From a virus: a stretch of DNA of 64,000 nucleotides. The notes beneath the pieces were generated by a model. That model did no database searches. It was given only the letters and a program-made list of their open reading frames with translations, and was not told the origin of the DNA. Made by a program: the position numbers and the translations under genes. Shown here piece after piece: positions 1 to 64,000 of this stretch. Location: positions 1 to 64,000 of the IMG/VR virus record IMGVR_UViG_3300017917_003016; one strand, 5' to 3'. Within the stretch, counting starts at the first letter, position 1. The number at the start of each line of letters is the position of its first letter.

Positions 1-774
1 GTTGCTGGCGGTGGTGGCGGTGGTGGCGGTAACTCTAGTTTTATTGGCGGTATGGGCGGCGGTGGTGCCGGTGGCTATAGGACTGGAACTTTATCCGTTT
101 CTTCTGGCGTTTTATACACCGTTACTGTTGGCGGCGGTGGGAACGGCGGGTTTGAAACAGTAGGCTCCAATGGTTCCAACTCTATTTTTAGCAGCATTAC
201 ATCTACCGGAGGTGGCGCAGGCGGTGGTGCTACTCCGAATGGCTCTGGTATTCCCGGCTCTTCTGGAGGGTCTGGCGGTGGCGCCGCGCCTAGTACGGCA
301 AGCGGATCTGGTACTGCTGGACAGGGCAATCAGGGCGGTACTGCAGGCCCTGCTCAGCAGAACAATAGCGGTGGCGGTGGTGGTGGTGGTGGTGGCGCTG
401 CTGGCGGAAATGGTTCTGCTGGAGTTGGCGGTGTGGGCGGCAAAGGCCTTGCATCTTCAATTAGTGGGGCATCGGTAACTTACGCAGGCGGTGGCGGCGG
501 CGGATGGGGTGCTGGAGGAAGCGGTGGCGGTGGTGCGGGTGCTTCTAATCAAGATACTAATGGTGAAAATGCTACTGTAAATCTTGGTGGTGGAGGCGGT
601 GGTGGAGTATCGGCTGACGCAGGCACAACCGGCGGCAATGGTAGTTCTGGCGTTGTAATTATTCGTTATCCGGACACATATCCTGCCGCATCTACTAGTG
701 GCTCCCCTACAGTTACAGTGATTGGTGGATACCGCATTTACAAGTGGACTGGTTTAGGCTCCATTCGATTCTGA
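1..774 (+). CDS. Glycine-rich tail adhesin (5' end outside window)
   Basis: The frame is open from base 1, so the protein starts upstream; an internal ATG lies at 52. The visible 257 residues are dominated by poly-glycine tracts, with runs of up to nine Gly separated by short Ser/Ala/Asn loops. They end in a compact C-terminal region with SGVVIIRYP and GGYRIYKWTGLGSIRF. This architecture is typical of glycine-rich phage fiber-tip proteins, and polyglycine sandwiches are known from gp38-type adhesins. It is followed after 8 bases by a small virion-type gene and then the giant fiber gene, so a role in host recognition at the fiber tip is likely. The receptor cannot be inferred. Confidence 0.7.
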   Translation, partial: VAGGGGGGGGNSSFIGGMGGGGAGGYRTGTLSVSSGVLYTVTVGGGGNGGFETVGSNGSNSIFSSITSTGGGAGGGATPNGSGIPGSSGGSGGGAAPSTASGSGTAGQGNQGGTAGPAQQNNSGGGGGGGGGAAGGNGSAGVGGVGGKGLASSISGASVTYAGGGGGGWGAGGSGGGGAGASNQDTNGENATVNLGGGGGGGVSADAGTTGGNGSSGVVIIRYPDTYPAASTSGSPTVTVIGGYRIYKWTGLGSIRF

Positions 775-782
775 GGTAAAGT

Positions 783-1139
783 ATGGCTCATTTTGCACAA
801 CTTGATGAAAACAATGTGGTAATGCAAGTGGTTGTTGTTCATAACAATGAACTTCTGGACAACGGGATCGAATCCGAAGCAAAAGGTATCGCCTTCTGTC
901 AATCACTATTTCCGAACACTAACTGGATACAAACTTCGTATAACGGCAACATGAGGAAAAACTACGCAAGTATTGGTTATACCTACGATGCCCAAATAGA
1001 TGCATTCATTCCTCCAAAGTTATATGCCTCGTGGATACTAAACGATGCTGCTCGATGGGAAGCACCTGTACCTATGCCGCAAGATGGGAAGCAATATCAG
1101 TGGGACGAAAACATAATTAAATGGCGTGAAATCAATTGA
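783..1139 (+). CDS. Small conserved phage structural-type protein
   Basis: A 118-residue protein with an AGGTAAAGT-like leader before its ATG. It begins MAHFAQLDENNVV and contains ESEAKGIAFCQSLF, YNGNMRKNYASIGYTYD and FIPPKLYASW. I recognise this as a family widespread in T4-like aquatic phages, usually near tail-fiber genes and also fused to other virion proteins. Its biochemical role is not known. It sits between two fiber genes and probably belongs to the same late transcription unit. No membrane segment or catalytic motif is visible. Confidence 0.7.
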   Translation: MAHFAQLDENNVVMQVVVVHNNELLDNGIESEAKGIAFCQSLFPNTNWIQTSYNGNMRKNYASIGYTYDAQIDAFIPPKLYASWILNDAARWEAPVPMPQDGKQYQWDENIIKWREIN

Positions 1140-1188
1140 GGTAAACTAATAATTTAAGTATCTCAATTGAAAAATATCAAACTCTTCG

Positions 1189-1196
1189 CATAAATA
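1189..1196 (+). promoter_or_regulatory. T4-type late promoter (CATAAATA)
   Basis: CATAAATA lies 76 bases upstream of the giant fiber start. It matches the T4 late -10 motif read by gp55-containing polymerase. Confidence 0.65.
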
Positions 1197-1233
1197 CAAT
1201 AAATCAATACTAATGCCTTAGGGGAATATGGAA

Positions 1234-1264
1234 CCGCAGGCAATAACTAAACCCACAACTGCGG
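1234..1264 (+). promoter_or_regulatory. Leader hairpin touching the Shine-Dalgarno of the giant fiber gene
   Basis: CCGCAG at 1234-1239 can pair with CTGCGG at 1259-1264 across a 19-base loop. The GGAG Shine-Dalgarno (1263-1266) before the ATG at 1273 starts inside the 3' arm, so translation could be modulated. Six pairs and a long loop make this only a moderate structure. Confidence 0.35.
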
Positions 1265-1272
1265 AGTTTTGA

Positions 1273-4200
1273 ATGTCAGCGTTAACCCGAATACTCAATA
1301 ACCAAATTTACGATAGTACCATCGTAGCATCGCAAAAAATAGCGCCGGGAACCATAACCGGCAGTTTATTCTCAAGCAACGTAACTGTACCCGGAGACTT
1401 GCTAATCTCCGGAAACTTGTTTGTACTTGGAACCAGTGCTTACACAACCATTGCCAGTACCAACACCTACGTCAATGACCCACTGGTTACTCTTAACAAT
1501 GGATTTAGTGGAACAAACAATAGAGATTGTGGTTTAATTTTCAATCGCGGATCATCTCAAAATCAAGCCATTGTTTGGAACGAATTTAACAAAGAATTTC
1601 GCCTAATTGGCACTACTGAAACAGGCACGACCTACGGCAATGTAGTGGCCAGCACGTTTGCAAATCTGCATGTTGGTAATATCGGTGTTGATTACAATTT
1701 ATCAACTAACAGCCTTGCAGTCAACTCAGCCATCACAGCATCGAGTCTTAATCTATCTGGAAACCTACTGGCCAGCACAGTTGGCGCTAGTTTTATAACT
1801 GCCAGCACCGCAGCAGTTGGTAACCTTGCAGCAGTAACCGTAGGCAATGTTGGCACTCAATTCAATGGTACGGCTATTAATCTGAGCGGAAACGTTATAG
1901 CTGCTGCTGGAATATTGAATGCCCTTACAGTCAATGGTAATGAATCGGTAACTGGTTATTTAAATGTCACAGGTAATATACTGGGTGCAGCGGGTACATT
2001 TAGTGGCCTTACAGTCAACGGTAACGAGTCGATCACTGGTTATTTGAACGTTACGGGTAATGTACTAGGTGCAGCGGGTACATTTAGTGGCCTTACAGTC
2101 AACGGTAACGAGTCGATCACTGGTTATTTAAATGTCACAGGTAATGTGTTGGCTAGTACAGTTGGTGCAAGTTTCTTAACAGCCAGCACAACTGTAGTAG
2201 GTAACATTTCAGCAGTTACCTTTGGCAATACAGGTGCAACCTTTACCGGTGCGAGTTTGAACGCCACAGGTAATGTGTTGGCTAGTACAGTTGGTGCAAG
2301 TTTCTTAACAGCCAGTACAGCCACAATTGGTAATATTGCAGCAGTTATCTTTGGTAATACAGGTGCAACCTTTACCGGGCTAACAGGTGCCTTTAGCGGC
2401 AATGTCATCGGCGGTCTGGCACAGTTTGCAGCAATAAATTCAACCCCTATAGGTAACGCACTGGCCAGCACAGGCGCGTTTACCACACTTACTGCTAGCG
2501 GAATCGTTACATTTACCAGTGCTACAGATGCTACCAGCCTAGGCAGCGGCGCTCTGCAGGTAACAGGCGGTGCTAGTATTGGTAAAAATCTATATGTAGG
2601 TGGTAACCTAAACATCATTGGTAATTCGTTTGTTGTTACCAGTAATTCTGGTGTATTCTACGGTAATGCTGTGGGCTCTGGTGCACTATATGCAGGGGTA
2701 ACAGGTTATGTACCTCAGGAATTCACAACTATCCAGTCAACCGGTAACTGGAATGGTTATATTCAGATAAACAATCAAAATATCAATAACGGGTCGTCGG
2801 CATCCACAGACTTTGTGGCCACGGCTGACAACGGCACTGCATCTGACACATTTATTGACATGGGTATAAATTCAAGTCAATACAGCGTAGCAGGATTCGC
2901 TTTAAGCCGTGCCAATGACGGATATCTATATGTACACGGCAACACCACTACTGGTGGCGGTAATCTCTTGTTGGCAACCATGCACAACAACGACATTATA
3001 TTTGCTACCAACGGGCAAGACACTGCCAACGAAATAGCACGCCTCAAAGACGGGCAAGGGCTGCAGGTCAAGGCAACTACACCTGCAAGTTCAAGTTCTA
3101 CTGGAGCACTACAGGTCAGCGGTGGTGCAGGTATTGCAGGCAATCTATATGTTGGTGCTGGGATACAAGGCACTGTGATTGGTAATGTTACTCCCGCAGC
3201 AGCCAACTTTACTAATGTTGGCGTAAGCGGAACAATCACTGCGTCAAGTTTATCTATTGGCCAAGTCAATGTGTCTGGTAATGTATTAGCAGCAGCCGGC
3301 ACATTTAACGCTTTGACTGTTAATGGCACTACTACAACTCAAGTATTAAATTCAACAGGTAATATATTAGGTACAGGTGCTGTATTTAACAGCCTAACAG
3401 TCAACGGTAATGAGTCAATTACCGGATATTTAAATGTCACAGGCAATGTGTTAGGTGCAGCAGGTACATTTAACGGACTTACAGTCAACGGTGATGAGTT
3501 GGTAACTGGCTATCTTAACGTTACAGGAAATATACTAGGCGCTACTGGTACACTGGGTATACTAGCAGTAAACAACAATCTCTGGGCCAATGCCAGCATA
3601 GCAACCACAGCCCAAGGTATTGGGGCGATTGTGGTCCCCAACGGCGGTATCAGTGTTGCCGGTGCTGCAAATATTGCCGGAGCCATAACCACCGCAGGCA
3701 CTGCACAATTTAATAACACCCTAACAGTTGGTGGGATAACCTATTACACCAACACAACTAATGCTACTGAATCAACCGGTACTAGCGGTGCACTTCAAAT
3801 CAAGGGTGGCGCCAGCATCGCCAAAGATTTATGGGTTGGTGGTAATATCTATGCAAGTAATATATTTGGTGTTACACATCAAATAATTACCGTAAAAGAT
3901 CCTCTAGTCTATTTTGATGCTGCTAACACCTATCCATACAACTACGATATTGGATTTTATAGTAATTTTGTAGGACCAAATCCAATTGATAATACGGGTA
4001 ACGTATATCAACACAGCGGTGTTGTCCGCGACAATGCTGACAACACATGGAAATTCTTCAGTAACGTTCGCAGCGAGCCAAGCGGCAGTTCTATAACATT
4101 TAATGCGGATACCATATATGATCCAGTATTGGCAGGTAATCTGCGACTGACCTATACCCAGACTGCAACCAGTACCACAACAGGTGCTCTACAAGTGGCC

Positions 4201-7200
4201 GGCGGTGCAGGCATAGCAGGAAATCTGTTTGCAGCACAGATAAACAGTACCGGTAATGTAATAGGACAATTGGGTATCTTTAGTACCCTAACAGTCAACG
4301 GCAATACTGCTACTGGTAACCTTACTGTAACCGGATCTATTACAACTTCTGGCGGTGATGGCAATATCAGCGGGGTTAATAACCTAACTGCTTCAGGATA
4401 CATCAATACCTCAGGCAACATTTCTGCAGCAAGAATCAATGCAGGCAACGTTAATTCTGCACTGTTTACTGCAAACTCGGCTATGAGCATTACCACAACG
4501 GGTAATGCCCTGTCTCATATCACTATGATACCCAATGCCGGTAATGTGATCATCAAAGGCGGGTTAGAAGTAGACGGTAATTTATCAACCAATCAATTTA
4601 GAGCCAACGGTGCAGTTGTTGGTAATTTGTTTATTGGATCCCCAATTAACTTTGACAGTAATGTCTCAGGGATACAGACACTAACTGGAAATCTAGCCAT
4701 TTCCAGTGCTTTGAACACTATTATCCAAAGCGGAAACGGTGGTAACATAGAATTACAACCTGGGATGTCACTTACTAATGGAGTTGCCATTGGCAATTCT
4801 AGTGGTGCTTTCTGGGTTGCTCCCCTATCTTATTTTACCAATGCAACTGATTCAACATCAACTACCTCGGGTGCAGTTAGATTTACAGGAGGTATAGGAG
4901 TTGCAGGCAACGTCTGGGCAGGCAATATCTATACCAGAAATCTTACGCTTACTGGTGCATTAAGTGTTAGTTCACTTAATTTAACTGGTAATTTATTAGC
5001 CTCAACTGTTATAGCCAATTTCCTAACCGCAAGCACTGCGGCTGTGGGTAATATCTCTGCGGTTATAATTGGTAATAGCGGAGCCACGGTAACTGGAACT
5101 ATAGGTGCGTTTAGCGGAAACATTATAGGCGGACTGGCACAATTTGCAGCAATTAATGCAACACCTATAGGTAATGTCACGGCCAGTACTGGTGCTTTTA
5201 CAACACTTAGCGCAAGTGCAGGTATTTGGGCTAACAGCACAACCGCTAGTACCAATACCACAACCGGTGCCCTAGTTGTAGCAGGAGGTGTTGGTGTTGC
5301 AGGAAACATATTCCAGGGCGGTGCGTATTTTGATACAAGTTCTTCAAATTATATATTCGCTGCTACTCCGGCCACTGTAAATGCATTGTCGTCGGGTACC
5401 TTCATAAGTGTTGGTGCAGCCACCGGCACGCTGGTATTGCGTAATCCAAATATTACCACAGTACAAACTGGCACATTAAATTTATTCAATGCTAATGCAA
5501 CTACTATAAACTTTGGGGGTGCTGCTAGTCAAATAACAGTAGGCAATACAGGAAGCCAATTCACATTTAACTCATCTACAATTTCTGGCCCAACATCAGT
5601 TAGCATATTTGATGGCTCGCAGACTGTGACTGCGTTTGGTGCAGCACAAAATTTAGACATTGGTTTCAGTAGTGGATTTGCAAATATTAAGAGTCCCTTA
5701 GTAGACTTTACTAATATAACGAATATTACCTCATCTGCAAGCACTGCTTTAAATCTGTTCAATGCTAATATTCTTACATTAAACGCTTTTGGTGCAGTAA
5801 CAAGTGCAACTATTGGTGCAAACAACAGCGGTAATCTGCGTATACGCAATGACATTGTGTTCTTACAAAATAATGCTAACGTCAACGGCACTCGAGATGC
5901 TACAAACACCACAACCGCAGCACTGACTGTAGCAGGAGGTGCCGCGGTCAAGGCTGGGATGATTATAGGCGGAACCCTGTATGCAAATGCTGCAATCGAT
6001 ACAACACGATCAGACTACGGCGAAGGGGCAATTGTAGTTCCCAATGGTGGACTTAGTGTAAGTGGCAATATCTGGGCAGGAAAAAATTTATATGTAGGGC
6101 CCTACGCACCAGAGGCTGGAAATGTATTACCGGGACTAACCATAGGTGCGATAGATGCAGATCCAGAATACACCGAAATTGCTGTTCTAAATTTAGACAA
6201 TCGGGGGTCAACTGATCTAGCCGTTTACGCCAGCGACTTTGATGTAGACAATGGTTGGGCTGGTATTGGATTCACTGGAAATGCATTTAACGATCCAAGA
6301 TACACTATAACCAAACCCCACGACGGTTATGTATTTGTTAGCCCTAGAGCAACATATGGTGGTAATCTAGTATTAGCCACTGACAACAATGGGGTATACA
6401 ATGATATTGTATTTGGACTAGGAAGTTTCTTAGAAACCTCCGAAGTTATGAGAATGCATGGCAACATCAGTACCGGTGGTAATGCATGGATCAAATACAC
6501 AACCTCTGCAATCACACCTACCAGCGGTGCACTAAGAGTTGCCGGCGGAGTTGGTGTTGGCGGTAACATACGCACCGGTGGCGGCGCAGTATTCAACAGC
6601 AGTCAAACATACGATCCATTCCAAGTCAAGGGTGCTGCAACAACAACATTAATCTATGCCGATCCCGCTTACGGTGCAGTGATAATTGGCGGTAGCAACA
6701 CCAGTCCAGTTTTAGGTAGCACACTCAAAATTAACAGTACAGATTCGCTACTTCTACCAGTTGGATCAACCGGGCAACGCCCAAGTTCAACTGGTAACGT
6801 TGACGTACAAGGGATGTTGCGATTCAACACTACACTAAACAACATAGAATATTATGATGGCATAAGTTGGCAAACTCCGGGGGTTGTGGTTAGTTCCATT
6901 ACCGATCGCCAATTTAGCGGCAACGGGCCTTATGGTAATGTTGATGGAGTTAACACTACCTTTACTATACAAAGCAATGCTACAACGGCTGGTACGCTGG
7001 TAAGCATAAACGGTGTTATACAATTCCCAACGTTGGCCTATAGTGTAAGCGGTACTACTTTAACCTTTACTGAACCTCCTGCTGCAACTGATGTTATTGA
7101 TGTAAGAATTCTAGTGAATACCACAGTAGTGGATACACTAGCAAGCGGAAATGGTCTGCAACAATTTATAGCATCCGATAATGCAGCAGAAATTTGGTCA

Positions 7201-7596
7201 GGAACTTCATATTCGATCAAACAGGTACAGGTCACGCCCGCCGGCGATCTAGAACTGCTTACTGGGCAAAAACTAACCTATACACAACCGGTGGTTAACA
7301 TCGTAGCCAACAATACCCCCTATGTAATCAGTACTTGGAGCCAGGCTGCTTATACCACAGCCAAGTACATAGTCAGTGCTAAAAAGGATTCTACCAATGT
7401 AGAAAGTTACGAAGCACTGGTCACAACAGATGGTGGCGGTAATGCTTATATTACAACATATGGTGTTATTAACAATGGAACAACTATGGGTACATTGACT
7501 GCTAATGTTGTCAGCGGCAATGTTCGAGTATACTATACTACCACAACCGGCATGACCAACGCTAATGTTAAAGCACAGGGAACATTTGTTGTCTAA
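1273..7596 (+). CDS. Giant repeat-containing tail fiber protein
   Basis: A 2107-residue fiber, the largest gene in the window. The N-terminal ~150 residues are non-repetitive and probably form the virion attachment part. The shaft is built from beta-rich repeats: a 28-aa unit (LTVNGNESITGYLNVTGN...), a 43-aa unit (NVLASTVGASFLTAST...), and at least eight copies of a module of the form TTGALxVxGGxGxxGNLxVGG. The C-terminal ~330 residues carry a YYDGISW motif and DRQFSGNGPYGNVDG, as in other large T4-like aquatic phage fibers. Codons end in an Asn/Gly/Thr-rich composition typical of trimeric fibers. It has a late promoter at 1189. Likely a long side or tail fiber; the receptor is unknown. Confidence 0.85.
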   Translation: MSALTRILNNQIYDSTIVASQKIAPGTITGSLFSSNVTVPGDLLISGNLFVLGTSAYTTIASTNTYVNDPLVTLNNGFSGTNNRDCGLIFNRGSSQNQAIVWNEFNKEFRLIGTTETGTTYGNVVASTFANLHVGNIGVDYNLSTNSLAVNSAITASSLNLSGNLLASTVGASFITASTAAVGNLAAVTVGNVGTQFNGTAINLSGNVIAAAGILNALTVNGNESVTGYLNVTGNILGAAGTFSGLTVNGNESITGYLNVTGNVLGAAGTFSGLTVNGNESITGYLNVTGNVLASTVGASFLTASTTVVGNISAVTFGNTGATFTGASLNATGNVLASTVGASFLTASTATIGNIAAVIFGNTGATFTGLTGAFSGNVIGGLAQFAAINSTPIGNALASTGAFTTLTASGIVTFTSATDATSLGSGALQVTGGASIGKNLYVGGNLNIIGNSFVVTSNSGVFYGNAVGSGALYAGVTGYVPQEFTTIQSTGNWNGYIQINNQNINNGSSASTDFVATADNGTASDTFIDMGINSSQYSVAGFALSRANDGYLYVHGNTTTGGGNLLLATMHNNDIIFATNGQDTANEIARLKDGQGLQVKATTPASSSSTGALQVSGGAGIAGNLYVGAGIQGTVIGNVTPAAANFTNVGVSGTITASSLSIGQVNVSGNVLAAAGTFNALTVNGTTTTQVLNSTGNILGTGAVFNSLTVNGNESITGYLNVTGNVLGAAGTFNGLTVNGDELVTGYLNVTGNILGATGTLGILAVNNNLWANASIATTAQGIGAIVVPNGGISVAGAANIAGAITTAGTAQFNNTLTVGGITYYTNTTNATESTGTSGALQIKGGASIAKDLWVGGNIYASNIFGVTHQIITVKDPLVYFDAANTYPYNYDIGFYSNFVGPNPIDNTGNVYQHSGVVRDNADNTWKFFSNVRSEPSGSSITFNADTIYDPVLAGNLRLTYTQTATSTTTGALQVAGGAGIAGNLFAAQINSTGNVIGQLGIFSTLTVNGNTATGNLTVTGSITTSGGDGNISGVNNLTASGYINTSGNISAARINAGNVNSALFTANSAMSITTTGNALSHITMIPNAGNVIIKGGLEVDGNLSTNQFRANGAVVGNLFIGSPINFDSNVSGIQTLTGNLAISSALNTIIQSGNGGNIELQPGMSLTNGVAIGNSSGAFWVAPLSYFTNATDSTSTTSGAVRFTGGIGVAGNVWAGNIYTRNLTLTGALSVSSLNLTGNLLASTVIANFLTASTAAVGNISAVIIGNSGATVTGTIGAFSGNIIGGLAQFAAINATPIGNVTASTGAFTTLSASAGIWANSTTASTNTTTGALVVAGGVGVAGNIFQGGAYFDTSSSNYIFAATPATVNALSSGTFISVGAATGTLVLRNPNITTVQTGTLNLFNANATTINFGGAASQITVGNTGSQFTFNSSTISGPTSVSIFDGSQTVTAFGAAQNLDIGFSSGFANIKSPLVDFTNITNITSSASTALNLFNANILTLNAFGAVTSATIGANNSGNLRIRNDIVFLQNNANVNGTRDATNTTTAALTVAGGAAVKAGMIIGGTLYANAAIDTTRSDYGEGAIVVPNGGLSVSGNIWAGKNLYVGPYAPEAGNVLPGLTIGAIDADPEYTEIAVLNLDNRGSTDLAVYASDFDVDNGWAGIGFTGNAFNDPRYTITKPHDGYVFVSPRATYGGNLVLATDNNGVYNDIVFGLGSFLETSEVMRMHGNISTGGNAWIKYTTSAITPTSGALRVAGGVGVGGNIRTGGGAVFNSSQTYDPFQVKGAATTTLIYADPAYGAVIIGGSNTSPVLGSTLKINSTDSLLLPVGSTGQRPSSTGNVDVQGMLRFNTTLNNIEYYDGISWQTPGVVVSSITDRQFSGNGPYGNVDGVNTTFTIQSNATTAGTLVSINGVIQFPTLAYSVSGTTLTFTEPPAATDVIDVRILVNTTVVDTLASGNGLQQFIASDNAAEIWSGTSYSIKQVQVTPAGDLELLTGQKLTYTQPVVNIVANNTPYVISTWSQAAYTTAKYIVSAKKDSTNVESYEALVTTDGGGNAYITTYGVINNGTTMGTLTANVVSGNVRVYYTTTTGMTNANVKAQGTFVV
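1924..2145 (+). repeat. 84-bp tandem repeats in fiber gene
   Basis: Copies start at 1924 and 2008, with a partial third at 2092. Each full copy encodes 28 residues beginning LTVNGNES. The second and third copies are almost identical in DNA, which indicates recent duplication. Diverged copies recur near 3388-3540. Confidence 0.85.
2140..2395 (+). repeat. 129-bp tandem repeat in fiber gene
   Basis: The same 40+ bp start, GGTAATGTGTTGGCTAGTAC onward, occurs at 2140 and 2269. The period is 129 bp (43 residues). A diverged copy lies near 4985-5110. Confidence 0.8.
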
Positions 7597-7605
7597 GGGT
7601 AAAAA

Positions 7606-8340
7606 ATGTTAAGATTGGTTAAAAAATATCGACGAGGCTATACCGGTGAAGACGTTATTGTTGAAAAACGTATGGAATACGGTAGATGGCATACTGTTAC
7701 AGAAAGAGTACCTAATCGCATAGTAAATAAACAAATTTCCAATGTTGCGGTGATTATTGGAAATGGCACTAATCGTTTAAATTTTGATCTCATGAGATTA
7801 AAAAAACTCAGCGGACTTCTTGGGTCAAAAACAGTACAAACCTACGGATGCAATGCATTGTATAGAGATTTTTCACCAGATTTTTTAATAGCAGTAGGAA
7901 ATAACGGTATAGTTGATGAGATTGCTGACAAAGAATATACTAACGAACACATTGTATATTCAAGTGCTGCACATCTGCTGCAATTTCCAGGAAAGTTTTA
8001 TCTGCTACCGTATGATGTATATGCTGATGCTGGTACTGCTGCTATCTACCTGGCAGCATTTGATGAACATAAAAAAATTTACCTAATTGGTTTTGATGGT
8101 CATGAGCCTAATTGGAACAATAATGTCTACGCCGGAACAACCGGTTATGACGGCAAAAATGTTCACATTGATCATTCAGAATGGATACTTAATCACAAAC
8201 AAGTTTTTGATGTTTACGACGACGTAGATTTTGTTTGGGTAACCCCGTTAGGCAATAATCTTGTACCAGAGCCGCTGAGATCGTGTCTTAATTTTAGACA
8301 AATTAGTTTTCAAACTCTGATATTAGAGTGCGATCTATAA
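7606..8340 (+). CDS. Putative DUF115/GT42-like Rossmann-type protein
   Basis: A 244-residue protein starting 9 bases after the giant fiber gene, with GGGTAAAAAATG before it. Residues ~47-56 hold NVAVIIGNGTN, followed by a CNALYRDFSPDF segment and later KKIYLIGFDGHEP. This pattern (nucleotide-binding GNG near the N-terminus, then a hydrophobic strand ending in GFDG) resembles MptE/DUF115 proteins and GT42 sialyltransferase-like folds. Its place after the fiber gene fits a role in modifying a fiber or surface sugar, but that is inference. The similarity is remote and catalytic residues cannot be assigned. The end overlaps the convergent Nudix gene by 6 bases. Confidence 0.45.
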   Translation: MLRLVKKYRRGYTGEDVIVEKRMEYGRWHTVTERVPNRIVNKQISNVAVIIGNGTNRLNFDLMRLKKLSGLLGSKTVQTYGCNALYRDFSPDFLIAVGNNGIVDEIADKEYTNEHIVYSSAAHLLQFPGKFYLLPYDVYADAGTAAIYLAAFDEHKKIYLIGFDGHEPNWNNNVYAGTTGYDGKNVHIDHSEWILNHKQVFDVYDDVDFVWVTPLGNNLVPEPLRSCLNFRQISFQTLILECDL

Positions 8341-8817
8341 AACTTCTTCTAAGGTCCGAATTTTATCTATAACAGTAGCAAAGTTAATAGTTCGCCAAAC
8401 CCCGGGATGTAAAGGTCTTGGGTGATCCTCTAATCTGACCCAACAGTAACCGCGGTGCTCATCATTTAATGCAGGCACAAATTCTTCGTCTAGAGCAATT
8501 AAAAAAGTATGATATTTGAATTTACCGTTCTCGCTGGTAAATTTTTCTAAAGGGATAACTTTGATAGCGGAAAAATCAAATCCAAGTTCTTCTTCTAATT
8601 CTCGATACAGACTGCTCAGAAGATATTCGCCCGTTTCAACCCCGCCACCTGCTAACCCCCACGTGCCGGCATGCCTTTTGGTGTTACGCAGTAGGAATAG
8701 ATAACGTTTGGTACTAGTGCTGTATATAAAAGTACCAACGCCTTCTATAATACCAGCGTCCACAGACCCGCTTTGTATTCCCCTTCGTAACTCTTTAGCC
8801 ATTGTATACCGTTCCAT
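8335..8817 (-). CDS. Nudix hydrolase
   Basis: A 160-residue protein with a complete Nudix box: a GGGVETGE segment, seven residues, then RELEEELGF, matching GX5EX7REUXEEXGU. This family hydrolyses nucleoside diphosphate-linked substrates using metal held by the box glutamates; the substrate here is not predictable. The N-terminus overlaps the end of the upstream gp15-like gene by 73 bases. A second ATG at 8802 (MAKELRRG) is an equally plausible start. A TATAAATG sequence (late-promoter-like, one mismatch) sits at 8822-8815 on this strand. A possible job is cleansing nucleotides or decapping. Confidence 0.85.
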   Translation of the reverse strand: MERYTMAKELRRGIQSGSVDAGIIEGVGTFIYSTSTKRYLFLLRNTKRHAGTWGLAGGGVETGEYLLSSLYRELEEELGFDFSAIKVIPLEKFTSENGKFKYHTFLIALDEEFVPALNDEHRGYCWVRLEDHPRPLHPGVWRTINFATVIDKIRTLEEVL

Positions 8818-10157
8818 TTATATTGAGTACCTGTGGTTAGATTACTAACATATTGTAGATTAGAATTATTTTCGCTGTCAAATGAAACAGTCCAATAAGT
8901 GCCGGTCCATTGAATAATATCGTTGGCATTTGCAACCAGATCCTGGCCATTGGTTCCTCGCCAAGCACTGGCTCCTTCTTCAGGGGGATTATCATAACTA
9001 CCTATGGCATGCAAGATAAGATATCTTGTACCTGTGGGTGGATTAGTTATGTTTGAATCAACAGTTACTCTAGTAGGATCTATAATGGCATTTATTGCCT
9101 GTAAGGTATTAGTGGGTTTAGTGTCAACGTCAACATTAAAAATTAACAGGCTATCATCAGTGGGATGATAACTGACAGTGCCAATCACTTCAGTATAGCC
9201 GTCCTCTTGGAGAAGTCTTACTTGACTGATACCATTTTGCAATGATCCGTACATGTCAACAAGTTTGTGCCAATTGTCTCTGGTACCAACTTTAACAGAA
9301 GGTTCTAAAGTTGGAGGGTCGCGGGGATCAGCAAATTCACTAACTTTAAGTATAGTCAACGTATTGCCTACGAGCAATACACCATACTGCAAAGGAGTAA
9401 AATATTGACGCTTGCCCAATAAATTGTCTTCGTTTAAAACATCTTCACTAAGATTACCGTTAGAATCGTGTATATTGGCAATTATTTTTTGAATAACACC
9501 TAGTTTTTTAACTTTGGCCGGCGGTGAGATCCACACAGGTAGTTTAAATGTTAGTGTGGCAACATCGATGGGATTTTCTGTACCGATTGGCACCGATCGG
9601 TTGGTCCACGACGGGCTCTCAAGATAAACTACACTTAGGCTGGTCCAATCTATGTAATTGTCTGTTGATTGTATTTCCAGTGCAGGGTTAAACAAAACCA
9701 TCAATTGTTCTAATAATTGTAATTTTTGTTTAGTATTGCTAGTCCAAATGTCTAGTTTAAGTTCTATAGTATAAGGTACTGGCATTAGGCGTTCTATAGT
9801 AAATGCATTGCCTTGCCGATTTTCAAACTCTTGAGTTTCTTCATTGTAGTATCGTTCACGTATCTGCATTTTTCCAACAAATGTTGGTTCCTGCACACGA
9901 TCTCGATCATAAGACACACCATTGATATAAACAGTCATTGCGGGCACCGCCGGTAGCACACTTCCGCTGGCGTTTTGACTAATGATCATTTGTACTTGAC
10001 GACTGCTGTCGCCCCAGTATACTGGCACACGTTGATAGGCAAGATTACCATCTCGATCCTTGCCAAACTCAACTTGAAAACCAGACACCATACGTATGAA
10101 CTGTGCAAGAAAACGTTCTATTTGAGCATCATAGAAAAATTGTTGAAGTGCTGCCAT
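8745..10157 (-). CDS. 15: gp15-like tail terminator / sheath stabiliser with C-terminal extension
   Basis: A 470-residue protein whose first ~250 residues follow the gp15 family: QFFYDAQIERFLAQFIRM at the start, RVPVYWGDSSRQ, then a strand near TIELKLDIWTSN and LEQLMVLFNPALEI, and WISPPAKVKKLG. T4 gp15 (272 aa) caps the contracted or uncontracted tail at the neck. The C-terminal ~200 residues are extra and include WTGTYWTVS and YKWNGIQWLK, the aromatic loop module also seen in the sheath and gp14. The ATG overlaps the stop of the gp14-like gene (10157), so the pair is translationally coupled. It is on the minus strand, opposite to gp13. Confidence 0.75.
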   Translation of the reverse strand: MAALQQFFYDAQIERFLAQFIRMVSGFQVEFGKDRDGNLAYQRVPVYWGDSSRQVQMIISQNASGSVLPAVPAMTVYINGVSYDRDRVQEPTFVGKMQIRERYYNEETQEFENRQGNAFTIERLMPVPYTIELKLDIWTSNTKQKLQLLEQLMVLFNPALEIQSTDNYIDWTSLSVVYLESPSWTNRSVPIGTENPIDVATLTFKLPVWISPPAKVKKLGVIQKIIANIHDSNGNLSEDVLNEDNLLGKRQYFTPLQYGVLLVGNTLTILKVSEFADPRDPPTLEPSVKVGTRDNWHKLVDMYGSLQNGISQVRLLQEDGYTEVIGTVSYHPTDDSLLIFNVDVDTKPTNTLQAINAIIDPTRVTVDSNITNPPTGTRYLILHAIGSYDNPPEEGASAWRGTNGQDLVANANDIIQWTGTYWTVSFDSENNSNLQYVSNLTTGTQYKWNGIQWLKSYEGEYKAGLWTLVL

Positions 10158-11512
10158 TATATATTATCCGCTGAAGGGCGCAAGGCCTGACTCAGGCTTT
10201 GTCGTTCGTTAATTACATGGCGATATACCGTATATTCGAGTAAGTCGCCAGTTTCAAGAACACTTGACACAGTAAACGAAACATTACCGCCAGTGTTGGC
10301 CATGGTATTTACAATTTGGAATCCGTTGAGTTTTACACGAACACCATAGGTACTGACATACGGTACTTTAGTAACGACAGTACCGTAGGGATTGACATTG
10401 CTGAGAGTAAATGACAGGGTGGCAGAATTTGCAGATGGAGTATAGGGACTAGAAACACGTATACCGTCCCAGGCAGCAGAATTACTCATAAATTTTTCAG
10501 TGTCATTGATAAATCCGCTGAGTTGTGTGGTGTTATTTACACCCGGGGTCAAATTAGTGCGCACAGCATCTTCTATTTTAACCCAACGTTGGCCATCATA
10601 ACGGAAAAGTCTGTTAGGTACATAATCCAGTCGAAGATAAAAGTCGCCTTCGCTGGGGCCTGCAGGGAAACTTAATCCTGCTGCTACGCTTGCACCATTG
10701 GGCGGTCTACCATCGCCGGTAAGATATCCTTCTACTTTAGCAGTGGGAGTATAAGTATTGGCACTAGTATCATTGGATAAGGTATAGATACTACTAGTGT
10801 CGTATCCACTTTTGGGCACGTCTTCTTCGGCCCGTGCAACCACTGCATCGTTAATACTGATTAGTTTGTTGTAGGTACTGAGGGCCTCGGTCAATGCTCG
10901 ATCTTGGTTATCAACGATGCCGTCGCCGTTGAGATCTAGATTATTAAGTATGTCCTTGTATTCCTGACTGTCTACTAGCGGTGCTAGTTTAACACGCCAA
11001 AGGTGCGGATACCATGTAGGAGCAAAACCTTCTGCTGCACGTGTAGCGTCTTGTACTACATAGAAACGCTTAAGAGCAATACCGATGGTGTCGTCTAATG
11101 GCCAAAAATCTTTGAGGAATGGCATTTCCATAACATCGCCCACCATGATCTTACGACCCAAAGTTTCAATCATATCGTTAAGATGAAATACAGCAAATAT
11201 GGTATCGCCTGTTAGAAACAGGCCAAACTGAGTTAGATCAAAATCACTGTCGTTGATGCGAAATAGCGTGCGCATAACATAGATTGATGTATCATACTTT
11301 CGATCACGATTTTCTAAAAACAACAGATCTTGGATGGCAGTGACACCGGTGCTACCAGGTTCTGTTAGACTTATATTTCCTGTATTCTGAGGCCCTAGGT
11401 ATTTGTGTATGTTAACATCAACTCCACCCACAGTGAACATTTCACTCATAGTCTTGTCAAAGAACTGATAGTCAAATCCTTTGGTTGGGCGATATAAACT
11501 TAGACGAGGCAT
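10157..11512 (-). CDS. 14: gp14-like neck protein with inserted module
   Basis: A 451-residue protein. Residues ~100-185 (GDTIFAVFHLNDMIE, GDVMEMPFLKDF, KRFYVVQDATRA, YPHLWRVKLAPL) fit the gp14 neck family, which joins head and tail. T4 gp14 is 256 aa; the extra length includes GDGIVDNQD (EF-hand-like) and a LFRYDGQRW module near residues 300-325. It starts 21 bases after a minus-strand GATAAATA promoter, with AGGATG as ribosome binding site. It lies directly upstream of the gp15-like gene. Assignment rests on motif pattern, order and partner gene; the similarity is moderate. Confidence 0.65.
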   Translation of the reverse strand: MPRLSLYRPTKGFDYQFFDKTMSEMFTVGGVDVNIHKYLGPQNTGNISLTEPGSTGVTAIQDLLFLENRDRKYDTSIYVMRTLFRINDSDFDLTQFGLFLTGDTIFAVFHLNDMIETLGRKIMVGDVMEMPFLKDFWPLDDTIGIALKRFYVVQDATRAAEGFAPTWYPHLWRVKLAPLVDSQEYKDILNNLDLNGDGIVDNQDRALTEALSTYNKLISINDAVVARAEEDVPKSGYDTSSIYTLSNDTSANTYTPTAKVEGYLTGDGRPPNGASVAAGLSFPAGPSEGDFYLRLDYVPNRLFRYDGQRWVKIEDAVRTNLTPGVNNTTQLSGFINDTEKFMSNSAAWDGIRVSSPYTPSANSATLSFTLSNVNPYGTVVTKVPYVSTYGVRVKLNGFQIVNTMANTGGNVSFTVSSVLETGDLLEYTVYRHVINERQSLSQALRPSADNI

Positions 11513-11533
11513 TGAGACATCCTAATTATCTAG

Positions 11534-11541
11534 TATTTATC
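11534..11541 (-). promoter_or_regulatory. Minus-strand T4-type late promoter (GATAAATA)
   Basis: TATTTATC on the plus strand reads GATAAATA on the minus strand, 21 bases upstream of the gp14-like ATG. Confidence 0.75.
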
Positions 11542-11545
11542 GCCG

Positions 11546-11574
11546 TTGACAGTCATAGCATGCGATGTTATACT
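11546..11574 (+). promoter_or_regulatory. Sigma70-type promoter for the 11581-13220 genes
   Basis: TTGACA (11546) and TATACT (11569) are separated by 17 bases. The ATG at 11581 follows only 7 bases after the -10 box, so the transcript would be nearly leaderless. It is back-to-back with the minus-strand late promoter at 11534-11541. Confidence 0.65.
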
Positions 11575-11580
11575 TGCATT

Positions 11581-11853
11581 ATGGCTGAGATTCAAACTAG
11601 TTTAGATTGGCAAAAAACAGCGCAGACGCTGCAGATGACCTTGATACGAGTTCCAGAGGGACAGCCCAGAAGGCAATTGATTGACCATATGGTAAAAATA
11701 CAGACTATGGTTAGTGAACTAAGTAAAGAAGAAGTTAACTGCCGCCGCCGTCAAAAACAAACACTCAAACACAAAGAACAACTAACTAAAATAAACAAAG
11801 AAATAGACCAGTTGGAACAAATGATTACTTTTACAATGCTAGCAGGACGTTAA
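11581..11853 (+). CDS. Small coiled-coil-like protein
   Basis: A 90-residue protein starting MAEIQTSLDW. I place the start at the ATG at 11581, because the longer frame to 11485 would run across the divergent promoters and into the gp14-like gene. Residues ~45-80 are a strongly charged Lys/Glu/Gln helix (KHKEQLTKINKEIDQLEQ), probably coiled coil. There is no recognised domain. The next gene follows after one base, so it is first in a three-gene unit ending with the 396-aa protein. Confidence 0.6.
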   Translation: MAEIQTSLDWQKTAQTLQMTLIRVPEGQPRRQLIDHMVKIQTMVSELSKEEVNCRRRQKQTLKHKEQLTKINKEIDQLEQMITFTMLAGR

Positions 11854-11854
11854 T

Positions 11855-12040
11855 ATGAAGCACATATGGAATCAACCCTACGATCCCACTAACCGCTGGA
11901 ACGGCTGGGGTATCGCTAAGATTTCAGTGGCAAATCACACACGCCTGGTTGAACTGGATAGGTTAGAACCTATTGTTGATACTACAGAAGCGCAAGCAAT
12001 TCTAAGCAAATTTACTCTGGAGAACGGTAATGGCAATTAA
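11855..12040 (+). CDS. Small hypothetical protein
   Basis: A 61-residue protein (MKHIWNQPYDPTNRW...) rich in Trp and Asn at its N-terminus. It starts one base after the previous stop and overlaps the next gene by 11 bases, which is the packing of a real operon member. No function can be assigned. Confidence 0.5.
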   Translation: MKHIWNQPYDPTNRWNGWGIAKISVANHTRLVELDRLEPIVDTTEAQAILSKFTLENGNGN

Positions 12041-13220
12041 AGTTGACGGTAGCAAGCGCAAAGCCAAAACGCAACGCGATCCCTTGTTCCTGGACGAAAA
12101 GTATACCGGAGGTGAACCCACGTGGGACACTGTTCGTGCATTGGAGTTTACCAACGAAGAGTTTGATCATCATCTGCGTAAGAGTTTGGCCTACTACAAT
12201 TATTACTACTCAGTAAAAGACCTTCGCAAGTATTTGGTAGACTGGCTGCGTAAACACATTGGTGGCGACTATCATCAATTGGACAAGGCTATGGTAGATC
12301 GATACGCCAAAACTCCAGACTCGTGGACTCCTATGACTGCTTGCGCTCTGGTTAAATCACACGATAGCGGCATGCCCTTGCGTGATCGCCATGTTGAATA
12401 TATTCTTGAGACGGTCAAGCGAGTCATTACACAGGCAATTGATGCAGAAGAGCCTGAAGTTAAGGAAGAAAAAGCCAAGGTAGAAGTTCGAGTTCCTACT
12501 ATTCAGGATCGCATGAACGAAATCGCTAACAAGCATATCCTTTATTTTGAAGAACTTGAGGACCGTGTGCATGCTGGCGAAACTGTAGAAGTCAAAGCCT
12601 ATGAATACCTCTTGGGTAAGAATGTTCCGCAGGCATTGATCGGTAAGATTCAGGCAGTGTTTGAGCCTAGACTAGCAGAGATTCGTGCTGCACGAGACAG
12701 TGACTGTGAACAACTTAAGGAAGGTTATGCGCACCTTAAGGCTGCAGACTATCGTCGCTATGAATCATTCTATGAAAAACTCTTTAATGATTTTGCCAGT
12801 TATGCGCAGACCAAAAAGGCCACTAAGAAAGCCAGTGTACGCAAGCCTCCTGCTAAGGAGAAACTTGTTGCAAAGTTGAACTATTGCAAGAATGATGCTG
12901 GTCTTAAGGTGGTCAGTGTCAATCCTGTGGACATTATCGGTGCTAAGGAAGTGTGGGTCTACAATGTTAAGACTCGTAAACTAGGACGTTATATTGCAGA
13001 CAGCCACATTGGTACGTTGGGCATTAAAGGTACTACAATTGTGGGATTTGATGAGATCAAAAGTACACAAAAGACTCTGCGGAAACCAGAAGTTCAGATC
13101 AAAGACTTTATGTCTTCAGGCAAGGTGGAACTGCGTAAGTTCCTTGATAATATCAAAACCACAGAAATCAAACTTAATGGTCGCGTAAACGCAGACACTC
13201 TGCTGCTAAAAGTTCAGTAA
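12030..13220 (+). CDS. Conserved phage protein of unknown function (396 aa)
   Basis: A soluble, charged protein with AACGGTAATGG at its start. The N-terminal half is helical with many aromatic residues (YYNYYYSVKDLRKYLVDWL). The middle (~residues 150-270) is acidic/basic helical with a Lys-rich linker (KKATKKASVRKPP), and the C-terminal ~120 residues look beta-rich (EVWVYNVKTRKLGRY). I think relatives occur near neck genes in T4-like aquatic phages, but I cannot name a function. It lies directly upstream of gp13 and could be a virion or assembly protein. There are no catalytic motifs or membrane segments. Confidence 0.6.
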   Translation: MAIKVDGSKRKAKTQRDPLFLDEKYTGGEPTWDTVRALEFTNEEFDHHLRKSLAYYNYYYSVKDLRKYLVDWLRKHIGGDYHQLDKAMVDRYAKTPDSWTPMTACALVKSHDSGMPLRDRHVEYILETVKRVITQAIDAEEPEVKEEKAKVEVRVPTIQDRMNEIANKHILYFEELEDRVHAGETVEVKAYEYLLGKNVPQALIGKIQAVFEPRLAEIRAARDSDCEQLKEGYAHLKAADYRRYESFYEKLFNDFASYAQTKKATKKASVRKPPAKEKLVAKLNYCKNDAGLKVVSVNPVDIIGAKEVWVYNVKTRKLGRYIADSHIGTLGIKGTTIVGFDEIKSTQKTLRKPEVQIKDFMSSGKVELRKFLDNIKTTEIKLNGRVNADTLLLKVQ

Positions 13221-13238
13221 TTAAAACTTGGATCTGGC

Positions 13239-13246
13239 GATAAATA
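13239..13246 (+). promoter_or_regulatory. T4-type late promoter (GATAAATA) for gp13
   Basis: GATAAATA lies 21 bases upstream of the gp13-like ATG, with AAAGGA as ribosome binding site between them. Confidence 0.75.
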
Positions 13247-13267
13247 CTCAGTAAAGGATATTTCATA

Positions 13268-14461
13268 ATGAGTCTATTGCCAGCCAATGTTTCTCCCACT
13301 GCTAATCTAACTGCTACTCTAAGTATGGAGACGCAGAGCCTGTACAATAATTACACAGGCACCGGCGCCGGCCATATCGCATTCGATGCAAACTTAGAAG
13401 CGCAGTTAACTACCGTTACTAGTCTTAGAAACGATATCACAGACTACATTCGTTTGCGTTTAGGCTATGGTATGATTGATGTTGAGGCAGACAAAGAACA
13501 CTTTGATAACGGTATCAAACAGGCATTAATACGCTATCGGCAGCGTAGTTCAAACTCAGTTGAAGAATCCTATGCCTTCTTAGACTTATATCCAGAAACA
13601 CAAGAATATATTTTGCCTAATACCATTATGGATGTTAAAGCAGTGTATCGTAGAGGTATTGGGTCAGTCACAGGCACTACTGCTAGCCAATTTGAACCTT
13701 TTGCATCAGGTTACCTAAACACTTACATGTTAGTTGCAGGTCGAGTTGGCGGACTTACTAACTATGAACTGTTTGTAGATTACCAAAAATTAGCAATGCG
13801 TATGTTTGGTGGCTTTATGAATTTTACCTGGAATAAGGTTACTAAAAAAATTACATTAGTTAGAAAAATGCCATTTCAAGGGTCCGGAGCCACATTGCGG
13901 CTGAAAAGTCTTACGGCATCGGGAACAGCAGTAGGCAGCACAGTAACATTTCAAATCAGCAGTCAAGGTCCCTGGAGCGGAGTGGGTGTAGGATCTGAGA
14001 TTGCTATTACCAACTGTCCGGTGTCGGGCTACAACGGAACCTATACAGTTCAAACGGTTGACCCAACAGGGCAAGTGTTTACATTTCTAAACACAGCACC
14101 TCTGGGTGCAACCACAGTCAACGATATGTCTCTGGCATCAACCTTTGTTAGTGCTCCAGGATCACCAGATAATGCAGTTAAAGAAACTGTACTTCTACAT
14201 ATATACAATTACAAACCAGATGTTATGTTACTCAACGATCCGCAGGTATTTCCTTGGATTCAAGACTATGCCTACGCTCTAACGTTGATAAGCATAGGCA
14301 ATGCCCGTGAAAAATTTCAAAGCATTGCGGGCCCACAGGGCGGCACATCACTAAACGGCGCTGCCCTCAAACAAGAAGGCACAGAACTGCTGACTAAACT
14401 AGACGAAGAAATTCGTAATTATGTTGATGGTGGACAACCTCTGACTTGGATTATGGGTTGA
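13268..14461 (+). CDS. 13: gp13-like neck protein with inserted domain
   Basis: A 397-residue protein. Residues ~50-120 (DITDYIRLRLGYGMIDVE, IKQALIRYRQRSS) and the C-terminus (MLLNDPQVFPWIQDYAYAL, IGNAREKF, GTELLTKLDEEI) match the gp13 neck family, which closes the head after packaging. T4 gp13 is 309 aa. The extra ~85 residues (~205-290) form a Gly/Ser/Thr-rich beta insertion with SGYNGTYTV and DPTGQVFTFLN, resembling a surface-exposed decoration. It has its own late promoter. Its partners gp14 and gp15 lie upstream on the opposite strand. Confidence 0.75.
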   Translation: MSLLPANVSPTANLTATLSMETQSLYNNYTGTGAGHIAFDANLEAQLTTVTSLRNDITDYIRLRLGYGMIDVEADKEHFDNGIKQALIRYRQRSSNSVEESYAFLDLYPETQEYILPNTIMDVKAVYRRGIGSVTGTTASQFEPFASGYLNTYMLVAGRVGGLTNYELFVDYQKLAMRMFGGFMNFTWNKVTKKITLVRKMPFQGSGATLRLKSLTASGTAVGSTVTFQISSQGPWSGVGVGSEIAITNCPVSGYNGTYTVQTVDPTGQVFTFLNTAPLGATTVNDMSLASTFVSAPGSPDNAVKETVLLHIYNYKPDVMLLNDPQVFPWIQDYAYALTLISIGNAREKFQSIAGPQGGTSLNGAALKQEGTELLTKLDEEIRNYVDGGQPLTWIMG

Positions 14462-14487
14462 TTTTTCTTATTAAACTCTAGTATACT
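14458..14487 (+). promoter_or_regulatory. Sigma70-type promoter for dNMP kinase
   Basis: TTGATT (14458) and TATACT (14482) have an 18-base spacer. AATAGGAG follows before the ATG at 14512. The -35 overlaps the gp13 stop. Confidence 0.6.
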
Positions 14488-14511
14488 AATTCAATTAATA
14501 GGAGTATTTCA

Positions 14512-15195
14512 ATGCCTCAAATCATTGGCATTTGCGGATTTATTGGTAGCGGCAAAGACACGGTTGCTGACTATTTGGTAAACCTACATCAATTTCGAAG
14601 AGAGAGTTTTGCCAGCAGCCTTAAAGATGCTATGGCACACATTTTTGGTTGGGACCGCCAATTACTAGAAGGCCGCACTAAACACAGTCGTGAGTGGCGG
14701 GAACAGCAGGATGAATGGTGGAGTCAACGGTTAGGTATGAATATTACGCCACGTTGGGTTCTTCAACACTGGGGCACTGAGGTCGCGCGCCGCGGCTTCC
14801 ACAACGACATTTGGATAGCCAGTCTTGAAAATCGTCTGCGCAACACTGGGGACGATGTGGTAATTACCGATTGTCGTTTCCCTAACGAAATATCAGCACT
14901 GCGTAAGGTTGGTGGCAAAATTATACGCACCTGCAGGGGACCTGAACCAGCGTGGCATGACATAGCAGTAGCAGCCAATCAGGGAGAAAATTGGGCCGTA
15001 CAAGAACTTAAGGCCTTAAAAATCCATGCAAGCGAATATTCGTGGGTTGACAACGATTTTGATTTTATACTGGACAACAACGGCACATTGGATGAACTAT
15101 ATCAGCAGATTGAGGAGTTCCTTGTTAAAAATCAGGAACTAAATCTCCTTGACGCCAACCTAATCCTTCACGAGCAACTTCAAATTGACAGTTAG
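14512..15195 (+). CDS. 1: Deoxynucleoside monophosphate kinase (T4 gp1-like)
   Basis: A 227-residue P-loop kinase with GFIGSGKDT at residues 9-17. ADYLVNLHQFRRESFASSLKDAM follows, and a DCRFPNE segment near residue 120 corresponds to the DTRxxxE region of T4 gp1. This enzyme phosphorylates dNMPs to feed phage DNA synthesis and acts in the cytoplasm. Length agrees with T4 gp1 (241 aa). It has a sigma70-type promoter rather than a late motif, as expected for an early or middle nucleotide enzyme set among late genes. The 3' end overlaps the convergent HNH-like gene by 71 bases. Confidence 0.85.
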   Translation: MPQIIGICGFIGSGKDTVADYLVNLHQFRRESFASSLKDAMAHIFGWDRQLLEGRTKHSREWREQQDEWWSQRLGMNITPRWVLQHWGTEVARRGFHNDIWIASLENRLRNTGDDVVITDCRFPNEISALRKVGGKIIRTCRGPEPAWHDIAVAANQGENWAVQELKALKIHASEYSWVDNDFDFILDNNGTLDELYQQIEEFLVKNQELNLLDANLILHEQLQIDS

Positions 15196-15475
15196 CACAG
15201 ATAGTTTTAAGATTGGTATGTAAATTGTTGTTAAGATTACCATCTATGTAGTAGACAAATAACTGCTCTCGATATTTGGCTTTGAACCCGCACTTTTCAC
15301 AGTGCGGTTTCTTTTTGTATCCTCTTTGTTTCCAAAGTGGTTCGGGCCTTGTGAGGCCTTTCTTTTTTCTTATGCAACTGTCGCAGCGACTACGGTAATA
15401 GGTCTTATCTCCCGTGCGATAGTTCACTGCACAAGGTTTTTTGCCGCAAACTAAACATAATTTTCGCCATTGCAT
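15125..15475 (-). CDS. HNH-like zinc protein, possibly degenerate endonuclease
   Basis: A 116-residue Cys-rich protein with CLVCGKKPC and CDSCIRKK in the first half, CEKCGFKAKY in the second, and NLKTICANCQFEV near the end. The FVYYIDGNLNNNLHTNLKTIC segment follows the HNH endonuclease pattern (hHIDGN...NL.tLC.nC). However, the usual first His is Tyr and the CH pair near the end is CQ, so catalysis is doubtful. Similar small zinc proteins occur in T4-like aquatic phages. It overlaps the dNMP kinase 3' end. A CATAAATA motif on the minus strand ends 4 bases before the ATG. Confidence 0.6.
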   Translation of the reverse strand: MQWRKLCLVCGKKPCAVNYRTGDKTYYRSRCDSCIRKKKGLTRPEPLWKQRGYKKKPHCEKCGFKAKYREQLFVYYIDGNLNNNLHTNLKTICANCQFEVAREGLGWRQGDLVPDF

Positions 15476-15479
15476 GCCG

Positions 15480-15487
15480 TATTTATG
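15480..15487 (-). promoter_or_regulatory. Minus-strand T4-type late promoter (CATAAATA)
   Basis: TATTTATG on the plus strand reads CATAAATA on the minus strand. It ends only four bases before the HNH-like start, predicting a leaderless transcript. Confidence 0.6.
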
Positions 15488-15534
15488 GTGAACCTTTCAA
15501 AGGGCATCGTAAGCCACCAAAAAAACCAAATAAA

Positions 15535-15542
15535 AATAAATA
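15535..15542 (+). promoter_or_regulatory. T4-type late promoter (AATAAATA) for tail sheath
   Basis: AATAAATA is followed by a 39-base leader containing AAAGGAAC before the sheath ATG at 15582. Confidence 0.7.
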
Positions 15543-15581
15543 GTTTAAAGCGGTAACATATTATTAAAGGAACATAGAACC

Positions 15582-18500
15582 ATGGCATCACTAACTTCCC
15601 CAGGCGTATCAGTTAGCATAATTGATCAAAGCCAATTTGCACCAACACAGGCTGGCACAGTTCCGTATGTATTGATTGCCACAGCGCAAGACAAGCAAAC
15701 ACCTGCTAGTACATTAGCAGCCGGTACAACCATAGCCAATGCAGAAAAGATTATTACGGTAACTAGCCAGAGAGATCTTATCAATACTTTTGGCACTCCT
15801 ATTTTTGAAACAGATGCTTCTGGAAATCCCATACAAGGAAGTGAACTTAGCGAATACGGGCTACTAGCAGCCTATTCAGCACTGGGCGTAACTAACACTA
15901 TATATGTTCAACGCGCCAATGTAAATCTTAACGAATTAACAGGCACAAGCACAAGACCAACAGGTATACCAGCAGATGGTACCTATTGGTTAGATACAGG
16001 CAATACCAATTGGGGTGTTTATACTTGGTCCCCCGAAAATGGATTCATCCAAAAAACACCAACAGTGATTACCGATACAGATTATCTAAGTAGCGGAGTT
16101 CCTTTGAGCACTTTTGGGGTCATAGGTGAATATGCAGTGGTAGCCACAAGTTCAAGTAATCCAATTTATTATAAGGGCTACGACAACAGTTGGACTTTAG
16201 TAGGCAGCGACAGTTGGAAATCTGTAGTTCCGGCCTTGATTGGTAATGTTGCAAGCCCAACAGTCACTGCCGGTAGCAAGTTAATTATTAACGGTAATGT
16301 TGTTACTGTTGCTGGCACTACTGTAAGTTCAGCGGCCAGTGCAATTAATGCTGCAGTAATACCCGGAGTATCGGCTCGAGTTAATTCAACTAGCCAATTG
16401 GAAATATTTGTAAACAGTAATACAATTATCTATAGTAATGCTGCAGGTAATCTTCGAGGTGCAATCGACACTGCAACTAGCAGTGAAGATACTCTACAGA
16501 TTACTAAGGGCAGTGTGCTTCTTGGAAACCTTGACTGCGCTAGTAACATTGGTCTGCTGCAAGACGACATTAATTACGGTCCGTCTATTTCTAACAATGG
16601 TAATACCTATACATACAACGGCCCAACAATTCATTTTGGTGCTTACACAAACCCACCTGCATGGCGAACCACTGACGTAACACCAAGACCAGAAGATTCT
16701 GTTTGGTTAAAAACTTCAGCAACAGGCAATGGTGCCAATTGGGCAATTAAAGAATACGATGCTAATTTAGACACTTGGGTTCAGTTTAGTGCTCCACTTT
16801 ATCTAAATGATTCGTCAGCCATTAATGCTCTAGATCCAGTTTCTGGTGGTGCAGGGTTGGCTGCTGGTACCCTGTATGTAAAATATGATACCTTAGCCAC
16901 AGACACAACTACCTTCCGCCCTTACATTAAAAATGTTTCTGGGGTACTTACTATCACAGGAACAGTAGCAGGTGGATCGGCAACCTATGTCAACGGTGAC
17001 AGTTTCCGTTTAGATGTGTCAGTTCCAGGATCAGCCACGCTGGCCAATGCCACAGTTACACTAAGCGGTACAACTGCAAGTGCATTGGTATCAGGAATAT
17101 TAGGTGCTGGATTACCTAACATTATATCTGGCTTCAATAGCAGTGGTGCGATATACCTGCGTCATTTGGCCGGAGGAACTATCCAAATAACCCAGTTAGT
17201 AGGTAGCCCCCTTAATACTGCAGGCTTACTAAGTGATTCTCATGTTCAAGTAATATCTGCGGGCACTATTTACCTAGCAAGTCCATGGACTCCGTTGACT
17301 TACACTTATGGTGATACTGAGCCGTTTAGCAATCCGGCAGAAAATACTTTGTGGTATTATAGTAATGCTACAGAAGTAGACATTATGATCAGTGATGGTA
17401 CTGCTTGGAAGGGCTATCGCAACGTCAGTAATGATGCACGCGGCTATGACCTAACTGACACTGATGCAAACGGGGTAATATTTAGCGCCAGCCAACCTAC
17501 TACACAAAGCGATGGTACAAGTCAGTTGGCAGCAGGAGATCTTTGGATCGATACCGGAGATCTAGCAAACTTCCCAATACTGTATCGTTATAACGGTATA
17601 ACCTGGGATCTATTAGACAATGCAGACGATGTAAGTGCTAATGGTATTGTATTTGCAGATGCGCGTTGGTCGGCAACAGGAAACGTAAACGTTATAACAG
17701 ACACGTTGCCAACAATTGAATCACTGTTAACCAGCGATCATATTGATCCTGATTGCCCAGATTACCAACTGTACCCACGTGGTATTCTGTTGTTTAATAC
17801 TCGTCGCAGTGGGTACAATGTTAAGAGATTCAAATCAAATTACTTTAGTGATGAGCAATTAGCAACAGTAAACTCTTCTGAAGCAGATGCTTGGGTAACC
17901 TACAGTGGCGAAGACCCTACCACTGGTGTACCGTACTTTGGTCGTAAGTCACAACGTAGTGTTGTGGTACGTGCAATGAAGGCAGCCATCGCAGAAAGTC
18001 AAACACTGCGCGAAGAAGGCACTCAGTTTAATCTAATTTGCGCTCCAAACTATCCAGAATTAATACAGGATATGATAACATTGAACAATGATCGAGTTAA
18101 CACAGCCTTTATTATCGGCGATAGTCCGATTGATCTACCATCAAATAGCACTGCACTAGACAACTGGTCACGCAATGCTGATTTAGCCTCTGATAACGGT
18201 GAAGATGGTCTTGTAAGTCGAAGCGAATACCTAGGTGTTTATTATCCGGGCGGCCTAGCAACTAACCTAGATGGAAATAGTGTTGTGGTTCCGCCAAGTC
18301 ATATCATGCTACGCACAATGATACGCAGCGATGCGGTTAGTTATCCTTGGTTTGCACCTGCAGGGGTACGTCGCGGCATAATCGATAATGTTTCAAGTAT
18401 CGGTTACGTTGACAGAGCAGACAATGACACTTACAAGAGTGTAGGCATAACTACAGGACTGCGTGATGTGCTTTATCGTAACGATGTTAACCCATTAACA

Positions 18501-18887
18501 GTTTTACCTGGGGTTGGACTAGTCGCATACGGGCAAAAAACTCGCTACAGTACCGATAGCGCACTAGACCGTATAAATGTAGCAAGATTGGTTGTATATC
18601 TACGCACAATATTAGCCAAGGCTGCTGCTCCGTTTATATTTGAACCCAATGACGCTATTACACGTAGTCAAGTAAAAGCCGTGTTTGATGCAGTGTTTAA
18701 CGATTTGGTTGCAAAACGAGGCATTTACGACTTCCTAGTTGTGTGCGATACAACTAACAATACACCTACTCGTATAGACAACTACGAGTTGTGGATTGAT
18801 ATAGCAATTCAACCAGTTAAGGCTATTGAATTTATTTACATTCCGGTACGCCTACAAAATACTGGAGCAGCACTGACTATAAGTTAA
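15582..18887 (+). CDS. 18: Tail sheath protein gp18
   Basis: A 1101-residue contractile sheath subunit. The N-terminus (MASLTSPGVSVSIIDQSQF) and the C-terminal ~400 residues (RGILLFNTRRSGYNVKR, APNYPELIQDMI, YPWFAPAGVRRG, NVARLVVYLRTIL, YELWIDIAIQPVKAIEFI) are classic gp18. T4 gp18 is 659 aa. The extra ~440 residues lie between about 130 and 690 and contain several WLDTGNTNW, DLWIDTGD and YRYNGITW type modules, probably displayed on the outside of the tail. Late promoter AATAAATA and a good ribosome binding site precede it. A strong hairpin follows at 18901. Confidence 0.93.
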   Translation: MASLTSPGVSVSIIDQSQFAPTQAGTVPYVLIATAQDKQTPASTLAAGTTIANAEKIITVTSQRDLINTFGTPIFETDASGNPIQGSELSEYGLLAAYSALGVTNTIYVQRANVNLNELTGTSTRPTGIPADGTYWLDTGNTNWGVYTWSPENGFIQKTPTVITDTDYLSSGVPLSTFGVIGEYAVVATSSSNPIYYKGYDNSWTLVGSDSWKSVVPALIGNVASPTVTAGSKLIINGNVVTVAGTTVSSAASAINAAVIPGVSARVNSTSQLEIFVNSNTIIYSNAAGNLRGAIDTATSSEDTLQITKGSVLLGNLDCASNIGLLQDDINYGPSISNNGNTYTYNGPTIHFGAYTNPPAWRTTDVTPRPEDSVWLKTSATGNGANWAIKEYDANLDTWVQFSAPLYLNDSSAINALDPVSGGAGLAAGTLYVKYDTLATDTTTFRPYIKNVSGVLTITGTVAGGSATYVNGDSFRLDVSVPGSATLANATVTLSGTTASALVSGILGAGLPNIISGFNSSGAIYLRHLAGGTIQITQLVGSPLNTAGLLSDSHVQVISAGTIYLASPWTPLTYTYGDTEPFSNPAENTLWYYSNATEVDIMISDGTAWKGYRNVSNDARGYDLTDTDANGVIFSASQPTTQSDGTSQLAAGDLWIDTGDLANFPILYRYNGITWDLLDNADDVSANGIVFADARWSATGNVNVITDTLPTIESLLTSDHIDPDCPDYQLYPRGILLFNTRRSGYNVKRFKSNYFSDEQLATVNSSEADAWVTYSGEDPTTGVPYFGRKSQRSVVVRAMKAAIAESQTLREEGTQFNLICAPNYPELIQDMITLNNDRVNTAFIIGDSPIDLPSNSTALDNWSRNADLASDNGEDGLVSRSEYLGVYYPGGLATNLDGNSVVVPPSHIMLRTMIRSDAVSYPWFAPAGVRRGIIDNVSSIGYVDRADNDTYKSVGITTGLRDVLYRNDVNPLTVLPGVGLVAYGQKTRYSTDSALDRINVARLVVYLRTILAKAAAPFIFEPNDAITRSQVKAVFDAVFNDLVAKRGIYDFLVVCDTTNNTPTRIDNYELWIDIAIQPVKAIEFIYIPVRLQNTGAALTIS

Positions 18888-18900
18888 TATACGCAGATAA

Positions 18901-18921
18901 TGGGAGGGCTTGGCCCTCCCA
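18901..18921. terminator. Hairpin after sheath gene
   Basis: TGGGAGGGC (18901-18909) pairs perfectly with GCCCTCCCA (18913-18921) across a 3-base loop. No T-run follows, so it may act as an RNA-stability hairpin or a weak terminator. Confidence 0.55.
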
Positions 18922-18973
18922 AAACTGAATCAAAAAATGGTAAATACTATAAAGCATTAAAAAGGAAACAAAG

Positions 18974-19591
18974 ATGGCAACATCATCATTAACCAATTTT
19001 ACAGTGCCGTTATCAACAAACCAAAGTGCTAGTTCACAAGGTTTGTTAATGCCAAAATTAAAGTTTCGCTTTCGCGTGACTTTCTTAAACTTTGGTATAA
19101 CCCAACCAACCACTGAATTGACAAAACAGATAGTTAGTTTCAAACGTCCAACGTTGAGTTTTGAACAAATTGAAATTCCTGTATATAACAGTAAAGTTTA
19201 TCTAGCAGGTAAACCAACCTGGGCTGAAGTAACATGCCAGATACGTGACGATGCCAGCGGCGAAGTAACCAAACGAGTTGGCGAACAGATGCAGAAGCAG
19301 TTTGATTTCTTTGAGCAAAGCACTGCGTCATCTGGTATTGATTATAAGTTCCAAACTATTCTTGAGATACTTGATGGTGGCAACGGTGCAAATACTCCAA
19401 ACGTTCTTGAAACATGGGAACTCTACGGTTGCTATCTAATGTCGGCTGATTACGGTGATAACAACTACGGATCAAATGAACCAATGACTGTAGATTTATC
19501 AATACGTTATGATAATGCTCTGCAGACACCAACCGGTAGTGGCATCGGTGCTACTGTTACTCGCACGTTGGGAACAGTAATCACAGGCTAA
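18974..19591 (+). CDS. 19: Tail tube protein gp19
   Basis: A 205-residue tube subunit with AAAAAGGAAACAAAG before the ATG. KLKFRFRVTFLNFG, QIVSFKRPTLSFEQIEIPVYNSKVYLAGKPTW and WELYGCYLMSADYG follow the tube-fold pattern, and length equals the family (T4 gp19 163 aa, aquatic relatives ~200). It forms the inner tube through which DNA passes. It lies directly after the sheath gene, as in T4. A weaker late-promoter-like GGTAAATA is at 18940-18947 and a strong terminator follows. Confidence 0.9.
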   Translation: MATSSLTNFTVPLSTNQSASSQGLLMPKLKFRFRVTFLNFGITQPTTELTKQIVSFKRPTLSFEQIEIPVYNSKVYLAGKPTWAEVTCQIRDDASGEVTKRVGEQMQKQFDFFEQSTASSGIDYKFQTILEILDGGNGANTPNVLETWELYGCYLMSADYGDNNYGSNEPMTVDLSIRYDNALQTPTGSGIGATVTRTLGTVITG

Positions 19592-19613
19592 TGATTAAAT
19601 AAAGTAAGAAGAA

Positions 19614-19641
19614 AAGCCCGGCTTAGTTCCGGGCTTTTTTT
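19614..19641 (+). terminator. Rho-independent terminator after gp19
   Basis: AGCCCGG, a 7-base loop, CCGGGCT and a run of seven T. It is immediately followed by a late promoter for the next gene. Confidence 0.85.
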
Positions 19642-19644
19642 ACG

Positions 19645-19652
19645 GATAAATA
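19645..19652 (+). promoter_or_regulatory. T4-type late promoter (GATAAATA)
   Basis: GATAAATA lies 18 bases before the ATG at 19671, right after the gp19 terminator, with AGGACC as ribosome binding site. Confidence 0.75.
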
Positions 19653-19670
19653 TATGAAATAGGACCAACC

Positions 19671-20681
19671 ATGGCACAGAACGATATATTTTCAGGAATA
19701 TTACAGTCTATAGCACCTCAACAGAATATGCGAGATTATCAGCATGCGTCTCGTACGTTTGTTGACAGTTTATATAGATTAAGTCCTAAGTACAGCAATC
19801 TTTTTCATGTCTTTATAGATGTTAATCGAAGCCTAGCATCTCAACTTAAGGTTGATCAACTCAAACAGATAGAAATTGGTCTTATGGCCAAGCAAGTTCA
19901 ATTACCAAAGTTTACTGTTACCACAAAGACCCATAACGCATACAATCGAAAAATCGTTCAACAAGAAAAAGTTTCATATGATCCGGTGGCTATCACATTT
20001 CATGATGACAGTGCAGATGTAGTTTTAAACTTCTGGACTGATTATTTTCAATACTACTACCGAGACAGCGATTATCCTGATTTGGCAACCTATCAGTATG
20101 ACAGCAAGTATAAGCCTCGCCAAGAGCAGAGGTGGGGGTTTAGTCCAAAGTACGAATCTAATAATATGCCTTATTTAAATAGCATACGTATCTACAGCCT
20201 GCACCAAAAACGCTTTAGTTCTTATACTTTAGTGCGTCCTATAATTACTAATTTTGCTCATGGCCAGCATGTTGCAGGGGAATATTCTCCTTTAGAACAC
20301 ACACTCACAGTTAATTATGAGGCTTTACAATATGAAAGTGGTCCAGTGAGCAATGGAACTGTTCAGGGATTTGATCAAATACACTATGATACTACTCCAA
20401 GCCCGCTGCGCAATGCGGGTGCTTTAATTGGTGCTGGAAGAAGTATCCTTAGCAATATTGAAAACGGTGATCTAGCATCGGTCTTGCAGAACGCAACCAA
20501 CGCAACTAACATACTTAACGGTAGTAATTTCCAATTAAAACAAACCCCTTCATTTGATCTTAGTCAAGTTGGAAACAGTATACTCCGAGGAAAAAACCCG
20601 TTCAGCACCGTTTTTGCTCCAACTAGTTCATCAGTAGAACAAGGTCTAAGAAGTGCAGTGACTAGAACAACCAATCTTTAA
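19671..20681 (+). CDS. Tail-tube-related protein (gp54/gp48-like candidate)
   Basis: A 336-residue protein. Residues ~40-240 show the tube-like layout: FHVFIDVNRS, IGLMAKQVQLPKFTVTTKTHNAYNRK, VAITFHDDSADVVLNFWTDYFQYYY, RIYSLHQKRFSSYTLVRPIITNF, then HTLTVNYEALQY. In T4, gp54 and gp48 at the base of the tube are homologues of the tube subunit gp19, so this is probably a tube initiator, cap or baseplate-hub neighbour. The C-terminal ~80 residues are low complexity. It is first in a late unit continuing to gp4 and gp16. The exact T4 counterpart is uncertain. Confidence 0.5.
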   Translation: MAQNDIFSGILQSIAPQQNMRDYQHASRTFVDSLYRLSPKYSNLFHVFIDVNRSLASQLKVDQLKQIEIGLMAKQVQLPKFTVTTKTHNAYNRKIVQQEKVSYDPVAITFHDDSADVVLNFWTDYFQYYYRDSDYPDLATYQYDSKYKPRQEQRWGFSPKYESNNMPYLNSIRIYSLHQKRFSSYTLVRPIITNFAHGQHVAGEYSPLEHTLTVNYEALQYESGPVSNGTVQGFDQIHYDTTPSPLRNAGALIGAGRSILSNIENGDLASVLQNATNATNILNGSNFQLKQTPSFDLSQVGNSILRGKNPFSTVFAPTSSSVEQGLRSAVTRTTNL

Positions 20682-20690
20682 GAGATAAAA

Positions 20691-21209
20691 ATGGCAATAA
20701 CAGGCAATTTACCAAATCAGACTGCTAGTAATCGTACTACAGAAGGATTTTTTAATAACTTTTACACAGCACCGTTAAACACCAGTGCAAATATCAATGA
20801 TTCTGTGGTGGCCTATTTCCAAGATATAACCGGTAGTAAGGAAATTGGAAAAAATTTAGCAGCGGCAGTAATATACACAGCCCTACAGCAAAATATGGAT
20901 CCGATGGATATAGTTAATCATCTAAAGGTTTTGAGCACTAAAAATCAAAACAATGCTCCAGATTTTTATCCAGGGCAAACTAATCAATATGCACAAGATA
21001 CAGATGTTTACAACACAGGATCCGGCACGTGGTCTACAAGCGGTAAGCAATATGCTAAACCGGGCCCCGATACGCCATATAGCCAGATCAATGAAGTTGA
21101 TGAATATTTAACTATGTTCTTAAATTTAAATAGAGTAGGTACTAGTCTTTTGGGATTAAACAATAGCCCGCAGACTAGCCCGTATGTTCAAAGAGCGATT
21201 CTAGCCTAA
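20691..21209 (+). CDS. Conserved virion-type protein, function unknown
   Basis: A 172-residue protein starting 9 bases after the tube-related gene and overlapping gp4 by one base. Residues ~50-85 form helices (NLAAAVIYTALQQNMDPMDI), the middle is Tyr/Gly/Ser-rich, and the end has FLNLNRVGTSLLGLNN followed by PYVQRAIL. I recall this terminal pattern from structural proteins of T4-like aquatic phages, but the role is unknown. Given its neighbours (tail tube relative and head completion), a tail- or head-completion role such as gp3 or gp2 is possible but unproven. Confidence 0.5.
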   Translation: MAITGNLPNQTASNRTTEGFFNNFYTAPLNTSANINDSVVAYFQDITGSKEIGKNLAAAVIYTALQQNMDPMDIVNHLKVLSTKNQNNAPDFYPGQTNQYAQDTDVYNTGSGTWSTSGKQYAKPGPDTPYSQINEVDEYLTMFLNLNRVGTSLLGLNNSPQTSPYVQRAILA

Positions 21210-21640
21210 TGAGCAAATATGCCAACGGTAAATTTACTGTAAAAAATCCAGAGAAATATATGGGTAAGAGCGTCCCAACTTATCGATCAAGTTGGGAGTG
21301 GGCTTTTATGAACTTCTGCGATAACAACCCTGCAGTGGTCAATTGGACTAGTGAAAGTATAAAAATTCCCTATTTCAATCCTGTAAGCGGTAAACAGACT
21401 ATCTATGTTCCAGACTTTATGATAGTCTATGTAGATGCAAACAAGCGACAGCACACGGAAATGGTGGAAATTAAGCCATTAAAAGAAACCACTATGGAAA
21501 GTGCACGTAGTCCTAGAGATAAACTTAGTGTTGCTATAAACATGGCCAAATGGGCCGCTGCAGATGCTTTTTGTAAAGCACACAATATGCGTTTTAGAGT
21601 TGTAACCGAATACGATATTTTCAAAAATCTAAAACGTTAA
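21209..21640 (+). CDS. 4: Head completion protein gp4-like (nuclease fold)
   Basis: A 143-residue protein with the conserved gp4 (gp50) signature: KNPEKYMGKSVPTYRSSWEW, MNFCDNNPAVVNWTSE, IKIPYFNP, YVPDFMI, then EMVEIKP. The E...PDF...EIKP arrangement is that of a TnsA/PD-(D/E)XK-type fold. In T4 this protein is needed to finish filled heads before tail joining. It overlaps the upstream gene by one base (TAATG) and is followed after 10 bases by gp16. Length is as in T4 (about 150). Confidence 0.85.
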   Translation: MSKYANGKFTVKNPEKYMGKSVPTYRSSWEWAFMNFCDNNPAVVNWTSESIKIPYFNPVSGKQTIYVPDFMIVYVDANKRQHTEMVEIKPLKETTMESARSPRDKLSVAINMAKWAAADAFCKAHNMRFRVVTEYDIFKNLKR

Positions 21641-21650
21641 ATACCATACT

Positions 21651-22145
21651 ATGACACAAAAACTTTCAGAACTTTTTAATCTTCCCGCCACAGAAGACGT
21701 TTCAATTGAAGAAACTGCTCAATCAATTGAAGAACAGCAGGAAATTATTCAAGCAGTAGATACTGCCATCGATAAAATTGATGCGGCTCTGCCCTTTGTT
21801 AACGACCTAGACACTAGCGATCAAGAACTTGACGAGTTGAGCGAGTTAGCCAAAGAAAAATTTCAAGATTTGATCGATTTAGGTATGAATGTTGAAGCAC
21901 GTTTTAGTGGGCACATCCTTGCTACCGCAGGCACGTTATTGGGCCATGCTATCACAGCCAAACAGGCTAAACTAGATAAAAAATTACGCATGGTTGATCT
22001 GCAACTTAAAAAAGCCAGGTTGGATCATCAAGTGGCTCAGGCTGAGAAGAAGTCAGACGGTGAACGCATTATTGATGCTGAAGATGGGCAGGCAGTGGTC
22101 CTAGATCGCAATGAGTTGCTAAGACAGATCCTTAGCAAAAAATAA
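21651..22145 (+). CDS. 16: Terminase small subunit gp16-like
   Basis: A 164-residue acidic, helical protein. Residues ~60-140 (AKEKFQDLIDLGMNVEARFSG, HILATAGTLLGHAITAKQAKLDKK, MVDLQLKKARLDHQ) match the central coiled-coil region of gp16, which forms rings that regulate gp17 packaging. The N-terminus is acidic and disordered. Identification rests on pattern, size (T4 gp16 is 164 aa) and place between gp4 and gp17. Unlike T4, where 16 and 17 overlap, five other genes separate them here. Confidence 0.7.
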   Translation: MTQKLSELFNLPATEDVSIEETAQSIEEQQEIIQAVDTAIDKIDAALPFVNDLDTSDQELDELSELAKEKFQDLIDLGMNVEARFSGHILATAGTLLGHAITAKQAKLDKKLRMVDLQLKKARLDHQVAQAEKKSDGERIIDAEDGQAVVLDRNELLRQILSKK

Positions 22146-22155
22146 CGGTGCTTTT

Positions 22156-22163
22156 GATAAATA
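22156..22163 (+). promoter_or_regulatory. T4-type late promoter (GATAAATA)
   Basis: GATAAATA lies 19 bases before the ATG at 22183, with AGGATTAGGA in the leader. Confidence 0.7.
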
Positions 22164-22182
22164 ACACTATAGGATTAGGACT

Positions 22183-22806
22183 ATGAAAAATTTCTTACAA
22201 TATCTAACCGAAACCCAAAAGGTCTACGAATATAAGATAAAATTGGCCAATATTGATCCCAAAGATCATATGGACCGCATTAAAACTATGCTGGCGGCTT
22301 ATGTAGTTGATACTGTTAGCGCACCCAAGCATCTGCCCATTATGGAAAACAATATAGATTTTCCTAGCATGAGAAATGCAGATATTCACGTAATCGAAGT
22401 AAGTTTAAAATATCCGGTTACAGAAACCCAGTTAAGAATGTTAATTGCTGAGACTGTAAGCGTACCACTTAATCAAGTATTTGTTGTGCCAGCCGGACAT
22501 CCGGAAGAACTGTGGCGTAACGGCGAAGGTGAACTCAAACAATATGTTCAGGGCGATGCAGAACTAATAAAGCCATATCCCAACGCCAGCGCGGAACAAA
22601 CTGATGCTGGCAAGGCCTACGCAGAAAAAAAGGTTTTATTTAAAGATCTTCCTAGAACTAAATGGACACAGGCTGGGTCAGACAACACTATCGGTGGTGC
22701 ACCTAATCCAGCAGACGGTAAAACTACTAATGGTATTGCTACTGGCACAAATTCTCCAGTAGGAAGCCAAAAAAATTCAATTCCTAACCCAAATAAAGGA
22801 TTATAA
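22183..22806 (+). CDS. Candidate internal head protein with capsid-targeting-like N-terminus
   Basis: A 207-residue protein beginning MKNFLQYLTE. This closely resembles the T4 capsid-targeting peptide MKTYQEFIAE, which carries internal proteins into the prohead and is cut by gp21 after (L/I)xE. Residues ~15-115 look like a compact alpha/beta domain (YEYKIKLANIDPKDHMDRI, then VSLKYPVTETQLRMLIAE). The rest is Pro/Gly/Asn-rich and probably disordered. It has its own late promoter and is first of five genes between gp16 and gp17. The enzymatic role, if any, is unknown. Confidence 0.55.
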   Translation: MKNFLQYLTETQKVYEYKIKLANIDPKDHMDRIKTMLAAYVVDTVSAPKHLPIMENNIDFPSMRNADIHVIEVSLKYPVTETQLRMLIAETVSVPLNQVFVVPAGHPEELWRNGEGELKQYVQGDAELIKPYPNASAEQTDAGKAYAEKKVLFKDLPRTKWTQAGSDNTIGGAPNPADGKTTNGIATGTNSPVGSQKNSIPNPNKGL

Positions 22807-22808
22807 AA

Positions 22809-24308
22809 ATGAGCGATATGAAAATGTATAATATTTTAGGTAAGTTTAATACTCTAAACCCACAACTTACCAAGGTTAGCGAAAAAGAAATTGATCAACC
22901 AATTAAAGAAGAAGTTGACCCTAAGAGCCTCAAAGGTCACATTCAACAACTAGAAGAAAAATATATGGGTTTTAAGAAAACTGTTGCAGCCATTAAGAAA
23001 GGTGGCAGTGCAGAAGATCCAGAGGCTGTGGCTGCTAGTATTGGTCGCAAAAAGTATGGCAAAGAAAAATTTCAGAAGGCTGCAGCCGCCGGTAAGAAAC
23101 TGGGAGAAGCAGCGAAGCCAGATTTTCTAGATCTAGACAAAGATGGTGATCGCAAAGAGCCAATGAAGAAGGCTGCTAAAGAAAAGAAACAAGTTGCCGA
23201 AGGCCAAATGAAGCAAATGTTGCATAATGATGCAGAACGCATGAGCCTTAAGGCATTTTTAGACAAACACTGTCATCGTTCTGAAGACCGTAAGGAAATG
23301 ACTGACTTTTGGAAGAACGTTAACGGCGAAGGTGATCTAAATGAAGTGGCACCTCCGGGTGCTAAAGCAGAGCGTATGGTCAAACATATCAAGAAAGGTT
23401 ATGCTAAGGACGGTAAATTAACTAAACGCGAAAAGGGTATTGCCTATGCTACTGCTTGGAAGGCTAAAAAAGCAGGTAAGTTAGAAGAAAGTCATGATAT
23501 TCGTAAGCACCCTATCTATACAACGCAGGAAGCCTGGGACCACTATGCCCAAGAACTAGCAGAACAAGAATTAGCCAACATGGAAGCAGAGTCAGTCATG
23601 CAAGAAGAACCACTAATGGATGCTGAGCATGAATTGGACGAAATTGCTCGTTTAGCAGGCTTACCAAAGACAATTGACGTAGACACTAAAACACCTTATC
23701 CAACAGGTGGCGTACCTGCAGATCCAAGCAAGGCACCACCACACGAGGCCCCTGTGGTGCATGAAGGCGAAACCTGCGTAGAATGTGGTATGATGGAAAG
23801 TGAGTGTGGTTGTGATCATGAGCCGATGGATGAAGGTGCAGAAGAGATGGGCGAAGGCAATGAATTCTCTGGTGCACTAGCAGCAGCACGTGCTTCTGGC
23901 GCCAAGGAGTTCAGCGTTGGTGGTAAGAGTTATAAAGTAAAAGAAAGCCAAGAACCTGTAACTGAAGACATTAACTTAAATGTCAGCGCCACTGGTCCTG
24001 AAGATGTTCTTAATGTTATACAAAAACTAGCAGGTATGCCTGTAATTGCTGTAGCCGCGCATGACCAAATGCAAGAAGAACTCGAAGAGGATGGCCCAAA
24101 AGAACGCGATATTGAGTATACCAATACTCCGCGCGAAGAAACAGCGTCACCTGAAGCAGCCTATCCTGGCGGTACTGATTTGAACAGACCCAAGAAGTCC
24201 TATTCAGACAAGCCGTTCCGCGGTGATAACCCGATGGCTGTAGCAGAAGCCAAAGAGGAAGCCTTGTGGAAAGCCTACAAGGGAATGATTGGAAGCGTCA
24301 AGGAGTAA
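22809..24308 (+). CDS. Acidic virion-type protein with EF-hand-like and Cys-cluster motifs
   Basis: A 499-residue, highly charged and probably modular protein. Residues ~104-116 hold FLDLDKDGDRK, an EF-hand-like calcium loop. Residues 323-335 form a C-x2-C-x6-C-x-C cluster. Two short segments, DEIARLAGLP (~280) and VIQKLAGMP (~405), carry a recurring LAG motif seen in neighbouring genes. Abundant (L/I)xE sites would suit processing by the prohead protease. It starts 2 bases after the preceding stop and lies in the late unit before gp17. Probably an internal or scaffold-type head protein; the function is not established. Confidence 0.5.
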   Translation: MSDMKMYNILGKFNTLNPQLTKVSEKEIDQPIKEEVDPKSLKGHIQQLEEKYMGFKKTVAAIKKGGSAEDPEAVAASIGRKKYGKEKFQKAAAAGKKLGEAAKPDFLDLDKDGDRKEPMKKAAKEKKQVAEGQMKQMLHNDAERMSLKAFLDKHCHRSEDRKEMTDFWKNVNGEGDLNEVAPPGAKAERMVKHIKKGYAKDGKLTKREKGIAYATAWKAKKAGKLEESHDIRKHPIYTTQEAWDHYAQELAEQELANMEAESVMQEEPLMDAEHELDEIARLAGLPKTIDVDTKTPYPTGGVPADPSKAPPHEAPVVHEGETCVECGMMESECGCDHEPMDEGAEEMGEGNEFSGALAAARASGAKEFSVGGKSYKVKESQEPVTEDINLNVSATGPEDVLNVIQKLAGMPVIAVAAHDQMQEELEEDGPKERDIEYTNTPREETASPEAAYPGGTDLNRPKKSYSDKPFRGDNPMAVAEAKEEALWKAYKGMIGSVKE

Positions 24309-24310
24309 TT

Positions 24311-24664
24311 ATGAAATTTAACGAATTCCTTTCTGAGTCCGTTATTGCTGAAGAAATTTACCATGGTGACGAATTTTACGAAGCCTACGGCGATCTATGG
24401 TATGATGAAGATGGGCTATATGAAGCAGAATATCGTGGTCGTAAAGTACCTCTTGGTAAACCTATGCGTGGTGATGTTAAGAAGTTTAAGGTATATGTTA
24501 AGGATCCTAGCACCGGCAACATCAAAAAGGTAAACTTTGGTGATCCTAACATGCGCATCAAAAAATCTAACCCGGCCCGTCGCAAGAGTTTTCGTGCTAG
24601 ACACAACTGCGATAATCCAGGTCCTCGTACCAAGGCTCGCTATTGGTCCTGCAGAAAGTGGTAA
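24311..24664 (+). CDS. Small basic candidate internal head protein
   Basis: A 117-residue protein. I use the ATG at 24311, preceded by AAGGAG, rather than the longer frame. It begins MKFNEFLSE, again like a T4 capsid-targeting peptide, followed by an acidic stretch (YEAYGDLWYDEDG). The C-terminal ~55 residues are basic with NPARRKSFRARHNC, then RTKARYWSCRKW. That conserved C-terminal block is familiar from T4-like aquatic phages. The two cysteines and the basic charge would suit nucleic acid or zinc binding. It starts 2 bases after the previous gene. Confidence 0.55.
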   Translation: MKFNEFLSESVIAEEIYHGDEFYEAYGDLWYDEDGLYEAEYRGRKVPLGKPMRGDVKKFKVYVKDPSTGNIKKVNFGDPNMRIKKSNPARRKSFRARHNCDNPGPRTKARYWSCRKW

Positions 24665-24667
24665 ACT

Positions 24668-25048
24668 ATGAAAATACGCGAAATTGTTCATGAGGGTAAA
24701 GAAGGAAAAAAACCCAAACACGACCGTGCAGATACTGGCGAGTGGCAGTTTCGAGACCAAGGCGGGTATGATCGTGCTTATAATTTAAATCGTATTATGA
24801 TGGCTAGTGCCATAGCAGACGGCGTTTCTGAAACTGCTGTTGATATGCCGCAAAGTTCTTGGGTTGAAAAATTTAATGTTGCCCGTCCTTATACGGAACA
24901 AGAACACAAGATGATGAAAAGTGCGTTTAAAACTGTAAGCAGTGAGCATTATCACACAGAAAAAGATCATAAGAGCCGCGAACCCAATGATACGCATAAA
25001 GTAAGTCCCATGCGAGACCGCGGTCCTATCAAAAGTAAATCTAAGTAA
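24668..25048 (+). CDS. Small charged hypothetical protein of the packaging cluster
   Basis: A 126-residue basic, hydrophilic protein beginning MKIREIVHEG, a weaker version of the targeting-like N-terminus. It contains QFRDQGGYDRAYNLNRIMMA and a Lys/His/Asp-rich tail. It begins 3 bases after the preceding stop and overlaps the next start by one base (TAATG). No domain is recognised; probably a virion-associated protein. Confidence 0.5.
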   Translation: MKIREIVHEGKEGKKPKHDRADTGEWQFRDQGGYDRAYNLNRIMMASAIADGVSETAVDMPQSSWVEKFNVARPYTEQEHKMMKSAFKTVSSEHYHTEKDHKSREPNDTHKVSPMRDRGPIKSKSK

Positions 25049-25275
25049 TGTCTGAACTTGACGAAATAAAACTACTTGCGGGTGTTACACAAAACGTTGG
25101 ACGCCTACAGGAATATAAAGGTGTTGGCAGTGTCCAAACCAACGGCAGTAATATGAGCATTACTGCCAATGAAAAAATTCAATATCAAAATACTCACAAT
25201 ATTCAACCTGGAACTCCAGAATGGTTTAGGTTGTGGTTTAGTAAACCATATCTAACAGGCGAAAAACCCTGGTAA
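25048..25275 (+). CDS. Small protein with LAG motif
   Basis: A 75-residue protein starting MSELDEIKLLAGVTQNVG. This is the same DEIxxLAG segment found in the 499-aa and 847-aa neighbours. The rest has QEYKGVGSVQTNG and a C-terminal PEWFRLWFSKPYLTG. Overlap with the preceding stop codon supports coupling. It precedes the large terminase by 36 bases. The function is unknown. Confidence 0.5.
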   Translation: MSELDEIKLLAGVTQNVGRLQEYKGVGSVQTNGSNMSITANEKIQYQNTHNIQPGTPEWFRLWFSKPYLTGEKPW

Positions 25276-25297
25276 TCTAATTTACTGTAGTTAAATC

Positions 25298-25305
25298 TGA
25301 TAAGT
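25298..25305 (+). promoter_or_regulatory. Degenerate late-promoter-like site before gp17
   Basis: GATAAGTA, one mismatch from the late motif, lies six bases before the terminase ATG with no Shine-Dalgarno between. Confidence 0.35.
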
Positions 25306-25311
25306 AGATGT

Positions 25312-26883
25312 ATGAGTACAGCCAAGGGTACAGATAATGTTCTTGTTAAAAAGCCGCATACCAAATCTGCCTTTACACAAGAACAATTAGAAGAATTTGT
25401 AAAATGTTCAGATCCTATAACGGGTCCAGAATATTTTATGAGTCATTATTTCTATATACAACATCCTACCCGCGGTAGAATGTTATATTCTCCCTTTGAT
25501 TATCAAAAAAGATTAATACATACCTACCATAGTTATCGTTTTAGTATATCATTAATGCCTCGGCAAACAGGTAAGTCAACTAGTGCTGCGGGATATCTAT
25601 TATGGTATGCAATGTTTGTGCCTGATTCAACCATTCTAATTGCTGCACACAAATACTCAGGTTCACAGGAAATCATGCAGCGCATACGCTATGCCTACGA
25701 ATCTGTGCCAGACTTTATACGTGCCGGTGTTGTGAGTTATAACAAAGGTAGTATAGATTTTGACAATGGTAGCCGTATAGTTTCGGCCACTACAACAGAA
25801 AACACAGGGCGCGGTATGTCAATATCTCTGCTGTATGCTGATGAGTTTGCATTCGTCCGTCCAACTATCGGTAGAGAATTTTGGACATCTATTAGCCCAA
25901 CATTGGCCACTGGCGGTAAGTGTATTATTACGTCAACACCTAACTCAGATGAAGACCAGTTTGCCATACTATGGAAAGGTGCCAACAAATGTGTAGATGA
26001 ATATGGTGAGGCCACTGACATAGGCATCAACGGATTTAAAGCGTTTCGCAGTTATTGGAACGAGCACCCAGACCGCGATGATAAGTGGGCCACAGAACAA
26101 CGTGCTCAATTGGGGGATGAACGTTTCCGCAGAGAAATGGATTGTGAATTTATTATCTGGGATGAAACTTTAATCAGCCCAAGTTTTCTAGTAGAAATGG
26201 AAGGAGTCGATCCTATAGAACGGCAAGGTCATGTACGCTGGTACAAACGACCAGAACCGCAGTTTACCTATGCAGTGGCATTAGATCCTAGTTTAGGAAC
26301 TGGTGGAGATCCCGCGGGCATACAGGTTTTTGAATTACCCACGTTTAAACAAGTAGCAGAATGGCAGCACAATCGTACTCCTATACAAACACAAGTGGGT
26401 ATAATTGCAGAAATTACCAAATATCTAGCCGAAACGGTCAATCAAAATAATATCTACTACAGTGTTGAAAACAACACAGTGGGCGAAGCAGCACTTATCT
26501 GTATTAATGAAATTGGCGAAGAAAACATTCGTGGTATTTTTCTAAGCGAGCCTCGCGGTATGTCAGCCACTGGCCGCAGATATCGCAAAGGATTTAATAC
26601 AACAAACAAAACAAAAATTTCAGCCTGTGCTAAATTAAAGAATCTAATTGAAAGCCGGCGCATGACTGTGGTCAGTCGCAGCCTTATATCAGAACTCAAA
26701 ACCTTTGTAGCACAGGCGGCCAGTTATGCAGCCAAACCAGGTGAAACAGACGATTTGGTCATGAGCCTATTGCTGATTGTACGCATGGCTCAGGTCTTGC
26801 AGAGTTTTGACAGCCAACTTGACTATACTATGAAGGACAGTCTTGAGGATGTAGTTGAGCCCATGCCTTTCTATATACTCTAG
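25312..26883 (+). CDS. 17: Terminase large subunit gp17
   Basis: A 523-residue packaging ATPase-nuclease. The ATPase has Walker A PRQTGKST (83-90) and Walker B LLYADE (173-178), with a coupling TSTP segment after it. The RNase H-like nuclease has Asp325 in ALDPSLGTGGD, Glu386 in YSVENNTVGE and Asp480/481 in ETDDLVMS. It cuts concatemeric DNA and drives it into the prohead. Length is slightly less than T4 gp17 (610). There is no Shine-Dalgarno before the ATG, only a degenerate late-promoter-like sequence. Confidence 0.95.
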   Translation: MSTAKGTDNVLVKKPHTKSAFTQEQLEEFVKCSDPITGPEYFMSHYFYIQHPTRGRMLYSPFDYQKRLIHTYHSYRFSISLMPRQTGKSTSAAGYLLWYAMFVPDSTILIAAHKYSGSQEIMQRIRYAYESVPDFIRAGVVSYNKGSIDFDNGSRIVSATTTENTGRGMSISLLYADEFAFVRPTIGREFWTSISPTLATGGKCIITSTPNSDEDQFAILWKGANKCVDEYGEATDIGINGFKAFRSYWNEHPDRDDKWATEQRAQLGDERFRREMDCEFIIWDETLISPSFLVEMEGVDPIERQGHVRWYKRPEPQFTYAVALDPSLGTGGDPAGIQVFELPTFKQVAEWQHNRTPIQTQVGIIAEITKYLAETVNQNNIYYSVENNTVGEAALICINEIGEENIRGIFLSEPRGMSATGRRYRKGFNTTNKTKISACAKLKNLIESRRMTVVSRSLISELKTFVAQAASYAAKPGETDDLVMSLLLIVRMAQVLQSFDSQLDYTMKDSLEDVVEPMPFYIL

Positions 26884-26890
26884 ATAAATA
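26883..26890 (+). promoter_or_regulatory. T4-type late promoter (GATAAATA) abutting a start codon
   Basis: GATAAATA overlaps the gp17 stop and ends five bases before the ATG at 26896, so the transcript would start at or next to the start codon. Confidence 0.7.
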
Positions 26891-26895
26891 TTGTT

Positions 26896-29439
26896 ATGAG
26901 AGAAATTAACAAAATCGCAGAAGGTCTATTTGAAAAAATTCGTGACCGTTTTGAGGATGTTAGCCTGGGTGATGACAAAGCCATGGCCACACAGGATCCT
27001 GAAAAGGCAAGATTCTTTAATTTTGACTATGTAGTTGACGGTCATAATCACGGTAACGTAACATTAAGCCTAATTGATGAAATTAGTCTCAAAGTCTACT
27101 TCAGTAAGAACATAACCAAAGATCTAAGTGACCACGAACGACAGCATTGGTATGATTTCCTTCGTAGTCTTCGTGAATTTGCCCGACGAAATTTGCTGAG
27201 TTTTGAACCCAGAGATATCACTCGCTCAACCCTCAAATTCCGTGATATTAGGCAGGTCAGCAAGGCAGACGACACATACGATAAAGATGACGTAGTTAAA
27301 GAAAGTCGCATGTATGGAACCACTCGCAGTAGTTATGAAAATCGTGGCCCGGTGCGTATAATCATACGTCATGCAGATCATGTCGATCCTGAACGTGTAG
27401 GGGACAGATCTCGCAAGATAAAATCAATTTATCTTGAAACACAAGAAGGCGAACGCTTTAAACTGCCACATAACAGCCTGCGCTATGCTCGTGCTATGAG
27501 TCGTCATTTACGTGAGGGTGGTACAATCAATGACGATTTTGGTCAGCACATTACAGAAATGGCTGCAGAGTGCGCTAAACTTAGAAACTTTAAAACTGCC
27601 ATGTCACGTCGAGTATTTGAAGACGAAGAAACTCAGCATATGGTAGAAGCAGCATTTGAATATCACGGACTTCTCAAAAACACTCTTAATCGCATGAGCG
27701 GCCGCAAAGGGTATCAGCGATGCCAAGAACAATTTGTGGCTACTAGTACTAGTTATATACCCGAAGAAGATTTTGATGCAGAAGAATTCAAAGAAAGATT
27801 TGTCAAACGTACATATAATGAACGTATACAAGACGCTCTTCCGTTGGTGCACAAGGCTTATCGTATGAAAAAGACCGATAAATTTGTAGAAGCATTTGAA
27901 GGGTGGGCTGATAGGTTATCAGAAGGAACTTGGCAAATACCAGAAGCAGACAGTGATATTGCACAATTAGTTGAGTTGCTAGCAGAACCTCTTCCTGTAG
28001 GAGCAGACGCTGAAAATGCTATTAATTCACTGAGTGACCTAATAGGAGATGATGTACTTTATGATGATCTTGCAGATCTAGCCAAAGTAAATCCTGAGGA
28101 AGATGCCCGTAATGTTATAATTGCATGGTTACAAACTAATTTGCCGGAAGTATACGACAAACTTGAACAATCTCCTGAGGAAGATCGGCCCTCAACACAC
28201 AACCAAGAACCTATGGCTGAAAATGAAAAGCCAGTGGCAAACATGAGTAGAAATGAAATATTAGATTTATTAAACATGGATCCCATGCGGGCTAAGAATT
28301 ATTCAAATGAACAACTTAGACGTCTGGCAGACAAAAGGACCGGCGAAATGACAGAAAACTATGAACAAGATGATTTAGACGGTAGCCCTTATGAAATGGG
28401 TTATCGTGCTGCTGCACTACACCATAAGAGCAAGAGTTCAAATCCTTTTGACATGTCAGATCCAAGATATGATACTTGGGAAGATGGTTGGCGAGAAGGT
28501 GCAGCAGAAGAAGGCCTTGATGAATTAGACGAATCTGGGGCGTACGGTAGTTACGGTGATATCCATGAAAGTCATGATGCTAGCGAAGCAGTACAGGCTG
28601 CGATTATACACCGCATAATCAATCAACACAAAGATGTTTTAGCCAAATTTGGTCCAACTGCTATTATGAATGCTGTAGAAGATGAAGCAGCACATAAGGG
28701 AGATATTGAAGAAATTGGTACCAGTGATGTCAGTGCATGGACTAGATCAGTAATCCAATCTTTAGAAACAGGTCAGTACGGTGATGCTCATAACGATCTT
28801 GAAGAGGACTATGGTCAACGCGCACCAGCAGATTCTGCTAGCCCGCTTACTCATGCACACCAAGCATGGTGCGATGCTTGTGATCGTGAAGAAAAGAAAT
28901 GTGTCTGCGAAGACAAACTAGAAGAATCTTTTATGTCTGATTGGAATTCATTTCTGTCAGAAGGCAAAATGAAAGACCTAGCCATCGACCTTCGCGAACT
29001 ATCAGAAGCAGAGTTTAAGAAAAAGTATGGCAAGACCAAAGCAGAAATGCGTGCTAGTCTAAAAGAAGATTTAGATGAAGGACAAGAAGAAGATGACGTT
29101 GCTGCCGCACGTGCTGCTAGAGCCAAACTTGACAAGCCTGCAGTGTTTAGAAAACAAGAAAAGTTCCTACCTAGCAAAGACAAGGATTGGATGGTCACTC
29201 CCGACGAACTAAAGGCTGCTGAAGAACTACCCAGTAGAGAGTTTGCACTGCGAAAGAAAGAACTAGGAATGAAGGAAGAAGTAGATACGGGCGAAGTAGA
29301 TGCTCGTAAAACTACGCCATCAAGCGAAGAAGAAAAAGAAAAGGTATTTTCTAAACATCGCGAACGTGTAAAAAATTTAGAAAAAGACGAACTTGAAGAA
29401 GATATCGTAGATATCAAGAAACTAGCAGGCCTTAAGTAA
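26896..29439 (+). CDS. Large modular virion-type protein (847 aa)
   Basis: This starts MREINKIAEG. The first ~110 residues contain HGNVTLSLIDEISLKVYFS, HERQHWYDFLRSLREFARR and FEPRDITRSTLKFRDI. I recognise this block from large structural proteins of T4-like aquatic phages. Further blocks are a basic region (~145-200), helical acidic regions, a short repeat-like acidic stretch, a C-x2-C-x6-C-x-C cluster (659-671), and an internal SDWNSFLSEG segment that looks like a second targeting peptide (~680). The C-terminal DIVDIKKLAGLK ends the protein. It is rich in (L/I)xE sites. It probably enters the head and is processed; any ejected-enzyme role is unproven. A terminator follows. Confidence 0.6.
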   Translation: MREINKIAEGLFEKIRDRFEDVSLGDDKAMATQDPEKARFFNFDYVVDGHNHGNVTLSLIDEISLKVYFSKNITKDLSDHERQHWYDFLRSLREFARRNLLSFEPRDITRSTLKFRDIRQVSKADDTYDKDDVVKESRMYGTTRSSYENRGPVRIIIRHADHVDPERVGDRSRKIKSIYLETQEGERFKLPHNSLRYARAMSRHLREGGTINDDFGQHITEMAAECAKLRNFKTAMSRRVFEDEETQHMVEAAFEYHGLLKNTLNRMSGRKGYQRCQEQFVATSTSYIPEEDFDAEEFKERFVKRTYNERIQDALPLVHKAYRMKKTDKFVEAFEGWADRLSEGTWQIPEADSDIAQLVELLAEPLPVGADAENAINSLSDLIGDDVLYDDLADLAKVNPEEDARNVIIAWLQTNLPEVYDKLEQSPEEDRPSTHNQEPMAENEKPVANMSRNEILDLLNMDPMRAKNYSNEQLRRLADKRTGEMTENYEQDDLDGSPYEMGYRAAALHHKSKSSNPFDMSDPRYDTWEDGWREGAAEEGLDELDESGAYGSYGDIHESHDASEAVQAAIIHRIINQHKDVLAKFGPTAIMNAVEDEAAHKGDIEEIGTSDVSAWTRSVIQSLETGQYGDAHNDLEEDYGQRAPADSASPLTHAHQAWCDACDREEKKCVCEDKLEESFMSDWNSFLSEGKMKDLAIDLRELSEAEFKKKYGKTKAEMRASLKEDLDEGQEEDDVAAARAARAKLDKPAVFRKQEKFLPSKDKDWMVTPDELKAAEELPSREFALRKKELGMKEEVDTGEVDARKTTPSSEEEKEKVFSKHRERVKNLEKDELEEDIVDIKKLAGLK

Positions 29440-29458
29440 TTTGTTTTTTGGTTTTACC

Positions 29459-29486
29459 AAAAAGGCACTAATTAGTGCCTTTTTTG
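29459..29486 (+). terminator. Rho-independent terminator before gp32
   Basis: AAGGCACTAATTAGTGCCTT is a perfect palindrome followed by a T-run. It separates the late packaging unit from gp32. Confidence 0.85.
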
Positions 29487-29516
29487 TTGACAGCATAAAT
29501 AATAGTAGCGTATTAT
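29487..29516 (+). promoter_or_regulatory. Sigma70-type promoter for gp32, overlapping a late promoter
   Basis: TTGACA (29487) and TATTAT (29511) have an 18-base spacer. CATAAATA at 29494-29501 lies inside the spacer, so gp32 can be read early and late. Confidence 0.7.
29494..29501 (+). promoter_or_regulatory. T4-type late promoter (CATAAATA) for gp32
   Basis: CATAAATA is embedded in the spacer of the TTGACA/TATTAT promoter, upstream of the same 60+ base leader. Confidence 0.55.
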
Positions 29517-29577
29517 GTATGAGTGCAGAATACGTTTAGGCACAATATTATGGCAAACTTATTAAGGAGAAAACATC

Positions 29578-30576
29578 ATGGCCACATCACTAGCAGAAAT
29601 TCGCGCAAAACTTCAAGCACAAGAAACTCGCAGCCAAGGTAGCAGCGGCACAGGCGACAACGCAATCTACGCACACTGGAACATCCAAGAAGGACAAAAT
29701 GCTCGTGTGCGATTCCTCCCAGACGCAGACCCAAAGAACACATTCTTTTGGGTAGAACGACTCATGATTAACTTGCCTTTTGCAGGTGTAAAGGGTCAAG
29801 TTGATTCTAAGCCTGTAACCGTGCAGGTTCCTTGTGTTGAAATGTATGGCGAAGCATGCCCAGTATTGGCAGAAGTACGCACCTGGTTTAAGGATTCTAG
29901 CCTTGAAGAACTAGGTCGCAAGTATTGGAAGAAGAAGTCATATCTATTCCAAGGATTTGTGCGTGAAAACCCTCTCAAGGACGACGAAACACCTGCCAAT
30001 CCAATTCGTCGCTTTATCATCAGCCCACAGATTTTTAATCTAGTCAAGTCAGCACTGCTGGATCCTGAACTGGAAAATCTGCCTACTGACTATCAAGCAG
30101 GTCTTGATTTTACCATTAGCAAGACCAGCAAGGGTGGATATGCAGACTATAACACTAGCAAGTGGAGCCGCAAGGAATCAGCACTGACCGCTGACGAGGC
30201 CGCTGCTATTGAACAGTACGGTCTGTATAATCTTGCAGACTTCCTGCCTAAGAAGCCCAGTGAAGTTGAACTTAAGGTTATCAAAGAAATGTTTGAAGCC
30301 AGTGTAGATGGGCAAGCCTATGATGCAGAACGTTGGGGTGCTTACTACAAGCCACGTGGTGTTGCAGTAGCAGCATCTAGTGCACCTGCTGCATCAGCGC
30401 CGGCGCCCTCTGTGCAGGCTGTGGAGGATGAAACTCCCCCTTTTGAAACTGCAGATCGCGCAGTAGCAACAGAATCTGTTGCTAGTACAACTGCTCCTGT
30501 GACTACACCTGCAGCAGGAAACACTCGTGCAGAAGATATTCTTGCGATGATCCGTAATCGTCAAAAGACGTCTTAA
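29578..30576 (+). CDS. 32: Single-stranded DNA-binding protein gp32
   Basis: A 332-residue protein with AAGGAGAAAACATC before the ATG. An N-terminal basic segment (SLAEIRAKLQAQETR) corresponds to the cooperativity domain. The core OB-type domain has HWNIQEGQNARVRFLPDAD, WKKKSYLFQGFVREN and NPIRRFIISPQIF. The C-terminal ~75 residues are Ala/Pro/Thr-rich and acidic, the usual tail for recruiting partners. Cys86 and Cys94 are visible, but the full T4 zinc set (one His, three Cys) is not evident. It coats ssDNA in replication and recombination, and the UvsX gene is next. Confidence 0.92.
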   Translation: MATSLAEIRAKLQAQETRSQGSSGTGDNAIYAHWNIQEGQNARVRFLPDADPKNTFFWVERLMINLPFAGVKGQVDSKPVTVQVPCVEMYGEACPVLAEVRTWFKDSSLEELGRKYWKKKSYLFQGFVRENPLKDDETPANPIRRFIISPQIFNLVKSALLDPELENLPTDYQAGLDFTISKTSKGGYADYNTSKWSRKESALTADEAAAIEQYGLYNLADFLPKKPSEVELKVIKEMFEASVDGQAYDAERWGAYYKPRGVAVAASSAPAASAPAPSVQAVEDETPPFETADRAVATESVASTTAPVTTPAAGNTRAEDILAMIRNRQKTS

Positions 30577-30589
30577 TCAAGTAAGGCAC

Positions 30590-30612
30590 GGACAGGGTGC
30601 AATGCCCTGTCC
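30590..30612 (+). terminator. Hairpin between gp32 and uvsX
   Basis: GGACAGGG (30590-30597) pairs with CCCTGTCC (30605-30612) across a 7-base loop. No T-run follows. It may set the gp32:uvsX ratio by attenuation or by protecting the gp32 mRNA end. Confidence 0.5.
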
Positions 30613-30635
30613 ATCGATTTCAACAAGGACACACT

Positions 30636-31712
30636 ATGGCAAAGCCATTTGATATTTCAAAATTTCGTAAAAGCATTACCAAATCAATCGACGGTTTGGG
30701 AATTGGATTCAATGATCCAACTGACTGGATTTCAACAGGTAACTATACACTAAATTATCTAATCAGCGGCGACTTTCATAAAGGCGTTCCTCTGGGTAAA
30801 GTAACTGTGTTTGCTGGAGAATCTGGTGCAGGTAAGAGTTACATCTGTTCTGGAAACCTTATTCGTCACGCACAAGCACAGGGCATTTATCCTATTCTAA
30901 TTGACACAGAAAACGCCCTAGATGAAGACTGGCTTCGTGCCTTAGGTGTTGATACCGGCGAAGACAAGTTACTGAAACTTAATGTAGCAATGATCGATGA
31001 TGTTGCTAAAATTATCAACGACTTTGTTAAAGAGTACAAACTGCTGCCTGTGGAAGAACGCCCCAAGGTCTTGTTTATTCTAGACAGTTTGGGTATGATG
31101 CTAACACCTACAGATGTTAACCAGTTTGAAGCAGGCGATCTTAAGGGCGATATGGGTCGTAAGCCTAAGGCCCTGACCGCTTTAGTGCGCAACTGTGTAA
31201 ACATGTTTGGTAGTCTAAATATTGGATTAGTTGCTACTAACCACACCTATGCAAGCCAAGATATGTTTGATCCAGATGATAAGATTTCAGGTGGGCAAGG
31301 TTTCATCTATGCATCAAGCATTGTTGTTGCTATGAAGAAGTTAAAGTTGAAGGAAGACGAAGACGGCAACAAGATTTCAGAAGTACGTGGTATTCGTGCA
31401 AGTTGCAAGATTATGAAGACCAGATATGCCAAACCTTTTGAAAGTGTTCAGGTTAAGATTCCCTATGACACAGGGATGAATCCCTACAGTGGACTTACTG
31501 ACATGCTAGAATCTAAGGGCCTGCTGGTCAAAGATGGCAATCGACTGATGTACAAGACTGCTGATGGCAAAGAAATCAAACAGTTTCGTAAGGCCTGGGA
31601 AACTAACGAGGACGGCAGTTTGGACATAGTAATGAAAGAAATTAGTTCTAACGCCAATTTGCTAAGTAAGAATAATTCCTCTGAGGAAGAACAAGGAGAA
31701 ACAGAAGCATGA
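30636..31712 (+). CDS. uvsX: UvsX recombinase (RecA-like)
   Basis: A 358-residue strand-exchange ATPase. I use the ATG at 30636, preceded by AAGGAC, because the longer frame crosses a hairpin. Walker A GESGAGKS is at residues 61-68 and Walker B ends PKVLFILDSLG near 143. The DNA-loop region contains NHTYASQDMFDPDDKISGG, as in UvsX and RecA. The C-terminus is acidic (SSEEEQGETEA). It acts with gp32 and UvsY to load on ssDNA during recombination-dependent replication. The next gene overlaps by 4 bases. Confidence 0.94.
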   Translation: MAKPFDISKFRKSITKSIDGLGIGFNDPTDWISTGNYTLNYLISGDFHKGVPLGKVTVFAGESGAGKSYICSGNLIRHAQAQGIYPILIDTENALDEDWLRALGVDTGEDKLLKLNVAMIDDVAKIINDFVKEYKLLPVEERPKVLFILDSLGMMLTPTDVNQFEAGDLKGDMGRKPKALTALVRNCVNMFGSLNIGLVATNHTYASQDMFDPDDKISGGQGFIYASSIVVAMKKLKLKEDEDGNKISEVRGIRASCKIMKTRYAKPFESVQVKIPYDTGMNPYSGLTDMLESKGLLVKDGNRLMYKTADGKEIKQFRKAWETNEDGSLDIVMKEISSNANLLSKNNSSEEEQGETEA

Positions 31713-31957
31713 CTTTAGAAGTGGATATTCTTAGCGAAATGTGGACAACCTGTAAGGAGTATATTGCTCCTAAGGATCGTCAAGCAGCAGCGGATCACGT
31801 GATCAGCGTGGTTGCAGATCATAATATTACCGAAGATGATCTTAGAGCCATAGGAGGCACAGACAGTTATTTGAAACGTGCAGTGCAAGAATACATGGGC
31901 GAAGATGAGGAAGACGAAGACCCCTATGATGATTCAATTGAGGATGATGATTATTAA
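31709..31957 (+). CDS. Small acidic protein between uvsX and uvsY
   Basis: An 82-residue protein overlapping uvsX by 4 bases and uvsY by one. The first 60 residues are helical and the last ~20 are almost all Asp/Glu. It occupies the place of a small gene found between uvsX and uvsY in related phages. The acidic tail could mimic DNA or bind a recombination partner; this is speculation. Confidence 0.55.
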   Translation: MTLEVDILSEMWTTCKEYIAPKDRQAAADHVISVVADHNITEDDLRAIGGTDSYLKRAVQEYMGEDEEDEDPYDDSIEDDDY

Positions 31958-32412
31958 TGTGGTATAGCCGGGTAGTAGCCAGTCTTGCTGCAATACCTGA
32001 TTTCATAGCCCATTATGAATCAGAACTTGATCAAGCCAAACGAGAAGTTGGCACATATGGCAACATTGAGAAGAATCTAGCAAACCTTCCGGGCATTACC
32101 GAACATCGATTTAATCAACTGCAGGAAATTGAAGCAGTGCTGAATTATCTTAATATTCAACTGCGAAAGATTCGTAAGAAGCATTTTCAAAAATACCTTG
32201 AGGCCTACCAACGAGCACTAACGTCGAGAGACGCTGAAAAATATGTTGACGGAGAAGATGAAGTCATTGATTTTGAAACTATTATCAATGAGGTTGCACT
32301 TCTACGTAACAAATGGTTAGGTATCATGAAGGGATTAGAAAGCAAGAATTTTATGCTAGGGCATATCACACGTCTACGCACGGCTGGTATGGAGGATGCC
32401 AGTATTGGTTGA
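31957..32412 (+). CDS. uvsY: UvsY recombination mediator
   Basis: A 151-residue helical protein. The C-terminal segment (IINEVALLRNKWLGIMKGLESKNF followed by GHITRLR) matches the T4 UvsY ending with its Arg/Lys-rich helix. The middle YLNIQLRKIRKKHFQKYLEAYQ is also family-like. UvsY helps UvsX displace gp32. Length agrees (T4 UvsY 137). Its place one gene after uvsX supports the call. Confidence 0.85.
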   Translation: MWYSRVVASLAAIPDFIAHYESELDQAKREVGTYGNIEKNLANLPGITEHRFNQLQEIEAVLNYLNIQLRKIRKKHFQKYLEAYQRALTSRDAEKYVDGEDEVIDFETIINEVALLRNKWLGIMKGLESKNFMLGHITRLRTAGMEDASIG

Positions 32413-33316
32413 GAGGCATAGTTTGTCTATTTTAAGCCTGTTGCAACAGTATGAGGTCTTTTTAGAAAGTCTCAAACATATCGCTGATATGGGTTGCGGC
32501 AGCGGTGCCGATATAGATTGGTGGGCTACCTTAGAAAACAGCGAGAATCCCCCAGAACCTTATAATTTCAATTGCTTTGCTGTAGACCGCAGTTCGTCAA
32601 AATTAGCACAGGTCCCAAATCGCAAAAATATACATAAAATAAACAATTCCTATGATGCAGAATTTTTATTTCCTGTTCCTATAGATTTTATTTGGGCACA
32701 CGACTCTCTGCAGTACAGCACCGATCCGTTGCATACCCTGCGCAGATGGAATAGTTATATGAATACCAATGGTATGTTAGTTGTAACGGTTCCGCAGCAC
32801 ACAGGAATTGAGTATGGCCGTCAATACAGCAGAGCATACAATGGTTGTATATATCATTATACTCCACTGATGTTAATCTATATGCTAGCAGTAAACGGAT
32901 TTGATTGTAGGGATGCGTATCTGCTAAAACGCTGGCAAGACCCTTGGATTCAAATGGCAGTGTACAAATCAGACGTTCCGGCAATGGATCCAGCAACAAC
33001 TACATGGTTTGACCTAGCAGATAAAAATTTACTACATCCTAGTATTGTCAATAGTTTAAATTCCAATGGATTTATCAAGCAAGAAGAAATTTTAATGCCG
33101 TGGTTAGACAAAGAACTTTATTTTATAGACTACGTTAGTCAACGAATGGAAACTCCTCCGGCCACTGAAACCACTGGTGTTATAAATGACGATGTTACTC
33201 GATCTGACAGAATCAGTATTGAACAACCTAAAGAAGCAGTGCGAGCAACTGAAATATTAAAGCCGCGGCCATTGTTAAATAAACCACCAACACGTAAGAG
33301 TTATAAAAATGCCTGA
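32396..33316 (+). CDS. SAM-dependent methyltransferase
   Basis: A 306-residue protein whose ATG lies directly after GGAGG inside the uvsY 3' end (17-base overlap). Motif I is IADMGCGSGADIDWW (~residues 30-42), an acidic VDRS follows, then FIWAHDSLQYSTDP and GMLVVTVPQHTG, the usual class I methyltransferase order. The C-terminal ~60 residues are low complexity. The substrate is unknown. A methyltransferase generates S-adenosylhomocysteine, which the phage adenosylhomocysteinase at 37561 could recycle. Confidence 0.75.
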   Translation: MPVLVERHSLSILSLLQQYEVFLESLKHIADMGCGSGADIDWWATLENSENPPEPYNFNCFAVDRSSSKLAQVPNRKNIHKINNSYDAEFLFPVPIDFIWAHDSLQYSTDPLHTLRRWNSYMNTNGMLVVTVPQHTGIEYGRQYSRAYNGCIYHYTPLMLIYMLAVNGFDCRDAYLLKRWQDPWIQMAVYKSDVPAMDPATTTWFDLADKNLLHPSIVNSLNSNGFIKQEEILMPWLDKELYFIDYVSQRMETPPATETTGVINDDVTRSDRISIEQPKEAVRATEILKPRPLLNKPPTRKSYKNA

Positions 33317-33746
33317 GAAAATTGTTCTAGTAACCGGCGGTTTTGATCCTATTCATTTAGGGCATATTGAATATTTTACCGAGGCTAAACGTTTAGGGGA
33401 TAAACTAGTAGTAGGAGTCAATTCTGATTCTTGGCTAACACGCAAAAAAGGCAAGGCATTCATGCTTAGATATGATCGCATGCGCATAATTTCTAATTTG
33501 CGCATGGTTGACTATGTCTTAGAATTCAACGACGACGACGATACGGCTAATCATGCTATAAAACTAACCAAACAGACTTGGCCTACAGCAGAAATTATCT
33601 TTGCCAATGGGGGCGACAGAAACAAAGGTAATATTCCGGAAATGTCTATAGAAGGCGTTGAATTTGTATTTGGTGTTGGCGGGACTATCAAAAGATCCAG
33701 CAGCAGTAAGTTGTTAGATGAATGGTGCAGGAATTTCGATAAATAG
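33309..33746 (+). CDS. Cytidylyltransferase-like nucleotidyltransferase
   Basis: A 145-residue protein with the HxGH-type motif GGFDPIHLGHIEY (~10-22), a VGVNSDSWLTRKKG phosphate-binding segment, and GGTIKRSSSSKLL near the end. These are the signatures of glycerol-3-phosphate cytidylyltransferase and of the HldE/RfaE nucleotidyl domain. It would couple CTP or ATP to a sugar or polyol phosphate. It overlaps the methyltransferase end by 8 bases. Its last codons (GAT AAA TAG) contain the late promoter of the next gene. Confidence 0.8.
   Translation: MPEKIVLVTGGFDPIHLGHIEYFTEAKRLGDKLVVGVNSDSWLTRKKGKAFMLRYDRMRIISNLRMVDYVLEFNDDDDTANHAIKLTKQTWPTAEIIFANGGDRNKGNIPEMSIEGVEFVFGVGGTIKRSSSSKLLDEWCRNFDK
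33738..33745 (+). promoter_or_regulatory. T4-type late promoter (GATAAATA) inside a stop codon region
   Basis: GATAAATA is embedded in the final Asp-Lys-stop codons of the previous gene and ends 7 bases before the ATG at 33753. Confidence 0.7.
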
Positions 33747-33752
33747 AGTATC

Positions 33753-35282
33753 ATGCGCGATCTAATAGAAATAGTTACTGAAAGTGTAGGGCTAGCCAAC
33801 AGAATTCCTGGCCAAAAATTTGTCAATCCTGAAACCAAAAAAACTATTACGTTCCAAAGTTTGATATTTTACCCAGAGTCTGGCAGATTTGAATCACCGG
33901 ACAAATTAAACGATGCTATTAATAGTTTATATCATGCTAGTGACATTCAGTGGTCTAATAAACCAACCAGTTTAACTGGTGGTTTTGGTATAGCACAATT
34001 TGGAGATGACGAAACAGGTGAGTACATTTATATCGGAAGATTTTTTAAGGAAATCAGCCCCAATCCTGTAGAAAACAATTTTCCAAACTCTGCTGTTCCT
34101 GGATTTAGATTTCAGGGTAAGTCAGCAGAAAAAGAGCGCACAGGTTATAAGCCCAGCGAAATTTTAACACAATTTGAAAACAATACTCCGCAGTCGATTC
34201 TACAGCAGGTTGTAGAAAAATTTGGCGCAGACAGTGCCATTGCACAGGCTACAAAGATATTTGTAGAATCAGATAGTCTGCCAGTGGTTATGCCTAAAGG
34301 TGATATCAATTTTGCCAGTTTTAGAGACTATTTTTGCGAATTGCTGCAACCGATTGCTTTGATCAAGGGAATGAATGTTGCAGGGAATGCCAAAGAAGCA
34401 GAACAGATATTTTTTGGCGATGCAGGCTTTGACACTAGTACGGTAAGTTTCAACACCGGAGCCATTGGTGGTTTGTCAGACAGTGTGTTAACAAATTCTG
34501 AAGGGCGTGAAATAAAACTCAGTAGTAAAGGCGCTAAGGGTGCTAAAGCCAGTGCAGTTAATTTATTAAACAGTGTTAAGGAACTAGAAGAAACTCCACG
34601 TGGAAAAGATCTAATAGAAAAGTATCAAAACGTCATTGGGATCTTAAACATAATCAAAGACCAAGGGCACTTTATGGCTCCTTTACAACTGGCTGCAATG
34701 TATGGAATTATTTCTAACGAAGACATTCCCTATGTTGAAACACTTAAGAAATATGGACCAAACGATAAAATCATAGGTTCAGGAGTTCTAACACCGACAC
34801 TGGAAAAATTGTATACTGAAAGAAAATCATCTAGCCCAGAACGAATCGTACCTAGAGAACATCTTACAGCAGCCATTGCCTATAAAGTGGCTGAGTATGT
34901 AAATGAGAATACAAACTTTGGTGAGGCTGCTTCTGAAATACTCAATAACGGTGCTTTGGTCCAGATGTACACAGATGCAGCAGAAAAGGGTGACACTATC
35001 ATTATTAAAGGTTTTAGAACAGTCTATCCTAGCACAGCAGTTACTGGTGTTGAACTAGATGCTAGCAAAACCTATTTTAGCACTGGTGGTAAAGGCAACT
35101 TTGTTTTTAATATTTTGTACAACGGCGCAACCAGCAAAGACATACAAGACCAAGAGGTACAGCAACAGGCCTCTGCTGCAAAACAAGATGAAATTGAGAA
35201 AAAAATTCAAGATATTGCACAAAGAAAACCAGTACTGAAACCTCGTGCTAAACGCGAAGACGAGCCAAGACAACTGCGATAA
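33753..35282 (+). CDS. Conserved late protein of unknown function (509 aa)
   Basis: This begins MRDLIEIVTES. Residues ~70-110 contain SLTGGFGIAQFGDDETGEYIYIGRF. A central EIKLSSKGAKGAKASAVNLL (~250-270) is a striking block recalling the strand and helix of restriction-type folds (an xKLSSKG pattern). The C-terminal ~60 residues are helical and charged. I believe relatives occur in other T4-like phages, but no function is known to me. Its late promoter and isolated place suggest a virion-associated or injected protein. A PD-(D/E)XK-type nuclease is one hypothesis; the catalytic set cannot be confirmed. Confidence 0.5.
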   Translation: MRDLIEIVTESVGLANRIPGQKFVNPETKKTITFQSLIFYPESGRFESPDKLNDAINSLYHASDIQWSNKPTSLTGGFGIAQFGDDETGEYIYIGRFFKEISPNPVENNFPNSAVPGFRFQGKSAEKERTGYKPSEILTQFENNTPQSILQQVVEKFGADSAIAQATKIFVESDSLPVVMPKGDINFASFRDYFCELLQPIALIKGMNVAGNAKEAEQIFFGDAGFDTSTVSFNTGAIGGLSDSVLTNSEGREIKLSSKGAKGAKASAVNLLNSVKELEETPRGKDLIEKYQNVIGILNIIKDQGHFMAPLQLAAMYGIISNEDIPYVETLKKYGPNDKIIGSGVLTPTLEKLYTERKSSSPERIVPREHLTAAIAYKVAEYVNENTNFGEAASEILNNGALVQMYTDAAEKGDTIIIKGFRTVYPSTAVTGVELDASKTYFSTGGKGNFVFNILYNGATSKDIQDQEVQQQASAAKQDEIEKKIQDIAQRKPVLKPRAKREDEPRQLR

Positions 35283-35285
35283 TAG

Positions 35286-35313
35286 TTGACAAATCTATTT
35301 TAACCCCTATATT
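35286..35313 (+). promoter_or_regulatory. Sigma70-type promoter for the omega-like gene
   Basis: TTGACA (35286) is followed by TATATT (35308, 16-base spacer) or TATTAT (35310, 18-base spacer). CAAGGAG then precedes the ATG. Confidence 0.65.
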
Positions 35314-35337
35314 ATATTAATCTCAAGGAGAATCCAT

Positions 35338-35586
35338 ATGACCATTCGAACATTGCGAACGTCGATTGAAAAAGTAGATCTTGATGCATGCATTAAAGAG
35401 TTTGGGGGTAGTAGATATAATTTAATTTTAGCATCCACAGTGCGCGCCAGAGAAATTGCATACCAAAGATTATTGGCTGCAAAAGGAGGCGGTAACATTG
35501 CTTACGAAAGCAAACCTGCAGTAGAAGCACTGTGTGAAATAGCCGCAGGCAAGATAGATAAAAGTTACTTAAAAAAGGTTAAATAG
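35338..35586 (+). CDS. RNA polymerase omega subunit-like protein
   Basis: An 82-residue protein with good AAGGAG spacing. Residues 25-40 (SRYNLILASTVRAREIA) closely follow the omega/RPB6 signature (NRFDLVLVAARRARQ), and PAVEALCEIAAGKI (60-73) matches the conserved VxALREIxxGxI helix. Omega binds the beta-prime subunit and stabilises RNA polymerase. A phage copy could replace or compete with host omega to favour phage transcription. It has an early-type promoter and is followed by a 58-aa gene. Length matches omega (70-90 aa). The function is inferred from these two motifs. Confidence 0.75.
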   Translation: MTIRTLRTSIEKVDLDACIKEFGGSRYNLILASTVRAREIAYQRLLAAKGGGNIAYESKPAVEALCEIAAGKIDKSYLKKVK

Positions 35587-35594
35587 GAGATAGT

Positions 35595-35771
35595 ATGGCA
35601 ACCGTTCACAATAAATTACCTAAAACTGTCAAAAGATTAATGGCTTTGATGCCCGATCAAAGCCGCGTTTCGGTGTTCAAACACATGATGATTGATGCAG
35701 AAAAAAGTTTTCAGGCTGCTCGAAATCGCAGAGCAACTGACATAGATTTAAACAAGACCGGAAACGATTAG
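35595..35771 (+). CDS. Small basic hypothetical protein (58 aa)
   Basis: ATAGGAGATAGT precedes the ATG, only 8 bases after the omega-like stop. The product (MATVHNKLPKTVKRLM...) is basic and helical, with HMMIDAEKSFQAARNRRA in the second half. No domain is recognised. Coupling to the omega-like gene suggests co-expression and possibly a transcription-related role. Confidence 0.55.
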   Translation: MATVHNKLPKTVKRLMALMPDQSRVSVFKHMMIDAEKSFQAARNRRATDIDLNKTGND

Positions 35772-35799
35772 CAATCTATTATCGACGTTGAGATGCGTC

Positions 35800-35807
35800 G
35801 ATAAATA
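35800..35807 (+). promoter_or_regulatory. T4-type late promoter (GATAAATA) near desaturase start
   Basis: GATAAATA ends 7 bases before the ATG at 35815, with no Shine-Dalgarno in between. Confidence 0.65.
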
Positions 35808-35814
35808 GTTTTCT

Positions 35815-36852
35815 ATGTCTAAACATCTTAAATTTTTGCTAGTTTATGGCGCTATATTATTTGGCGCCATAAATTATACTAGCATGGAAATTCATCAAAT
35901 ATTTGCCTTGTTGGCAGCACCCGCCTTATGGGCAGTGTTTGAACTAGCAAAAATTACCAATGACGTTAAGGTAAAAATAGCCCAGGCTATAGCCTACAGT
36001 GTAGCCGCCGGCACACTAATTTGGTTTTGGGATCTAAAACTATTTTTAGTAGCCTTGTTTTTAGGTTGGATATTGTTTGGTCTGGGAGTTAGTATTTGCC
36101 TACATAAATGGGCTAGCCATAAAACATTTGTACCTAAAAATAGATTTTACAAATGGTTAATTTTATGGTTTGGAACCATTTGTACACTGGGAAGTACTGT
36201 AAGTTGGGCTGCCGGTCATCGCAAGCATCATCAATATACAGATAAAGAGGGTGATCCTCATAGACCGGCTGGAAATTTCTGGCACAAGGTCAAAGTATAC
36301 TTTTATTATTTTCCCACTTATCACATTAGTCCGATGATCATCAAAGATCTAACGTCAGATGTAGATCATAAGTGGTTTCATAAAAACTATTACATCATAA
36401 TCTACAGTTATGCACTATCTTTGTTAATGATAGGTCCAGAATATTTAGGTTATTTCTATGCATTACCAGTTTTATATGTTTTTACTGGAATTAGTTGGGT
36501 AACTGTCATTGCTCATATTCCCAGCACCGGACGTTTTGGTTATCGAAGTGATACCTATCGAATTTATAACAGCGATGATTATACCTATAATAGCCATGTG
36601 TGGCAATTTCTATTAATGGGGGAAGGATATCATAACACACACCATGCTTGTCCTTGGTTATGGAACAATGCTGTATTGCCAGGGGAATTTGATATTAGTG
36701 CTAAGATTATCAAATTGATTGGCAATCCTTATGATAAACCTCCTAGTCCCTTTGTTGATGTTCGCCGCGGAAAAAAATTGTGGGAAGAAATTGCCATGGT
36801 TAAAGCAAAGAATACAATTGATGACCGTCCGGAAAAACTGCGCGATACTTAA
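35815..36852 (+). CDS. Membrane fatty acid desaturase (acyl-CoA type)
   Basis: A 345-residue integral membrane enzyme. It has the three histidine boxes HKWASH (97-102), HRKHH (135-139) and HNTHH (273-277) that bind the di-iron centre, and hydrophobic segments at ~8-22, ~58-95, ~112-128 and ~195-235. The family introduces a cis double bond, usually at delta-9, into acyl chains. It could adjust membrane fluidity of the infected cell. It begins a run with the acetyltransferase (abutting) and adenosylhomocysteinase. It is probably acquired from a bacterium. A second, shorter desaturase lies at 42727 on the other strand. Confidence 0.88.
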   Translation: MSKHLKFLLVYGAILFGAINYTSMEIHQIFALLAAPALWAVFELAKITNDVKVKIAQAIAYSVAAGTLIWFWDLKLFLVALFLGWILFGLGVSICLHKWASHKTFVPKNRFYKWLILWFGTICTLGSTVSWAAGHRKHHQYTDKEGDPHRPAGNFWHKVKVYFYYFPTYHISPMIIKDLTSDVDHKWFHKNYYIIIYSYALSLLMIGPEYLGYFYALPVLYVFTGISWVTVIAHIPSTGRFGYRSDTYRIYNSDDYTYNSHVWQFLLMGEGYHNTHHACPWLWNNAVLPGEFDISAKIIKLIGNPYDKPPSPFVDVRRGKKLWEEIAMVKAKNTIDDRPEKLRDT

Positions 36853-37554
36853 ATGCAAATAAAACCTATTGCTCTCATTGGTTATAGATCTGGCTTAGAT
36901 TTGTTTATTGAAACAGCAGATGAACTTGGAATAGAAATAGCAGGAATATATGACAAATATTTTTATGGGAATACTAGTCATCTAGATAGCATTCCAGTCA
37001 TCGGTAACGAGGAAAATATTTCTGATCAAGAAAAAAATCTTTACAATTTTATTCTTTCTAGCGGTAATGCCGGCCATTACAATCCAAAAAATCCAGAACA
37101 CAGTGGAGATAATCTAAGACGCACTAGAATAAAACTCATGCGCGAGCAAAAGTTACCATTGACAAATTTGATAAGTAAACACGCATATATTAGCCCAAAA
37201 ACAAAACTAGGTAGCAGTATAGTAATTGCTCGCGACTGTTATGTTCGAGCCAAAACAACAATTAACGATTTTTGTTATCTAGATAGTGGATCAGCAGTGG
37301 CACACGATGTTATTTTAGGAGAAAATGTTATATTGGCTCCCTACAGTTTTGTGGGCGGGCACGTATGCATAGGTAATAATGTAATGATAGGCGCCGGCAG
37401 CATGGCTATAAACGGGTATCATGATAAATCTTTAGAAATTGGCAATGATGTCAAAATTATGGCTGGGAGCATGATTATGAGAGATGTGCCCAACGGAAAA
37501 TTTGTACATAATAGTGGTAGAATGATTCAACGATTAGATTACAAAAAGGATTAG
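36853..37554 (+). CDS. PglD/NeuD-like sugar acetyltransferase
   Basis: A 233-residue protein starting immediately after the desaturase stop. The N-terminal ~90 residues form a small Rossmann-like domain (IALIGYRSGLDLFIE, then AGIYDK). The rest is a left-handed beta helix with hexapeptide repeats (IVIARDCYV, VILGENVILAPYSFVGGHVCIGNNVMIGAGSM). This layout is that of PglD and NeuD, which acetylate amino or hydroxyl groups on nucleotide or nonulosonic sugars. The probable substrate is a surface sugar. The catalytic His cannot be fixed without alignment; AVAHD is a candidate. Confidence 0.8.
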   Translation: MQIKPIALIGYRSGLDLFIETADELGIEIAGIYDKYFYGNTSHLDSIPVIGNEENISDQEKNLYNFILSSGNAGHYNPKNPEHSGDNLRRTRIKLMREQKLPLTNLISKHAYISPKTKLGSSIVIARDCYVRAKTTINDFCYLDSGSAVAHDVILGENVILAPYSFVGGHVCIGNNVMIGAGSMAINGYHDKSLEIGNDVKIMAGSMIMRDVPNGKFVHNSGRMIQRLDYKKD

Positions 37555-37560
37555 TTAATA

Positions 37561-38847
37561 ATGGACTATAAAATAGCAGATATAAATTTAGCCCCATGGG
37601 GACATCGAGAAATAGCCATTGCGGAAACAGAAATGCCGGGGCTAATGAGCGTCCTAGAAGAATATCGCGCCCAGCAACCTCTTAAGGGCGCACGTATAGC
37701 AGGCAGTCTGCACATGACCATACAGACCGCAGTATTGGTCAAGGTTCTAGTTGCATTGGGCGCAGAAGTTCGTTGGTCAAGTTGTAACATTTTTAGTACA
37801 CAAGACCATGCAGCAGCAGCCCTGGCAGATCTAGGTATACCTGTGTTTGCTTGGAAAGGTGAAACAGAAGAAGAATATTGGTGGTGTATAGAACAGACTA
37901 TACAAGGCCCCAACGGTTGGAAGCCCAACATGCTGCTAGATGATGGGCATGATCTTACTTGGTGGGTACATCAGAATCGTCCTGATTTATTAGACAATAT
38001 CATAGGAGTTACAGAAGAAACTACTACAGGTATACATAAGATACGTGAAGCACAGGCCCGCGGCGAGTTCCGCCTGCGTGCTATCAATGTCAACGATTCA
38101 GTAACAAAATCAAAGTTTGACAACCTTTATGGTTGCAGAGAAAGTCTAGTGGACGGCATCAAACGTGCAACAGATGTTATGATTGCTGGTAAGATTGCAG
38201 TGGTTGCAGGATTTGGTGATGTAGGCAAGGGCAGTGCTGCTGCGTTGCGAGCATTGAGTGCCCAGGTCTGGGTAACTGAAATAGATCCTATCTGCGCACT
38301 ACAAGCAGCCATGGAAGGATATCGTGTGGTCACCATGGATTGGGCTGCTGACAAAGCAGACATATTCGTTACTGCCACAGGCAACATCGATGTGATTACA
38401 CACGACCACATGGCAAAGATGAAGCATAACGCCATAGTGTGCAATATAGGCCACTTTGACAGTGAAATTGATATTACTAGCCTAGAAAAGTATGAGTGGG
38501 AAGAAATTAAACCACAGGTTGATCACGTGATATTCCCAGACGGTCGTCGTATTATTGTGCTAGCCAAAGGACGCCTGGTAAATCTAGGCTGTGCAACAGG
38601 GCACCCTAGTTACGTTATGAGTAACAGTTTCACTAATCAGGTCATAGCACAGATAGAACTGTATACCAACTATAAAAATTATGAGGTTGGTGAACTATAT
38701 CTGCTGCCCAAAAATTTAGACGAACTAGTGGCTAAATTACATCTAAAGAAAATTGGTGCAGAGTTAACTAATTTAACCTATGAACAGGCAGAATACATAG
38801 GAGTTGAGGTACATGGCCCATACAAGCCAGACACCTATCGTTATTAG
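37561..38847 (+). CDS. ahcY: Adenosylhomocysteinase (S-adenosylhomocysteine hydrolase)
   Basis: A 428-residue enzyme close to the usual bacterial length. It shows [50 protein letters not shown], the NAD-binding GFGDVGKGS (217-225), [12 protein letters not shown]-type text ([10 protein letters not shown]) and the terminal PYKPDTYRY. It splits S-adenosylhomocysteine into adenosine and homocysteine, relieving inhibition of methyltransferases. It is rare on phages. Two methyltransferases are encoded in the window (32396, 46486). It is last in the desaturase-acetyltransferase-AhcY group and appears intact. Confidence 0.95.
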
Positions 38848-38875
38848 GAAATTTTACCAAATAAGTGAAAAAATG

Positions 38876-38904
38876 TTGCAGAGCAGCATAATTTTTCATA
38901 TAAT
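38876..38904 (+). promoter_or_regulatory. Sigma70-type promoter of the 63-aa gene
   Basis: TTGCAG (38876) and TATAAT (38899) have a 17-base spacer. A perfect late motif begins two bases downstream. Confidence 0.65.
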
Positions 38905-38905
38905 G

Positions 38906-38913
38906 TATAAATA
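38906..38913 (+). promoter_or_regulatory. Perfect-consensus T4 late promoter (TATAAATA)
   Basis: TATAAATA, the full T4 late consensus, lies 72 bases before the ATG of the 63-aa gene. Confidence 0.75.
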
Positions 38914-38985
38914 GATGTAGCAGTAAGGGGATGCTGCGGGTGCAGGTCTCACAAGTAAACTCGCTTATTTAAAAGGAGAACGCAA

Positions 38986-39177
38986 ATGTTTACAGTTGAT
39001 TATGCAGTTGAGCAAGGTGTTAAGAACGCCAAGACCGTTAGTGCTTTGATTACAAACAAGGAACTTCGTACTGAAGTTGACCGTTTCATTGATGCACAGG
39101 CCGAATATACTAAGACTCTAGTAGAATCAGTGACTAAGATCGGCAAGGCATTTTACGGTTCTGTAGCGACCAAGTAA
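38986..39177 (+). CDS. Highly expressed small helical protein, possibly phasin-like
   Basis: A 63-residue protein with a strong AAAAGGAG ribosome binding site, tandem early and late promoters, and its own terminator. It is therefore a monocistronic, probably abundant product. The sequence is amphipathic helix throughout; RFIDAQAEYTKTLVESVTKIGKAF recalls phasin helices that coat polyhydroxyalkanoate granules, but it is half the usual length. It could equally be a small DNA- or membrane-associated protein. No cysteine or membrane segment is present. Confidence 0.6.
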   Translation: MFTVDYAVEQGVKNAKTVSALITNKELRTEVDRFIDAQAEYTKTLVESVTKIGKAFYGSVATK

Positions 39178-39198
39178 TTGTATACTTGATCAATACCA

Positions 39199-39224
39199 AG
39201 CCCGCTATATGCGGGCTTTTATTT
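39199..39224 (+). terminator. Rho-independent terminator
   Basis: AGCCCGC, TATAT loop, GCGGGCT, then TTTATTTT. It ends the 63-aa gene transcript. Confidence 0.85.
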
Positions 39225-39301
39225 TGATGTTTTTGTAATAATAGTGTAATTGATTTTCAAGTAAATATAAAGTAAGTTATAAGATTATTGAAAGGGTGTC
39301 G

Positions 39302-39403
39302 ATGATTGAAATTTTCTTAGGAATTCTAGGAGAAGCATTGCAAGAAATAGGGGTATATCTTATGGTTCTTGTTGCTGCATCAATATGGAACATTTCAAAT
39401 TAA
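39302..39403 (+). CDS. Candidate membrane micropeptide (33 aa)
   Basis: The frame from the ATG at 39302, with GAAAGG 6-10 bases upstream, encodes MIEIFLGILG... with a hydrophobic stretch VYLMVLVAASIW. It lies in an otherwise non-coding 299-base gap between a terminator and a UUCG hairpin. It is too short for certainty; similar membrane micropeptides occur at 41581, 56859 and 60317. Confidence 0.35.
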   Translation: MIEIFLGILGEALQEIGVYLMVLVAASIWNISN

Positions 39404-39428
39404 AAAACAAATTTGTATTTGATTACCC

Positions 39429-39452
39429 AAGGGGTACTGCTTCGGTAGTACC
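39429..39452 (+). terminator. UUCG-capped hairpin before the phosphoesterase gene
   Basis: GGGGTACTGC (39431-39440) and GTAGTACCCC (39445-39454) form a ten-pair stem (one G-T) closed by TTCG, extended by AA/TT. No long T-run follows. A terminator or 5' mRNA-protecting hairpin is possible. Confidence 0.55.
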
Positions 39453-39476
39453 CCTTGTCACATTGTGAGATAAAAA

Positions 39477-40304
39477 ATGGAGCAGAACAAAACATATAAA
39501 ACAATCTGTATATCAGATGTTCACTTGGGCAGCAAAGATTCACAGGCTTCGTTGCTGAATAATTTTCTCAAGAACAACAGTTGCAGCCATCTCTTTTTAG
39601 TAGGGGACATAATCGACGGTTGGAAAATACAACAAAACAAGTGGCGCTGGAAACAGAGCCACTCAAATGTAGTGCGCCGCGTTTTGGGAATGGCTAAACA
39701 CGGTACTAAAGTTACTTACATTACAGGCAACCATGACGAATTTTTAAGACCTTTTGTTACCAATGCATTTTTAATGGGTAATATTACAGTGGTTAATCAG
39801 GCAGAATATCGCGACACTGACGGCAATCTTTATCTGTTAACACATGGCGATATGTTTGATGGAATTACTCGAGCAGCCAAATGGTTAAATCTTCTCGGTG
39901 ACAAAGCCTATGATTTTGTATTGTGGATTAATACACATTTCAATTGGTGGAGGCATAGATTTGGTTTTGGCTATTGGAGCCTAAGTAAATTTCTCAAGCA
40001 CAGAGTAAAACGTGCGGTAAATTTCATTTTTGAATTTGAATCAGTACTAGTCAACTATTGTCGTAAAAGAGGATTTGATGGGGTTATCTGTGGGCACATA
40101 CACACTCCAGAAATAAAAACTATCGATGGGATAAACTACATGAACTGCGGCGATTGGGTAGAAAGTTGTTCTGCCTTGGTAGAACACTGGGATGGCCGTT
40201 GGGAAATAGTCTATTGGACAAAGGAGCAAGAAGATGTGGTTATTGCTTTTAACAGCAGTGCACGTGAACAATCCAAACGACATACCAGCAAAAATGTGGC
40301 TTGA
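39477..40304 (+). CDS. LpxH-like metallophosphoesterase
   Basis: A 275-residue calcineurin-like phosphoesterase with CISDVHLGSKDS (DxH), LFLVGDIIDGW (GDxxD), TYITGNHDEFL (GNHD), LLTHGDMFDG and VICGHIHTPEI (GHxH), the full metal-binding set. The ordering matches UDP-2,3-diacylglucosamine pyrophosphatase-type proteins, although many such homologues in bacteria sit beside a glycosyltransferase and have uncertain substrates. Here a GT4 glycosyltransferase follows, preserving that pairing. It probably acts on a lipid or lipid A precursor at the inner membrane. A 57-aa gene begins inside its 3' end. Confidence 0.85.
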   Translation: MEQNKTYKTICISDVHLGSKDSQASLLNNFLKNNSCSHLFLVGDIIDGWKIQQNKWRWKQSHSNVVRRVLGMAKHGTKVTYITGNHDEFLRPFVTNAFLMGNITVVNQAEYRDTDGNLYLLTHGDMFDGITRAAKWLNLLGDKAYDFVLWINTHFNWWRHRFGFGYWSLSKFLKHRVKRAVNFIFEFESVLVNYCRKRGFDGVICGHIHTPEIKTIDGINYMNCGDWVESCSALVEHWDGRWEIVYWTKEQEDVVIAFNSSAREQSKRHTSKNVA

Positions 40305-40407
40305 ATTTGAGTCACAAGAATCATGCGAACGTGCTCTTGGCACTATGACTTTTTGGGTTAAATTTCCAGCATTTAAGGTAACAGGAACATGCACAAAAAA
40401 ATCTTAA
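40234..40407 (+). CDS. Nested 57-aa protein with hydrophobic N-terminus
   Basis: The ATG at 40234 follows a perfect AAGGAG with 7-base spacing, inside the 3' end of the phosphoesterase gene in another frame. The product MWLLLLTAVHVNNP... has a short hydrophobic leader, an aromatic/acidic body and two cysteines (31 and 53). It ends CTKKS, overlapping the next gene by 19 bases. Its composition looks like a real small exported or membrane-associated phage protein. I recall similar small proteins in related phages, but no function. Confidence 0.6.
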   Translation: MWLLLLTAVHVNNPNDIPAKMWLEFESQESCERALGTMTFWVKFPAFKVTGTCTKKS

Positions 40408-41396
40408 TCATAACTGATAATCTAAGGGACCAAGTAAATGGCGTTGTCACCACGTTCAAAAATCTTGAGAGTCTGGCTGTTCGTTCTGGTTATAGTCTTG
40501 TTTATATTGATCCCGGGCAGTTCCCTCATATTAATTGCCCTGGTTATCCTGAAGTTAAGTTATCCTGGCCTTGGGGTATTGGAAAAAAGATTGCGGCGGT
40601 GGCTCCGGATCATATACATATCGCTACGGAAGGTCCATTAGGCCTTGCTGCCAGAATCTGGTGCGACCGTAATGGCAAGACCTATAACACCAGTTATCAT
40701 ACTAAATTTCCTGAGTTTTTAGAGCGTTTGTATAATTTTCCTCGTTCTTGGTCCTATTGGTATATGCGTTGGTTTCACAAACATTCGGGGAAGGTTCTTA
40801 CTACCACACAAACTATGGTAAGAGAACTTAAATCACATGGATTCAGTGACAATGTCGTAAGTTGGACACGCGGAGTAGATAAAAAAGTCTTTAGCGATAA
40901 ACTAAGAAGCCCAGAAGTAAATGGTCATCCCATATTGTTAAGTGTTGGTCGTGTTAGCCGAGAAAAAGGTCTTGATGATTTTTGTCAATTAGATGTCCCA
41001 AACGCAACCAAAGTAATTGTAGGTAATGGTCCTTATCGTGCAGAATTAGAGAAAAAATATCCTAATGTAATGTTTGCAGGGTCAAAGTTTGAGCATGAAC
41101 TAGCAGAATATTATGCCAATGCTGATGTATTTGTTTTTACTAGCCGTGTGGACACGTTTGGTATAGTAATGATCGAAAGTCTAAGTTGCGGTACTCCTGT
41201 TGCAGCCTATCCTGTGCCGGGCCCGATAGATATCGTTGAAAACGGTGTTAACGGATACCTGTCTGATGATCTAAATCAAGCCATTCAACAGTGTTTGACC
41301 ATAAGTAGAAAGCAGGTTTATAAATCTAGCCAAAAGTGGACTTGGGAAAATTGTTGGCAGATATTTCATGATAACCTTGTGCCTTCTAAATTTTAA
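40389..41396 (+). CDS. GT4-family glycosyltransferase
   Basis: A 335-residue GT-B enzyme. The N-terminus has ILIITDNLRDQVNGVVTTFKNL, then HIHIATEGPLGLAAR and a YNTSYHTKFPEFL segment. The C-terminal nucleotide-sugar domain has LLSVGRVSREKGLDDF, VGNGPYRAEL, FAGSKFEHELAEYY and SRVDTFGIVMIESLSCGTPVAA, which contains the conserved E-x7-E motif. It resembles the alpha-mannosyltransferases that transfer from a GDP-sugar to lipid acceptors. It is paired with the phosphoesterase. It could modify host lipid during infection; the substrate is not proven. A terminator follows. Confidence 0.87.
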   Translation: MHKKILIITDNLRDQVNGVVTTFKNLESLAVRSGYSLVYIDPGQFPHINCPGYPEVKLSWPWGIGKKIAAVAPDHIHIATEGPLGLAARIWCDRNGKTYNTSYHTKFPEFLERLYNFPRSWSYWYMRWFHKHSGKVLTTTQTMVRELKSHGFSDNVVSWTRGVDKKVFSDKLRSPEVNGHPILLSVGRVSREKGLDDFCQLDVPNATKVIVGNGPYRAELEKKYPNVMFAGSKFEHELAEYYANADVFVFTSRVDTFGIVMIESLSCGTPVAAYPVPGPIDIVENGVNGYLSDDLNQAIQQCLTISRKQVYKSSQKWTWENCWQIFHDNLVPSKF

Positions 41397-41455
41397 TGAT
41401 TTCCAGTAAAATTTTTGTTTGACCTTAGGCATAAGTAATTACATAGTAATAAGAC

Positions 41456-41477
41456 AAAACCCACTTGCGTGGGTTTT
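41456..41477. terminator. Bidirectional-type terminator
   Basis: AAAACCCAC, TTGC loop, GTGGGTTTT. The A-run and T-run on both arms allow function on either strand. Confidence 0.8.
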
Positions 41478-41535
41478 GTTGCGATTAAGGATAGTAAATT
41501 TTTTTTATGTTTGTAATAGGAAAAAACAATTAGAC

Positions 41536-41556
41536 TTAAACTCATTATAAGTTTAA
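41536..41556. promoter_or_regulatory. Inverted repeat upstream of the rubrerythrin unit
   Basis: TTAAACT (41536-41542) and AGTTTAA (41550-41556) form a dyad with a 7-base centre, 25 bases upstream of the micropeptide start. It could be an operator or a small hairpin; no regulator is known. Confidence 0.3.
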
Positions 41557-41580
41557 ACTATTAAAAGTGTAGGAGATTAT

Positions 41581-41646
41581 ATGTTTGAAATTGTAATCGC
41601 GCTCATAATGGTAGGACTGTTTTGGGCATCATTTGGAAATATTTAA
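41581..41646 (+). CDS. Membrane micropeptide (21 aa) upstream of rubrerythrin
   Basis: TAGGAGATTAT precedes an ATG encoding MFEIVIALIMVGLFWASFGNI, almost entirely one transmembrane helix. The following gene begins 11 bases later with its own AAAGGAG. The strong ribosome binding site makes translation likely. It could be a real membrane peptide or a leader peptide. Confidence 0.5.
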   Translation: MFEIVIALIMVGLFWASFGNI

Positions 41647-41657
41647 AGGAGAAATCA

Positions 41658-42092
41658 ATGAAACTAGTAGGAACAAAGACAGAGCAGCATCTTAAGGACG
41701 CATTTGCAGGTGAATCAAAGGCTAACCGCCGCTATCTATACTTTGCCAACATGGCTGACATTGTAGGCGCACCAGATGTCGCTAACATCTTTCGACATAC
41801 TGCTGAAGGTGAAACCGGCCACGCCCACGGGCATATGGAATACCTAATCAAGGGTGGTTCAGGCGACCCCGAAACTGGCCTTCCGGCCAATGATATCGTT
41901 CAAGCACTGGAAAGTGCTATTCACGGCGAAACACACGAGTACACTGACATGTATCCGAGCATGGCCCGTGATGCACGTGACGAAGGCTTTGACGAAATCG
42001 CTGATTGGTTTGAAACACTGGCCAAGGCAGAGCGCAGCCATGCTGGCAAATTCCAACGCACTCTTGACGCTTTTGTTAAAGAGAACGCATGA
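41658..42092 (+). CDS. Rubrerythrin-type di-iron protein
   Basis: A 144-residue ferritin-like protein; the start at 41658 has AAAGGAG. Iron ligands are visible in GES (Glu19), [10 protein letters not shown] (Glu52 and His), GETHEY (Glu91, Glu94) and AERSH (Glu125, His128). There is no C-terminal rubredoxin domain, so it belongs to the short rubrerythrin group. These proteins reduce peroxide. It overlaps the DUF3501 gene by 4 bases. In proteobacteria, short rubrerythrin genes commonly sit beside DUF3501 genes, so the phage seems to carry a transferred pair against oxidative stress. Confidence 0.9.
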
Positions 42093-42679
42093 TGCTAACT
42101 CGCGACGACTTATGGAGTTTAGAAGAATATAGTCAGGTTCGCGAGGAATTCAAACCTGCTGCAGCAGCACATCGCAAACTGCGGCAGGTCAGTATTGGCG
42201 ACCATATGACTATTAGTTTTGAAGATCAGTTTACCGTCAAGTATCAGATTCAAGAAATGCTGTTGATAGAAAAAACTTTTACTGCAGAAGGTATTCAAGA
42301 TGAACTTGACGCATACAATCCTCTAATTCCTACAGGCACCAATCTTAAGGCTACACTGTATATTGAGTACAGTGATCCAACAGAGAGAGCACAGCGCCTC
42401 AAAGATCTTAAACGTGTTGAGGATCGAGTTTTTATAAAAGTCGGTAATTATCAAGCAGTCTATGCCATTGCGGACGAAGATATGGATCGAAGTAATCTGG
42501 ACAAGACTAGCGCAGTACATTTTCTAAGATTTGAACTTACTGAGCCAATGATTACAGCCTTAAGACACGGTGTCAACTTGGATGTTGGAGTGAATCATCC
42601 TGCTTATCCTGTGATTGCAACTGTATCTGATCAAACTCGTGATGCGTTAGTGCAGGATTTTGATAAAGAAATTGCTTGA
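42089..42679 (+). CDS. DUF3501 family protein
   Basis: A 196-residue protein, starting with overlapping ATGATG codons at the rubrerythrin stop. Family features are [70 protein letters not shown] and a C-terminal VNHPAYP. The family is known from bacterial operons with rubrerythrin and an Fe-S protein; its activity is unknown. Here the Fe-S partner is missing. It likely works with the rubrerythrin. A hairpin terminator follows. Confidence 0.8.
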
Positions 42680-42689
42680 TTTAAATTTG

Positions 42690-42717
42690 TAAAGCCTGCG
42701 CAGGCGGGCTTTACATT
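42690..42717. terminator. Convergent terminator between DUF3501 and desaturase genes
   Basis: GTAAAGCC and GGGCTTTAC close a hairpin around TGCGCAGGC. It is placed between converging genes and could serve both. Confidence 0.6.
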
Positions 42718-42726
42718 TCTATAAGA

Positions 42727-43464
42727 TTAATTTGTATTAATACGCATTAATCCTAACATAGCGAAAAACCTAACATACCAATACCCTAGATCAAACTCAA
42801 ACCATTTCATGGCTAGATTTAGTCTGTTAGGATTTAAATGATGGTTTGCATGAAGTTCTTCGCCGGCTAGTAAAATGCCAATTGGGAACATATTTACTGC
42901 TTTTCCTGAATTGGGTAGTTTTACATATCTAAATCCCAACTTATGGGTGCCCCAATCTGCAGTTAAAATAACAATATCTGTTATAAAAAATCGATGGATA
43001 GCACCAATTATAAATCCAGATATACCAAACAGCAGAGTATATATTCCCCACAGGATAGTTAACCCTAACGTTGGGTGTTTTTGATAAAATTGTTCAATTT
43101 GGCTAGTGTCCGTTTTTATTTCGGGAGCATAAGTGGCTAAATCTTTAGGACCGATGAATCGAGGTTTGTTCGGGTCATTATGTTTGTAGTCGAGCAATTC
43201 CCTAAGGGATTGTAAATGAGGACTACACGGGTCTTCTTTTTGATCGCTAAATCTATGATGTTTTCGGTGCAAAGCACACAAATGTTGTTGCCAGTTTTGA
43301 TAGGCTAAGCCCATCACTACCCATAAAATAAACCTAAACACTATTGCTAAATTTTTATCAATAACATATTGCTTATGTATAATCGATCGGTGAACTAGTA
43401 GGCTAAATGTTGCCCATAGAAGATGATAACAAAGAAGAAAAAATAATATAGAGTTTATCACCAT
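42727..43464 (-). CDS. Second fatty acid desaturase
   Basis: A 245-residue membrane protein counted from the ATG at 43464; a TTG nine bases upstream (43473) is an alternative start. His boxes are HRSIIH (25-30), HRKHH (66-70) and HANHH (~207-211), the di-iron set of membrane desaturases. Hydrophobic segments are at the N-terminus, ~39-57, ~130-165 and the C-terminus. It is ~100 aa shorter than the desaturase at 35815 and clearly diverged from it. It sits alone on the minus strand with a late-type AATAAATA site just upstream. Probably acyl-chain desaturation in host membrane. Confidence 0.85.
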   Translation of the reverse strand: MVINSILFFLLCYHLLWATFSLLVHRSIIHKQYVIDKNLAIVFRFILWVVMGLAYQNWQQHLCALHRKHHRFSDQKEDPCSPHLQSLRELLDYKHNDPNKPRFIGPKDLATYAPEIKTDTSQIEQFYQKHPTLGLTILWGIYTLLFGISGFIIGAIHRFFITDIVILTADWGTHKLGFRYVKLPNSGKAVNMFPIGILLAGEELHANHHLNPNRLNLAMKWFEFDLGYWYVRFFAMLGLMRINTN

Positions 43465-43482
43465 TGGATCCAATTGAAAAAT

Positions 43483-43490
43483 ATTTATTT
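43483..43490 (-). promoter_or_regulatory. Minus-strand T4-type late promoter (AATAAATA)
   Basis: TATTTATT on the plus strand reads AATAAATA on the minus strand, about 18 bases before the desaturase ATG. Confidence 0.6.
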
Positions 43491-43508
43491 TAAAGAAACA
43501 ATTGTTTG

Positions 43509-43537
43509 TTGACTATTGGAAAATTTTCTGTTAAACT
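43509..43537 (+). promoter_or_regulatory. Sigma70-type promoter for the 52-aa gene
   Basis: TTGACT (43509) and TAAACT (43532) have a 17-base spacer. TAAGGAAC lies before the ATG at 43573. Confidence 0.6.
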
Positions 43538-43572
43538 AAAAAAGTTAACACTAACCTAAATAAGGAACAAAC

Positions 43573-43731
43573 ATGTTTGATTCGATTGAAATACGCAAAG
43601 TAGCCAATGGCTTTATTGTAATTCTTAATACAGAAGCCGATTCTCTAGAGTATGTTTTTGACACTAGCCGCAAGGCTATCAAGTTTATTCGTGAATACGT
43701 AGAAGCCAAACATATAAGAGAAACTGTATAA
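43573..43731 (+). CDS. Small hypothetical protein (52 aa)
   Basis: This starts at 43573 after TAAGGAACAAAC and encodes MFDSIEIRKVANGFIVIL..., a short beta-then-helix protein with FVFDTSRKAI-like text (YVFDTSRKAIKFIREYV). It has its own promoter and is followed by a late promoter for the sugar locus. No domain is recognised. Confidence 0.6.
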   Translation: MFDSIEIRKVANGFIVILNTEADSLEYVFDTSRKAIKFIREYVEAKHIRETV

Positions 43732-43753
43732 TTTTGCTGACATTTTTTAGCAA

Positions 43754-43761
43754 AATAAATA
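43754..43761 (+). promoter_or_regulatory. T4-type late promoter (AATAAATA) for the sugar locus
   Basis: AATAAATA lies 39 bases upstream of the epimerase ATG, with CTGGAGAAATCG before the start. Confidence 0.65.
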
Positions 43762-43800
43762 GTTTTGTTGCTGTAAATTCAATAAAAACTGGAGAAATCG

Positions 43801-44826
43801 ATGTCAAAAACCGTCTTAGTGACTGGTGGTGCTGGATTCGTTGCACACCATGTCATTGAAAAAATCCTGCGTGAAACCGATTGGAATGTAGTAAGTTTAG
43901 ACCGATTGGACTTTTCCGGAAATCTTAATCGCTTGTGGGACATGGCTCAGGATTTGGATACCACCACTCGTAAGCGCATACGTGTAGTATTCCATGATTT
44001 GCGAGCGGATCTAAACCCGTTGGTACGCCGAGAAATTGGCAAGGTTGACTATGTACTGCATCTGGCTGCAGGTAGTCATGTGGATCGATCAATTGAATAT
44101 CCCATGGAATTTGTTTTAGACAATGTAGTTGGAACCTGTAATGTCCTAAACTATGCTCGTGACCTAGACGGTTTAGAACGATTCATTTATTTCTCAACTG
44201 ATGAAGTATTTGGTCCTGCGCCCGTCGGTGTGGACTACAAAGAGCGAGATCGTTACAACAGTTCTAATCCATATTCTGCCACTAAAGCCGGCGGCGAAGA
44301 ACTAGCCGTGGCTTTTGAAAATACCTATAAGTTGCCGATCTACATCACACATACTATGAATGTGTTTGGTCAAAGACAGCACCCGGAAAAATACATTCCC
44401 ATGTGTATTCGCAAGGTACACGATGGTGATACCATTACTATTCACTCAGACGCTACACGAACAATTCCAGGAAGTCGCCACTATATTCATGCTGCAGATG
44501 TGGCAGATGCTATGTTGTTCTTGTTGAATCTACGGGCAACTTTGGAAGAAGATCACGGCGGAGCCAAATGCCCTAAGTTTAATCTAGTAGGGGCTGAAGA
44601 AATCAATAATCTAGCATTAGCACAGTTAATTGCGGATGTGCAAGGAAAACCACTGCACTATGAAATGGTTGATTTTCACTCAAGCCGGCCTGGGCACGAT
44701 CTGCGCTATAGCCTTAGTGGAGAATACATGAAGAGCCTAGGATGGGTTCCTAGGGTTGCACTTAGCCAACGTATTGGTGAAGTAGTGAATTGGACTTTGG
44801 CCAATGAACGTTGGCTGCGAACTTAA
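43801..44826 (+). CDS. NAD-dependent nucleotide-sugar dehydratase/epimerase
   Basis: A 341-residue extended SDR enzyme: TVLVTGGAGFVAHHV (5-19) binds NAD, LHLAAGSHVDRS follows, and FSTDEVFG plus YSATKAGGE (YxxxK) form the catalytic region. The STDEVFG text is typical of dTDP-glucose 4,6-dehydratases; the length also fits. It would supply a 4-keto-6-deoxy or epimerised sugar nucleotide. It is first gene of the glycan locus with its own late promoter. Downstream a second SDR and a sugar C-methyltransferase could act on its product. Confidence 0.88.
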   Translation: MSKTVLVTGGAGFVAHHVIEKILRETDWNVVSLDRLDFSGNLNRLWDMAQDLDTTTRKRIRVVFHDLRADLNPLVRREIGKVDYVLHLAAGSHVDRSIEYPMEFVLDNVVGTCNVLNYARDLDGLERFIYFSTDEVFGPAPVGVDYKERDRYNSSNPYSATKAGGEELAVAFENTYKLPIYITHTMNVFGQRQHPEKYIPMCIRKVHDGDTITIHSDATRTIPGSRHYIHAADVADAMLFLLNLRATLEEDHGGAKCPKFNLVGAEEINNLALAQLIADVQGKPLHYEMVDFHSSRPGHDLRYSLSGEYMKSLGWVPRVALSQRIGEVVNWTLANERWLRT

Positions 44827-44835
44827 AGGACAGAC

Positions 44836-45576
44836 ATGAGCAAGAATATTGTATTTTTAACTTCTGCGGTTTATACTAATTATGGCATTTATAACCCGCA
44901 AGAACGTATTAAGCAAACACTAGAAACAGCACAGAGTGCCAGAAAGTACATTCCTGACTGCAAGATAATTCTTGTGGACAACAGTAAGGTTGACGTGCAA
45001 AATGACGATAGTGCAGAATTTAATGAACTCATCGATACTGTAGATTACTATATCGACAACAGCGACGATAGCGACATTCAGTATTTTCATAACAATGTTG
45101 CAAACTACGATATTGGCAAAAATGCTATGGAAGCCATGGGCCTGCTCAAAGCCCTGACGTTTATCTATAATGACAGCGATATGATGCAGGAAATCAATCA
45201 AGCGTCTCGCATTTTTAAACTCAGTGGCAGATATTCAGTAACTGACAAGTTTGATATTACCAAATTTGATAATCCTTCAACTCAAGACAAGTACGTGTTT
45301 AAAAAGGCTCAGCCAAGTTGGATTAATCCACAAGACACTGGAGTAAATACCTTGCTTCAGACTCGTCTTTGGAGTTTTACGCCAAGCCTGTACCTAGAAA
45401 CCATGCAGATGTATAGTCATATTATTGAAAATATGATTAATTTATTCAATGCAGGCAAGTATATTGACAATGAGCACAGCATGAGCAAGTTTATTCCTCG
45501 CAATAAACTGGTAGAATTAGAAACGGTAGGTCTAATGGGCAACATTGCTCCTAATGGCATGATGATCATCGATTAA
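44836..45576 (+). CDS. Putative glycosyltransferase-like protein (246 aa)
   Basis: This starts 9 bases after the dehydratase, with AAAGGACAGAC before it. NIVFLTSAVYTNYG and CKIILVDNSKVDV resemble the start of a GT-A fold, and RIFKLSGRYSVTDKFD is a block I associate with sugar-transfer or WavE-like proteins. KAQPSWINPQDTGVNTLLQTRLW follows. Catalytic DxD cannot be fixed (DNS or NDSD are candidates). It overlaps the next gene by one base. The locus context supports a role in sugar transfer. Confidence 0.45.
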   Translation: MSKNIVFLTSAVYTNYGIYNPQERIKQTLETAQSARKYIPDCKIILVDNSKVDVQNDDSAEFNELIDTVDYYIDNSDDSDIQYFHNNVANYDIGKNAMEAMGLLKALTFIYNDSDMMQEINQASRIFKLSGRYSVTDKFDITKFDNPSTQDKYVFKKAQPSWINPQDTGVNTLLQTRLWSFTPSLYLETMQMYSHIIENMINLFNAGKYIDNEHSMSKFIPRNKLVELETVGLMGNIAPNGMMIID

Positions 45577-46499
45577 TGAAGAATGTACTGTTATTAGGGG
45601 CAAATGGATACATAGGGTCTCGTCTTAAGCAGATCTTAAATTTTGCCCACTGTGTAACTGCAATTGATATTGGTTGGTTTAGTCGTGTTGATGACTGCGT
45701 GGTTTCTGACTACAGACATCTGACTAACAGCGAACTTAAAAAGTTTGATGTAATTATCGTTTTGGCAGGTCACAGTTCAGTAAAAACCTGCGAAGGGCCC
45801 ATGCAAAGTCCATGGTTGAACAATGTGACCAATTTTACAGATCTCTTGGCAAAAACGGACGATCAACTGATAATTTACGCTAGTTCTGCCAGCGTGTACG
45901 GCAATAGTCTGCCGGGACAAAAGCATCGCGAAGAGGTGCAGCGGTTTGTCCCTGTTAATAACTATGATGTTACTAAGTATGTGTTAGATCTGCATGCAGA
46001 AGCGGCCTTGTTGCAGGGACGTAAAATCATAGGTCTTCGATTTGGTACGGTTAACGGTTGGTCATCGATTCTGAGAACCGATGTTATGATCAATGCCATG
46101 TATGAAACTGCAGTGCGCAGCGGTAGCATACAGGTGACCAATAGTCATATCAGTCGAGCCATTCTAGGTATCGAAGATCTTTGCCGAGCCATTGATACTT
46201 GTATCAAAAATCCTGTGCCGGGTATTTACAATCTTGCAAGTTTTAATTTAACAGTCAGTGAAATTGCCAACGCTGTGTCAGACAAGTTAGATGTTCGTTT
46301 GGTTGACAACGGTTTGCTGGGCAATGCCTATGATTTTAGTCTAGACACTCAACTGTTTGAAACTACTTATAATTTCAAATTCAAAGAAACACCCGATAGC
46401 ATACTTCAGAGTTTAGTTGAAAAATATTCAACAGCAAAAACTCAAAGACGTGACCAATATATCTACTATAACTGGACGGAAAAAAATGACATCGAATAA
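45576..46499 (+). CDS. NAD-dependent epimerase/reductase
   Basis: A 307-residue SDR with VLLLGANGYIGSRL (4-17), IIVLAGHSS, IYASSASVYGNS and YDVTKYVLDLHAE (YxxxK). The overlap with the previous gene is TAATGAA. Its likely substrate is a nucleotide sugar or a keto-sugar made by the first SDR. The last ~25 residues (KTQRRDQYIYYNW) are an unusual basic/aromatic tail. The next gene starts within this one, so the two are coupled. Confidence 0.8.
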   Translation: MKNVLLLGANGYIGSRLKQILNFAHCVTAIDIGWFSRVDDCVVSDYRHLTNSELKKFDVIIVLAGHSSVKTCEGPMQSPWLNNVTNFTDLLAKTDDQLIIYASSASVYGNSLPGQKHREEVQRFVPVNNYDVTKYVLDLHAEAALLQGRKIIGLRFGTVNGWSSILRTDVMINAMYETAVRSGSIQVTNSHISRAILGIEDLCRAIDTCIKNPVPGIYNLASFNLTVSEIANAVSDKLDVRLVDNGLLGNAYDFSLDTQLFETTYNFKFKETPDSILQSLVEKYSTAKTQRRDQYIYYNWTEKNDIE

Positions 46500-47706
46500 C
46501 TGTAAAGAACTAACAGAATGCCTGTGCTGTGGTAGCCGCTCTCTAAAAGAAGTACTAGATTTAGGCGAGCAGCCAATGGCCAACAGTTTTATAACATCAC
46601 CTGACGAATCAGAATTGACCTTTCCTCTGCGCCTTAATCTCTGCTCGGGATGTACGCATCTGCAACTTAGCCACGCAGTAAATCCAGATCTATTGTTTAA
46701 AAATTATCTCTATGTCAGCGGTACTAGTCAAACTCTTCGCGACTATTTTGATTGGTTCGCTAATTTTACTTTGCAGTATTTTAAAAATCGTCCTAAAGCA
46801 GTTTTAGATATTGCCTGCAATGACGGTAGTCAATTGAATTCTTATAAGAGTCTTGGTCTCAGAACATTTGGTATTGATCCAGCAGAAAATCTACATAAGA
46901 TCAGTTCTGCCAACCATATGGTTGTCTGCGATTATTTCAGCGACAAACACATTGATGAATTCAAACAACACAAATTAGATATAATTACTGCGCAAAATGT
47001 TTTTGCACACAATAGTTATCCTTTAGATTTTCTTAAGATTTGCAAAGAAATAATGCATGACGAAAGTGTGTTGTTTATTCAAACTAGCCAAGCAGATATG
47101 GTAAAGAACAACGAGTTTGACACCATCTATCATGAGCATCTGAGTTTTTTCAACAGTATGAGTATGAATGCACTAGTAAGTCGCGCTGGCCTGCACTTGG
47201 TTGACATCGTCAAAACCCCTATACACGGCAACAGTTACGTATTTGTTATTCAAAAGAATCCAAGTAATACCGAATTGGTAGACCAGATGCTGCGTAATGA
47301 ACGTGAATTGGGATTACAAAATCTGCAGACCTATAGTGAATATGCAGAAAAGTGTATTAATGTAATTGAAGATCTTAAACAAACGATAATGCACTATCGA
47401 CTGCTGGACTACCATATAATTGGGTATGGTGCTGCTGCAAAAGGTATGACTTTGATTAACTTTGGTGATCTTCATTTAGATTATGTAATCGATGACAATC
47501 CTTTGAAACAAGGAAGATTTTGCCCAGGTAGTCACATACCTGTAGTATCAATTGATATCCTTGACAGCCTGTCTTCAGATGCAAAAGTAGCATTTATACC
47601 ACTAGCATGGAATTTCTTTAGTGAAATTCGAGACAAAATTAAAATCAAAAGAGACAAAACAGAAGATGTTTTTATACGGTATTTCCCTAAAATTAACATA
47701 GAATAA
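46486..47706 (+). CDS. Sugar C-methyltransferase (NovU/TylCIII-like)
   Basis: A 406-residue protein; I choose the ATG at 46486 with GGACGG before it. The N-terminal zinc module is CLCCGSRSLKEVLDLGEQPMAN, then CSGCTHLQL. The SAM domain has VLDIACNDGSQL (~105-116), FGIDPAENL and an IITAQNVFAHN segment. DTIYHEHLSFFN and the C-terminal IIGYGAAAKGMTLIN complete the family layout. These enzymes methylate carbon of keto-deoxy sugar nucleotides, consistent with the dehydratase upstream. Its byproduct S-adenosylhomocysteine is a substrate of the phage AhcY. Confidence 0.88.
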   Translation: MTSNNCKELTECLCCGSRSLKEVLDLGEQPMANSFITSPDESELTFPLRLNLCSGCTHLQLSHAVNPDLLFKNYLYVSGTSQTLRDYFDWFANFTLQYFKNRPKAVLDIACNDGSQLNSYKSLGLRTFGIDPAENLHKISSANHMVVCDYFSDKHIDEFKQHKLDIITAQNVFAHNSYPLDFLKICKEIMHDESVLFIQTSQADMVKNNEFDTIYHEHLSFFNSMSMNALVSRAGLHLVDIVKTPIHGNSYVFVIQKNPSNTELVDQMLRNERELGLQNLQTYSEYAEKCINVIEDLKQTIMHYRLLDYHIIGYGAAAKGMTLINFGDLHLDYVIDDNPLKQGRFCPGSHIPVVSIDILDSLSSDAKVAFIPLAWNFFSEIRDKIKIKRDKTEDVFIRYFPKINIE

Positions 47707-48485
47707 TGCGAACACTAATATCTCATTTTTACAATGAAGAATATCTACTACCGTGGTTCCTAAACCACCACAAGCAGATCTTTGATCATGGCATAATGAT
47801 CGACTATCATTCAACTGATCGATCAGTTGAAATAATCAAAGAAATTTGTCCCACGTGGGACATCGTAACTAGTCGTAATAATGATTTCCAGGCCGACATG
47901 ATCGATGTAGAAGTCAATGAAATTGAAAAACAAATCAGTGGTTGGAGAATTTGTTTAAATGTAACTGAGCAGTTGATTGGCGATTATTCTATCCTAGATG
48001 ATCAACCTAGACAATTATTGATACCTAGTGTATTTTTTGTTGATTGTGATAGAGATCGCCATGTTACACATGATTTACCACTTTACGACCAAAAAACACA
48101 TGGATTTATGTTTGGCGATAGTCCGCAAAACTTTTTAGAACGCCGTAGTCGAAGTCTGCACAACATTCCTGTGCACTATCCTGCTCAGAGTACTCCGCAG
48201 TGTATGGCTCCGGGTCGTCACTGGAATTCATACAATACAGACAAACTAGTGACATTTTACTACGGTTGGTGTCCATTTGACGATGGCGGCATAGCACGTA
48301 AACTACAAATACAGACTCAAATACCTTTGATTGACCGTCAACGTGGTTGGGGATTTCATCATATTACCAACAAGGAAACCCTAACCTGGAGATTGGAAAA
48401 TGAATTCGTACCCAGAGCCAGAAATATTGCCAAGGAAATAGAACCTTATGTTACCAAACATAAAAGTCTTACAAATTTATTATAA
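47706..48485 (+). CDS. Glycosyltransferase (GT2/GT92-like)
   Basis: A 259-residue protein, start overlapping the C-methyltransferase stop. SHFYNEEYLLPWFLNHH, then IMIDYHSTDRSVEIIKE matches the start of family GT2_4/GT92 transferases, and FVDCDRDRHV may carry the metal-binding acidic pair. APGRHWNSYNTDK and YYGWCPFDDGG are conserved-looking. Substrate unknown. It lies inside the sugar operon and overlaps the next gene by 38 bases. Confidence 0.7.
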   Translation: MRTLISHFYNEEYLLPWFLNHHKQIFDHGIMIDYHSTDRSVEIIKEICPTWDIVTSRNNDFQADMIDVEVNEIEKQISGWRICLNVTEQLIGDYSILDDQPRQLLIPSVFFVDCDRDRHVTHDLPLYDQKTHGFMFGDSPQNFLERRSRSLHNIPVHYPAQSTPQCMAPGRHWNSYNTDKLVTFYYGWCPFDDGGIARKLQIQTQIPLIDRQRGWGFHHITNKETLTWRLENEFVPRARNIAKEIEPYVTKHKSLTNLL

Positions 48486-49284
48486 ACCAGAACTTCGTCA
48501 GCATTGTGACCCGTTGTTTGAACCGTTGGATAATACTGCCAATCCTCGTCCAGATCTGAGAGAGTGGTATAATTGGGATCAGGAACACGAGCGTCTGGTA
48601 TCATCAAACCTAGATTATTGGGGTTTTGTTAGTTGGAAGTTCAAAGAAAAAACCAATCTTACAGGACAACAGGTCTTTGACTGGATACAACAAAACCCCG
48701 GTCATGATGTTTATCTGCTTAATCCTTGTATAATCAATGAGGCTTTATTTTTAAACAGTTGGGAACAAGGAGACCTCTGGCACCCCAACATCAGCGGTAT
48801 AGGTAATAAATTTTTAGAAAAATTAGGTTACAATGATATTGATGTGCGATCTATGGTCTTAGATCGAAACAAGACTGTGTTTGCTAACTATGTTATTGGT
48901 AATCGTAGGTTCTGGACTAAATTTATGGAGTTCAGTCGTAGACTCTTTACAGAAGCGGAAAAAGATAGTATATTTAAAAATGAAGTGTTTGGTGCAGGCG
49001 GCAGCAATTATGCACACGACAAGAGCCTGCCAAATTTTACATTTCTAATAGAACGACTAATTCCTACGTTCTTAGAACTAGAAGGATTCGATAGTATTGG
49101 ATACAGTTATGACAATCCCAATGCAGTTCATGAAAAATACAAGCCCCACTGGGCAGATTTGACTGCAATAAGTGATTTAAAATTGCTCATAAATCGTTAT
49201 GAAAGTGACGAATTATACAGTATTTGGAACTATTTTAGACAAAAAATGCTACAACAAAATCCGGGTATTTTAGGTCTGGAATAA
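48448..49284 (+). CDS. Putative polysaccharide-locus protein (278 aa)
   Basis: This starts inside the 3' end of the previous gene. VLQIYYKPELRQHCDPLFEPLDN at the start, FVSWKFKEKTNLTGQQVFDWIQ and HDVYLLNPCI are reminiscent of proteins encoded in bacterial capsule or O-antigen loci whose function is unassigned. The rest is helical with aromatic residues (YVIGNRRFWTKFMEFS). It could be a glycosyltransferase of a poorly known family. No metal-binding motif stands out. Confidence 0.4.
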   Translation: MLPNIKVLQIYYKPELRQHCDPLFEPLDNTANPRPDLREWYNWDQEHERLVSSNLDYWGFVSWKFKEKTNLTGQQVFDWIQQNPGHDVYLLNPCIINEALFLNSWEQGDLWHPNISGIGNKFLEKLGYNDIDVRSMVLDRNKTVFANYVIGNRRFWTKFMEFSRRLFTEAEKDSIFKNEVFGAGGSNYAHDKSLPNFTFLIERLIPTFLELEGFDSIGYSYDNPNAVHEKYKPHWADLTAISDLKLLINRYESDELYSIWNYFRQKMLQQNPGILGLE

Positions 49285-49364
49285 TTATCTCTTTTTCTGC
49301 CGATAAAACTACGTATAAAAGTCATATCATCCTTGACTATATACTAAACGTTCGGAGGAAAAGC

Positions 49365-49577
49365 ATGGATAATAACCAAACCGAATCGAGATATTATTGT
49401 GCAGGGAGATATTGCGCAGTGAGGGAACAGTGTCACAGACACACTTCAAGTGTAAAGGTAAATGAAGCAGCATTTGATGACTATGATCTAGTCCATATGA
49501 GAGACGGGGTAATCAAACCTTGTCAATATTTTGTAGACCGCAATCTAGCCACAGGTCTACCGCCGAGAGAAATCTAA
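49365..49577 (+). CDS. Small Cys-rich hypothetical protein
   Basis: A 70-residue protein with a strong GGAGGAAA before the ATG. Cys12, Cys17, Cys23 and Cys53 are spaced like a metal site (YYCAGRYCAVREQCHRH). It lies between the first and second half of the sugar locus, upstream of the cell-wall hydrolase. No family is recognised. Confidence 0.55.
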   Translation: MDNNQTESRYYCAGRYCAVREQCHRHTSSVKVNEAAFDDYDLVHMRDGVIKPCQYFVDRNLATGLPPREI

Positions 49578-49608
49578 GCAAGACGTAAAACTAACAGGAG
49601 GGAAAACT

Positions 49609-50187
49609 ATGAGCGTATTTCAACGCCTCAAAACGATACTGACCTGGACAAATATGTCCTTAGTATTTGGAGTAAGCCTGCTGATGTTCAGCAGTAGTGC
49701 AGTACCACAGATGCAAACAAATTTTGTTTTCGATAGATTCCAGCAGTCTTATAAACAAAAATATGATGCCGCAAGACAGCGCCAATTGGTATGCCTGGCT
49801 CGTAACGTCTACTATGAAGCCGGCAACGAACCATTCAAAGGGCAACTGGCAGTGGCTCAGGTCACAGTCAATCGAGCACACAGCGGACAATTTCCTAGAG
49901 ACCTGTGCGATGTAATAAGTCAATCATCTCGCAGAGGTCAAACACGTGTTTGCCAGTTCAGTTGGTATTGCGACAAGACTAAGAATAAAAATTTAAGAAT
50001 CAGTGAATCTCATCCAAGTTATATTGCTGCTAAAAAGGTTTATCTTGAGGGCGAAAGGCTTCCAAAACTGGGACACAGTACCTATTACTTTCATAATCTT
50101 ACGGTAACGGTATCTCAAAGTTATCCCTATAAGATTATAGCAAAAATTGGCAATCATATTTTTTATAGGCGAGAAAAACAATCTTGA
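49609..50187 (+). CDS. SleB-type cell wall hydrolase (candidate endolysin)
   Basis: A 192-residue protein with AGGAGGGAAAAC before its ATG. One N-terminal hydrophobic segment (~17-33, LVFGVSLLMFSSSAV) looks like a signal anchor. The Hydrolase_2/SleB domain starts near residue 61 with VCLARNVYYEAGNEPFKGQLAVAQV (Glu70 in the catalytic position), followed by CDVI, CQFSWYCDK, and HSTYYFHN then IGNHIFY. These enzymes cleave peptidoglycan. A membrane-anchored or exported form would fit holin-independent lysis. It lies within sugar genes; no separate holin is obvious, though small membrane proteins exist elsewhere. Confidence 0.87.
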   Translation: MSVFQRLKTILTWTNMSLVFGVSLLMFSSSAVPQMQTNFVFDRFQQSYKQKYDAARQRQLVCLARNVYYEAGNEPFKGQLAVAQVTVNRAHSGQFPRDLCDVISQSSRRGQTRVCQFSWYCDKTKNKNLRISESHPSYIAAKKVYLEGERLPKLGHSTYYFHNLTVTVSQSYPYKIIAKIGNHIFYRREKQS

Positions 50188-50627
50188 ACAAGGCTTTGGT
50201 TTTTCTAAGGGAACGCATACGCCAGGATGAAGTAATTGCTGAATTAAATCCTTGTCTGGTAGTAAAATCAAATAAACCTACTTTTCAACTGCGATTGGCC
50301 GAAGCGGGGTTAATCCTTGATGAAAAAATTGCTGAAGGTCTTAGATTAGATGTGATTTGTGTAGTAAATGAGAATAATTTAAGAATTTATGATCTTGAAA
50401 AATTTTCAAAAGATGATTACCTTGAAAGATTTTACTATACAACTGATCAACTACATTCTAGTTCCTTTTTCTGTAAGCCTGGTGCATTTAGTACGATCAG
50501 CAGTCTTTATAAGATAAATTTTGATAACTATAACTTCAAAAATACTGGCCACGATACCATAGAACTACTTACTGAACAAATTTTCTTTTTGGTTAATCGT
50601 TTGGGATTTGAGGTAAAAATTGGATAA
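50184..50627 (+). CDS. Hypothetical protein (147 aa), TTG start
   Basis: The frame starts with TTG at 50184, overlapping the hydrolase stop (TTGA). The product is soluble, with RLAEAGLILDEKIAEGLRLDV and aromatic-rich LERFYYTTDQLHSSSFF. No family recognised. It overlaps the next gene by 8 bases. Being between the hydrolase and a sugar protein, it is probably an operon member. Confidence 0.45.
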   Translation: MNKALVFLRERIRQDEVIAELNPCLVVKSNKPTFQLRLAEAGLILDEKIAEGLRLDVICVVNENNLRIYDLEKFSKDDYLERFYYTTDQLHSSSFFCKPGAFSTISSLYKINFDNYNFKNTGHDTIELLTEQIFFLVNRLGFEVKIG

Positions 50628-51438
50628 GATATCCAGAGCAGCAGTTTTAGTCGCTGGAGATTTTAGAACTTGGCCCAGAGCCAGCCAATATATCTTTGAC
50701 TATGTTGACGATATCTGTCAACAGGCTGATTATTATTTTGCCACGTGGAGTACTACTAGAGACTATTGGTATCCTCAGATGCATTCAGAAAAAACTCAAA
50801 GAAACGTAACTGATCATGATATCAAAACAAAATTTATTGAAAATAATAAAACACTGATAAATTTTGTTATTGTCACTGATAGACCGGCTGTATTCTATGG
50901 AACTAACTATCTTCAAAGTTATCTAGCCAATCGTGCCAACTTGCTCAAAAGACGTTATGAATTGGACAATGGTTTTGTTTATGACCAAGTATTAGAAATT
51001 CGTCCAGACCTTTATATCTACGATAGCAATAAAGAAAATATAACTAATCTAAAAGATTTTGAATTGCTAATGGATGTTACTCGCGACGTGCTAGTTCCGG
51101 GCTCTCAACTTTTTCCTGAAGCAATAGATTTTTATTATCGAACCAATAGCCTTACCAGTGACATAATGTGTAACAGATTTTTTTATCAAAAATCTTTGCA
51201 TGTTGAATTCTATCGAACACAGTATGATCATTGGCCCTTGCCTATACACAATCACACAATCCTAGCCGACTATGTTTTAGTTAGAAGATTGCATTCGATA
51301 GCCAATCAAGATAGTTTCCAACAAATAGTAATTAGACCCAATTTTCCCCCGGGAGATTTGCGAACTATTCCATATGAAGAATTATGGGAATTACAACGTC
51401 AATTTTTAGATTACACCAGAAGTTTACCAAGAGAATAA
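50620..51438 (+). CDS. Putative glycosyltransferase-like protein (272 aa), TTG start
   Basis: This begins with TTG inside the previous gene. AAVLVAGDFRTWPRASQYIFDYV resembles the start of sugar-transfer proteins found in capsule loci. VLEIRPDLYIYD is like the segment following the nucleotide-binding half, and PGSQLFPEAIDFYYRTN follows. No clear DxD is seen. Related in style to the 44836 product but not obviously homologous. A promoter for the sugar-activation block lies just after it. Confidence 0.4.
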   Translation: MDKISRAAVLVAGDFRTWPRASQYIFDYVDDICQQADYYFATWSTTRDYWYPQMHSEKTQRNVTDHDIKTKFIENNKTLINFVIVTDRPAVFYGTNYLQSYLANRANLLKRRYELDNGFVYDQVLEIRPDLYIYDSNKENITNLKDFELLMDVTRDVLVPGSQLFPEAIDFYYRTNSLTSDIMCNRFFYQKSLHVEFYRTQYDHWPLPIHNHTILADYVLVRRLHSIANQDSFQQIVIRPNFPPGDLRTIPYEELWELQRQFLDYTRSLPRE

Positions 51439-51445
51439 TTAGCCA

Positions 51446-51475
51446 TTGACCTAGGTCAATAAATACGCATATAAT
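51446..51475 (+). promoter_or_regulatory. Sigma70-type promoter of the sugar-activation block, with late motif inside
   Basis: TTGACC (51446) and TATAAT (51470) have an 18-base spacer. AATAAATA at 51458-51465 lies in the spacer, giving a second late reading. Confidence 0.65.
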
Positions 51476-51497
51476 GATATTCAACTAGAGGTCAAAT

Positions 51498-51971
51498 ATG
51501 TCCGTAGAATTTCTAACACTTGACAACTGTCATGTAGTGCACAAGCCCTGGGGGCAGGAAACTTGGCTACAAGGTGGCAGTTCCCTATACCCATTTGCAC
51601 TCAAAGAACTAATACTTCGTGAAGGTTTTGTGACTAGTCTGCAGGTTCATCAGTTTAAATCAGAAACCATACACCTGCATCAAGGTCACGGAGCATTAAT
51701 TTATCATCCAACTCCGTTTGACTGCGAAAAATATCTCCAAGGTGGATATTCTCCACAGGATATTCAACAGATCAAAAATGAATTGATAACACAACCACTG
51801 GGACCGGGTGCAGTATTTCACACACCCCCGGGCACTATACATCGTATGGTAGCCTATACAGACCTACACTATACTGAAGCCAGCACCACACAACTAGACG
51901 ATGTTATACGTCTGGAAGATTCACACAATCGAGGACATGGAAGGATAGACTCAGAACATGAGCAACGCTAA
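51498..51971 (+). CDS. Cupin, mannose-6-phosphate isomerase-like
   Basis: A 157-residue single-domain cupin. VHKPWGQETWL (15-25) is the signature of the type II phosphomannose isomerase/GDP-mannose pyrophosphorylase C-terminal family. The metal-binding His/Glu lie in LQVHQFKSETIHLHQGHG and PPGTIHRM. It may bind or isomerise a sugar phosphate, or act as a small regulatory partner of the neighbour. It begins the block with a dual promoter and overlaps the next gene by 14 bases. Confidence 0.75.
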   Translation: MSVEFLTLDNCHVVHKPWGQETWLQGGSSLYPFALKELILREGFVTSLQVHQFKSETIHLHQGHGALIYHPTPFDCEKYLQGGYSPQDIQQIKNELITQPLGPGAVFHTPPGTIHRMVAYTDLHYTEASTTQLDDVIRLEDSHNRGHGRIDSEHEQR

Positions 51972-53550
51972 ACTCACTGTATTAATTCTAGCAGCAGGAT
52001 ATGGCCGCCGTATGGGGCCATTTAGTCGCATGATTCCCAAAGCACTTATACCATATAATAATAAACCTTTGATAAGTCATATCATTGAAAAATTTAATGT
52101 GCACACAAGATTTGTCATAGCCTGCGGACATTTAGGACACATGATCAAAGATTATGTAAATGCAGTTCACGGCGACAAAGACATAGTGTTTGTGGATGTG
52201 CCTAATTATGCAGAAGGTGACACTGGCCCCGCTACCAGTATACAGGCCTGTGCCAAGTACATACGAGGTGGATTCATGTGGTTGGCCTGTGACACTCTTT
52301 TTGATTTTGACTATCATAACAAACTGGATCATAATTGGATTGCCGTGCACCCGGTAGACTCAACGTTGGCACAAGACTACTGCTGGGTAGAGCGAGAGTC
52401 TGATCAGATCATAAATGTCTACAATAAGAAGCCCAGTCGTGATGCTGTGGACGCCTTTGTTGGTCTAATGTATGCTAAGGACGACGAATATCTTGACAAT
52501 CTCATTGCTCGCAAGGCCAAGGAAACCTATGAAGGGTTTAGTGGTCTAACCCTCAAAGCGCATACCATACGCACCTGGAAGGACTTTGGTACCTATGAAA
52601 AATGGGAAGATCTCAATTCAGAATTCACCGATGTTAGTTTCCCTAAACCAGATGAACTATTTTATACAGACAATGGCAAGGTAGTTAAATTTTGGACCAA
52701 TCCCAAACAAGCAGAAATGCGTGTGCGCCGAGCAGACTGTAATCCTGCTGCCATGCCTAGCAATGTTACCAGTGCAGGCAATTTTTTAGTACATGATTTT
52801 GCACAAGGAGACATTGTCTACAATCAGTACACTCCGGAAGTGTTTGCACGTATGCTTGAATGGTGTGAGAACACCCTGTGGAAGCCAGCACCAGAAACAG
52901 AAGAACAGCGGCGATTTGATATATGCCGCAAGTTCTACTACGAAAAGACCATGGAAAGAGTTGAAGCATTCCGTGTCAAGTATTCAGATTGGTCAGAGCC
53001 CTGCGCAGTCAACGGTCAGCAGGTTCTGACCATTAATCAGTATCTAGATCAAATTGATTTCCCATGGTTGTGTTCAACTAATTCGTGGAGTTTCATACAC
53101 GGCGATCTGCACTTTGACAATACCATATATGACAACGGACAGTTTGAAGGCAAAATGAAGATATATGATGCTGAATTAGTGGCTCCTTATAAATTCACTG
53201 CCATAGATTGGCGCACAGATTTTGGTGGTGAACTCTATGGTGATCTTTATTATGATCTAGCCAAGATGCTAGGAGGATTGCATCTCAGTTACAGAGACAT
53301 CAAACATGAGCAGTATGGATATCAAGAACGCGACGACAAGGTCCTGCTAGAGGTGCCCAGTGTACAGAATGTAGATGTCTACGAAAACATGCTGAAAGAA
53401 TGGGTTGAACACCGCGGACTAGAGTGGCGCAAGGTTAAGTTGCTGGTACCGATTATCTATCTTAACATGAGTCCCTTGCATGAATGGCCGTTTGACAAGT
53501 TCCTAGTGGCTCTAGCACAACTACACTTTTCTAAGGTGCTAAATGCTTAA
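51958..53550 (+). CDS. Bifunctional sugar nucleotidyltransferase / APH-type kinase
   Basis: A 530-residue fusion. Residues 1-230 form a nucleotidyltransferase: TVLILAAGYGRRMGPFSRMIPKALIPY, ACDTLFDFDY and WKDFGTYEKWEDL. Residues ~240-530 form a kinase of the aminoglycoside/choline type, with SFIHGDLHFDNTIYD (HGDLxxxN catalytic loop) and AIDWRTDFGG (metal DxR region). The product could phosphorylate a substrate and couple it to NTP. Similar paired activities exist in capsule and phosphocholine-decoration pathways. It overlaps both neighbours by a few bases, showing coupling. Confidence 0.82.
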   Translation: MSNAKLTVLILAAGYGRRMGPFSRMIPKALIPYNNKPLISHIIEKFNVHTRFVIACGHLGHMIKDYVNAVHGDKDIVFVDVPNYAEGDTGPATSIQACAKYIRGGFMWLACDTLFDFDYHNKLDHNWIAVHPVDSTLAQDYCWVERESDQIINVYNKKPSRDAVDAFVGLMYAKDDEYLDNLIARKAKETYEGFSGLTLKAHTIRTWKDFGTYEKWEDLNSEFTDVSFPKPDELFYTDNGKVVKFWTNPKQAEMRVRRADCNPAAMPSNVTSAGNFLVHDFAQGDIVYNQYTPEVFARMLEWCENTLWKPAPETEEQRRFDICRKFYYEKTMERVEAFRVKYSDWSEPCAVNGQQVLTINQYLDQIDFPWLCSTNSWSFIHGDLHFDNTIYDNGQFEGKMKIYDAELVAPYKFTAIDWRTDFGGELYGDLYYDLAKMLGGLHLSYRDIKHEQYGYQERDDKVLLEVPSVQNVDVYENMLKEWVEHRGLEWRKVKLLVPIIYLNMSPLHEWPFDKFLVALAQLHFSKVLNA

Positions 53551-54013
53551 GAGATTTATTCTAGATGTAGATGGGGTACTGAACGATGGCATGCTCTACT
53601 GGGGCGTAGATGGCAAGCCGTTCAAGGCATTTGGCAACTACGACCACGATGGTCTTAAGATCTTACGCCAGCATTTAGACATTGAATTTATCAGTGCTGA
53701 CCAACAGGGTTGGGCCATAACAGAAAGCCGCATAGTCAAACATATGAAGTTTCCCTTGACCATGGTCAAAGAAGCGGATAGGTTGAATTGGGTATTGTCC
53801 AGAGGTGACACTGCGGAAACAGTGTTCATGGGCGACGGTCCTTATGATGCAAAAATATTTCCACATGTGGCTCTGAGCATAGCACCTGCACAGGCGTGGA
53901 ATACCGCATGCTCTGCTGCAACTTATGTAACACCCCGTAAAGGAGGCCGCGGCGCTGTAATGGACGCCTGCGTTTATATTATGAATAGGATGGGAATCGA
54001 ACATGAATTTTAG
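53543..54013 (+). CDS. HAD phosphatase (KdsC-like)
   Basis: A 156-residue HAD protein. Motif I FILDVDGVLNDG carries the nucleophile Asp and the DxDG acid; motif II/III regions include EFISADQQG and MGDGPYDA. No cap domain is evident, as in KdsC and the C-terminus of NeuA-type enzymes. It probably removes phosphate from a sugar phosphate. It overlaps the kinase fusion by 8 bases and the aldolase-like gene by 11 bases. Confidence 0.83.
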   Translation: MLKRFILDVDGVLNDGMLYWGVDGKPFKAFGNYDHDGLKILRQHLDIEFISADQQGWAITESRIVKHMKFPLTMVKEADRLNWVLSRGDTAETVFMGDGPYDAKIFPHVALSIAPAQAWNTACSAATYVTPRKGGRGAVMDACVYIMNRMGIEHEF

Positions 54014-54986
54014 ACTGGGATTTGGGCCTATGAGCCCTGAAGTAATACGTGCAATCTGTACATACTCGCATGATACCAAACGGCCACTGATGATCATTGC
54101 CAGCCGCAATCAAGTTGATGCTGACAGTGGTTATGTCATGACCACACCAGAACTGCGACAACTATTAGACACACTGCCAACTGACCATGTGTGGATGTGT
54201 CGCGATCACTGCGGTCCTTATTTCCTAGACAGCGAGAAGAATCTCAGTCTGCGCAAGGCCATAGAAGCAACTAAGAAAACCATAGCCTATGACATAGAAC
54301 AAGGGTTTGACCTCATACACATAGACACCAGTAGAGTTGATGATACCTATGGTGTTGCTGAAGAACTGTTTAATTTTTGCCTAAGCCTTAAGACCGACAT
54401 ACGTTTTGAGTTTGGTACCGAAGAAAACGTTGGTGTTGCTGCGGGTGCGGTCAAGTATCGTTCAGATGTGGCCTTTGCCAAGAACATTCCAAACATTGAA
54501 TTTGTAGTTGCACAGACAGGTAGTCTGTGTTTTGAAGACCGCCAGGCTGGAACCTTTGATACTGAAACAGTTCGTAGTCTAGTAAAAGAAGCAGAATTCA
54601 ACGGAGTCAAACTCAAAGAACACAATGCCGATTATCTTACACCTGACCAAGTACGTCTTCGCAAGGCCGCCGGTGTACATGCTATGAACATAGCACCGCA
54701 ATTGGGCGTGGTACAGACTAAACTACTTAAAGAACTTTGCTTGAGTCGAGTGGGGCAAGATCTTTGGGATCCCTTTGCTCAGAAAGTCCTAGCCAGCGGA
54801 CGTTGGAAGAAATGGACTAACAGTGATCAGGATGATCAAAAGGTCATAGTCGCAGGACATTACTGTTTTGGCACTGCAGAATATCGGGCAATATTAGATG
54901 GTCTGAGCCAACACGCCAATTGGGATGACGAAATTCAGCAGGCACTTTATCAGGTATTTGATACCTATACAGATAATCTAGCATGA
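54003..54986 (+). CDS. GatZ/KbaZ-like class II aldolase-type protein
   Basis: A 327-residue TIM-barrel-type protein. MIIASRNQVDADSGYVMTT, WMCRDHCGPYFLDSE, EQGFDLIHIDTSRVDD and FEFGTEENVG line up with the ATSNQVNQxGGYTG, GGDHLGP and HLDAS segments of the tagatose-bisphosphate aldolase subunit GatZ. Such proteins also occur in capsular sugar loci. It may make or stabilise synthesis of a keto-sugar phosphate. Start overlaps the HAD gene and its stop overlaps the next start (ATGA). Confidence 0.72.
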   Translation: MNFRLGFGPMSPEVIRAICTYSHDTKRPLMIIASRNQVDADSGYVMTTPELRQLLDTLPTDHVWMCRDHCGPYFLDSEKNLSLRKAIEATKKTIAYDIEQGFDLIHIDTSRVDDTYGVAEELFNFCLSLKTDIRFEFGTEENVGVAAGAVKYRSDVAFAKNIPNIEFVVAQTGSLCFEDRQAGTFDTETVRSLVKEAEFNGVKLKEHNADYLTPDQVRLRKAAGVHAMNIAPQLGVVQTKLLKELCLSRVGQDLWDPFAQKVLASGRWKKWTNSDQDDQKVIVAGHYCFGTAEYRAILDGLSQHANWDDEIQQALYQVFDTYTDNLA

Positions 54987-56077
54987 TTGTATTATTCAAC
55001 GTTAAGATCACTGACGTGCGCATGGGTTATCCCTATCGCCGCGGCGAGTGGATGCCCGATCCAGAGAGATTTGATGTATTTCGTTACTGTTTAGCCAGTA
55101 CCGCAGAATTAGGGCCCCTGACCAGTCGTTTTGTATTTTGTATAACACTTGCACCTGAACTAGCACATAGGCAAAGTGAACTAGATGCTTATATGCGTGA
55201 TCTATTTCCTAGGGAAAAATTAGAAATTATTTGGCAACGCTGTGATTATGGGCGTGATTGGCGCAGGATTTGTGACCAATACCTCACCGATCCTAACGAA
55301 CTAGTTTGGCTAGCCTGCAACGATGATCATATCTTTTTAGACAGCGACCTAGACACAGTTAAGAGTGCAATCAAACATTTGAATCTAGATTCAGATCCCA
55401 ATGCGGTGTTTTACTACAGCCATTGGCCAGAACAAATGCGCATGGCCAATCATTATCATGCGGAATTAACCCAAGATGGTTTACTGGTAAAATATCCCTG
55501 GGAAACCTTTGATGGCATAATGATACTCAAAGCAGGTCGTTTGTCCGGGTATTTTGACCGTGACTATGGCAATGCTGCCATGTTCAAAGTTGATTATCTT
55601 GGTGCATATCATAATTATCAAGCACCTGGTCCTGTGTATGCTCCAACTAAAGAGATAGTTCGTCACTATGAGGGTTATAGTCATGTTAATCACGAAATGC
55701 CACAGCACCTAGCCAATGTAGTTCCTCCCCTGTTTATTCCTCCTGGATTTTTTGAAAATAACATGCAGGTTCGTGTAGGTTATCATGAACGAGATAACAA
55801 CTCTACAAACTTTAATCCTGCAGCAGAGTGGCTATACAATACCAATCCTGCAGGCACAGACTATCGTTGGCATGTCAAGGACATACCTCTGTTTTGGCAG
55901 AAGCACATAAGACAAATTGATCATGCTGATGATTATGATGATATTCTTATGAAACGGGCTAGGGATGCTGCTTTTCTTGCCGCAGCACGTGTACCGATGA
56001 AGTGCTTTGGCATAGACTTTAACCACACATCTGTGCCCCCCAACAGTTGGTTTCAAAAACACCTGTTGTATCGCTAG
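54983..56077 (+). CDS. Putative glycosyltransferase ending the sugar locus (364 aa)
   Basis: A protein coupled to the GatZ-like gene by a 4-base ATGA overlap. WLACNDDHIFLDSDLD (~109-123) looks like the metal-binding acidic site of a GT-A transferase. HYEGYSHVNHEMPQHL and PGFFENNMQVRVGYHERDNN are His/Asn-rich and conserved in appearance. The product could transfer the sugar made by the upstream enzymes. The family is not recognised, so this is pattern only. An early promoter follows 9 bases after the stop. Confidence 0.45.
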   Translation: MIVLFNVKITDVRMGYPYRRGEWMPDPERFDVFRYCLASTAELGPLTSRFVFCITLAPELAHRQSELDAYMRDLFPREKLEIIWQRCDYGRDWRRICDQYLTDPNELVWLACNDDHIFLDSDLDTVKSAIKHLNLDSDPNAVFYYSHWPEQMRMANHYHAELTQDGLLVKYPWETFDGIMILKAGRLSGYFDRDYGNAAMFKVDYLGAYHNYQAPGPVYAPTKEIVRHYEGYSHVNHEMPQHLANVVPPLFIPPGFFENNMQVRVGYHERDNNSTNFNPAAEWLYNTNPAGTDYRWHVKDIPLFWQKHIRQIDHADDYDDILMKRARDAAFLAAARVPMKCFGIDFNHTSVPPNSWFQKHLLYR

Positions 56078-56087
56078 ATTTTGGTTG

Positions 56088-56116
56088 ACCTTTTGGTCCT
56101 GTGAACATATAATAGC
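56088..56116 (+). promoter_or_regulatory. Early promoter 1 (TTGACC / TATAAT)
   Basis: TTTTGGTTGACC followed after 17 bases by TATAATAGCAGCATAACG, then an ACACAGGAGC leader. This is the first of seven related early promoters. Confidence 0.8.
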
Positions 56117-56145
56117 AGCATAACGTAACAACACAGGAGCATACA

Positions 56146-56535
56146 ATGGCATACTTTAGTCAAGAACGCAAGGCTCAAATCGCCCCCAAGGTCAAGAGTA
56201 TCCTGAAGAAGTACGGCCTTAAGGGTAGCCTTAGTGTGCGCAATCACAGCACTGTGGTCTTGACCATCAACAGCGGCAAGATTGACTTTATCGGTAACAA
56301 CCAAGAGACCATGGGTCGCACCTGGGCCCAGCGCCGCACCAATCTTGATGTCAACATTTATCACTATCGTAATCACTTTGACGGTGTTGCACGTGACGCA
56401 CTCGCTGAACTGATTACTGCTCTCAACGACGGCAACTGGGACAACAGCGACATCCAGACCGACTACTTTGACAAGGGTTGGTACGTTAACGTCAATGTTG
56501 GTCGTTGGAACAAGGGTTATATTGTCACTGCCTAA
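56146..56535 (+). CDS. Early protein of unknown function (129 aa)
   Basis: A basic N-terminus (SQERKAQIAPKVKSILKKYGLKG) is followed by a beta-rich core (SLSVRNHSTVVLTI) and a helical mid-region (DALAELITALND). It resembles the LPD29-type domain found in proteins carried by large phages and mobile elements, but only weakly. It is first gene behind early promoter 1 and is followed after 10 bases by a 48-aa gene. Codons are rich in C/G at the third position, unlike late genes. Confidence 0.5.
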   Translation: MAYFSQERKAQIAPKVKSILKKYGLKGSLSVRNHSTVVLTINSGKIDFIGNNQETMGRTWAQRRTNLDVNIYHYRNHFDGVARDALAELITALNDGNWDNSDIQTDYFDKGWYVNVNVGRWNKGYIVTA

Positions 56536-56545
56536 GGAGGCTAAG

Positions 56546-56692
56546 ATGTTTGATCTTATCGATGACACGGCTGCACTCCACGCTCAATGGGAACTTGAGT
56601 ATCAAGAATGGCTAGGTAGCGAAGCCTGGGTTGAAGTTGTTAACCAGTGGCTTTGTGAATTGGCTAACGAAATGCTCAATGAGGAGGCCTAA
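56546..56692 (+). CDS. Small acidic early protein (48 aa)
   Basis: Start at 56546 after TAAGGAGGCTAAG, a near-perfect Shine-Dalgarno. The protein MFDLIDDTAALHAQWELEYQ... is acidic and Trp-rich. The next gene overlaps its stop by one base. No function is known. Confidence 0.55.
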   Translation: MFDLIDDTAALHAQWELEYQEWLGSEAWVEVVNQWLCELANEMLNEEA

Positions 56693-56859
56693 TGGAAAGC
56701 GTTCAAATGAATGAAATTCTGCAGCGCATGGCTCGTGAACGTAATTGTACGGTTTATCAGGTCATTCAAGAGTATTTGAAATACCAATTAAACGGGCAAG
56801 TCAAACACTTTTGGCCTGACCAAAACGAGGCCTGTAGGTCCTATTTGGAGAACAACTGA
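56692..56859 (+). CDS. Small early protein (55 aa)
   Basis: ATG at 56692 overlaps the previous stop, with GAGGAGG just before. The product MESVQMNEILQRMARERNCT... is helical, with an N-terminal QVIQEYLKY helix and an Asn-rich tail. It ends in TGATG, coupling it to the next frame. Confidence 0.5.
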   Translation: MESVQMNEILQRMARERNCTVYQVIQEYLKYQLNGQVKHFWPDQNEACRSYLENN

Positions 56860-56927
56860 TGAGTCTTATTGGACTTATTGTAATGCTGCTGGTACTTGGT
56901 ATTCTTATTGGAAGGTACATTAGGTGA
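56859..56927 (+). CDS. Membrane micropeptide (22 aa)
   Basis: The ATG overlaps the previous stop (ATGA). The peptide MSLIGLIVMLLVLGILIGRYIR is a single transmembrane helix with a basic end. The GTG of the next gene overlaps its stop (GTGA), so it lies in a tight chain of coupled frames. Confidence 0.5.
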   Translation: MSLIGLIVMLLVLGILIGRYIR

Positions 56928-57151
56928 CTGCAGAATCTGAGCGTTTTTGTCAACTAATTGATGAATTGAGGCGGGCCTATGTTGCCTCAGATTCTGCAGA
57001 AAGTTCATATGCAAGGCTAGTTGGTGCTCTGGGTGCTATGATACCTTGGTATGTAGACGCTGAAAATCTAGCCAAACTCAACAATGCTCTAGAACAAGCA
57101 GTTAAAAACGAAACTATGAAAATTCTTGGTAAGGAAAATATCCATGCTTGA
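56924..57151 (+). CDS. Small early protein (75 aa), GTG start
   Basis: Starts GTG at 56924, overlapping the micropeptide by 4 bases. MTAESERFCQLIDELRRAY and LVGALGAMIPWYVDAENLAKLNNALEQ form helices. The overlap with the next gene is 8 bases. No domain is recognised. Confidence 0.55.
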   Translation: MTAESERFCQLIDELRRAYVASDSAESSYARLVGALGAMIPWYVDAENLAKLNNALEQAVKNETMKILGKENIHA

Positions 57152-57533
57152 TCAAGAAAACGAGAAGTTCAACGAAGTTGTGTTTGATGGCATCCGTTTT
57201 CTAGAGAGCCTGACTCGTTATTACGGTGCTGAGCGTGGCATGGAAGTCTGGGAACAGTTGGGTGAAGTTGTAGGCAAGGACGTGCAGGGCCAGGTGTTCT
57301 TTGCCATGCTCACGGGCGATACCAGTAACCGTGTGAGAATCAGCCGCGGCACCTGTAAAGAAGCAGTGACCGCTATCAAGGCCATTCGTCAGGCCACTGG
57401 CATGAGTCTCAAAGAAGCCAAGGATGCCTGGGATCTCACTGCAGTCAAGACCGTGACTCTTGACAATGTTCAGCGCGATGCCAAACAGGAGTTTCTTCGC
57501 GATCTTCGCAGTATTGGTGTGAGGGTTCACTAA
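57144..57533 (+). CDS. Early protein with ribosomal L7/L12 C-terminal-like domain
   Basis: A 129-residue protein, start chosen at the ATG 57144 behind AAGGAAAA. Residues 66-128 (KEAVTAIKAIRQATGMSLKEAKDAWD, then EFLRDLRSIGVRV in shape) mirror the L7/L12 pattern of KxAVIKxVRxxTGLGLKEAKDLV...ALKKALEEAGAxV. The N-terminal half is unrelated. L7/L12 recruits translation GTPases, so a mimic could interfere with or redirect host translation. Function is inferred only from the domain. Confidence 0.65.
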   Translation: MLDQENEKFNEVVFDGIRFLESLTRYYGAERGMEVWEQLGEVVGKDVQGQVFFAMLTGDTSNRVRISRGTCKEAVTAIKAIRQATGMSLKEAKDAWDLTAVKTVTLDNVQRDAKQEFLRDLRSIGVRVH

Positions 57534-57534
57534 C

Positions 57535-57999
57535 ATGGCAGAAATTTTTTACCGTAAGGTCGGCCGCCGCTATGTCCCAGTCAGTGAATATGACAACTCT
57601 GTCATGGACAGTTTTCCCTACGGATCTCATCTTGTGGTGGTAAAGCGAGGATCAACTAGCCGCCGCCACAACATTGATCCTGCACACGCACCTATGATCG
57701 CTGCTGGTCTTATTGCTGAAGATGCAGTGAGAGAAGCATTGGTCAAAGCCGGCGAAATTCGCCTGCAACGCCGTGACCGTGAACGTCAACTTACACCCGG
57801 ACAAAAGCAGGCCTGGGATAATCTAGTCAAAGAATTTGGTGACAGTGCCAAACAACTGGAATGGCCCAGCACTGCAGAAGTTGCTGAAGAAGGAGTTAAA
57901 GCCATGCAGCGAGAAGCAGATCAACTGCTGCAGAACCCCTCAGTACGTGCAGCCTATGATCATTTTTTGACAGTCTGCGAACTGTGCCGCGAGCATTAA
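57535..57999 (+). CDS. Early hypothetical protein (154 aa)
   Basis: Starts one base after the previous gene. FYRKVGRRYVPVSEYD and MDSFPYGSHLVVVKRGSTSRRHNIDP lead, then a helical, charged segment (RRDRERQLTPGQKQAW). The C-terminal CELCREH has two Cys. I think similar proteins exist in large aquatic phages, but no function. Last gene of the unit driven by early promoter 1. Confidence 0.55.
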   Translation: MAEIFYRKVGRRYVPVSEYDNSVMDSFPYGSHLVVVKRGSTSRRHNIDPAHAPMIAAGLIAEDAVREALVKAGEIRLQRRDRERQLTPGQKQAWDNLVKEFGDSAKQLEWPSTAEVAEEGVKAMQREADQLLQNPSVRAAYDHFLTVCELCREH

Positions 58000-58005
58000 A
58001 ATTGG

Positions 58006-58034
58006 TTGACCTTGCCTGCAGATCACTGTATAAT
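58006..58034 (+). promoter_or_regulatory. Early promoter 2 (TTGACC / TATAAT)
   Basis: TTGACC, 17-base spacer, TATAAT; preceded by TTGG like the other early promoters, followed by AACAAAGCAGGAG. Confidence 0.75.
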
Positions 58035-58068
58035 GCTTGCATACGCTAACAAAGCAGGAGTAGACAAC

Positions 58069-58416
58069 ATGGCTTACATCGTTTTCCATTTTGAAACTCG
58101 CCAAATCATCAAGCATTATGCTTCGCGCAAGGGTGCACTGGTTGGTCTCCGTGCTGCTAATCGCAATGCTGGCTATCCGCAGCGTTGGACTCTGTGCAAC
58201 TACGATGTTGATCACGGTGCTCTGCGTGAGTGGTGCGAGACTGCCGATGGCTCCAACGGCTATGCTCCTTATGCTGCTATCGAATCCAACCTGTTTGATC
58301 AACACTATCGTCGCAACATCACGGTGACCAATCTTATGACGGGCAAGCCTGTGGAAATTGACAGCAACACCCCGTGGAGTTGCCGCCCGGACAGCGAAGC
58401 CTACTGGAGTAACTAA
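58069..58416 (+). CDS. Early hypothetical protein (115 aa)
   Basis: I use the ATG at 58069, with GCAGGAG upstream; the longer frame runs into the promoter. MAYIVFHFETRQIIKHYAS, then RKGALVGLRAANRN and CNYDVDHGALREW. Beta-strand then helix layout, no named domain. Behind early promoter 2. Confidence 0.55.
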   Translation: MAYIVFHFETRQIIKHYASRKGALVGLRAANRNAGYPQRWTLCNYDVDHGALREWCETADGSNGYAPYAAIESNLFDQHYRRNITVTNLMTGKPVEIDSNTPWSCRPDSEAYWSN

Positions 58417-58431
58417 TTTAATGAGCCAAAC

Positions 58432-58707
58432 ATGATTAACATTCAATTTAACATTCACAATCCACTAGTTCATCGATTTGTGCCCGTTAAGATATGGCAA
58501 GGTCCAACTCCTATTGAACACAAATTTTGGGAGTTGGAAATCTACAAGAGTTCGGATATTGTTGATGCGTTCTTTCGTTTCGACTGTTGTCAAAGCCATG
58601 CTGGGCTGCATCTAGGTCTAGCACTGCTGGGATACAACATTGAATTTCAAATCTATGACCATCGTCATTGGGACTATGAAGAAGAAGATTGGTATTATAA
58701 TGAATAA
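58432..58707 (+). CDS. Early hypothetical protein (91 aa)
   Basis: MINIQFNIHNPLVHRFVPVKIW leads a beta-rich start, with FDCCQSHAGLHLGLALLGY in the middle and a very acidic/aromatic C-terminus (WDYEEEDWYYNE). ATG spaced after AATGAGCCAAAC. Related proteins of this style occur in T4-like phages; no function is known. Confidence 0.55.
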   Translation: MINIQFNIHNPLVHRFVPVKIWQGPTPIEHKFWELEIYKSSDIVDAFFRFDCCQSHAGLHLGLALLGYNIEFQIYDHRHWDYEEEDWYYNE

Positions 58708-58717
58708 GGAACTGATT

Positions 58718-58852
58718 ATGAAAACTATTGCACTGGTAATTGCTGTACTGTCGCTGATTTCTTTGGCATTTAACTACTCTGATCCTGCAGCAGCCGCAGG
58801 TTGGGCTGTGGCCTTTGCTGGTTGGATCTTCCACGCACTGGCCAAAGAATAA
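58718..58852 (+). CDS. Small membrane protein (44 aa)
   Basis: The ATG at 58718 follows AAGGAACTGATT. MKTIALVIAVLSLISLAF and AAAAGWAVAFAGWIFHAL are two hydrophobic segments, so it is a small inner-membrane protein. A longer start at 58700 has a poorer ribosome site. Candidate accessory lysis or membrane protein, unproven. Confidence 0.5.
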   Translation: MKTIALVIAVLSLISLAFNYSDPAAAAGWAVAFAGWIFHALAKE

Positions 58853-58899
58853 AATGAAATTTATGCTGCAACTGGGACTCTGCGGAATCTAAAGACCGT

Positions 58900-59118
58900 A
58901 TGAATCAAAAAATTCGTGAGTTTATTCAAAGGTCTTATCCTCAAGTTGACCTTGACCAAGAAATTGCCAATCGCGATGAATTGCCTAAAGAAGTTGAGCA
59001 TTTGGTTACCCTAGTGGTGGAAGAATGTCTTAAGGTTAGTGGCCGCACCCCCACAGTGTGGCCTTTTGCCTTTATAGATTTTAACAAGGTAATCAGACGA
59101 CATTTTGGCCTAGATTAG
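58900..59118 (+). CDS. Early hypothetical protein (72 aa)
   Basis: A soluble, acidic protein with IREFIQRSYPQVDLDQEIAN and a C-terminal FAFIDFNKVIRRHFGLD. The ribosome site is weak (AAAGACCGT). Coding is supported by its position filling the gap before early promoter 3. No function. Confidence 0.5.
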   Translation: MNQKIREFIQRSYPQVDLDQEIANRDELPKEVEHLVTLVVEECLKVSGRTPTVWPFAFIDFNKVIRRHFGLD

Positions 59119-59125
59119 ATTTTGG

Positions 59126-59154
59126 TTGACCTTTTGTTCCTGTGATCTTATAAT
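59126..59154 (+). promoter_or_regulatory. Early promoter 3 (TTGACC / TATAAT)
   Basis: TTTTGGTTGACC, then TATAATAGTGGCATAACG after 17 bases; the flanks match promoters 1 and 6. Confidence 0.8.
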
Positions 59155-59185
59155 AGTGGCATAACGTAAAACACAGGAGCAAGGC

Positions 59186-59446
59186 ATGAACAGTCAAGCC
59201 ATTCAAACTGCTATCTATACTTGGGCAACCAACGGTAGTTTTTCTGCACCTTACGGTGTGCTCACTGGCCAACACGCCAGTCGCAATGGTCGCAACTATC
59301 ATTCAGTGACCTTTGGTCGTGCCCGCAGTCTGGACTGCGAAGTGCAGATCTACAACAGGAATTTTATTGTAGTACGTACTAACCGTCATGGTAGCCAGGT
59401 ATTTCGTAACTACCAAGACTGTCAAAACTTCCTGGATACTCTGTAA
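59186..59446 (+). CDS. Early hypothetical protein (86 aa)
   Basis: ATG at 59186 after ACAGGAGCAAGGC. Tyr/Asn-rich with repeated aromatic segments (YTWATNGSFSAPYGVL, RNGRNYHSVTFGRA) and a beta-rich end (FIVVRTNRHGSQVFRN). Behind early promoter 3. No domain is recognised. Confidence 0.5.
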   Translation: MNSQAIQTAIYTWATNGSFSAPYGVLTGQHASRNGRNYHSVTFGRARSLDCEVQIYNRNFIVVRTNRHGSQVFRNYQDCQNFLDTL

Positions 59447-59457
59447 TTCTTCCAACA

Positions 59458-59465
59458 GATAAATA
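59458..59465 (+). promoter_or_regulatory. T4-type late promoter (GATAAATA)
   Basis: GATAAATA, then ACAAGGACC before the ATG at 59483; a late site inside the early region. Confidence 0.6.
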
Positions 59466-59482
59466 TCTAACAAGGACCTGCA

Positions 59483-59665
59483 ATGAAAATCACTGAAGTT
59501 AGCAAGACCAATCGCCAAGCACTGCGCGAAAGCCTTGAACAGTCCAACGATACTGGTTTCAGTGTTGACGACCTTATGACTATCTACGATCTGCACAAGA
59601 ACGGTGATTGGGACTGTGTAGACGCCGATGATGAAATTGCACGTCTTGATGCTATGATTGACTAA
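59483..59665 (+). CDS. Small acidic protein upstream of the RelE/YafQ-like gene
   Basis: A 60-residue acidic protein (MKITEVSKTNRQAL..., then DTGFSVDDLMTIYDLHKNGDW). It has a late promoter and AAGGACC before it, and ends 5 bases before the next gene. By position and charge it could be an antitoxin or a modulator of the neighbour. No antitoxin DNA-binding motif is evident. Confidence 0.5.
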   Translation: MKITEVSKTNRQALRESLEQSNDTGFSVDDLMTIYDLHKNGDWDCVDADDEIARLDAMID

Positions 59666-59670
59666 TCAGT

Positions 59671-60072
59671 ATGCCTGCGCCGCGCGATAATAAACCACAA
59701 ATACAAAGAAAATTTTGGCGCAGTACAGAGTACCGAGATCAGGTCAACCCAGAAAATCCAAATCGAGTCCGCGGTTCAGTCAAAGATTCTCTTAAGAGAT
59801 TTTTGAGCAGCAAAAGAACTAATCCGCAACAGTCCTACGGCAACAAAGACTATCCGTTTACATCAGCAGGGCAATTTGCCCATGAAGTTCCGGGACTGAT
59901 GCATGCTCATTTAAGTCAAGATCTTTCCATAGTCTATAAAGTTCAAGGTAACGAAATATATCTTTTTGGGATATTTTCACATGCTGACCTTGGTACCGGA
60001 AATCCTCCAAATATTCGTAAACAAACTAGTATGGCACGAAGATTTGCCAACATGACCTTTACTGAAGAATGA
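59671..60072 (+). CDS. RelE/YafQ-like protein (toxin-fold candidate)
   Basis: A 133-residue basic protein. Its last ~60 residues include HEVPGLMHAHLSQDLSIVYKVQGNEIYLFGIFSHADLG, split here as PGLMHAHLSQDLSIVYKV and EIYLFGIFSHADLG. These follow the pattern of YafQ/RelE toxins (HxLxxD, then a beta-strand with LiYrv and ixLxxIxtHsdL). The N-terminus is Arg/Lys-rich. If active it would cleave mRNA or bind ribosomes. Catalytic residues are not certain. Confidence 0.55.
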   Translation: MPAPRDNKPQIQRKFWRSTEYRDQVNPENPNRVRGSVKDSLKRFLSSKRTNPQQSYGNKDYPFTSAGQFAHEVPGLMHAHLSQDLSIVYKVQGNEIYLFGIFSHADLGTGNPPNIRKQTSMARRFANMTFTEE

Positions 60073-60080
60073 CTCTTTGG

Positions 60081-60109
60081 TTGACAACCCTGCTCTAGAC
60101 CTGTATAAT
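60081..60109 (+). promoter_or_regulatory. Early promoter 4 (TTGACA / TATAAT)
   Basis: TTTGGTTGACA, 17-base spacer, TATAATAGCGGTACAGTG and an AAGGAGC leader. Confidence 0.8.
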
Positions 60110-60141
60110 AGCGGTACAGTGAACAACAAGGAGCAACAACA

Positions 60142-60297
60142 ATGACCCACAATGAAATCATGGACGAATGGGCACGTCGACTCAATTACGTTGCACAACT
60201 GTTCCGTGAAGGTGAGATTGATCTGTGTGAGTTTGACGAACGCAACGCTGCGGTGCAAGGTTGGTTTGACACTGAGTATGCCAAGGTAGTTGGTTAA
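60142..60297 (+). CDS. Small acidic early protein (51 aa)
   Basis: ATG at 60142 behind CAAGGAGC. MTHNEIMDEWARRLNYVAQLFRE is an amphipathic helix, followed by an acidic stretch (GEIDLCEFDERN). No function. Behind early promoter 4. Confidence 0.55.
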   Translation: MTHNEIMDEWARRLNYVAQLFREGEIDLCEFDERNAAVQGWFDTEYAKVVG

Positions 60298-60316
60298 TTT
60301 TAACAAGGAGCGCACA

Positions 60317-60406
60317 ATGTATATTCCCCAACCTGTGATTATTTTTGTTGTGTCCCTTCTCATCGGCTACGGCGCTGCTGACATTTTTGCAAAATTCTTC
60401 AATTAA
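60317..60406 (+). CDS. Membrane micropeptide (29 aa)
   Basis: ATG at 60317 behind AACAAGGAGC. MYIPQPVIIFVVSLLIGYGA is one transmembrane helix. The strong ribosome binding site supports translation. Confidence 0.5.
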   Translation: MYIPQPVIIFVVSLLIGYGAADIFAKFFN

Positions 60407-60431
60407 TCACTTGCTCAATCAGGAGATAACT

Positions 60432-60701
60432 ATGACTGCACAAGAAATCGTTCGCGAGATCGTCACTGGCAACTTCACTGCTGATGAAGTTCGCAGTTTC
60501 TACGACGCCTATAAGTTTGCTGCCAATCAACTGTCGCGCAAGGCAACCTTTACTCTGCGCCGAGGCGACAAGGTCAAGTTCAAGGACCGCTATGGTTTGG
60601 AAGTGATCGGTACTGTGCAGGACATCAAGATCAAGAACGTAGTGGTTAAGACTACGTTGTATACCTACCGTGTGCCGGCTAGCATGGTGACTGCGGCTTA
60701 A
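60432..60701 (+). CDS. Early protein with KOW-like basic end (89 aa)
   Basis: Start at 60432 behind TCAGGAGATAAC. The N-terminal ~40 residues are helical (EIVREIVTGNFTADEVRSFY), followed by a basic beta segment (RKATFTLRRGDKVKFKDRYG) and a strand-rich end. The R-G-D-K-V-K-F-K-D-R-YG text resembles a small KOW or nucleic-acid-binding strand. Function unknown. Confidence 0.5.
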   Translation: MTAQEIVREIVTGNFTADEVRSFYDAYKFAANQLSRKATFTLRRGDKVKFKDRYGLEVIGTVQDIKIKNVVVKTTLYTYRVPASMVTAA

Positions 60702-60703
60702 TT

Positions 60704-60907
60704 ATGATTATTACCGAAGAACGTCAAATGGTTCTGCAGGCAGTGCTTGACGGGCAACTGAGTGCAGATTATGTCACCGACGAAGAACTTATCTTTCTGC
60801 ATCACAGTCTAGCAGATTCTACTATTGAAGAAGCCATGTATGCAGCAGAGTCTCGCAATGATGTGACGGTGTTTGGTCTTGACTGGGAATATGCGCAGCC
60901 CAATTGA
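60704..60907 (+). CDS. Small acidic early protein (67 aa)
   Basis: Starts 2 bases after the previous stop. Acidic, helical (RQMVLQAVLDGQLSADYVTDEE). It overlaps the next gene by 17 bases. No function known. Confidence 0.5.
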   Translation: MIITEERQMVLQAVLDGQLSADYVTDEELIFLHHSLADSTIEEAMYAAESRNDVTVFGLDWEYAQPN

Positions 60908-61106
60908 CACCAAAAGATATCCTTATCAGGTTGTGGTTGTTGAGCCTATACCAGTCATGGCACACATTTGGTTAAAAAATAATCAAATTGATCACAAGGA
61001 CTCCTTTACTGAGGGTGCTGCTGTGGGACAGTTAGATCCTCTGGTGCGTTGTATCTATTTTGCCGATGCTCGTGATGCTGCTTGGTTTGCTTTGAAGTGG
61101 TCATAA
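60891..61106 (+). CDS. Early hypothetical protein (71 aa)
   Basis: I choose the ATG at 60891 inside the previous gene. RYPYQVVVVEPIPVMAHIWL opens with a beta-strand, and CIYFADARDAAWFALKW closes. No function recognised. Coupled by overlap to the upstream gene. Confidence 0.5.
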   Translation: MRSPIDTKRYPYQVVVVEPIPVMAHIWLKNNQIDHKDSFTEGAAVGQLDPLVRCIYFADARDAAWFALKWS

Positions 61107-61126
61107 AATTTGAAATTAGGTAAATT

Positions 61127-61318
61127 ATGATAGAAAAAACTAGATTAGATGGATTACTGTTCGCCATGTTAGGCGACAGTCAGTTGGTAGAACGTTGGTG
61201 GTATAGTCCTAACAAGGCCTTTGACTCAGAAAGGCCGATTGATGTTTTTGTACTAGAGCCCGATCGAGTCAGAGACTATGTCATGCGTATGGCCAATCTC
61301 AACAGTGACTACGACTGA
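61127..61318 (+). CDS. Small early protein (63 aa)
   Basis: MIEKTRLDGLLFAMLGDSQLVERWW then a short acidic end. Weak ribosome site (AGGTAAATT). It fills the space to early promoter 5. No domain is known. Confidence 0.45.
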   Translation: MIEKTRLDGLLFAMLGDSQLVERWWYSPNKAFDSERPIDVFVLEPDRVRDYVMRMANLNSDYD

Positions 61319-61324
61319 TTTTGG

Positions 61325-61353
61325 TTGACATTTTGGTCCGTTGATCGTACAAT
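61325..61353 (+). promoter_or_regulatory. Early promoter 5 (TTGACA / TACAAT)
   Basis: TTTTGGTTGACA, 17-base spacer, TACAATAGCATCATAC, AACGGAGC leader. Confidence 0.78.
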
Positions 61354-61384
61354 AGCATCATACTAACAACAACGGAGCAAGACT

Positions 61385-62014
61385 ATGGCCTACTACCGCA
61401 AGCACCAAGTGGAAGAACCCCGTTTTACGGTCAAGGAGATTGTGGCCGCAGCCATTATTCAAGATGAACAACATCCCACAAAGGACGGTGTTCCGCTGAC
61501 TACTCGTGACATCCTTGAAAGCACTCCTGTGCTGCCCGTGGCTCGTGCTGAGCAAATGATTGAAGAAGTACAGCAGAATTTTACTCTCAGCATGCTGCGC
61601 GGTCGAGAGTTCAGCAACTTCAATCGCAAGTTGGCAGAAATCATCAGCGAGCCTGAAGCCAAAACCAACAGCAATTTTGGTATCCTTGCTTATGTTCCCA
61701 GTGTTCACCGTGACCTGGTCAAGACCAACACTATTACTGAACAAACCTGTGACAGCCGCTATCAAGGACGCACAGGCGAAACTTTGAATTTTACGGCTCG
61801 CGTGTTGAACTGCCGTTACATTGCCAGTTATGGTTTCTATACCGCACTGTTGCTTGACGACACCGGTAACGTCTACAGTTTCAGTCCTAAGGCTTCGCTA
61901 GATGAAGGTGCGACTGTGACCATCCGTGGCAAGGTCAAGGCACACAAGCAGGACAAGTACAACAACAACGTTGAGACTACCTATCTCAACTATGTCAAGA
62001 TTCAAAAAAATTAA
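61385..62014 (+). CDS. Early OB-fold-like protein (209 aa)
   Basis: The N-terminal half is helical (FTVKEIVAAAIIQDEQ, ARAEQMIEEVQQNFTL). Residues ~125-205 (GETLNFTARVLNCRYI, FYTALLLDDTGNVYSF, GATVTIRGKVKAHKQ) look like an OB-fold nucleic-acid-binding domain. It may bind ssDNA or RNA early in infection. Behind early promoter 5. Confidence 0.55.
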   Translation: MAYYRKHQVEEPRFTVKEIVAAAIIQDEQHPTKDGVPLTTRDILESTPVLPVARAEQMIEEVQQNFTLSMLRGREFSNFNRKLAEIISEPEAKTNSNFGILAYVPSVHRDLVKTNTITEQTCDSRYQGRTGETLNFTARVLNCRYIASYGFYTALLLDDTGNVYSFSPKASLDEGATVTIRGKVKAHKQDKYNNNVETTYLNYVKIQKN

Positions 62015-62025
62015 ACAAGATTTGG

Positions 62026-62054
62026 TTGACAGGCTTACCAAAATATCATATAAT
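62026..62054 (+). promoter_or_regulatory. Early promoter 6 (TTGACA / TATAAT)
   Basis: TTTGGTTGACA, 17-base spacer, TATAATAGCATCATAACG, ACACAGGAGC leader; nearly identical downstream to promoter 1. Confidence 0.82.
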
Positions 62055-62088
62055 AGCATCATAACGTAACAACACAGGAGCAGCACAA

Positions 62089-62490
62089 ATGGCCAAGATC
62101 TACACCTTCGACGAGAACATTGTTAGCGATCTGTACAAGGATGCCTATGGTCACCGCCCGGGCCAATCGTTCTGGGAAATGTGGAAGACTGTCACCGACC
62201 GTGACCGCCAAGAAATTTGGGACAACCTGCTTGAGGCTCTGGACCGTGCCGTTGAGCAAGAACGTGCTGCCCGGACTCGTGCCGAGCATGACTTCCAGTT
62301 CACTATTGCTAGCCTGATGCATGCAGGTGCCAAGGACTTTGAAATGGCCGTTCGTTGGCTACATGACGCAAACGACACCCAAGGTGACGATGAGTACCTG
62401 GAGTACAAGTTGGGAATTGGCTACGGCTATATCCGCGAGGCTCGTGAGTCCATGCAGGTTGCCAATGAACTGCTGGCACAAACCGCATAA
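62089..62490 (+). CDS. Early helical protein (133 aa)
   Basis: A charged, helical protein. MAKIYTFDENIVSDLYKDAYGHRPGQ opens, with a long Arg/Glu/Ala helix (RAVEQERAARTRAEHDFQF) in the middle. Third-position G/C is high. It lies behind early promoter 6 and immediately before promoter 7. Function unknown. Confidence 0.55.
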   Translation: MAKIYTFDENIVSDLYKDAYGHRPGQSFWEMWKTVTDRDRQEIWDNLLEALDRAVEQERAARTRAEHDFQFTIASLMHAGAKDFEMAVRWLHDANDTQGDDEYLEYKLGIGYGYIREARESMQVANELLAQTA

Positions 62491-62494
62491 GTGG

Positions 62495-62523
62495 TTGACA
62501 ACTAGATCCAAAGATCATATAAT
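62495..62523 (+). promoter_or_regulatory. Early promoter 7 (TTGACA / TATAAT)
   Basis: GTGGTTGACA, 17-base spacer, TATAAT, then a longer leader ending TTCAGGAGCATAGAC before the ATPase. Confidence 0.8.
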
Positions 62524-62570
62524 ACTGAAACTGTAGTACAAAACACAATAACTTTTCAGGAGCATAGACA

Positions 62571-63398
62571 ATGAAGACTACCACTCGTACTCGCGTTCGT
62601 ATTGCCAAGGCCCCGGTCAAGACTGAAGCCCAGCGCATGCAGGAGATTGCTGAACGTTTTGAAATCCTGGATGAAATGGCCAAGGCCACTACCAACGGTG
62701 ATATCCGTGCTATGATTGTTTCGGGCCCTCCGGGTGTGGGCAAGAGTTTTGGCATCGAGCGTGTTATTGACAAGGCTGTGTTGTTTGACCAAGTGGCCGG
62801 CAAGCGTCTGCGCTGCGAAGTGGTCAAGGGTGCTGCCAGTGCCATTGGCCTGTATACCACTCTGTACAAGTACAGTGATCCTAACTGTGTTGTGGTGTTC
62901 GATGACTGTGATAGCATCCTGTTGGACGATGTCTGTCTTAACCTGCTTAAGGGTGCACTGGACTCGGGCAAGAAGCGCCGCATTTCGTGGCTCAGCGACA
63001 GCAACATTCTGCGCCGCGAAGGTGTGCCTAATCAGTTCGACTTCAAGGGTGCTGTGATCTTTATCACCAACCTTAAGTTTGATGACATGAAGAGCAAGAA
63101 GTTGGCTGACCACCTTGAGGCTCTGCAAAGCCGTTGCCACTACATTGACCTGGCTCTGGACACTACTGAAGACAAGATTCTGCGTATCAAGCAGATTGCT
63201 GCTACTGGTGAACTGTTCCAAGATTATGAGTTTGATCAGTGCGTTCAGGACGAAATCATCGAGTTTATGACTACTAACAGCAGTCATCTTCGTGAAATCA
63301 GTCTGCGTATGGCCATCAAGATTGCTGACCTGCGCAAGAGTTTCCCTGTCAAGTGGCAGGCCCTGGCTCGTACTACCTGTATGAAGGCCGCGGCGTAA
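62571..63398 (+). CDS. AAA-family ATPase
   Basis: A 275-residue P-loop ATPase with IVSGPPGVGKSFGIERV (Walker A ~51-58), CVVVFDDCDSIL (Walker B), and GAVIFITNLKFDD plus a C-terminal helical lid. The basic N-terminus (TTTRTRVRIAKAP) may bind nucleic acid. It lies behind its own early promoter and before a strong terminator. Related single-domain AAA ATPases occur in large phages; the partner and reaction are unknown. Confidence 0.8.
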   Translation: MKTTTRTRVRIAKAPVKTEAQRMQEIAERFEILDEMAKATTNGDIRAMIVSGPPGVGKSFGIERVIDKAVLFDQVAGKRLRCEVVKGAASAIGLYTTLYKYSDPNCVVVFDDCDSILLDDVCLNLLKGALDSGKKRRISWLSDSNILRREGVPNQFDFKGAVIFITNLKFDDMKSKKLADHLEALQSRCHYIDLALDTTEDKILRIKQIAATGELFQDYEFDQCVQDEIIEFMTTNSSHLREISLRMAIKIADLRKSFPVKWQALARTTCMKAAA

Positions 63399-63493
63399 TC
63401 AATTTTGTCTGAGGTAATAACTCCACGTGATAACTATTTTTTGCAGTACCTCGGCGCACTTTTTATTGTCTAGCTCCTAGTGCATCGAGTTTT

Positions 63494-63522
63494 AAGCCCA
63501 GAGTTTTCTCTGGGCTTTTTTT
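63494..63522 (+). terminator. Rho-independent terminator after the AAA ATPase
   Basis: AAGCCCAGAG, TTTT loop, CTCTGGGCTT, then a run of T. It closes the early block. Confidence 0.87.
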
Positions 63523-63532
63523 ACCTTAACAG

Positions 63533-63561
63533 TTGCATTTGTTTTCAACAAACTATATACT
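63533..63561 (+). promoter_or_regulatory. Sigma70-type promoter for the last gene
   Basis: TTGCAT (63533) and TATACT (63556) have a 17-base spacer, 7 bases before the ATG at 63568. Confidence 0.55.
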
Positions 63562-63567
63562 AATAAG

Positions 63568-64000
63568 ATGACCAAATATTCATATGTTGAAGACTATCTA
63601 GAACTCCTAGCAGGCTACGAACCTAACAACCTGCTCAATCAGTTTACGTATTCTTTGCCAGGTAAGATAGTTAAACTGGCCCGTTATGACATCAGTGTGG
63701 TAGAAAACATGGCCAACAACACCATATGGGGTACTGCACTAACTGATCGTCAGGCGGAATTGGCAGTCAAGTTGATTTTGAAATATCGCAGACAATTTGC
63801 TGCCAAAGGTATAGATGTTAGTCCGGTTGAAACACCCACCTTTCGAATCCCAATTAGAAAAATTGATCGAACAAAGAGCATCATACTTGATCAAGATCTC
63901 GTAAAAATTAGATTTCCCTATGATCAAAAGTATATCGATGCCATGCAAAATTTGCAGAAGCAAAACAAAGGGCTAGTGACCTTTGATAGACACTCTAAGA
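63568..64000 (+). CDS. N-terminus of a larger protein, possibly helicase-associated (3' end outside window)
   Basis: The frame is open to the window end (144 residues visible). ENMANNTIWGTALTDRQAELAVKLILKYRRQ, a Pro-rich linker, FRIPIRKIDRTKSIIL and DLVKIRFPYDQKYIDAM are of the type that precedes the motor domain in SF2 helicase-like proteins of T4-like aquatic phages. No Walker motif is visible yet. Its promoter is sigma70-like, consistent with an early replication role. Confidence 0.55.
   Translation, partial: MTKYSYVEDYLELLAGYEPNNLLNQFTYSLPGKIVKLARYDISVVENMANNTIWGTALTDRQAELAVKLILKYRRQFAAKGIDVSPVETPTFRIPIRKIDRTKSIILDQDLVKIRFPYDQKYIDAMQNLQKQNKGLVTFDRHSK

Follow-up and report, generated by a model that had tools for sequence, protein, structure and literature searches.

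Probable head-cargo proteins encoded around the large terminase gene of a large T4-like phage, with T4-type N-terminal tags and a scaffold-tail-like motif

In phage T4, genes 16 and 17 overlap, as the first-pass annotation of this DNA had stated, and the overlap is 17 nt. What, then, is the role of the five co-directional genes (g017–g021) that lie between the small-terminase-position gene and the terminase large subunit gene (TerL) of the phage considered here, with a further gene of 847 aa (g023) after TerL, and are their products packaged with the DNA? The window, a stretch of 64,000 nt, comes from a linear virus record of 201,732 bp (G000) whose TerL is ~54% identical to the terminases of PA5oct, Paride, and MIJ3, phages of the family Arenbergviridae. 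All six open reading frames that the annotation had delimited are present where it placed them, in a tightly spaced, co-directional series that runs from a 164-aa gene through g017, g018, g019, g020, and g021 to TerL, g023, and a gp32-like ssDNA-binding gene. We propose that a conserved, probably late head-cargo island surrounds TerL and that its proteins would be loaded by a T4-type N-terminal tag and a scaffold-tail-like motif, a reading to which we assign a probability of roughly 0.6. Judged by homology, the island proteins are probably packaged inside the head; what the annotation had observed is partly confirmed, and its interpretation is partly supported. Two genes frame the five-gene insertion:

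21651–22145, plus strand: 164-aa gene in the small-terminase (gp16) position, the island's upstream border; the gp16 label is positional
25312–26883, plus strand: TerL (gp17), terminase large subunit (phrog_36964, 2.6e-120; Pfam Terminase_6N/6C)

The upstream border gene shares 35% identity with Paride_0513 and falls in phrog_16202, of unknown function. Its hhalign probability against gp16 of T4 and P-HM2 is 0.3% (from shallow profiles); homology to gp16 is unsupported, and the name denotes position and size only. The earlier statement that five genes part gp16 from gp17 stands for the five genes, with gp16 as a positional name. The preceding gene encodes a gp4-type head-completion protein (PHROG, Pfam), resembling T4 gp4 rather than gp15. 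Searches of the G000 record with Paride proteins as queries returned no portal, protease, scaffold, or capsid gene, and Pfam models gave no match for portal, protease, or major capsid, nor did the Pfam controls, so that the Pfam result by itself carries no information; given the missing head genes, we take the record to be an incomplete fragment. A gp21-type prohead protease was not found in this incomplete record; position and sequence identify one in Paride as well as in six close relatives from IMG/VR.

Comparison shows that the insertion is not confined to this phage: the same island occurs in many IMG/VR relatives and, re-assorted, in PA5oct/Paride, Atu_ph07, and Phosso. Among 80 IMG/VR terminase loci read for gene order, the series g017–g018–g019–g020–g021–TerL–g023–ssb recurs to the extent that the contigs cover it, apart from lost genes and additional ORFs. 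In the cyanophage P-HM2, too, genes 16 and 17 have others between them, and the product of one of these, P-HM2_112, shares the YATAWK module with g018.

Which features of these proteins point to the head? The N-termini of four proteins of G000 fit a T4-derived pattern, M-[K/R]-x(0,1)-hydrophobic-x-x-hydrophobic-[hydrophobic/T/A]-x-E. The pattern misses T4 ipI. The matching proteins are:

22183–22806, plus strand: g017, 207 aa, probable internal head protein; residues 1–10 MKNFLQYLTE (22183–22212)
24311–24664, plus strand: g019, 117 aa; N-terminus MKFNEFLSE (24311–24337), C-terminal KARYWSCRKW domain
24668–25048, plus strand: g020, 126 aa; N-terminus MKIREIVHE (24668–24694)
33753–35282, plus strand: g030, 509 aa, a candidate outside the reported interval; N-terminus MRDLIEIVTE

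Shuffling of residues 2–15 predicts 0.22 such matches in G000. Three related genomes contain 4, 2, and 2 matches against ~0.28 expected in each; in a control on 45 kb of T4 with 57 called genes, ipII and ipIII alone fit the pattern. Of the two Paride matches, one belongs to the head-core module, where it is a small gene flanked by those for the portal and the prohead protease. The resemblance that the annotation saw between MKNFLQYLTE, MKFNEFLSE, and the T4 capsid-targeting peptide is therefore real, beyond chance, and conserved. No family match was found for g030.

N-terminal positions are conserved in two of the tagged families. Among 36 g017 sequences there is no variation at K2 and F4, and at least 90% keep M1 and E10; among 26 g020 sequences M1 and E9 are invariant. 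Apart from these positions the two families diverge widely (mean column identity 46% for g017 and 43% for g020). Homologues of g019 retain the pattern in 10 of 20 cases and a W-x-C type C-terminal ending in 16 of 20, with distant relatives in marine phages. In the AlphaFold model of g017 (mean pLDDT 70, moderate), residues 4–11 form a separate helix and an alpha/beta domain begins at about residue 13, so that a cut after E10 would leave the domain intact. A fold search with g017 returned only a common alpha/beta (ferredoxin-like) arrangement, the best match (Z 7.3) being tied with many unrelated proteins, and we therefore assign no function. By analogy with T4, g017, g019, and g020 may enter the prohead core via a T4-type N-terminal capsid-targeting helix, the (L/I/V)xE end of which would be cut by the gp21-type protease known in relatives. 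The density of LxE sites was uninformative as a discriminator for most island genes. Pattern statistics and conservation thus uphold the idea of packaged proteins with T4-like tags for these three; the N-termini of g018, g021, and g023 lack the pattern.

A second motif is found in those three proteins. It is a stronger signal than the tags, and the first-pass annotation had overlooked it:

22809–24308, plus strand: g018, 499 aa, a modular acidic protein
25048–25275, plus strand: g021, 75 aa, with a scaffold-tail-like motif close to its N-terminus (MSELDEIKLLAGV; motif at about 25066–25086)
26896–29439, plus strand: g023, 847 aa, probable head protein (phrog_13484, virion structural protein; homologue EST35_0206)

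The sequence [ILMF]xxLAG[LIMV] occurs twice in g018 (ELDEIARLAGL, about 23631–23663; VIQKLAGM, about 24015–24038), near the start of g021, and in the last residues of g023 (DIVDIKKLAGLK, 29401–29436). Island genes account for four of the six matches proteome-wide, against 0.05 expected in island genes from shuffling. The same motif forms the C-terminus of the prohead scaffold protein in 70 of 70 scaffolds called from IMG/VR relatives and, with some variation, in those of Paride, Atu_ph07, and Vibrio phage 2.275; the gp22 C-termini of T4 and P-SSM2 were checked, and it is absent from both. Since the motif was first spotted by eye, a profile was built independently from scaffold tails alone, to which G000, having no scaffold gene in its record, contributed none. 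Over 59,342 proteome positions the C-terminus of g023 ranks first (23.1 bits), g018 second (21.3), and g021 fourth (16.7), the maximum in 20 shuffled proteomes being 16.2 bits. An unrelated gene outside the island, g004 (7606–8340), ranks third at 17.1 bits; nothing else speaks in its favour, we treat it as a chance match, and the test is accordingly strong but not perfect. In Paride the shuffled maximum is exceeded by the scaffold, Paride_0032, and two sites in Paride_0515; in the relative G001 it is exceeded by the scaffold and the equivalents of g021 and g018, with the g023 equivalent slightly under. The scaffold is the sole clear match in the relative G002, the motif being weak in its other proteins.

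Homologues keep the motif in 39 of 41 cases for g018 and 36 of 41 for g021, and Atu_ph07 has a 113-aa protein near its terminase genes (AUZ94908) that begins MDIERLKILAGL. The other modules of g018 comprise KPDFLDLDKDGD (about 23058–23192) and YATAWK (about 23343–23498); a Pfam scan of 28 of its homologues returned DUF3008 only, in 8. We propose from these sequence likenesses that g018, g021, and g023 would enter the head by means of the motif [DE]x[ILMF]xxLAG[LI], copied from the scaffold C-terminus, and that they may dock where the scaffold tail docks, on the shell protein or portal, during prohead assembly. The presence of a scaffold-tail motif in putative cargo suggests a second, newly proposed loading route for virus heads. 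No description of such a motif common to cargo proteins was found in the literature searched, mostly without subscription papers.

The gene after TerL has a conserved N-terminal domain, a variable middle, and a conserved tail, with orthologue lengths of 386–1172 aa. The tail motif (A or S allowed before G) stands at the C-terminus of 53 of 67 orthologues, against a background rate of 0.0008. Several of the 14 orthologues without it end in LAGF. The homologue in PA5oct lacks the LAG tail. Both tags that the annotation had proposed for g023 were rejected: its start, MREINKIAEG, departs from the targeting pattern, forms the first helix of a well-predicted domain, and is not kept in the Paride/PA5oct homologue, and the internal SDWNSFLSEG is matched in none of 67 orthologues. 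A fold search gave no PDB match at E <= 0.001, the matches being to uncharacterised phage proteins only. One further feature lies in the variable middle:

28366–28506, plus strand: stretch within g023 similar to ribosome modulation factor, RMF (Pfam RMF 21.2 bits, cut-off 27.9; NCBIfam 21.1, cut-off 40)

This stretch, below both curated cut-offs, occurs in only this g023 among 50 members scanned and may for that reason be exchangeable cargo. It is conceivable that several unrelated families copy the scaffold docking motif (...[IF]KRLAGL), at the N-terminus, at the C-terminus, or inside the cargo protein, in parallel to the T4-type peptide, and that the copies constitute a second head-import code; in the same joint claim, g023 would be a carrier whose variable middle, here RMF-like and possibly ribosome-acting, is swapped between phages. 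We advance this extended claim tentatively, at rather less than even odds.

The timing of expression is addressed by sites resembling the T4 late-promoter octamer, which is TATAAATA. The window contains 8 copies of the related octamer GATAAATA where 3.5 would be expected, including one 7 nt upstream of g030 and two in the island:

22156–22163, plus strand: GATAAATA, T4-late-promoter-like octamer 19 nt before g017
26883–26890, plus strand: GATAAATA, T4-late-promoter-like octamer 5 nt before the g023 start

Genome-wide, 27 of 36 [GT]ATAAATA sites are followed within 60 nt by a gene start, in many cases that of a structural gene, which suggests that the island genes are expressed late.

Do virions contain such proteins? 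In the PA5oct record, ESI-MS/MS is noted for EST35_0202, 0203, 0205, and 0206, all four of the non-terminase genes at the corresponding locus, and not for the terminase (0204) or the small-terminase-position gene (0201). With 93 of about 445 PA5oct genes noted, the probability of 4 of 4 at the locus is about 0.002. EST35_0202 is the homologue of g017 and, though without E at position 10, is in virions by its MS note; EST35_0203 is the positional counterpart of g018 and carries two LAG motifs. Counterparts with virion data are available for g017, g018, and g023 only, and for none of g019, g020, and g021. Also noted are the counterparts of both Paride proteins with the T4 pattern (EST35_0150 and 0238) and of both Paride LAG-bearing non-scaffold proteins (EST35_0203 and 0235), the matches for 0150, 0235, and 0238 having been made by gene order and size. 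The PA5oct scaffold (0153) carries no MS note, as expected for a protein destroyed during maturation. Because the list also holds metabolic enzymes and an ssDNA-binding protein, virion detection is no proof of head location; the annotation's suggestion that the island proteins are packaged is nonetheless supported for the locus, by the g017 and g023 homologues and two other non-terminase genes. The "structural protein" labels of MIJ3 were dropped as independent evidence, since the MIJ3 paper identified four proteins only by LC-MS/MS.

Head proteins need not be injected cargo. The island could instead encode core or scaffold-accessory proteins that build the prohead or packaging vertex; LAG would then mark shell-binding co-scaffolds, and (L/I)xE sites would serve their clearance. 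The tail motif common to scaffold and island proteins is compatible with such a role, as are the T4 pattern in the small Paride gene between portal and protease and the acidic, charged composition of g018 and g023. However, the counterparts persist in PA5oct virions in which the scaffold is undetected, and from one relative to another g018 and g023 differ strongly in both length and content, unlike core assembly proteins. We therefore consider this explanation unlikely, while taking it seriously. A place for the products in the neck, in the tail, or on the outside of the virion, with N-terminal and LAG likenesses that are incidental or serve other contacts, is improbable: two distinct head-linked motifs are concentrated in one island that has no similarity to tail families, even though its upstream neighbours are tail tube and head completion genes and whole-virion MS cannot separate head from tail. 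Very improbable indeed is a cyanophage-like hypervariable accessory region of unrelated early or host-adapting genes with motifs arising by chance. The site does match the cyanophage hyperplastic region (PMC2984593), the motifs are short, and the MS list includes cytoplasmic enzymes, but the independent profile test and shuffles, the conservation in 70 scaffold, 67 g023, and 36 g017 sequences, and the conserved gene order all stand against it.

How does the proposed head-cargo island compare with known systems? In T4, the internal proteins IPI, IPII, IPIII, and Alt carry a capsid-targeting sequence (PMC3012670; PMC5694885). The island tag has the same length, spacing, and (L/I)xE ending, is likewise borne by several unrelated small proteins, and in g017 likewise lies outside the folded domain. 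Unlike in T4, homology does not extend beyond the tag, the genes surround the terminase rather than lying in scattered early and middle regions, and the scaffold-tail-like motif, which T4 gp22 lacks, is present as well. The corresponding genes of PA5oct and Paride (EST35_0202–0206; Paride_0514, 0515, 0002, and 0003) share the position around TerL and homologues of g017 and g023, but are without g019, g020, and g021 and include an extra gene after TerL. Cyanomyoviruses have a hypervariable region between genes 15 and 18 (PMC2984593; PMC3037559) and, as here, several genes inserted between 16 and 17; their inserts reportedly include metabolic genes, in contrast to the conserved, tag-bearing, probable head proteins described above. 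A review calls this insert position unique to cyanophages (PMC2984593), yet the non-cyanophage relatives examined here share it. T4-GC119 is not named in the main text of the cyanophage proteomics paper (PMC3037559). Ejection proteins of the SPN3US/phiKZ type have long propeptides, mostly of more than 100 residues (PMC5694885); those large phages also pack many head proteins and process them with a prohead protease, as we infer for the island, whose tags are, by contrast, T4-like and of ~10 residues. In phage P1, a short N-terminal sequence directs DarB into the head (PMC9024508); the P1 proteins are unrelated to those of the island, and P1 appears to have no separate scaffold, so that a scaffold-tail motif would not be expected there.

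By analogy with the T4 internal proteins, delivery of the island proteins into the next host cell is plausible. Paride, a member of the related Arenbergviridae, multiplies on P. aeruginosa cells that are dormant (PMC10761892), which makes the proteins that such phages bring with them a live question. If our reading is correct, the T4 capsid-targeting rule would reach far outside the close relatives of T4, the scaffold-tail-like motif would offer a second tag for putting foreign proteins into large phage heads, and a sequence rule would predict head-packaged, possibly injected proteins in widespread, little-studied large phages.

Two proteins that begin with T4-type tags, the short N-terminal capsid-targeting patterns, carry modules that recur in other phages:
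24425-24661, the KARYWSCRKW domain at the C-terminus of g019 (a 117-aa product of the probable head-cargo island)
130777-131142 of the related record G001, minus strand, a protein with the T4-type tag MKFEEIVTE at its N-terminus

Phages of Pelagibacter, Roseobacter, Flavobacterium and Methylophilales also have the KARYWSCRKW domain; the copy in phage C48C1 is, like that of g019, preceded by a tag-like N-terminus, MKKFKQYIDE. The MKFEEIVTE-tagged protein contains a SFCARMKGMKK...RKWHC module that recurs at the C-terminus of P-HM2_112, which is located between genes 16 and 17 of its cyanophage.

Three further features concern g023, the probable head protein encoded 3' of TerL, its neighborhood in relatives, and a protein encoded outside the window:
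28366-28506, a stretch of g023 that scores 21 bits, short of the cut-offs, for similarity to ribosome modulation factor
1562-3118 of Paride DNA (L009), an additional gene whose product has about 500 aa, MKLFEVFTLYEDK, between TerL and the g023 homologue
91756-92997 of the record (L003:7756-8997), a DUF6267 protein of 413 aa, MKLFEIKDQTPQWLLLES

The ribosome modulation factor-like stretch was confined to this phage's g023 among the 50 orthologues scanned. The extra gene is common to Paride and PA5oct, with ESI-MS/MS detection noted in PA5oct, and has no counterpart in the window. The DUF6267 gene, whose product has a KWDGSPA motif resembling that of nucleotidyltransferases/ligases, adjoins genes with positional counterparts noted as virion-detected in PA5oct.

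Genes for the portal, prohead protease, scaffold and major capsid proteins are absent from the 201,732-bp record (G000), yet 6 of the 12 related records searched contain a capsid gene that shares 67-71% identity with that of Paride; the record therefore looks incomplete.

In five genes, only 5-7 nt separate the end of a late-promoter-like octamer from the ATG:
26883-26890, octamer
33738-33745, octamer
35800-35807, octamer
record position 109868, octamer
record position 128579, octamer

If these octamers are T4-type late promoters, such spacing would put the 5' end of the transcript on or close to the start codon, and the five genes would yield leaderless mRNAs.

Follow-up and report, generated by a model that had tools for sequence, protein, structure and literature searches.

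A phage glycan-island cassette that may form a pathway to an unusual nucleotide-activated sugar around a GatZ-type enzyme

Introduction

Phage–host matching in abundant aquatic bacteria is decided by surface sugars. The window analysed in this study (64,000 nucleotides; positions 1 to 64,000 of virus record IMGVR_UViG_3300017917_003016, a large aquatic phage) contains, at 51498–54986, a cupin gene, a nucleotidyltransferase–kinase fusion gene (NTK), a HAD phosphatase gene and a gene for a GatZ-like enzyme (ALD). The initial annotation regarded these genes as a compact sugar-activation pathway. What does this set of enzymes produce, where is the product used, and is the set a new one?

Results

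Gene organization and promoters

All four ORFs were confirmed on the + strand, with successive overlaps of 14, 8 and 11 nt, and a fifth, glycosyltransferase-like ORF overlaps ALD by 4 nt. The cassette forms the end of a larger glycan island (43.8–56.1 kb) that contains nucleotide-sugar epimerases and a C-methyltransferase. The features are as follows.

43801–44826, + strand: NAD-dependent nucleotide-sugar epimerase/dehydratase, island start (Epimerase, E = 8.8e-45; ATAAATA ahead at 43755)
45576–46499, + strand: second NAD-dependent epimerase/dehydratase family protein (Epimerase, E = 5.1e-16)
46417–47706, + strand: sugar C-methyltransferase (Methyltransf_13/23/14; first of two candidate starts, the other being 46489)
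47706–48485, + strand: GT2-like glycosyltransferase (Glyco_tranf_2_4, E = 7.2e-6, slightly below the cut-off)
50620–51438, + strand: glycosyltransferase-like ORF directly upstream of the cassette (without a convincing family match; relatives in loci L018, L039 and L046)
51446–51475, + strand: sigma-70-like promoter, TTGACC-18-TATAAT (11 of 12 consensus matches)
51459–51465, + strand: ATAAATA, resembling T4-type late promoters and overlapping with the sigma-70-like promoter
51498–51971, + strand: cupin, mannose-6-phosphate-isomerase/ketol-isomerase-like, 157 aa (family profile, PDB matches, conserved residues)
51958–53550, + strand: NTK, sugar-phosphate nucleotidyltransferase (residues ~1–225) fused to an APH-fold kinase (~226–530) (Pfam, AF2, motifs)
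53543–54013, + strand: KdsC-type HAD phosphatase, 156 aa (NCBIfam KdsC, PDB KdsC matches, motifs)
54003–54986, + strand: ALD, GatZ/KbaZ-like Zn retro-aldol enzyme, a putative ketose-phosphate epimerase or aldolase, 327 aa (PF08013, AF2, Foldseek)
54983–56077, + strand: glycosyltransferase-like ORF, translationally overlapped with ALD (no convincing family in Pfam, NCBIfam or PHROG)

The family of the last ORF was found in 51 viral loci; none of the cellular loci has it. In our reading, the ORF directly upstream of the cassette is similar in style to module-adjoining ORFs in loci L088 and L061.

The dual promoter proposed earlier is supported by the TTGACC-18-TATAAT sequence together with the ATAAATA at 51459. 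The sigma-70-like promoter is strong, and a TTGAC..TAnAAT-like element is also present 5′ of the cupin gene in close relatives (e.g. loci L001, L005, L007, L008 and L028). For 14 of the 16 ATAAATA sites in the window, an ORF on the same strand starts no more than 100 nt downstream (binomial p ~2e-16), and the ORFs preceded by this motif include one of tail-sheath size (15582–18887). The strict motif was found upstream of the cupin gene in 28 of 49 viral loci. The earlier reading of four enzymes in a single transcription unit, fitting sugar activation, is likewise supported.

Enzyme families encoded by the cassette

By family and conserved residues, all four proteins look like active enzymes. 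The window cupin alone is a weak match to the mannose-6-phosphate isomerase (PMI) C-terminal family (14.6 bits against a cut-off of 23.6), and 31 of the 33 members of its family match this domain (PF01050) at E ≤ 0.01. Its PDB matches are D-lyxose isomerase and PMI. The Gln/His/Glu/His metal-site pattern is present as Q49, H51, E56 and H115, which we take, from PMI, to be the metal ligands. All 51 viral copies retain these residues; in the cellular cupins, H51, E56 and H115 are invariant and Q49 occurs in 33 of 35. The initial annotation allowed for either isomerization or binding, and we favour the former because the closest likeness is to sugar-phosphate and ketol isomerases.

The N-terminal half of NTK belongs to NTP_transf_3 (E = 1.6e-13; 51.6 bits against a cut-off of 27) and, in an AF2 model of the whole protein (pLDDT 92.8), is similar to RmlA, GalU and MurU. 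It also resembles CTP:phosphocholine, ribitol-5-phosphate and inositol-1-phosphate cytidylyltransferases. The G-x-G-x-R..K, D112 and D209 motifs are kept in 54 of the 55 viral copies, the remaining copy having a gap. The kinase half is below the Pfam threshold for APH (PF01636; 17.5 against 23.2 bits), and a search of its profile against the PDB yielded no convincing relative. Among 40 NTK family members, 21 match APH at E ≤ 1e-3, and members other than the window protein reach E = 2.8e-10. The kinase HGDxxxxN/DWR motif is invariant wherever the domain is present, and H381, D383, N388 and D417 (the HGDxxxxN loop and the metal-binding Asp) are found in 55 of 55 viral NTKs and, again wherever the domain is present, in the cellular copies. 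The AmgK kinase has an APH fold; by analogy, phosphorylation by NTK would take place at the anomeric position.

The HAD protein matches KdsC in NCBIfam (E = 9e-16) with 58 bits, under the curated cut-offs of 208 and 106.95, and also matches KdsC structures in the PDB. Its catalytic residues D8, D10, G11 and D98 (DxDG and GD motifs) are conserved apart from one gap. The usual substrates of KdsC-type HADs are 3-deoxy-ulosonates.

ALD matches PF08013 with 40.8 bits (cut-off 26.7) in an alignment spanning residues 12–111 only, and the GatZ_KbaZ-like family at E = 1.5e-10. Its AF2 model (pLDDT 95.5) is a TIM barrel, for which the best Foldseek matches are 3txv and 2fiq (TM 0.83–0.85). Among 159 copies, D68, H69, E136 and H207 are invariant apart from alignment gaps, whereas position 140 varies between Glu (126 copies) and Asp (32 copies). 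In the GatZ model, Zn is bound by His88, His257 and Glu171, and Asp87 is catalytic (PMC11907403). Counted by hand on the alignment, these residues correspond to H69, H207, E140 (adjacent to E136) and D68 of ALD. Of the three-His Zn site of class II (DHAP) aldolases, H69 and H207 are conserved and no third His ligand is apparent from the sequence; the acidic E136/E140 sit where GatZ has its Glu ligand. Lys279 and Glu44, which separate GatZ from class II aldolases, are replaced in ALD by an invariant Asn229 and a near-invariant Ile32, and GatZ specificity should therefore not be assumed. For the same reason, a function identical to that of GatZ was considered but is not claimed. The label 'GatZ-like aldolase' was corrected to GatZ-type Zn retro-aldol enzyme, because E. 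coli GatZ and KbaZ themselves are ketose-6-phosphate C4 epimerases that interconvert fructose-6-phosphate and tagatose-6-phosphate (PMC11907403).

Distribution and conservation of the module

The initial annotation suggested a search for the same gene order in phages and bacteria. Among the 47 viral loci that were testable, i.e. had enough upstream sequence, 38 contain the order cupin–NTK–HAD–ALD, with or without an AroE-like gene ahead of HAD (cupin in 46, NTK in 45, HAD in 38 and the AroE-like gene in 17). The same families are clustered in Pelagibacter, Prochlorococcus, CPR bacteria, DPANN archaea and others, and in approximately 25–30 cellular loci ALD is accompanied by NTK together with HAD, cupin or both. 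Several of the cellular modules adjoin flippases, glycosyltransferases or C-methyltransferases, as in surface-glycan clusters. The viral module genes are under strong purifying selection (dN ~0.02–0.23 where dS is near saturation). This selection and the repetition of the gene order in dozens of viral contigs show that the four-enzyme arrangement is not a chance one.

The four genes are often accompanied by a fifth, encoding an AroE-like or SDR reductase. In the cellular loci, the AroE-like gene is present in nine and SDR in eight, and the two never occur together, which is what a single exchangeable redox step would predict. A search of this phage record for an AroE-like gene found none.

A DNA-level search of a cultured-phage collection gave no match, and a protein search of the collection detected NTK and ALD together only in Marine virus AG-345-E15. 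A plasmid search for the module found none. A Listeria protein match was set aside, its locus being of the PTS-type catabolic kind. In the literature searched, we found neither a description of the gene set nor a characterised pathway with the same set. The earlier suggestion of a candidate new system is supported with respect to the pathway but not as a four-gene novelty of phages, because the module is widespread in viruses and cells.

Discussion

Proposed pathway and destination of the sugar

We put at about even the chance that the cassette is a compact pathway for one unusual nucleotide-activated sugar, serving the glycosyltransferases of the same island. What was computed is the family assignments, the residue conservation, the order of the genes and the promoter motifs; the substrates, step order and destination are inferred. 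The best reading is a mobile, uncharacterised route from a ketose phosphate to an NDP-sugar, analogous to MupP–AmgK–MurU or GmhA–HldE–GmhB. In such a route, ALD would remodel a common ketose phosphate, most simply fructose-6-phosphate, by Zn-dependent retro-aldol/aldol chemistry, and the PMI-like cupin would interconvert the resulting ketose (phosphate) and an aldose. The HAD enzyme would then take off the old phosphate, the kinase half of NTK would place a phosphate onto the anomeric carbon, and the nucleotidyltransferase half would join the sugar phosphate to an NTP. The order of phosphatase, anomeric kinase and nucleotidyltransferase has a precedent in MupP–AmgK–MurU (PMC5371407). Starting from fructose-6-phosphate, and with the specificities of GatZ and PMI unchanged, the route might end in an NDP-D-talose, formed via tagatose-6-phosphate and talose-6-phosphate, but this is a guess.

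PF01943, the sole export (flippase) family tested, and PF00303, the thymidylate synthase/dCMP hydroxymethylase family, were both absent from the 201.7-kb phage record, with positive controls. Together with the late promoter, these absences point to a cytoplasmic attachment of the sugar at a late stage of infection, most likely to virion proteins. A possible alternative, to which we give roughly one chance in three, is that the sugar remodels the host surface (LPS or capsule) and thereby excludes other phages, a reading favoured by the cellular copies, which lie among flippases and glycosyltransferases in loci for surface glycans. The T4-type late promoter on the cassette argues against this, as does the lack of a PF01943 flippase, although a host flippase could serve.

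Two other explanations concern the chemistry, and we regard both as unlikely. The product may be an NDP-alditol or another non-aldose: the free ketose yielded by ALD and HAD would be reduced by an AroE-like, SDR or host reductase, and NTK would phosphorylate and activate the polyol, similar to capsule CDP-alditol pathways. The frequent, mutually exclusive oxidoreductases and the likeness of NTK to the cytidylyltransferases point in this direction, but the cupin isomerase is more constant than the AroE-like reductase, which this phage appears to lack. Similarly improbable is the view of the initial annotation that ALD is a true aldolase, joining DHAP and an aldehyde into a ketose-1-phosphate with a new carbon skeleton, which would then be dephosphorylated and activated. 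The fold of ALD is related to that of class II aldolases, the invariant N229 is placed by motif at the position of their substrate-binding Asn, and the phosphatase expected next is present as HAD; however, the nearest characterised relatives, GatZ and KbaZ, are C4 epimerases. Hypermodification of phage DNA, for which T4-like phages do encode nucleotide-sugar enzymes (glucosyl- or arabinosyl-hydroxymethylcytosine, and the pentose of phage Thanatos; PMC12838424, PMC6024577), is very improbable here in view of the lack of a PF00303 protein in the 201.7-kb record and the surface-glycan setting of the homologous cellular modules.

Returning to the NDP-sugar route, we tentatively propose, with roughly one chance in three, that it is an undescribed pathway to a rare nucleotide-activated sugar around a GatZ-type retro-aldol epimerase, common to DPANN archaea, CPR bacteria, Pelagibacter, Prochlorococcus and T4-like phages, and that the phages use it late in infection for glycosylation of their own virions. 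If so, a mobile cassette for such a sugar, passing between the microbes that dominate marine and fresh waters and the phages of these microbes, would provide a new building block of glycobiology, GatZ-type enzymes would gain an anabolic role, and phage-autonomous glycosylation would become testable with four small enzymes.

Comparison with known systems

In a cultured phage, Enterococcus phage 9183 (gp046–gp047), an NTK homologue (24% over 94%) lies beside a gene annotated as phosphoheptose isomerase/capsule protein, but the stretch shown contains no aldolase- or cupin-annotated gene. The phage cupin shares the family profile, the invariant H51, E56 and H115 and the nearly invariant Q49 with the C-terminal PF01050 cupin of PMI, but is a stand-alone domain below the Pfam cut-off. 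The HAD protein, like KdsC and KDN-9-P phosphatases, is small and carries the DxDG and GD motifs; it differs in scoring below the curated cut-offs and in that no KDO or NeuB-type synthase was seen in the glycan island. ALD has the fold of E. coli GatZ/KbaZ, together with D68, H69, H207 and Glu/Asp at position 140, but is ~100 residues shorter than 2fiq, carries the Lys279-to-Asn and Glu44-to-Ile replacements, and lies in a biosynthetic rather than a hexitol-catabolic operon.

The GmhA–HldE–GmhB heptose pathway consists of an isomerase, a bifunctional kinase/nucleotidyltransferase and a HAD phosphatase, all of which have counterparts in the cassette, including the joining of kinase and nucleotidyltransferase in one protein. 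In contrast, the phage isomerase is a cupin rather than a SIS protein, its kinase is of the APH rather than the ribokinase-like type, its nucleotidyltransferase is of another family, and a GatZ-like enzyme is added. MupP–AmgK–MurU, which serves anabolic MurNAc recycling in Pseudomonas, likewise has a HAD phosphatase, an APH-fold anomeric kinase and a MurU-like nucleotidyltransferase in series, but in the phage the latter two are fused, the HAD is of the KdsC type, and an isomerase and a retro-aldol enzyme are added.

Organization and promoters of the cassette

The virus record is 201,732 bases long, and the window corresponds to its first 64 kb. Four overlapping genes, at the end of a glycan island (43.8–56.1 kb), constitute the cassette; they are listed here with neighbouring features of the window:

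33309–33746: RfaE/TagD-like cytidylyltransferase-family protein, farther upstream, outside the glycan island
37561–38847: phage-encoded S-adenosylhomocysteine (SAH) hydrolase (AdoHcyase, E 1e-126), farther upstream of the cassette
51446–51475: promoter TTGACC-18-TATAAT (11/12 matches), upstream of the cassette
51459: ATAAATA element, overlapping this promoter
51498–51971, +: cupin ORF, 14-nt overlap with NTK
51958–53550, +: NTK ORF (nucleotidyltransferase-kinase fusion), 8-nt overlap with HAD
53543–54013, +: HAD ORF (phosphatase), 11-nt overlap with ALD
54003–54986, +: ALD ORF (GatZ/KbaZ-like), 4-nt overlap with the fifth ORF
54983–56077: fifth ORF, 4-nt overlap with ALD

The short overlaps noted in the initial annotation were recovered, and the dual promoter proposed there is supported. 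ATAAATA is very probably the T4-type late promoter of this phage, because 14 of its 16 sites in the window (the 14 lying between 1190 and 51459) are ≤100 nt 5' of a same-strand ORF (binomial p ~2e-16), including a 1101-aa tail-sheath-sized ORF at 15582. No permuted motif with at least five sites in the window came near this ORF association. The overlapping arrangement is retained in close relatives, and often ATAAATA alone is left upstream of the cupin gene in distant ones; the strict motif is present there in 28 of 49 viral loci.

Two NAD-dependent epimerase/dehydratase proteins, a TylC3-type C-methyltransferase and a GT2-like glycosyltransferase are encoded upstream of the cassette, and a GT4 glycosyltransferase farther upstream. 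The SAH hydrolase perhaps supports the C-methyltransferase of the island. Candidate rubrerythrin-like (41622–42092) and fatty-acid-desaturase-like (42727–43473) ORFs were also picked out by eye. In the 201,732-base record as it stands, no match was obtained for thymidylate synthase/dCMP hydroxymethylase or the Polysacc_synt flippase family (positive controls worked), nor for an AroE-like protein (search without a positive control).

Protein families and the possible reaction of ALD

As a single sequence, the cupin gave a weak family match, and 31 of its 33 relatives matched the mannose-6-phosphate isomerase (PMI) C-terminal family; PDB matches of the family profile included D-lyxose isomerase, PMI and other cupins. 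Residues Q49, H51, E56 and H115 are present in all 51 viral copies, and three are invariant in cellular cupins, Q49 being replaced by His in 2 of 35. The N-terminal half of NTK is a sugar-phosphate nucleotidyltransferase, and in a structure comparison (model pLDDT 92.8) MurU aligned with it (4y7t; TM 0.75 by target length). In the C-terminal half, DWR and the HGDxxxxN loop of APH kinases are kept by all copies with the domain, PF01636 being matched by 21 of a 40-member set (E≤1e-3). HAD resembles KdsC in sequence.

ALD was assigned to PF08013, and its AlphaFold2 model (pLDDT 95.5) best matched the GatZ-like structures 3txv and 2fiq, followed by class II aldolases. GatZ and KbaZ, which annotations long described as aldolase chaperones without catalytic activity, turn fructose-6-P into tagatose-6-P; the mechanism modelled for this is a Zn retro-aldol/aldol one involving His88, His257, Glu171 and Asp87 (PMC11907403). 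These align with H69, H207, E140 and D68 of ALD (hand-counted numbering); D68, H69 and H207 are invariant except at gaps, and position 140 is Glu or Asp. Lys279 and Glu44, reported to separate GatZ from aldolases, are replaced by Asn229 and Ile32, and therefore the exact reaction and substrate of ALD may differ from those of GatZ. Whether ALD is read as a ketose-phosphate C4 epimerase or as a true aldolase, the chemistry on a keto-sugar phosphate is the same.

Distribution in viruses and cells

An IMG/VR scan with ALD yielded 79 loci, 47 of which have ≥4.5 kb upstream of ALD and were used for gene-content counts; these are counts of contigs rather than independent events, because some loci are near-duplicates. 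Cupin was found in 46, NTK in 45, HAD in 38 and an AroE-like gene in 17. As the initial annotation had proposed to look for, the same four-gene order recurs in phages: exactly in 25 of the 47, and with AroE inserted before HAD in another 13. Family matches of the AroE-like proteins are to the N-domain of shikimate dehydrogenase, and the motif Lys (SxxMPxK) and Asp (N-x-D) are visible in them by eye. Selection is seen in dN values of ~0.02–0.23, with dS near or past saturation.

Among 80 cellular loci from a genome scan, roughly 25–30 have NTK plus HAD and/or cupin near ALD. A reductase gene is frequently present as well: AroE-like in 9 loci, SDR in 8 and both in none. Carriers include Pelagibacteraceae, Prochlorococcus, other Pseudomonadota, Omnitrophota, Planctomycetota and CPR bacteria, and the archaeal Woesearchaeota, Pacearchaeota and Nanoarchaeota. 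SnoaL-like and C-methyltransferase genes are other recurring neighbours, and inspected neighbourhoods contain flippases, glycosyltransferases and methyltransferases. In most of the other loci (Bacillota, Atopobiaceae) ALD stands alone, in many cases within PTS operons.

The window falls among 55 viral rows that form one clade in the ALD tree (SH-aLRT 92). This quick tree, which has long branches, requires at least five virus/cell label changes on starred branches, and the module therefore seems to have been transferred more than once between viruses and cells.

Several variants were observed. In Prochlorococcus and some phages, NTK is followed by a gene for a small SnoaL-like protein (loci L054, 6484–6813; L058, 6969–7286; L129, 13864–14193; L153). 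In Woesearchaeota/Pacearchaeota, a second nucleotidyltransferase domain forms a fusion with a KdsC-type HAD (L088, 6349–7518; L104, 5847–7037). Marine virus AG-345-E15 (L081, 3704–9536) has, near its NTK-ALD pair, a second pair made up of a kinase + nucleotidyltransferase and a HAD, together with GHMP-kinase and HddC-like genes recognized by eye. In the cultured Enterococcus phage 9183 (L163, 5645–7620), an NTK-like fusion adjoins a capsule-type small protein; the fusion enzyme would be tractable for study in this phage.

Proposed pathway and comparison with known systems

The data establish which genes are present and in what order, their families and conserved residues, the promoters, the distribution and the selection; the substrates, the sequence and direction of the reactions, the sugar and its acceptor are inferred. 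The cassette very likely makes an activated sugar or polyol. The gene set fits a scheme in which a ketose phosphate would be remodelled and isomerized, the old phosphate taken off, the anomeric carbon phosphorylated and the product coupled to a nucleotide; we give this scheme as stated an even chance of being correct. Virion proteins are the acceptor with roughly equal odds for and against.

The initial annotation regarded the cassette as a candidate new system. As a kind, enzymes of nucleotide-sugar metabolism were already known from large phages and viruses (PMC12838424, PMC4691112). No description of this particular module was found in the open-access papers searched, and there is a real chance that its sugar is a new one. 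Precedents exist for every enzyme type in the scheme, whose last three steps are carried out in series by MupP, AmgK and MurU (PMC5371407).
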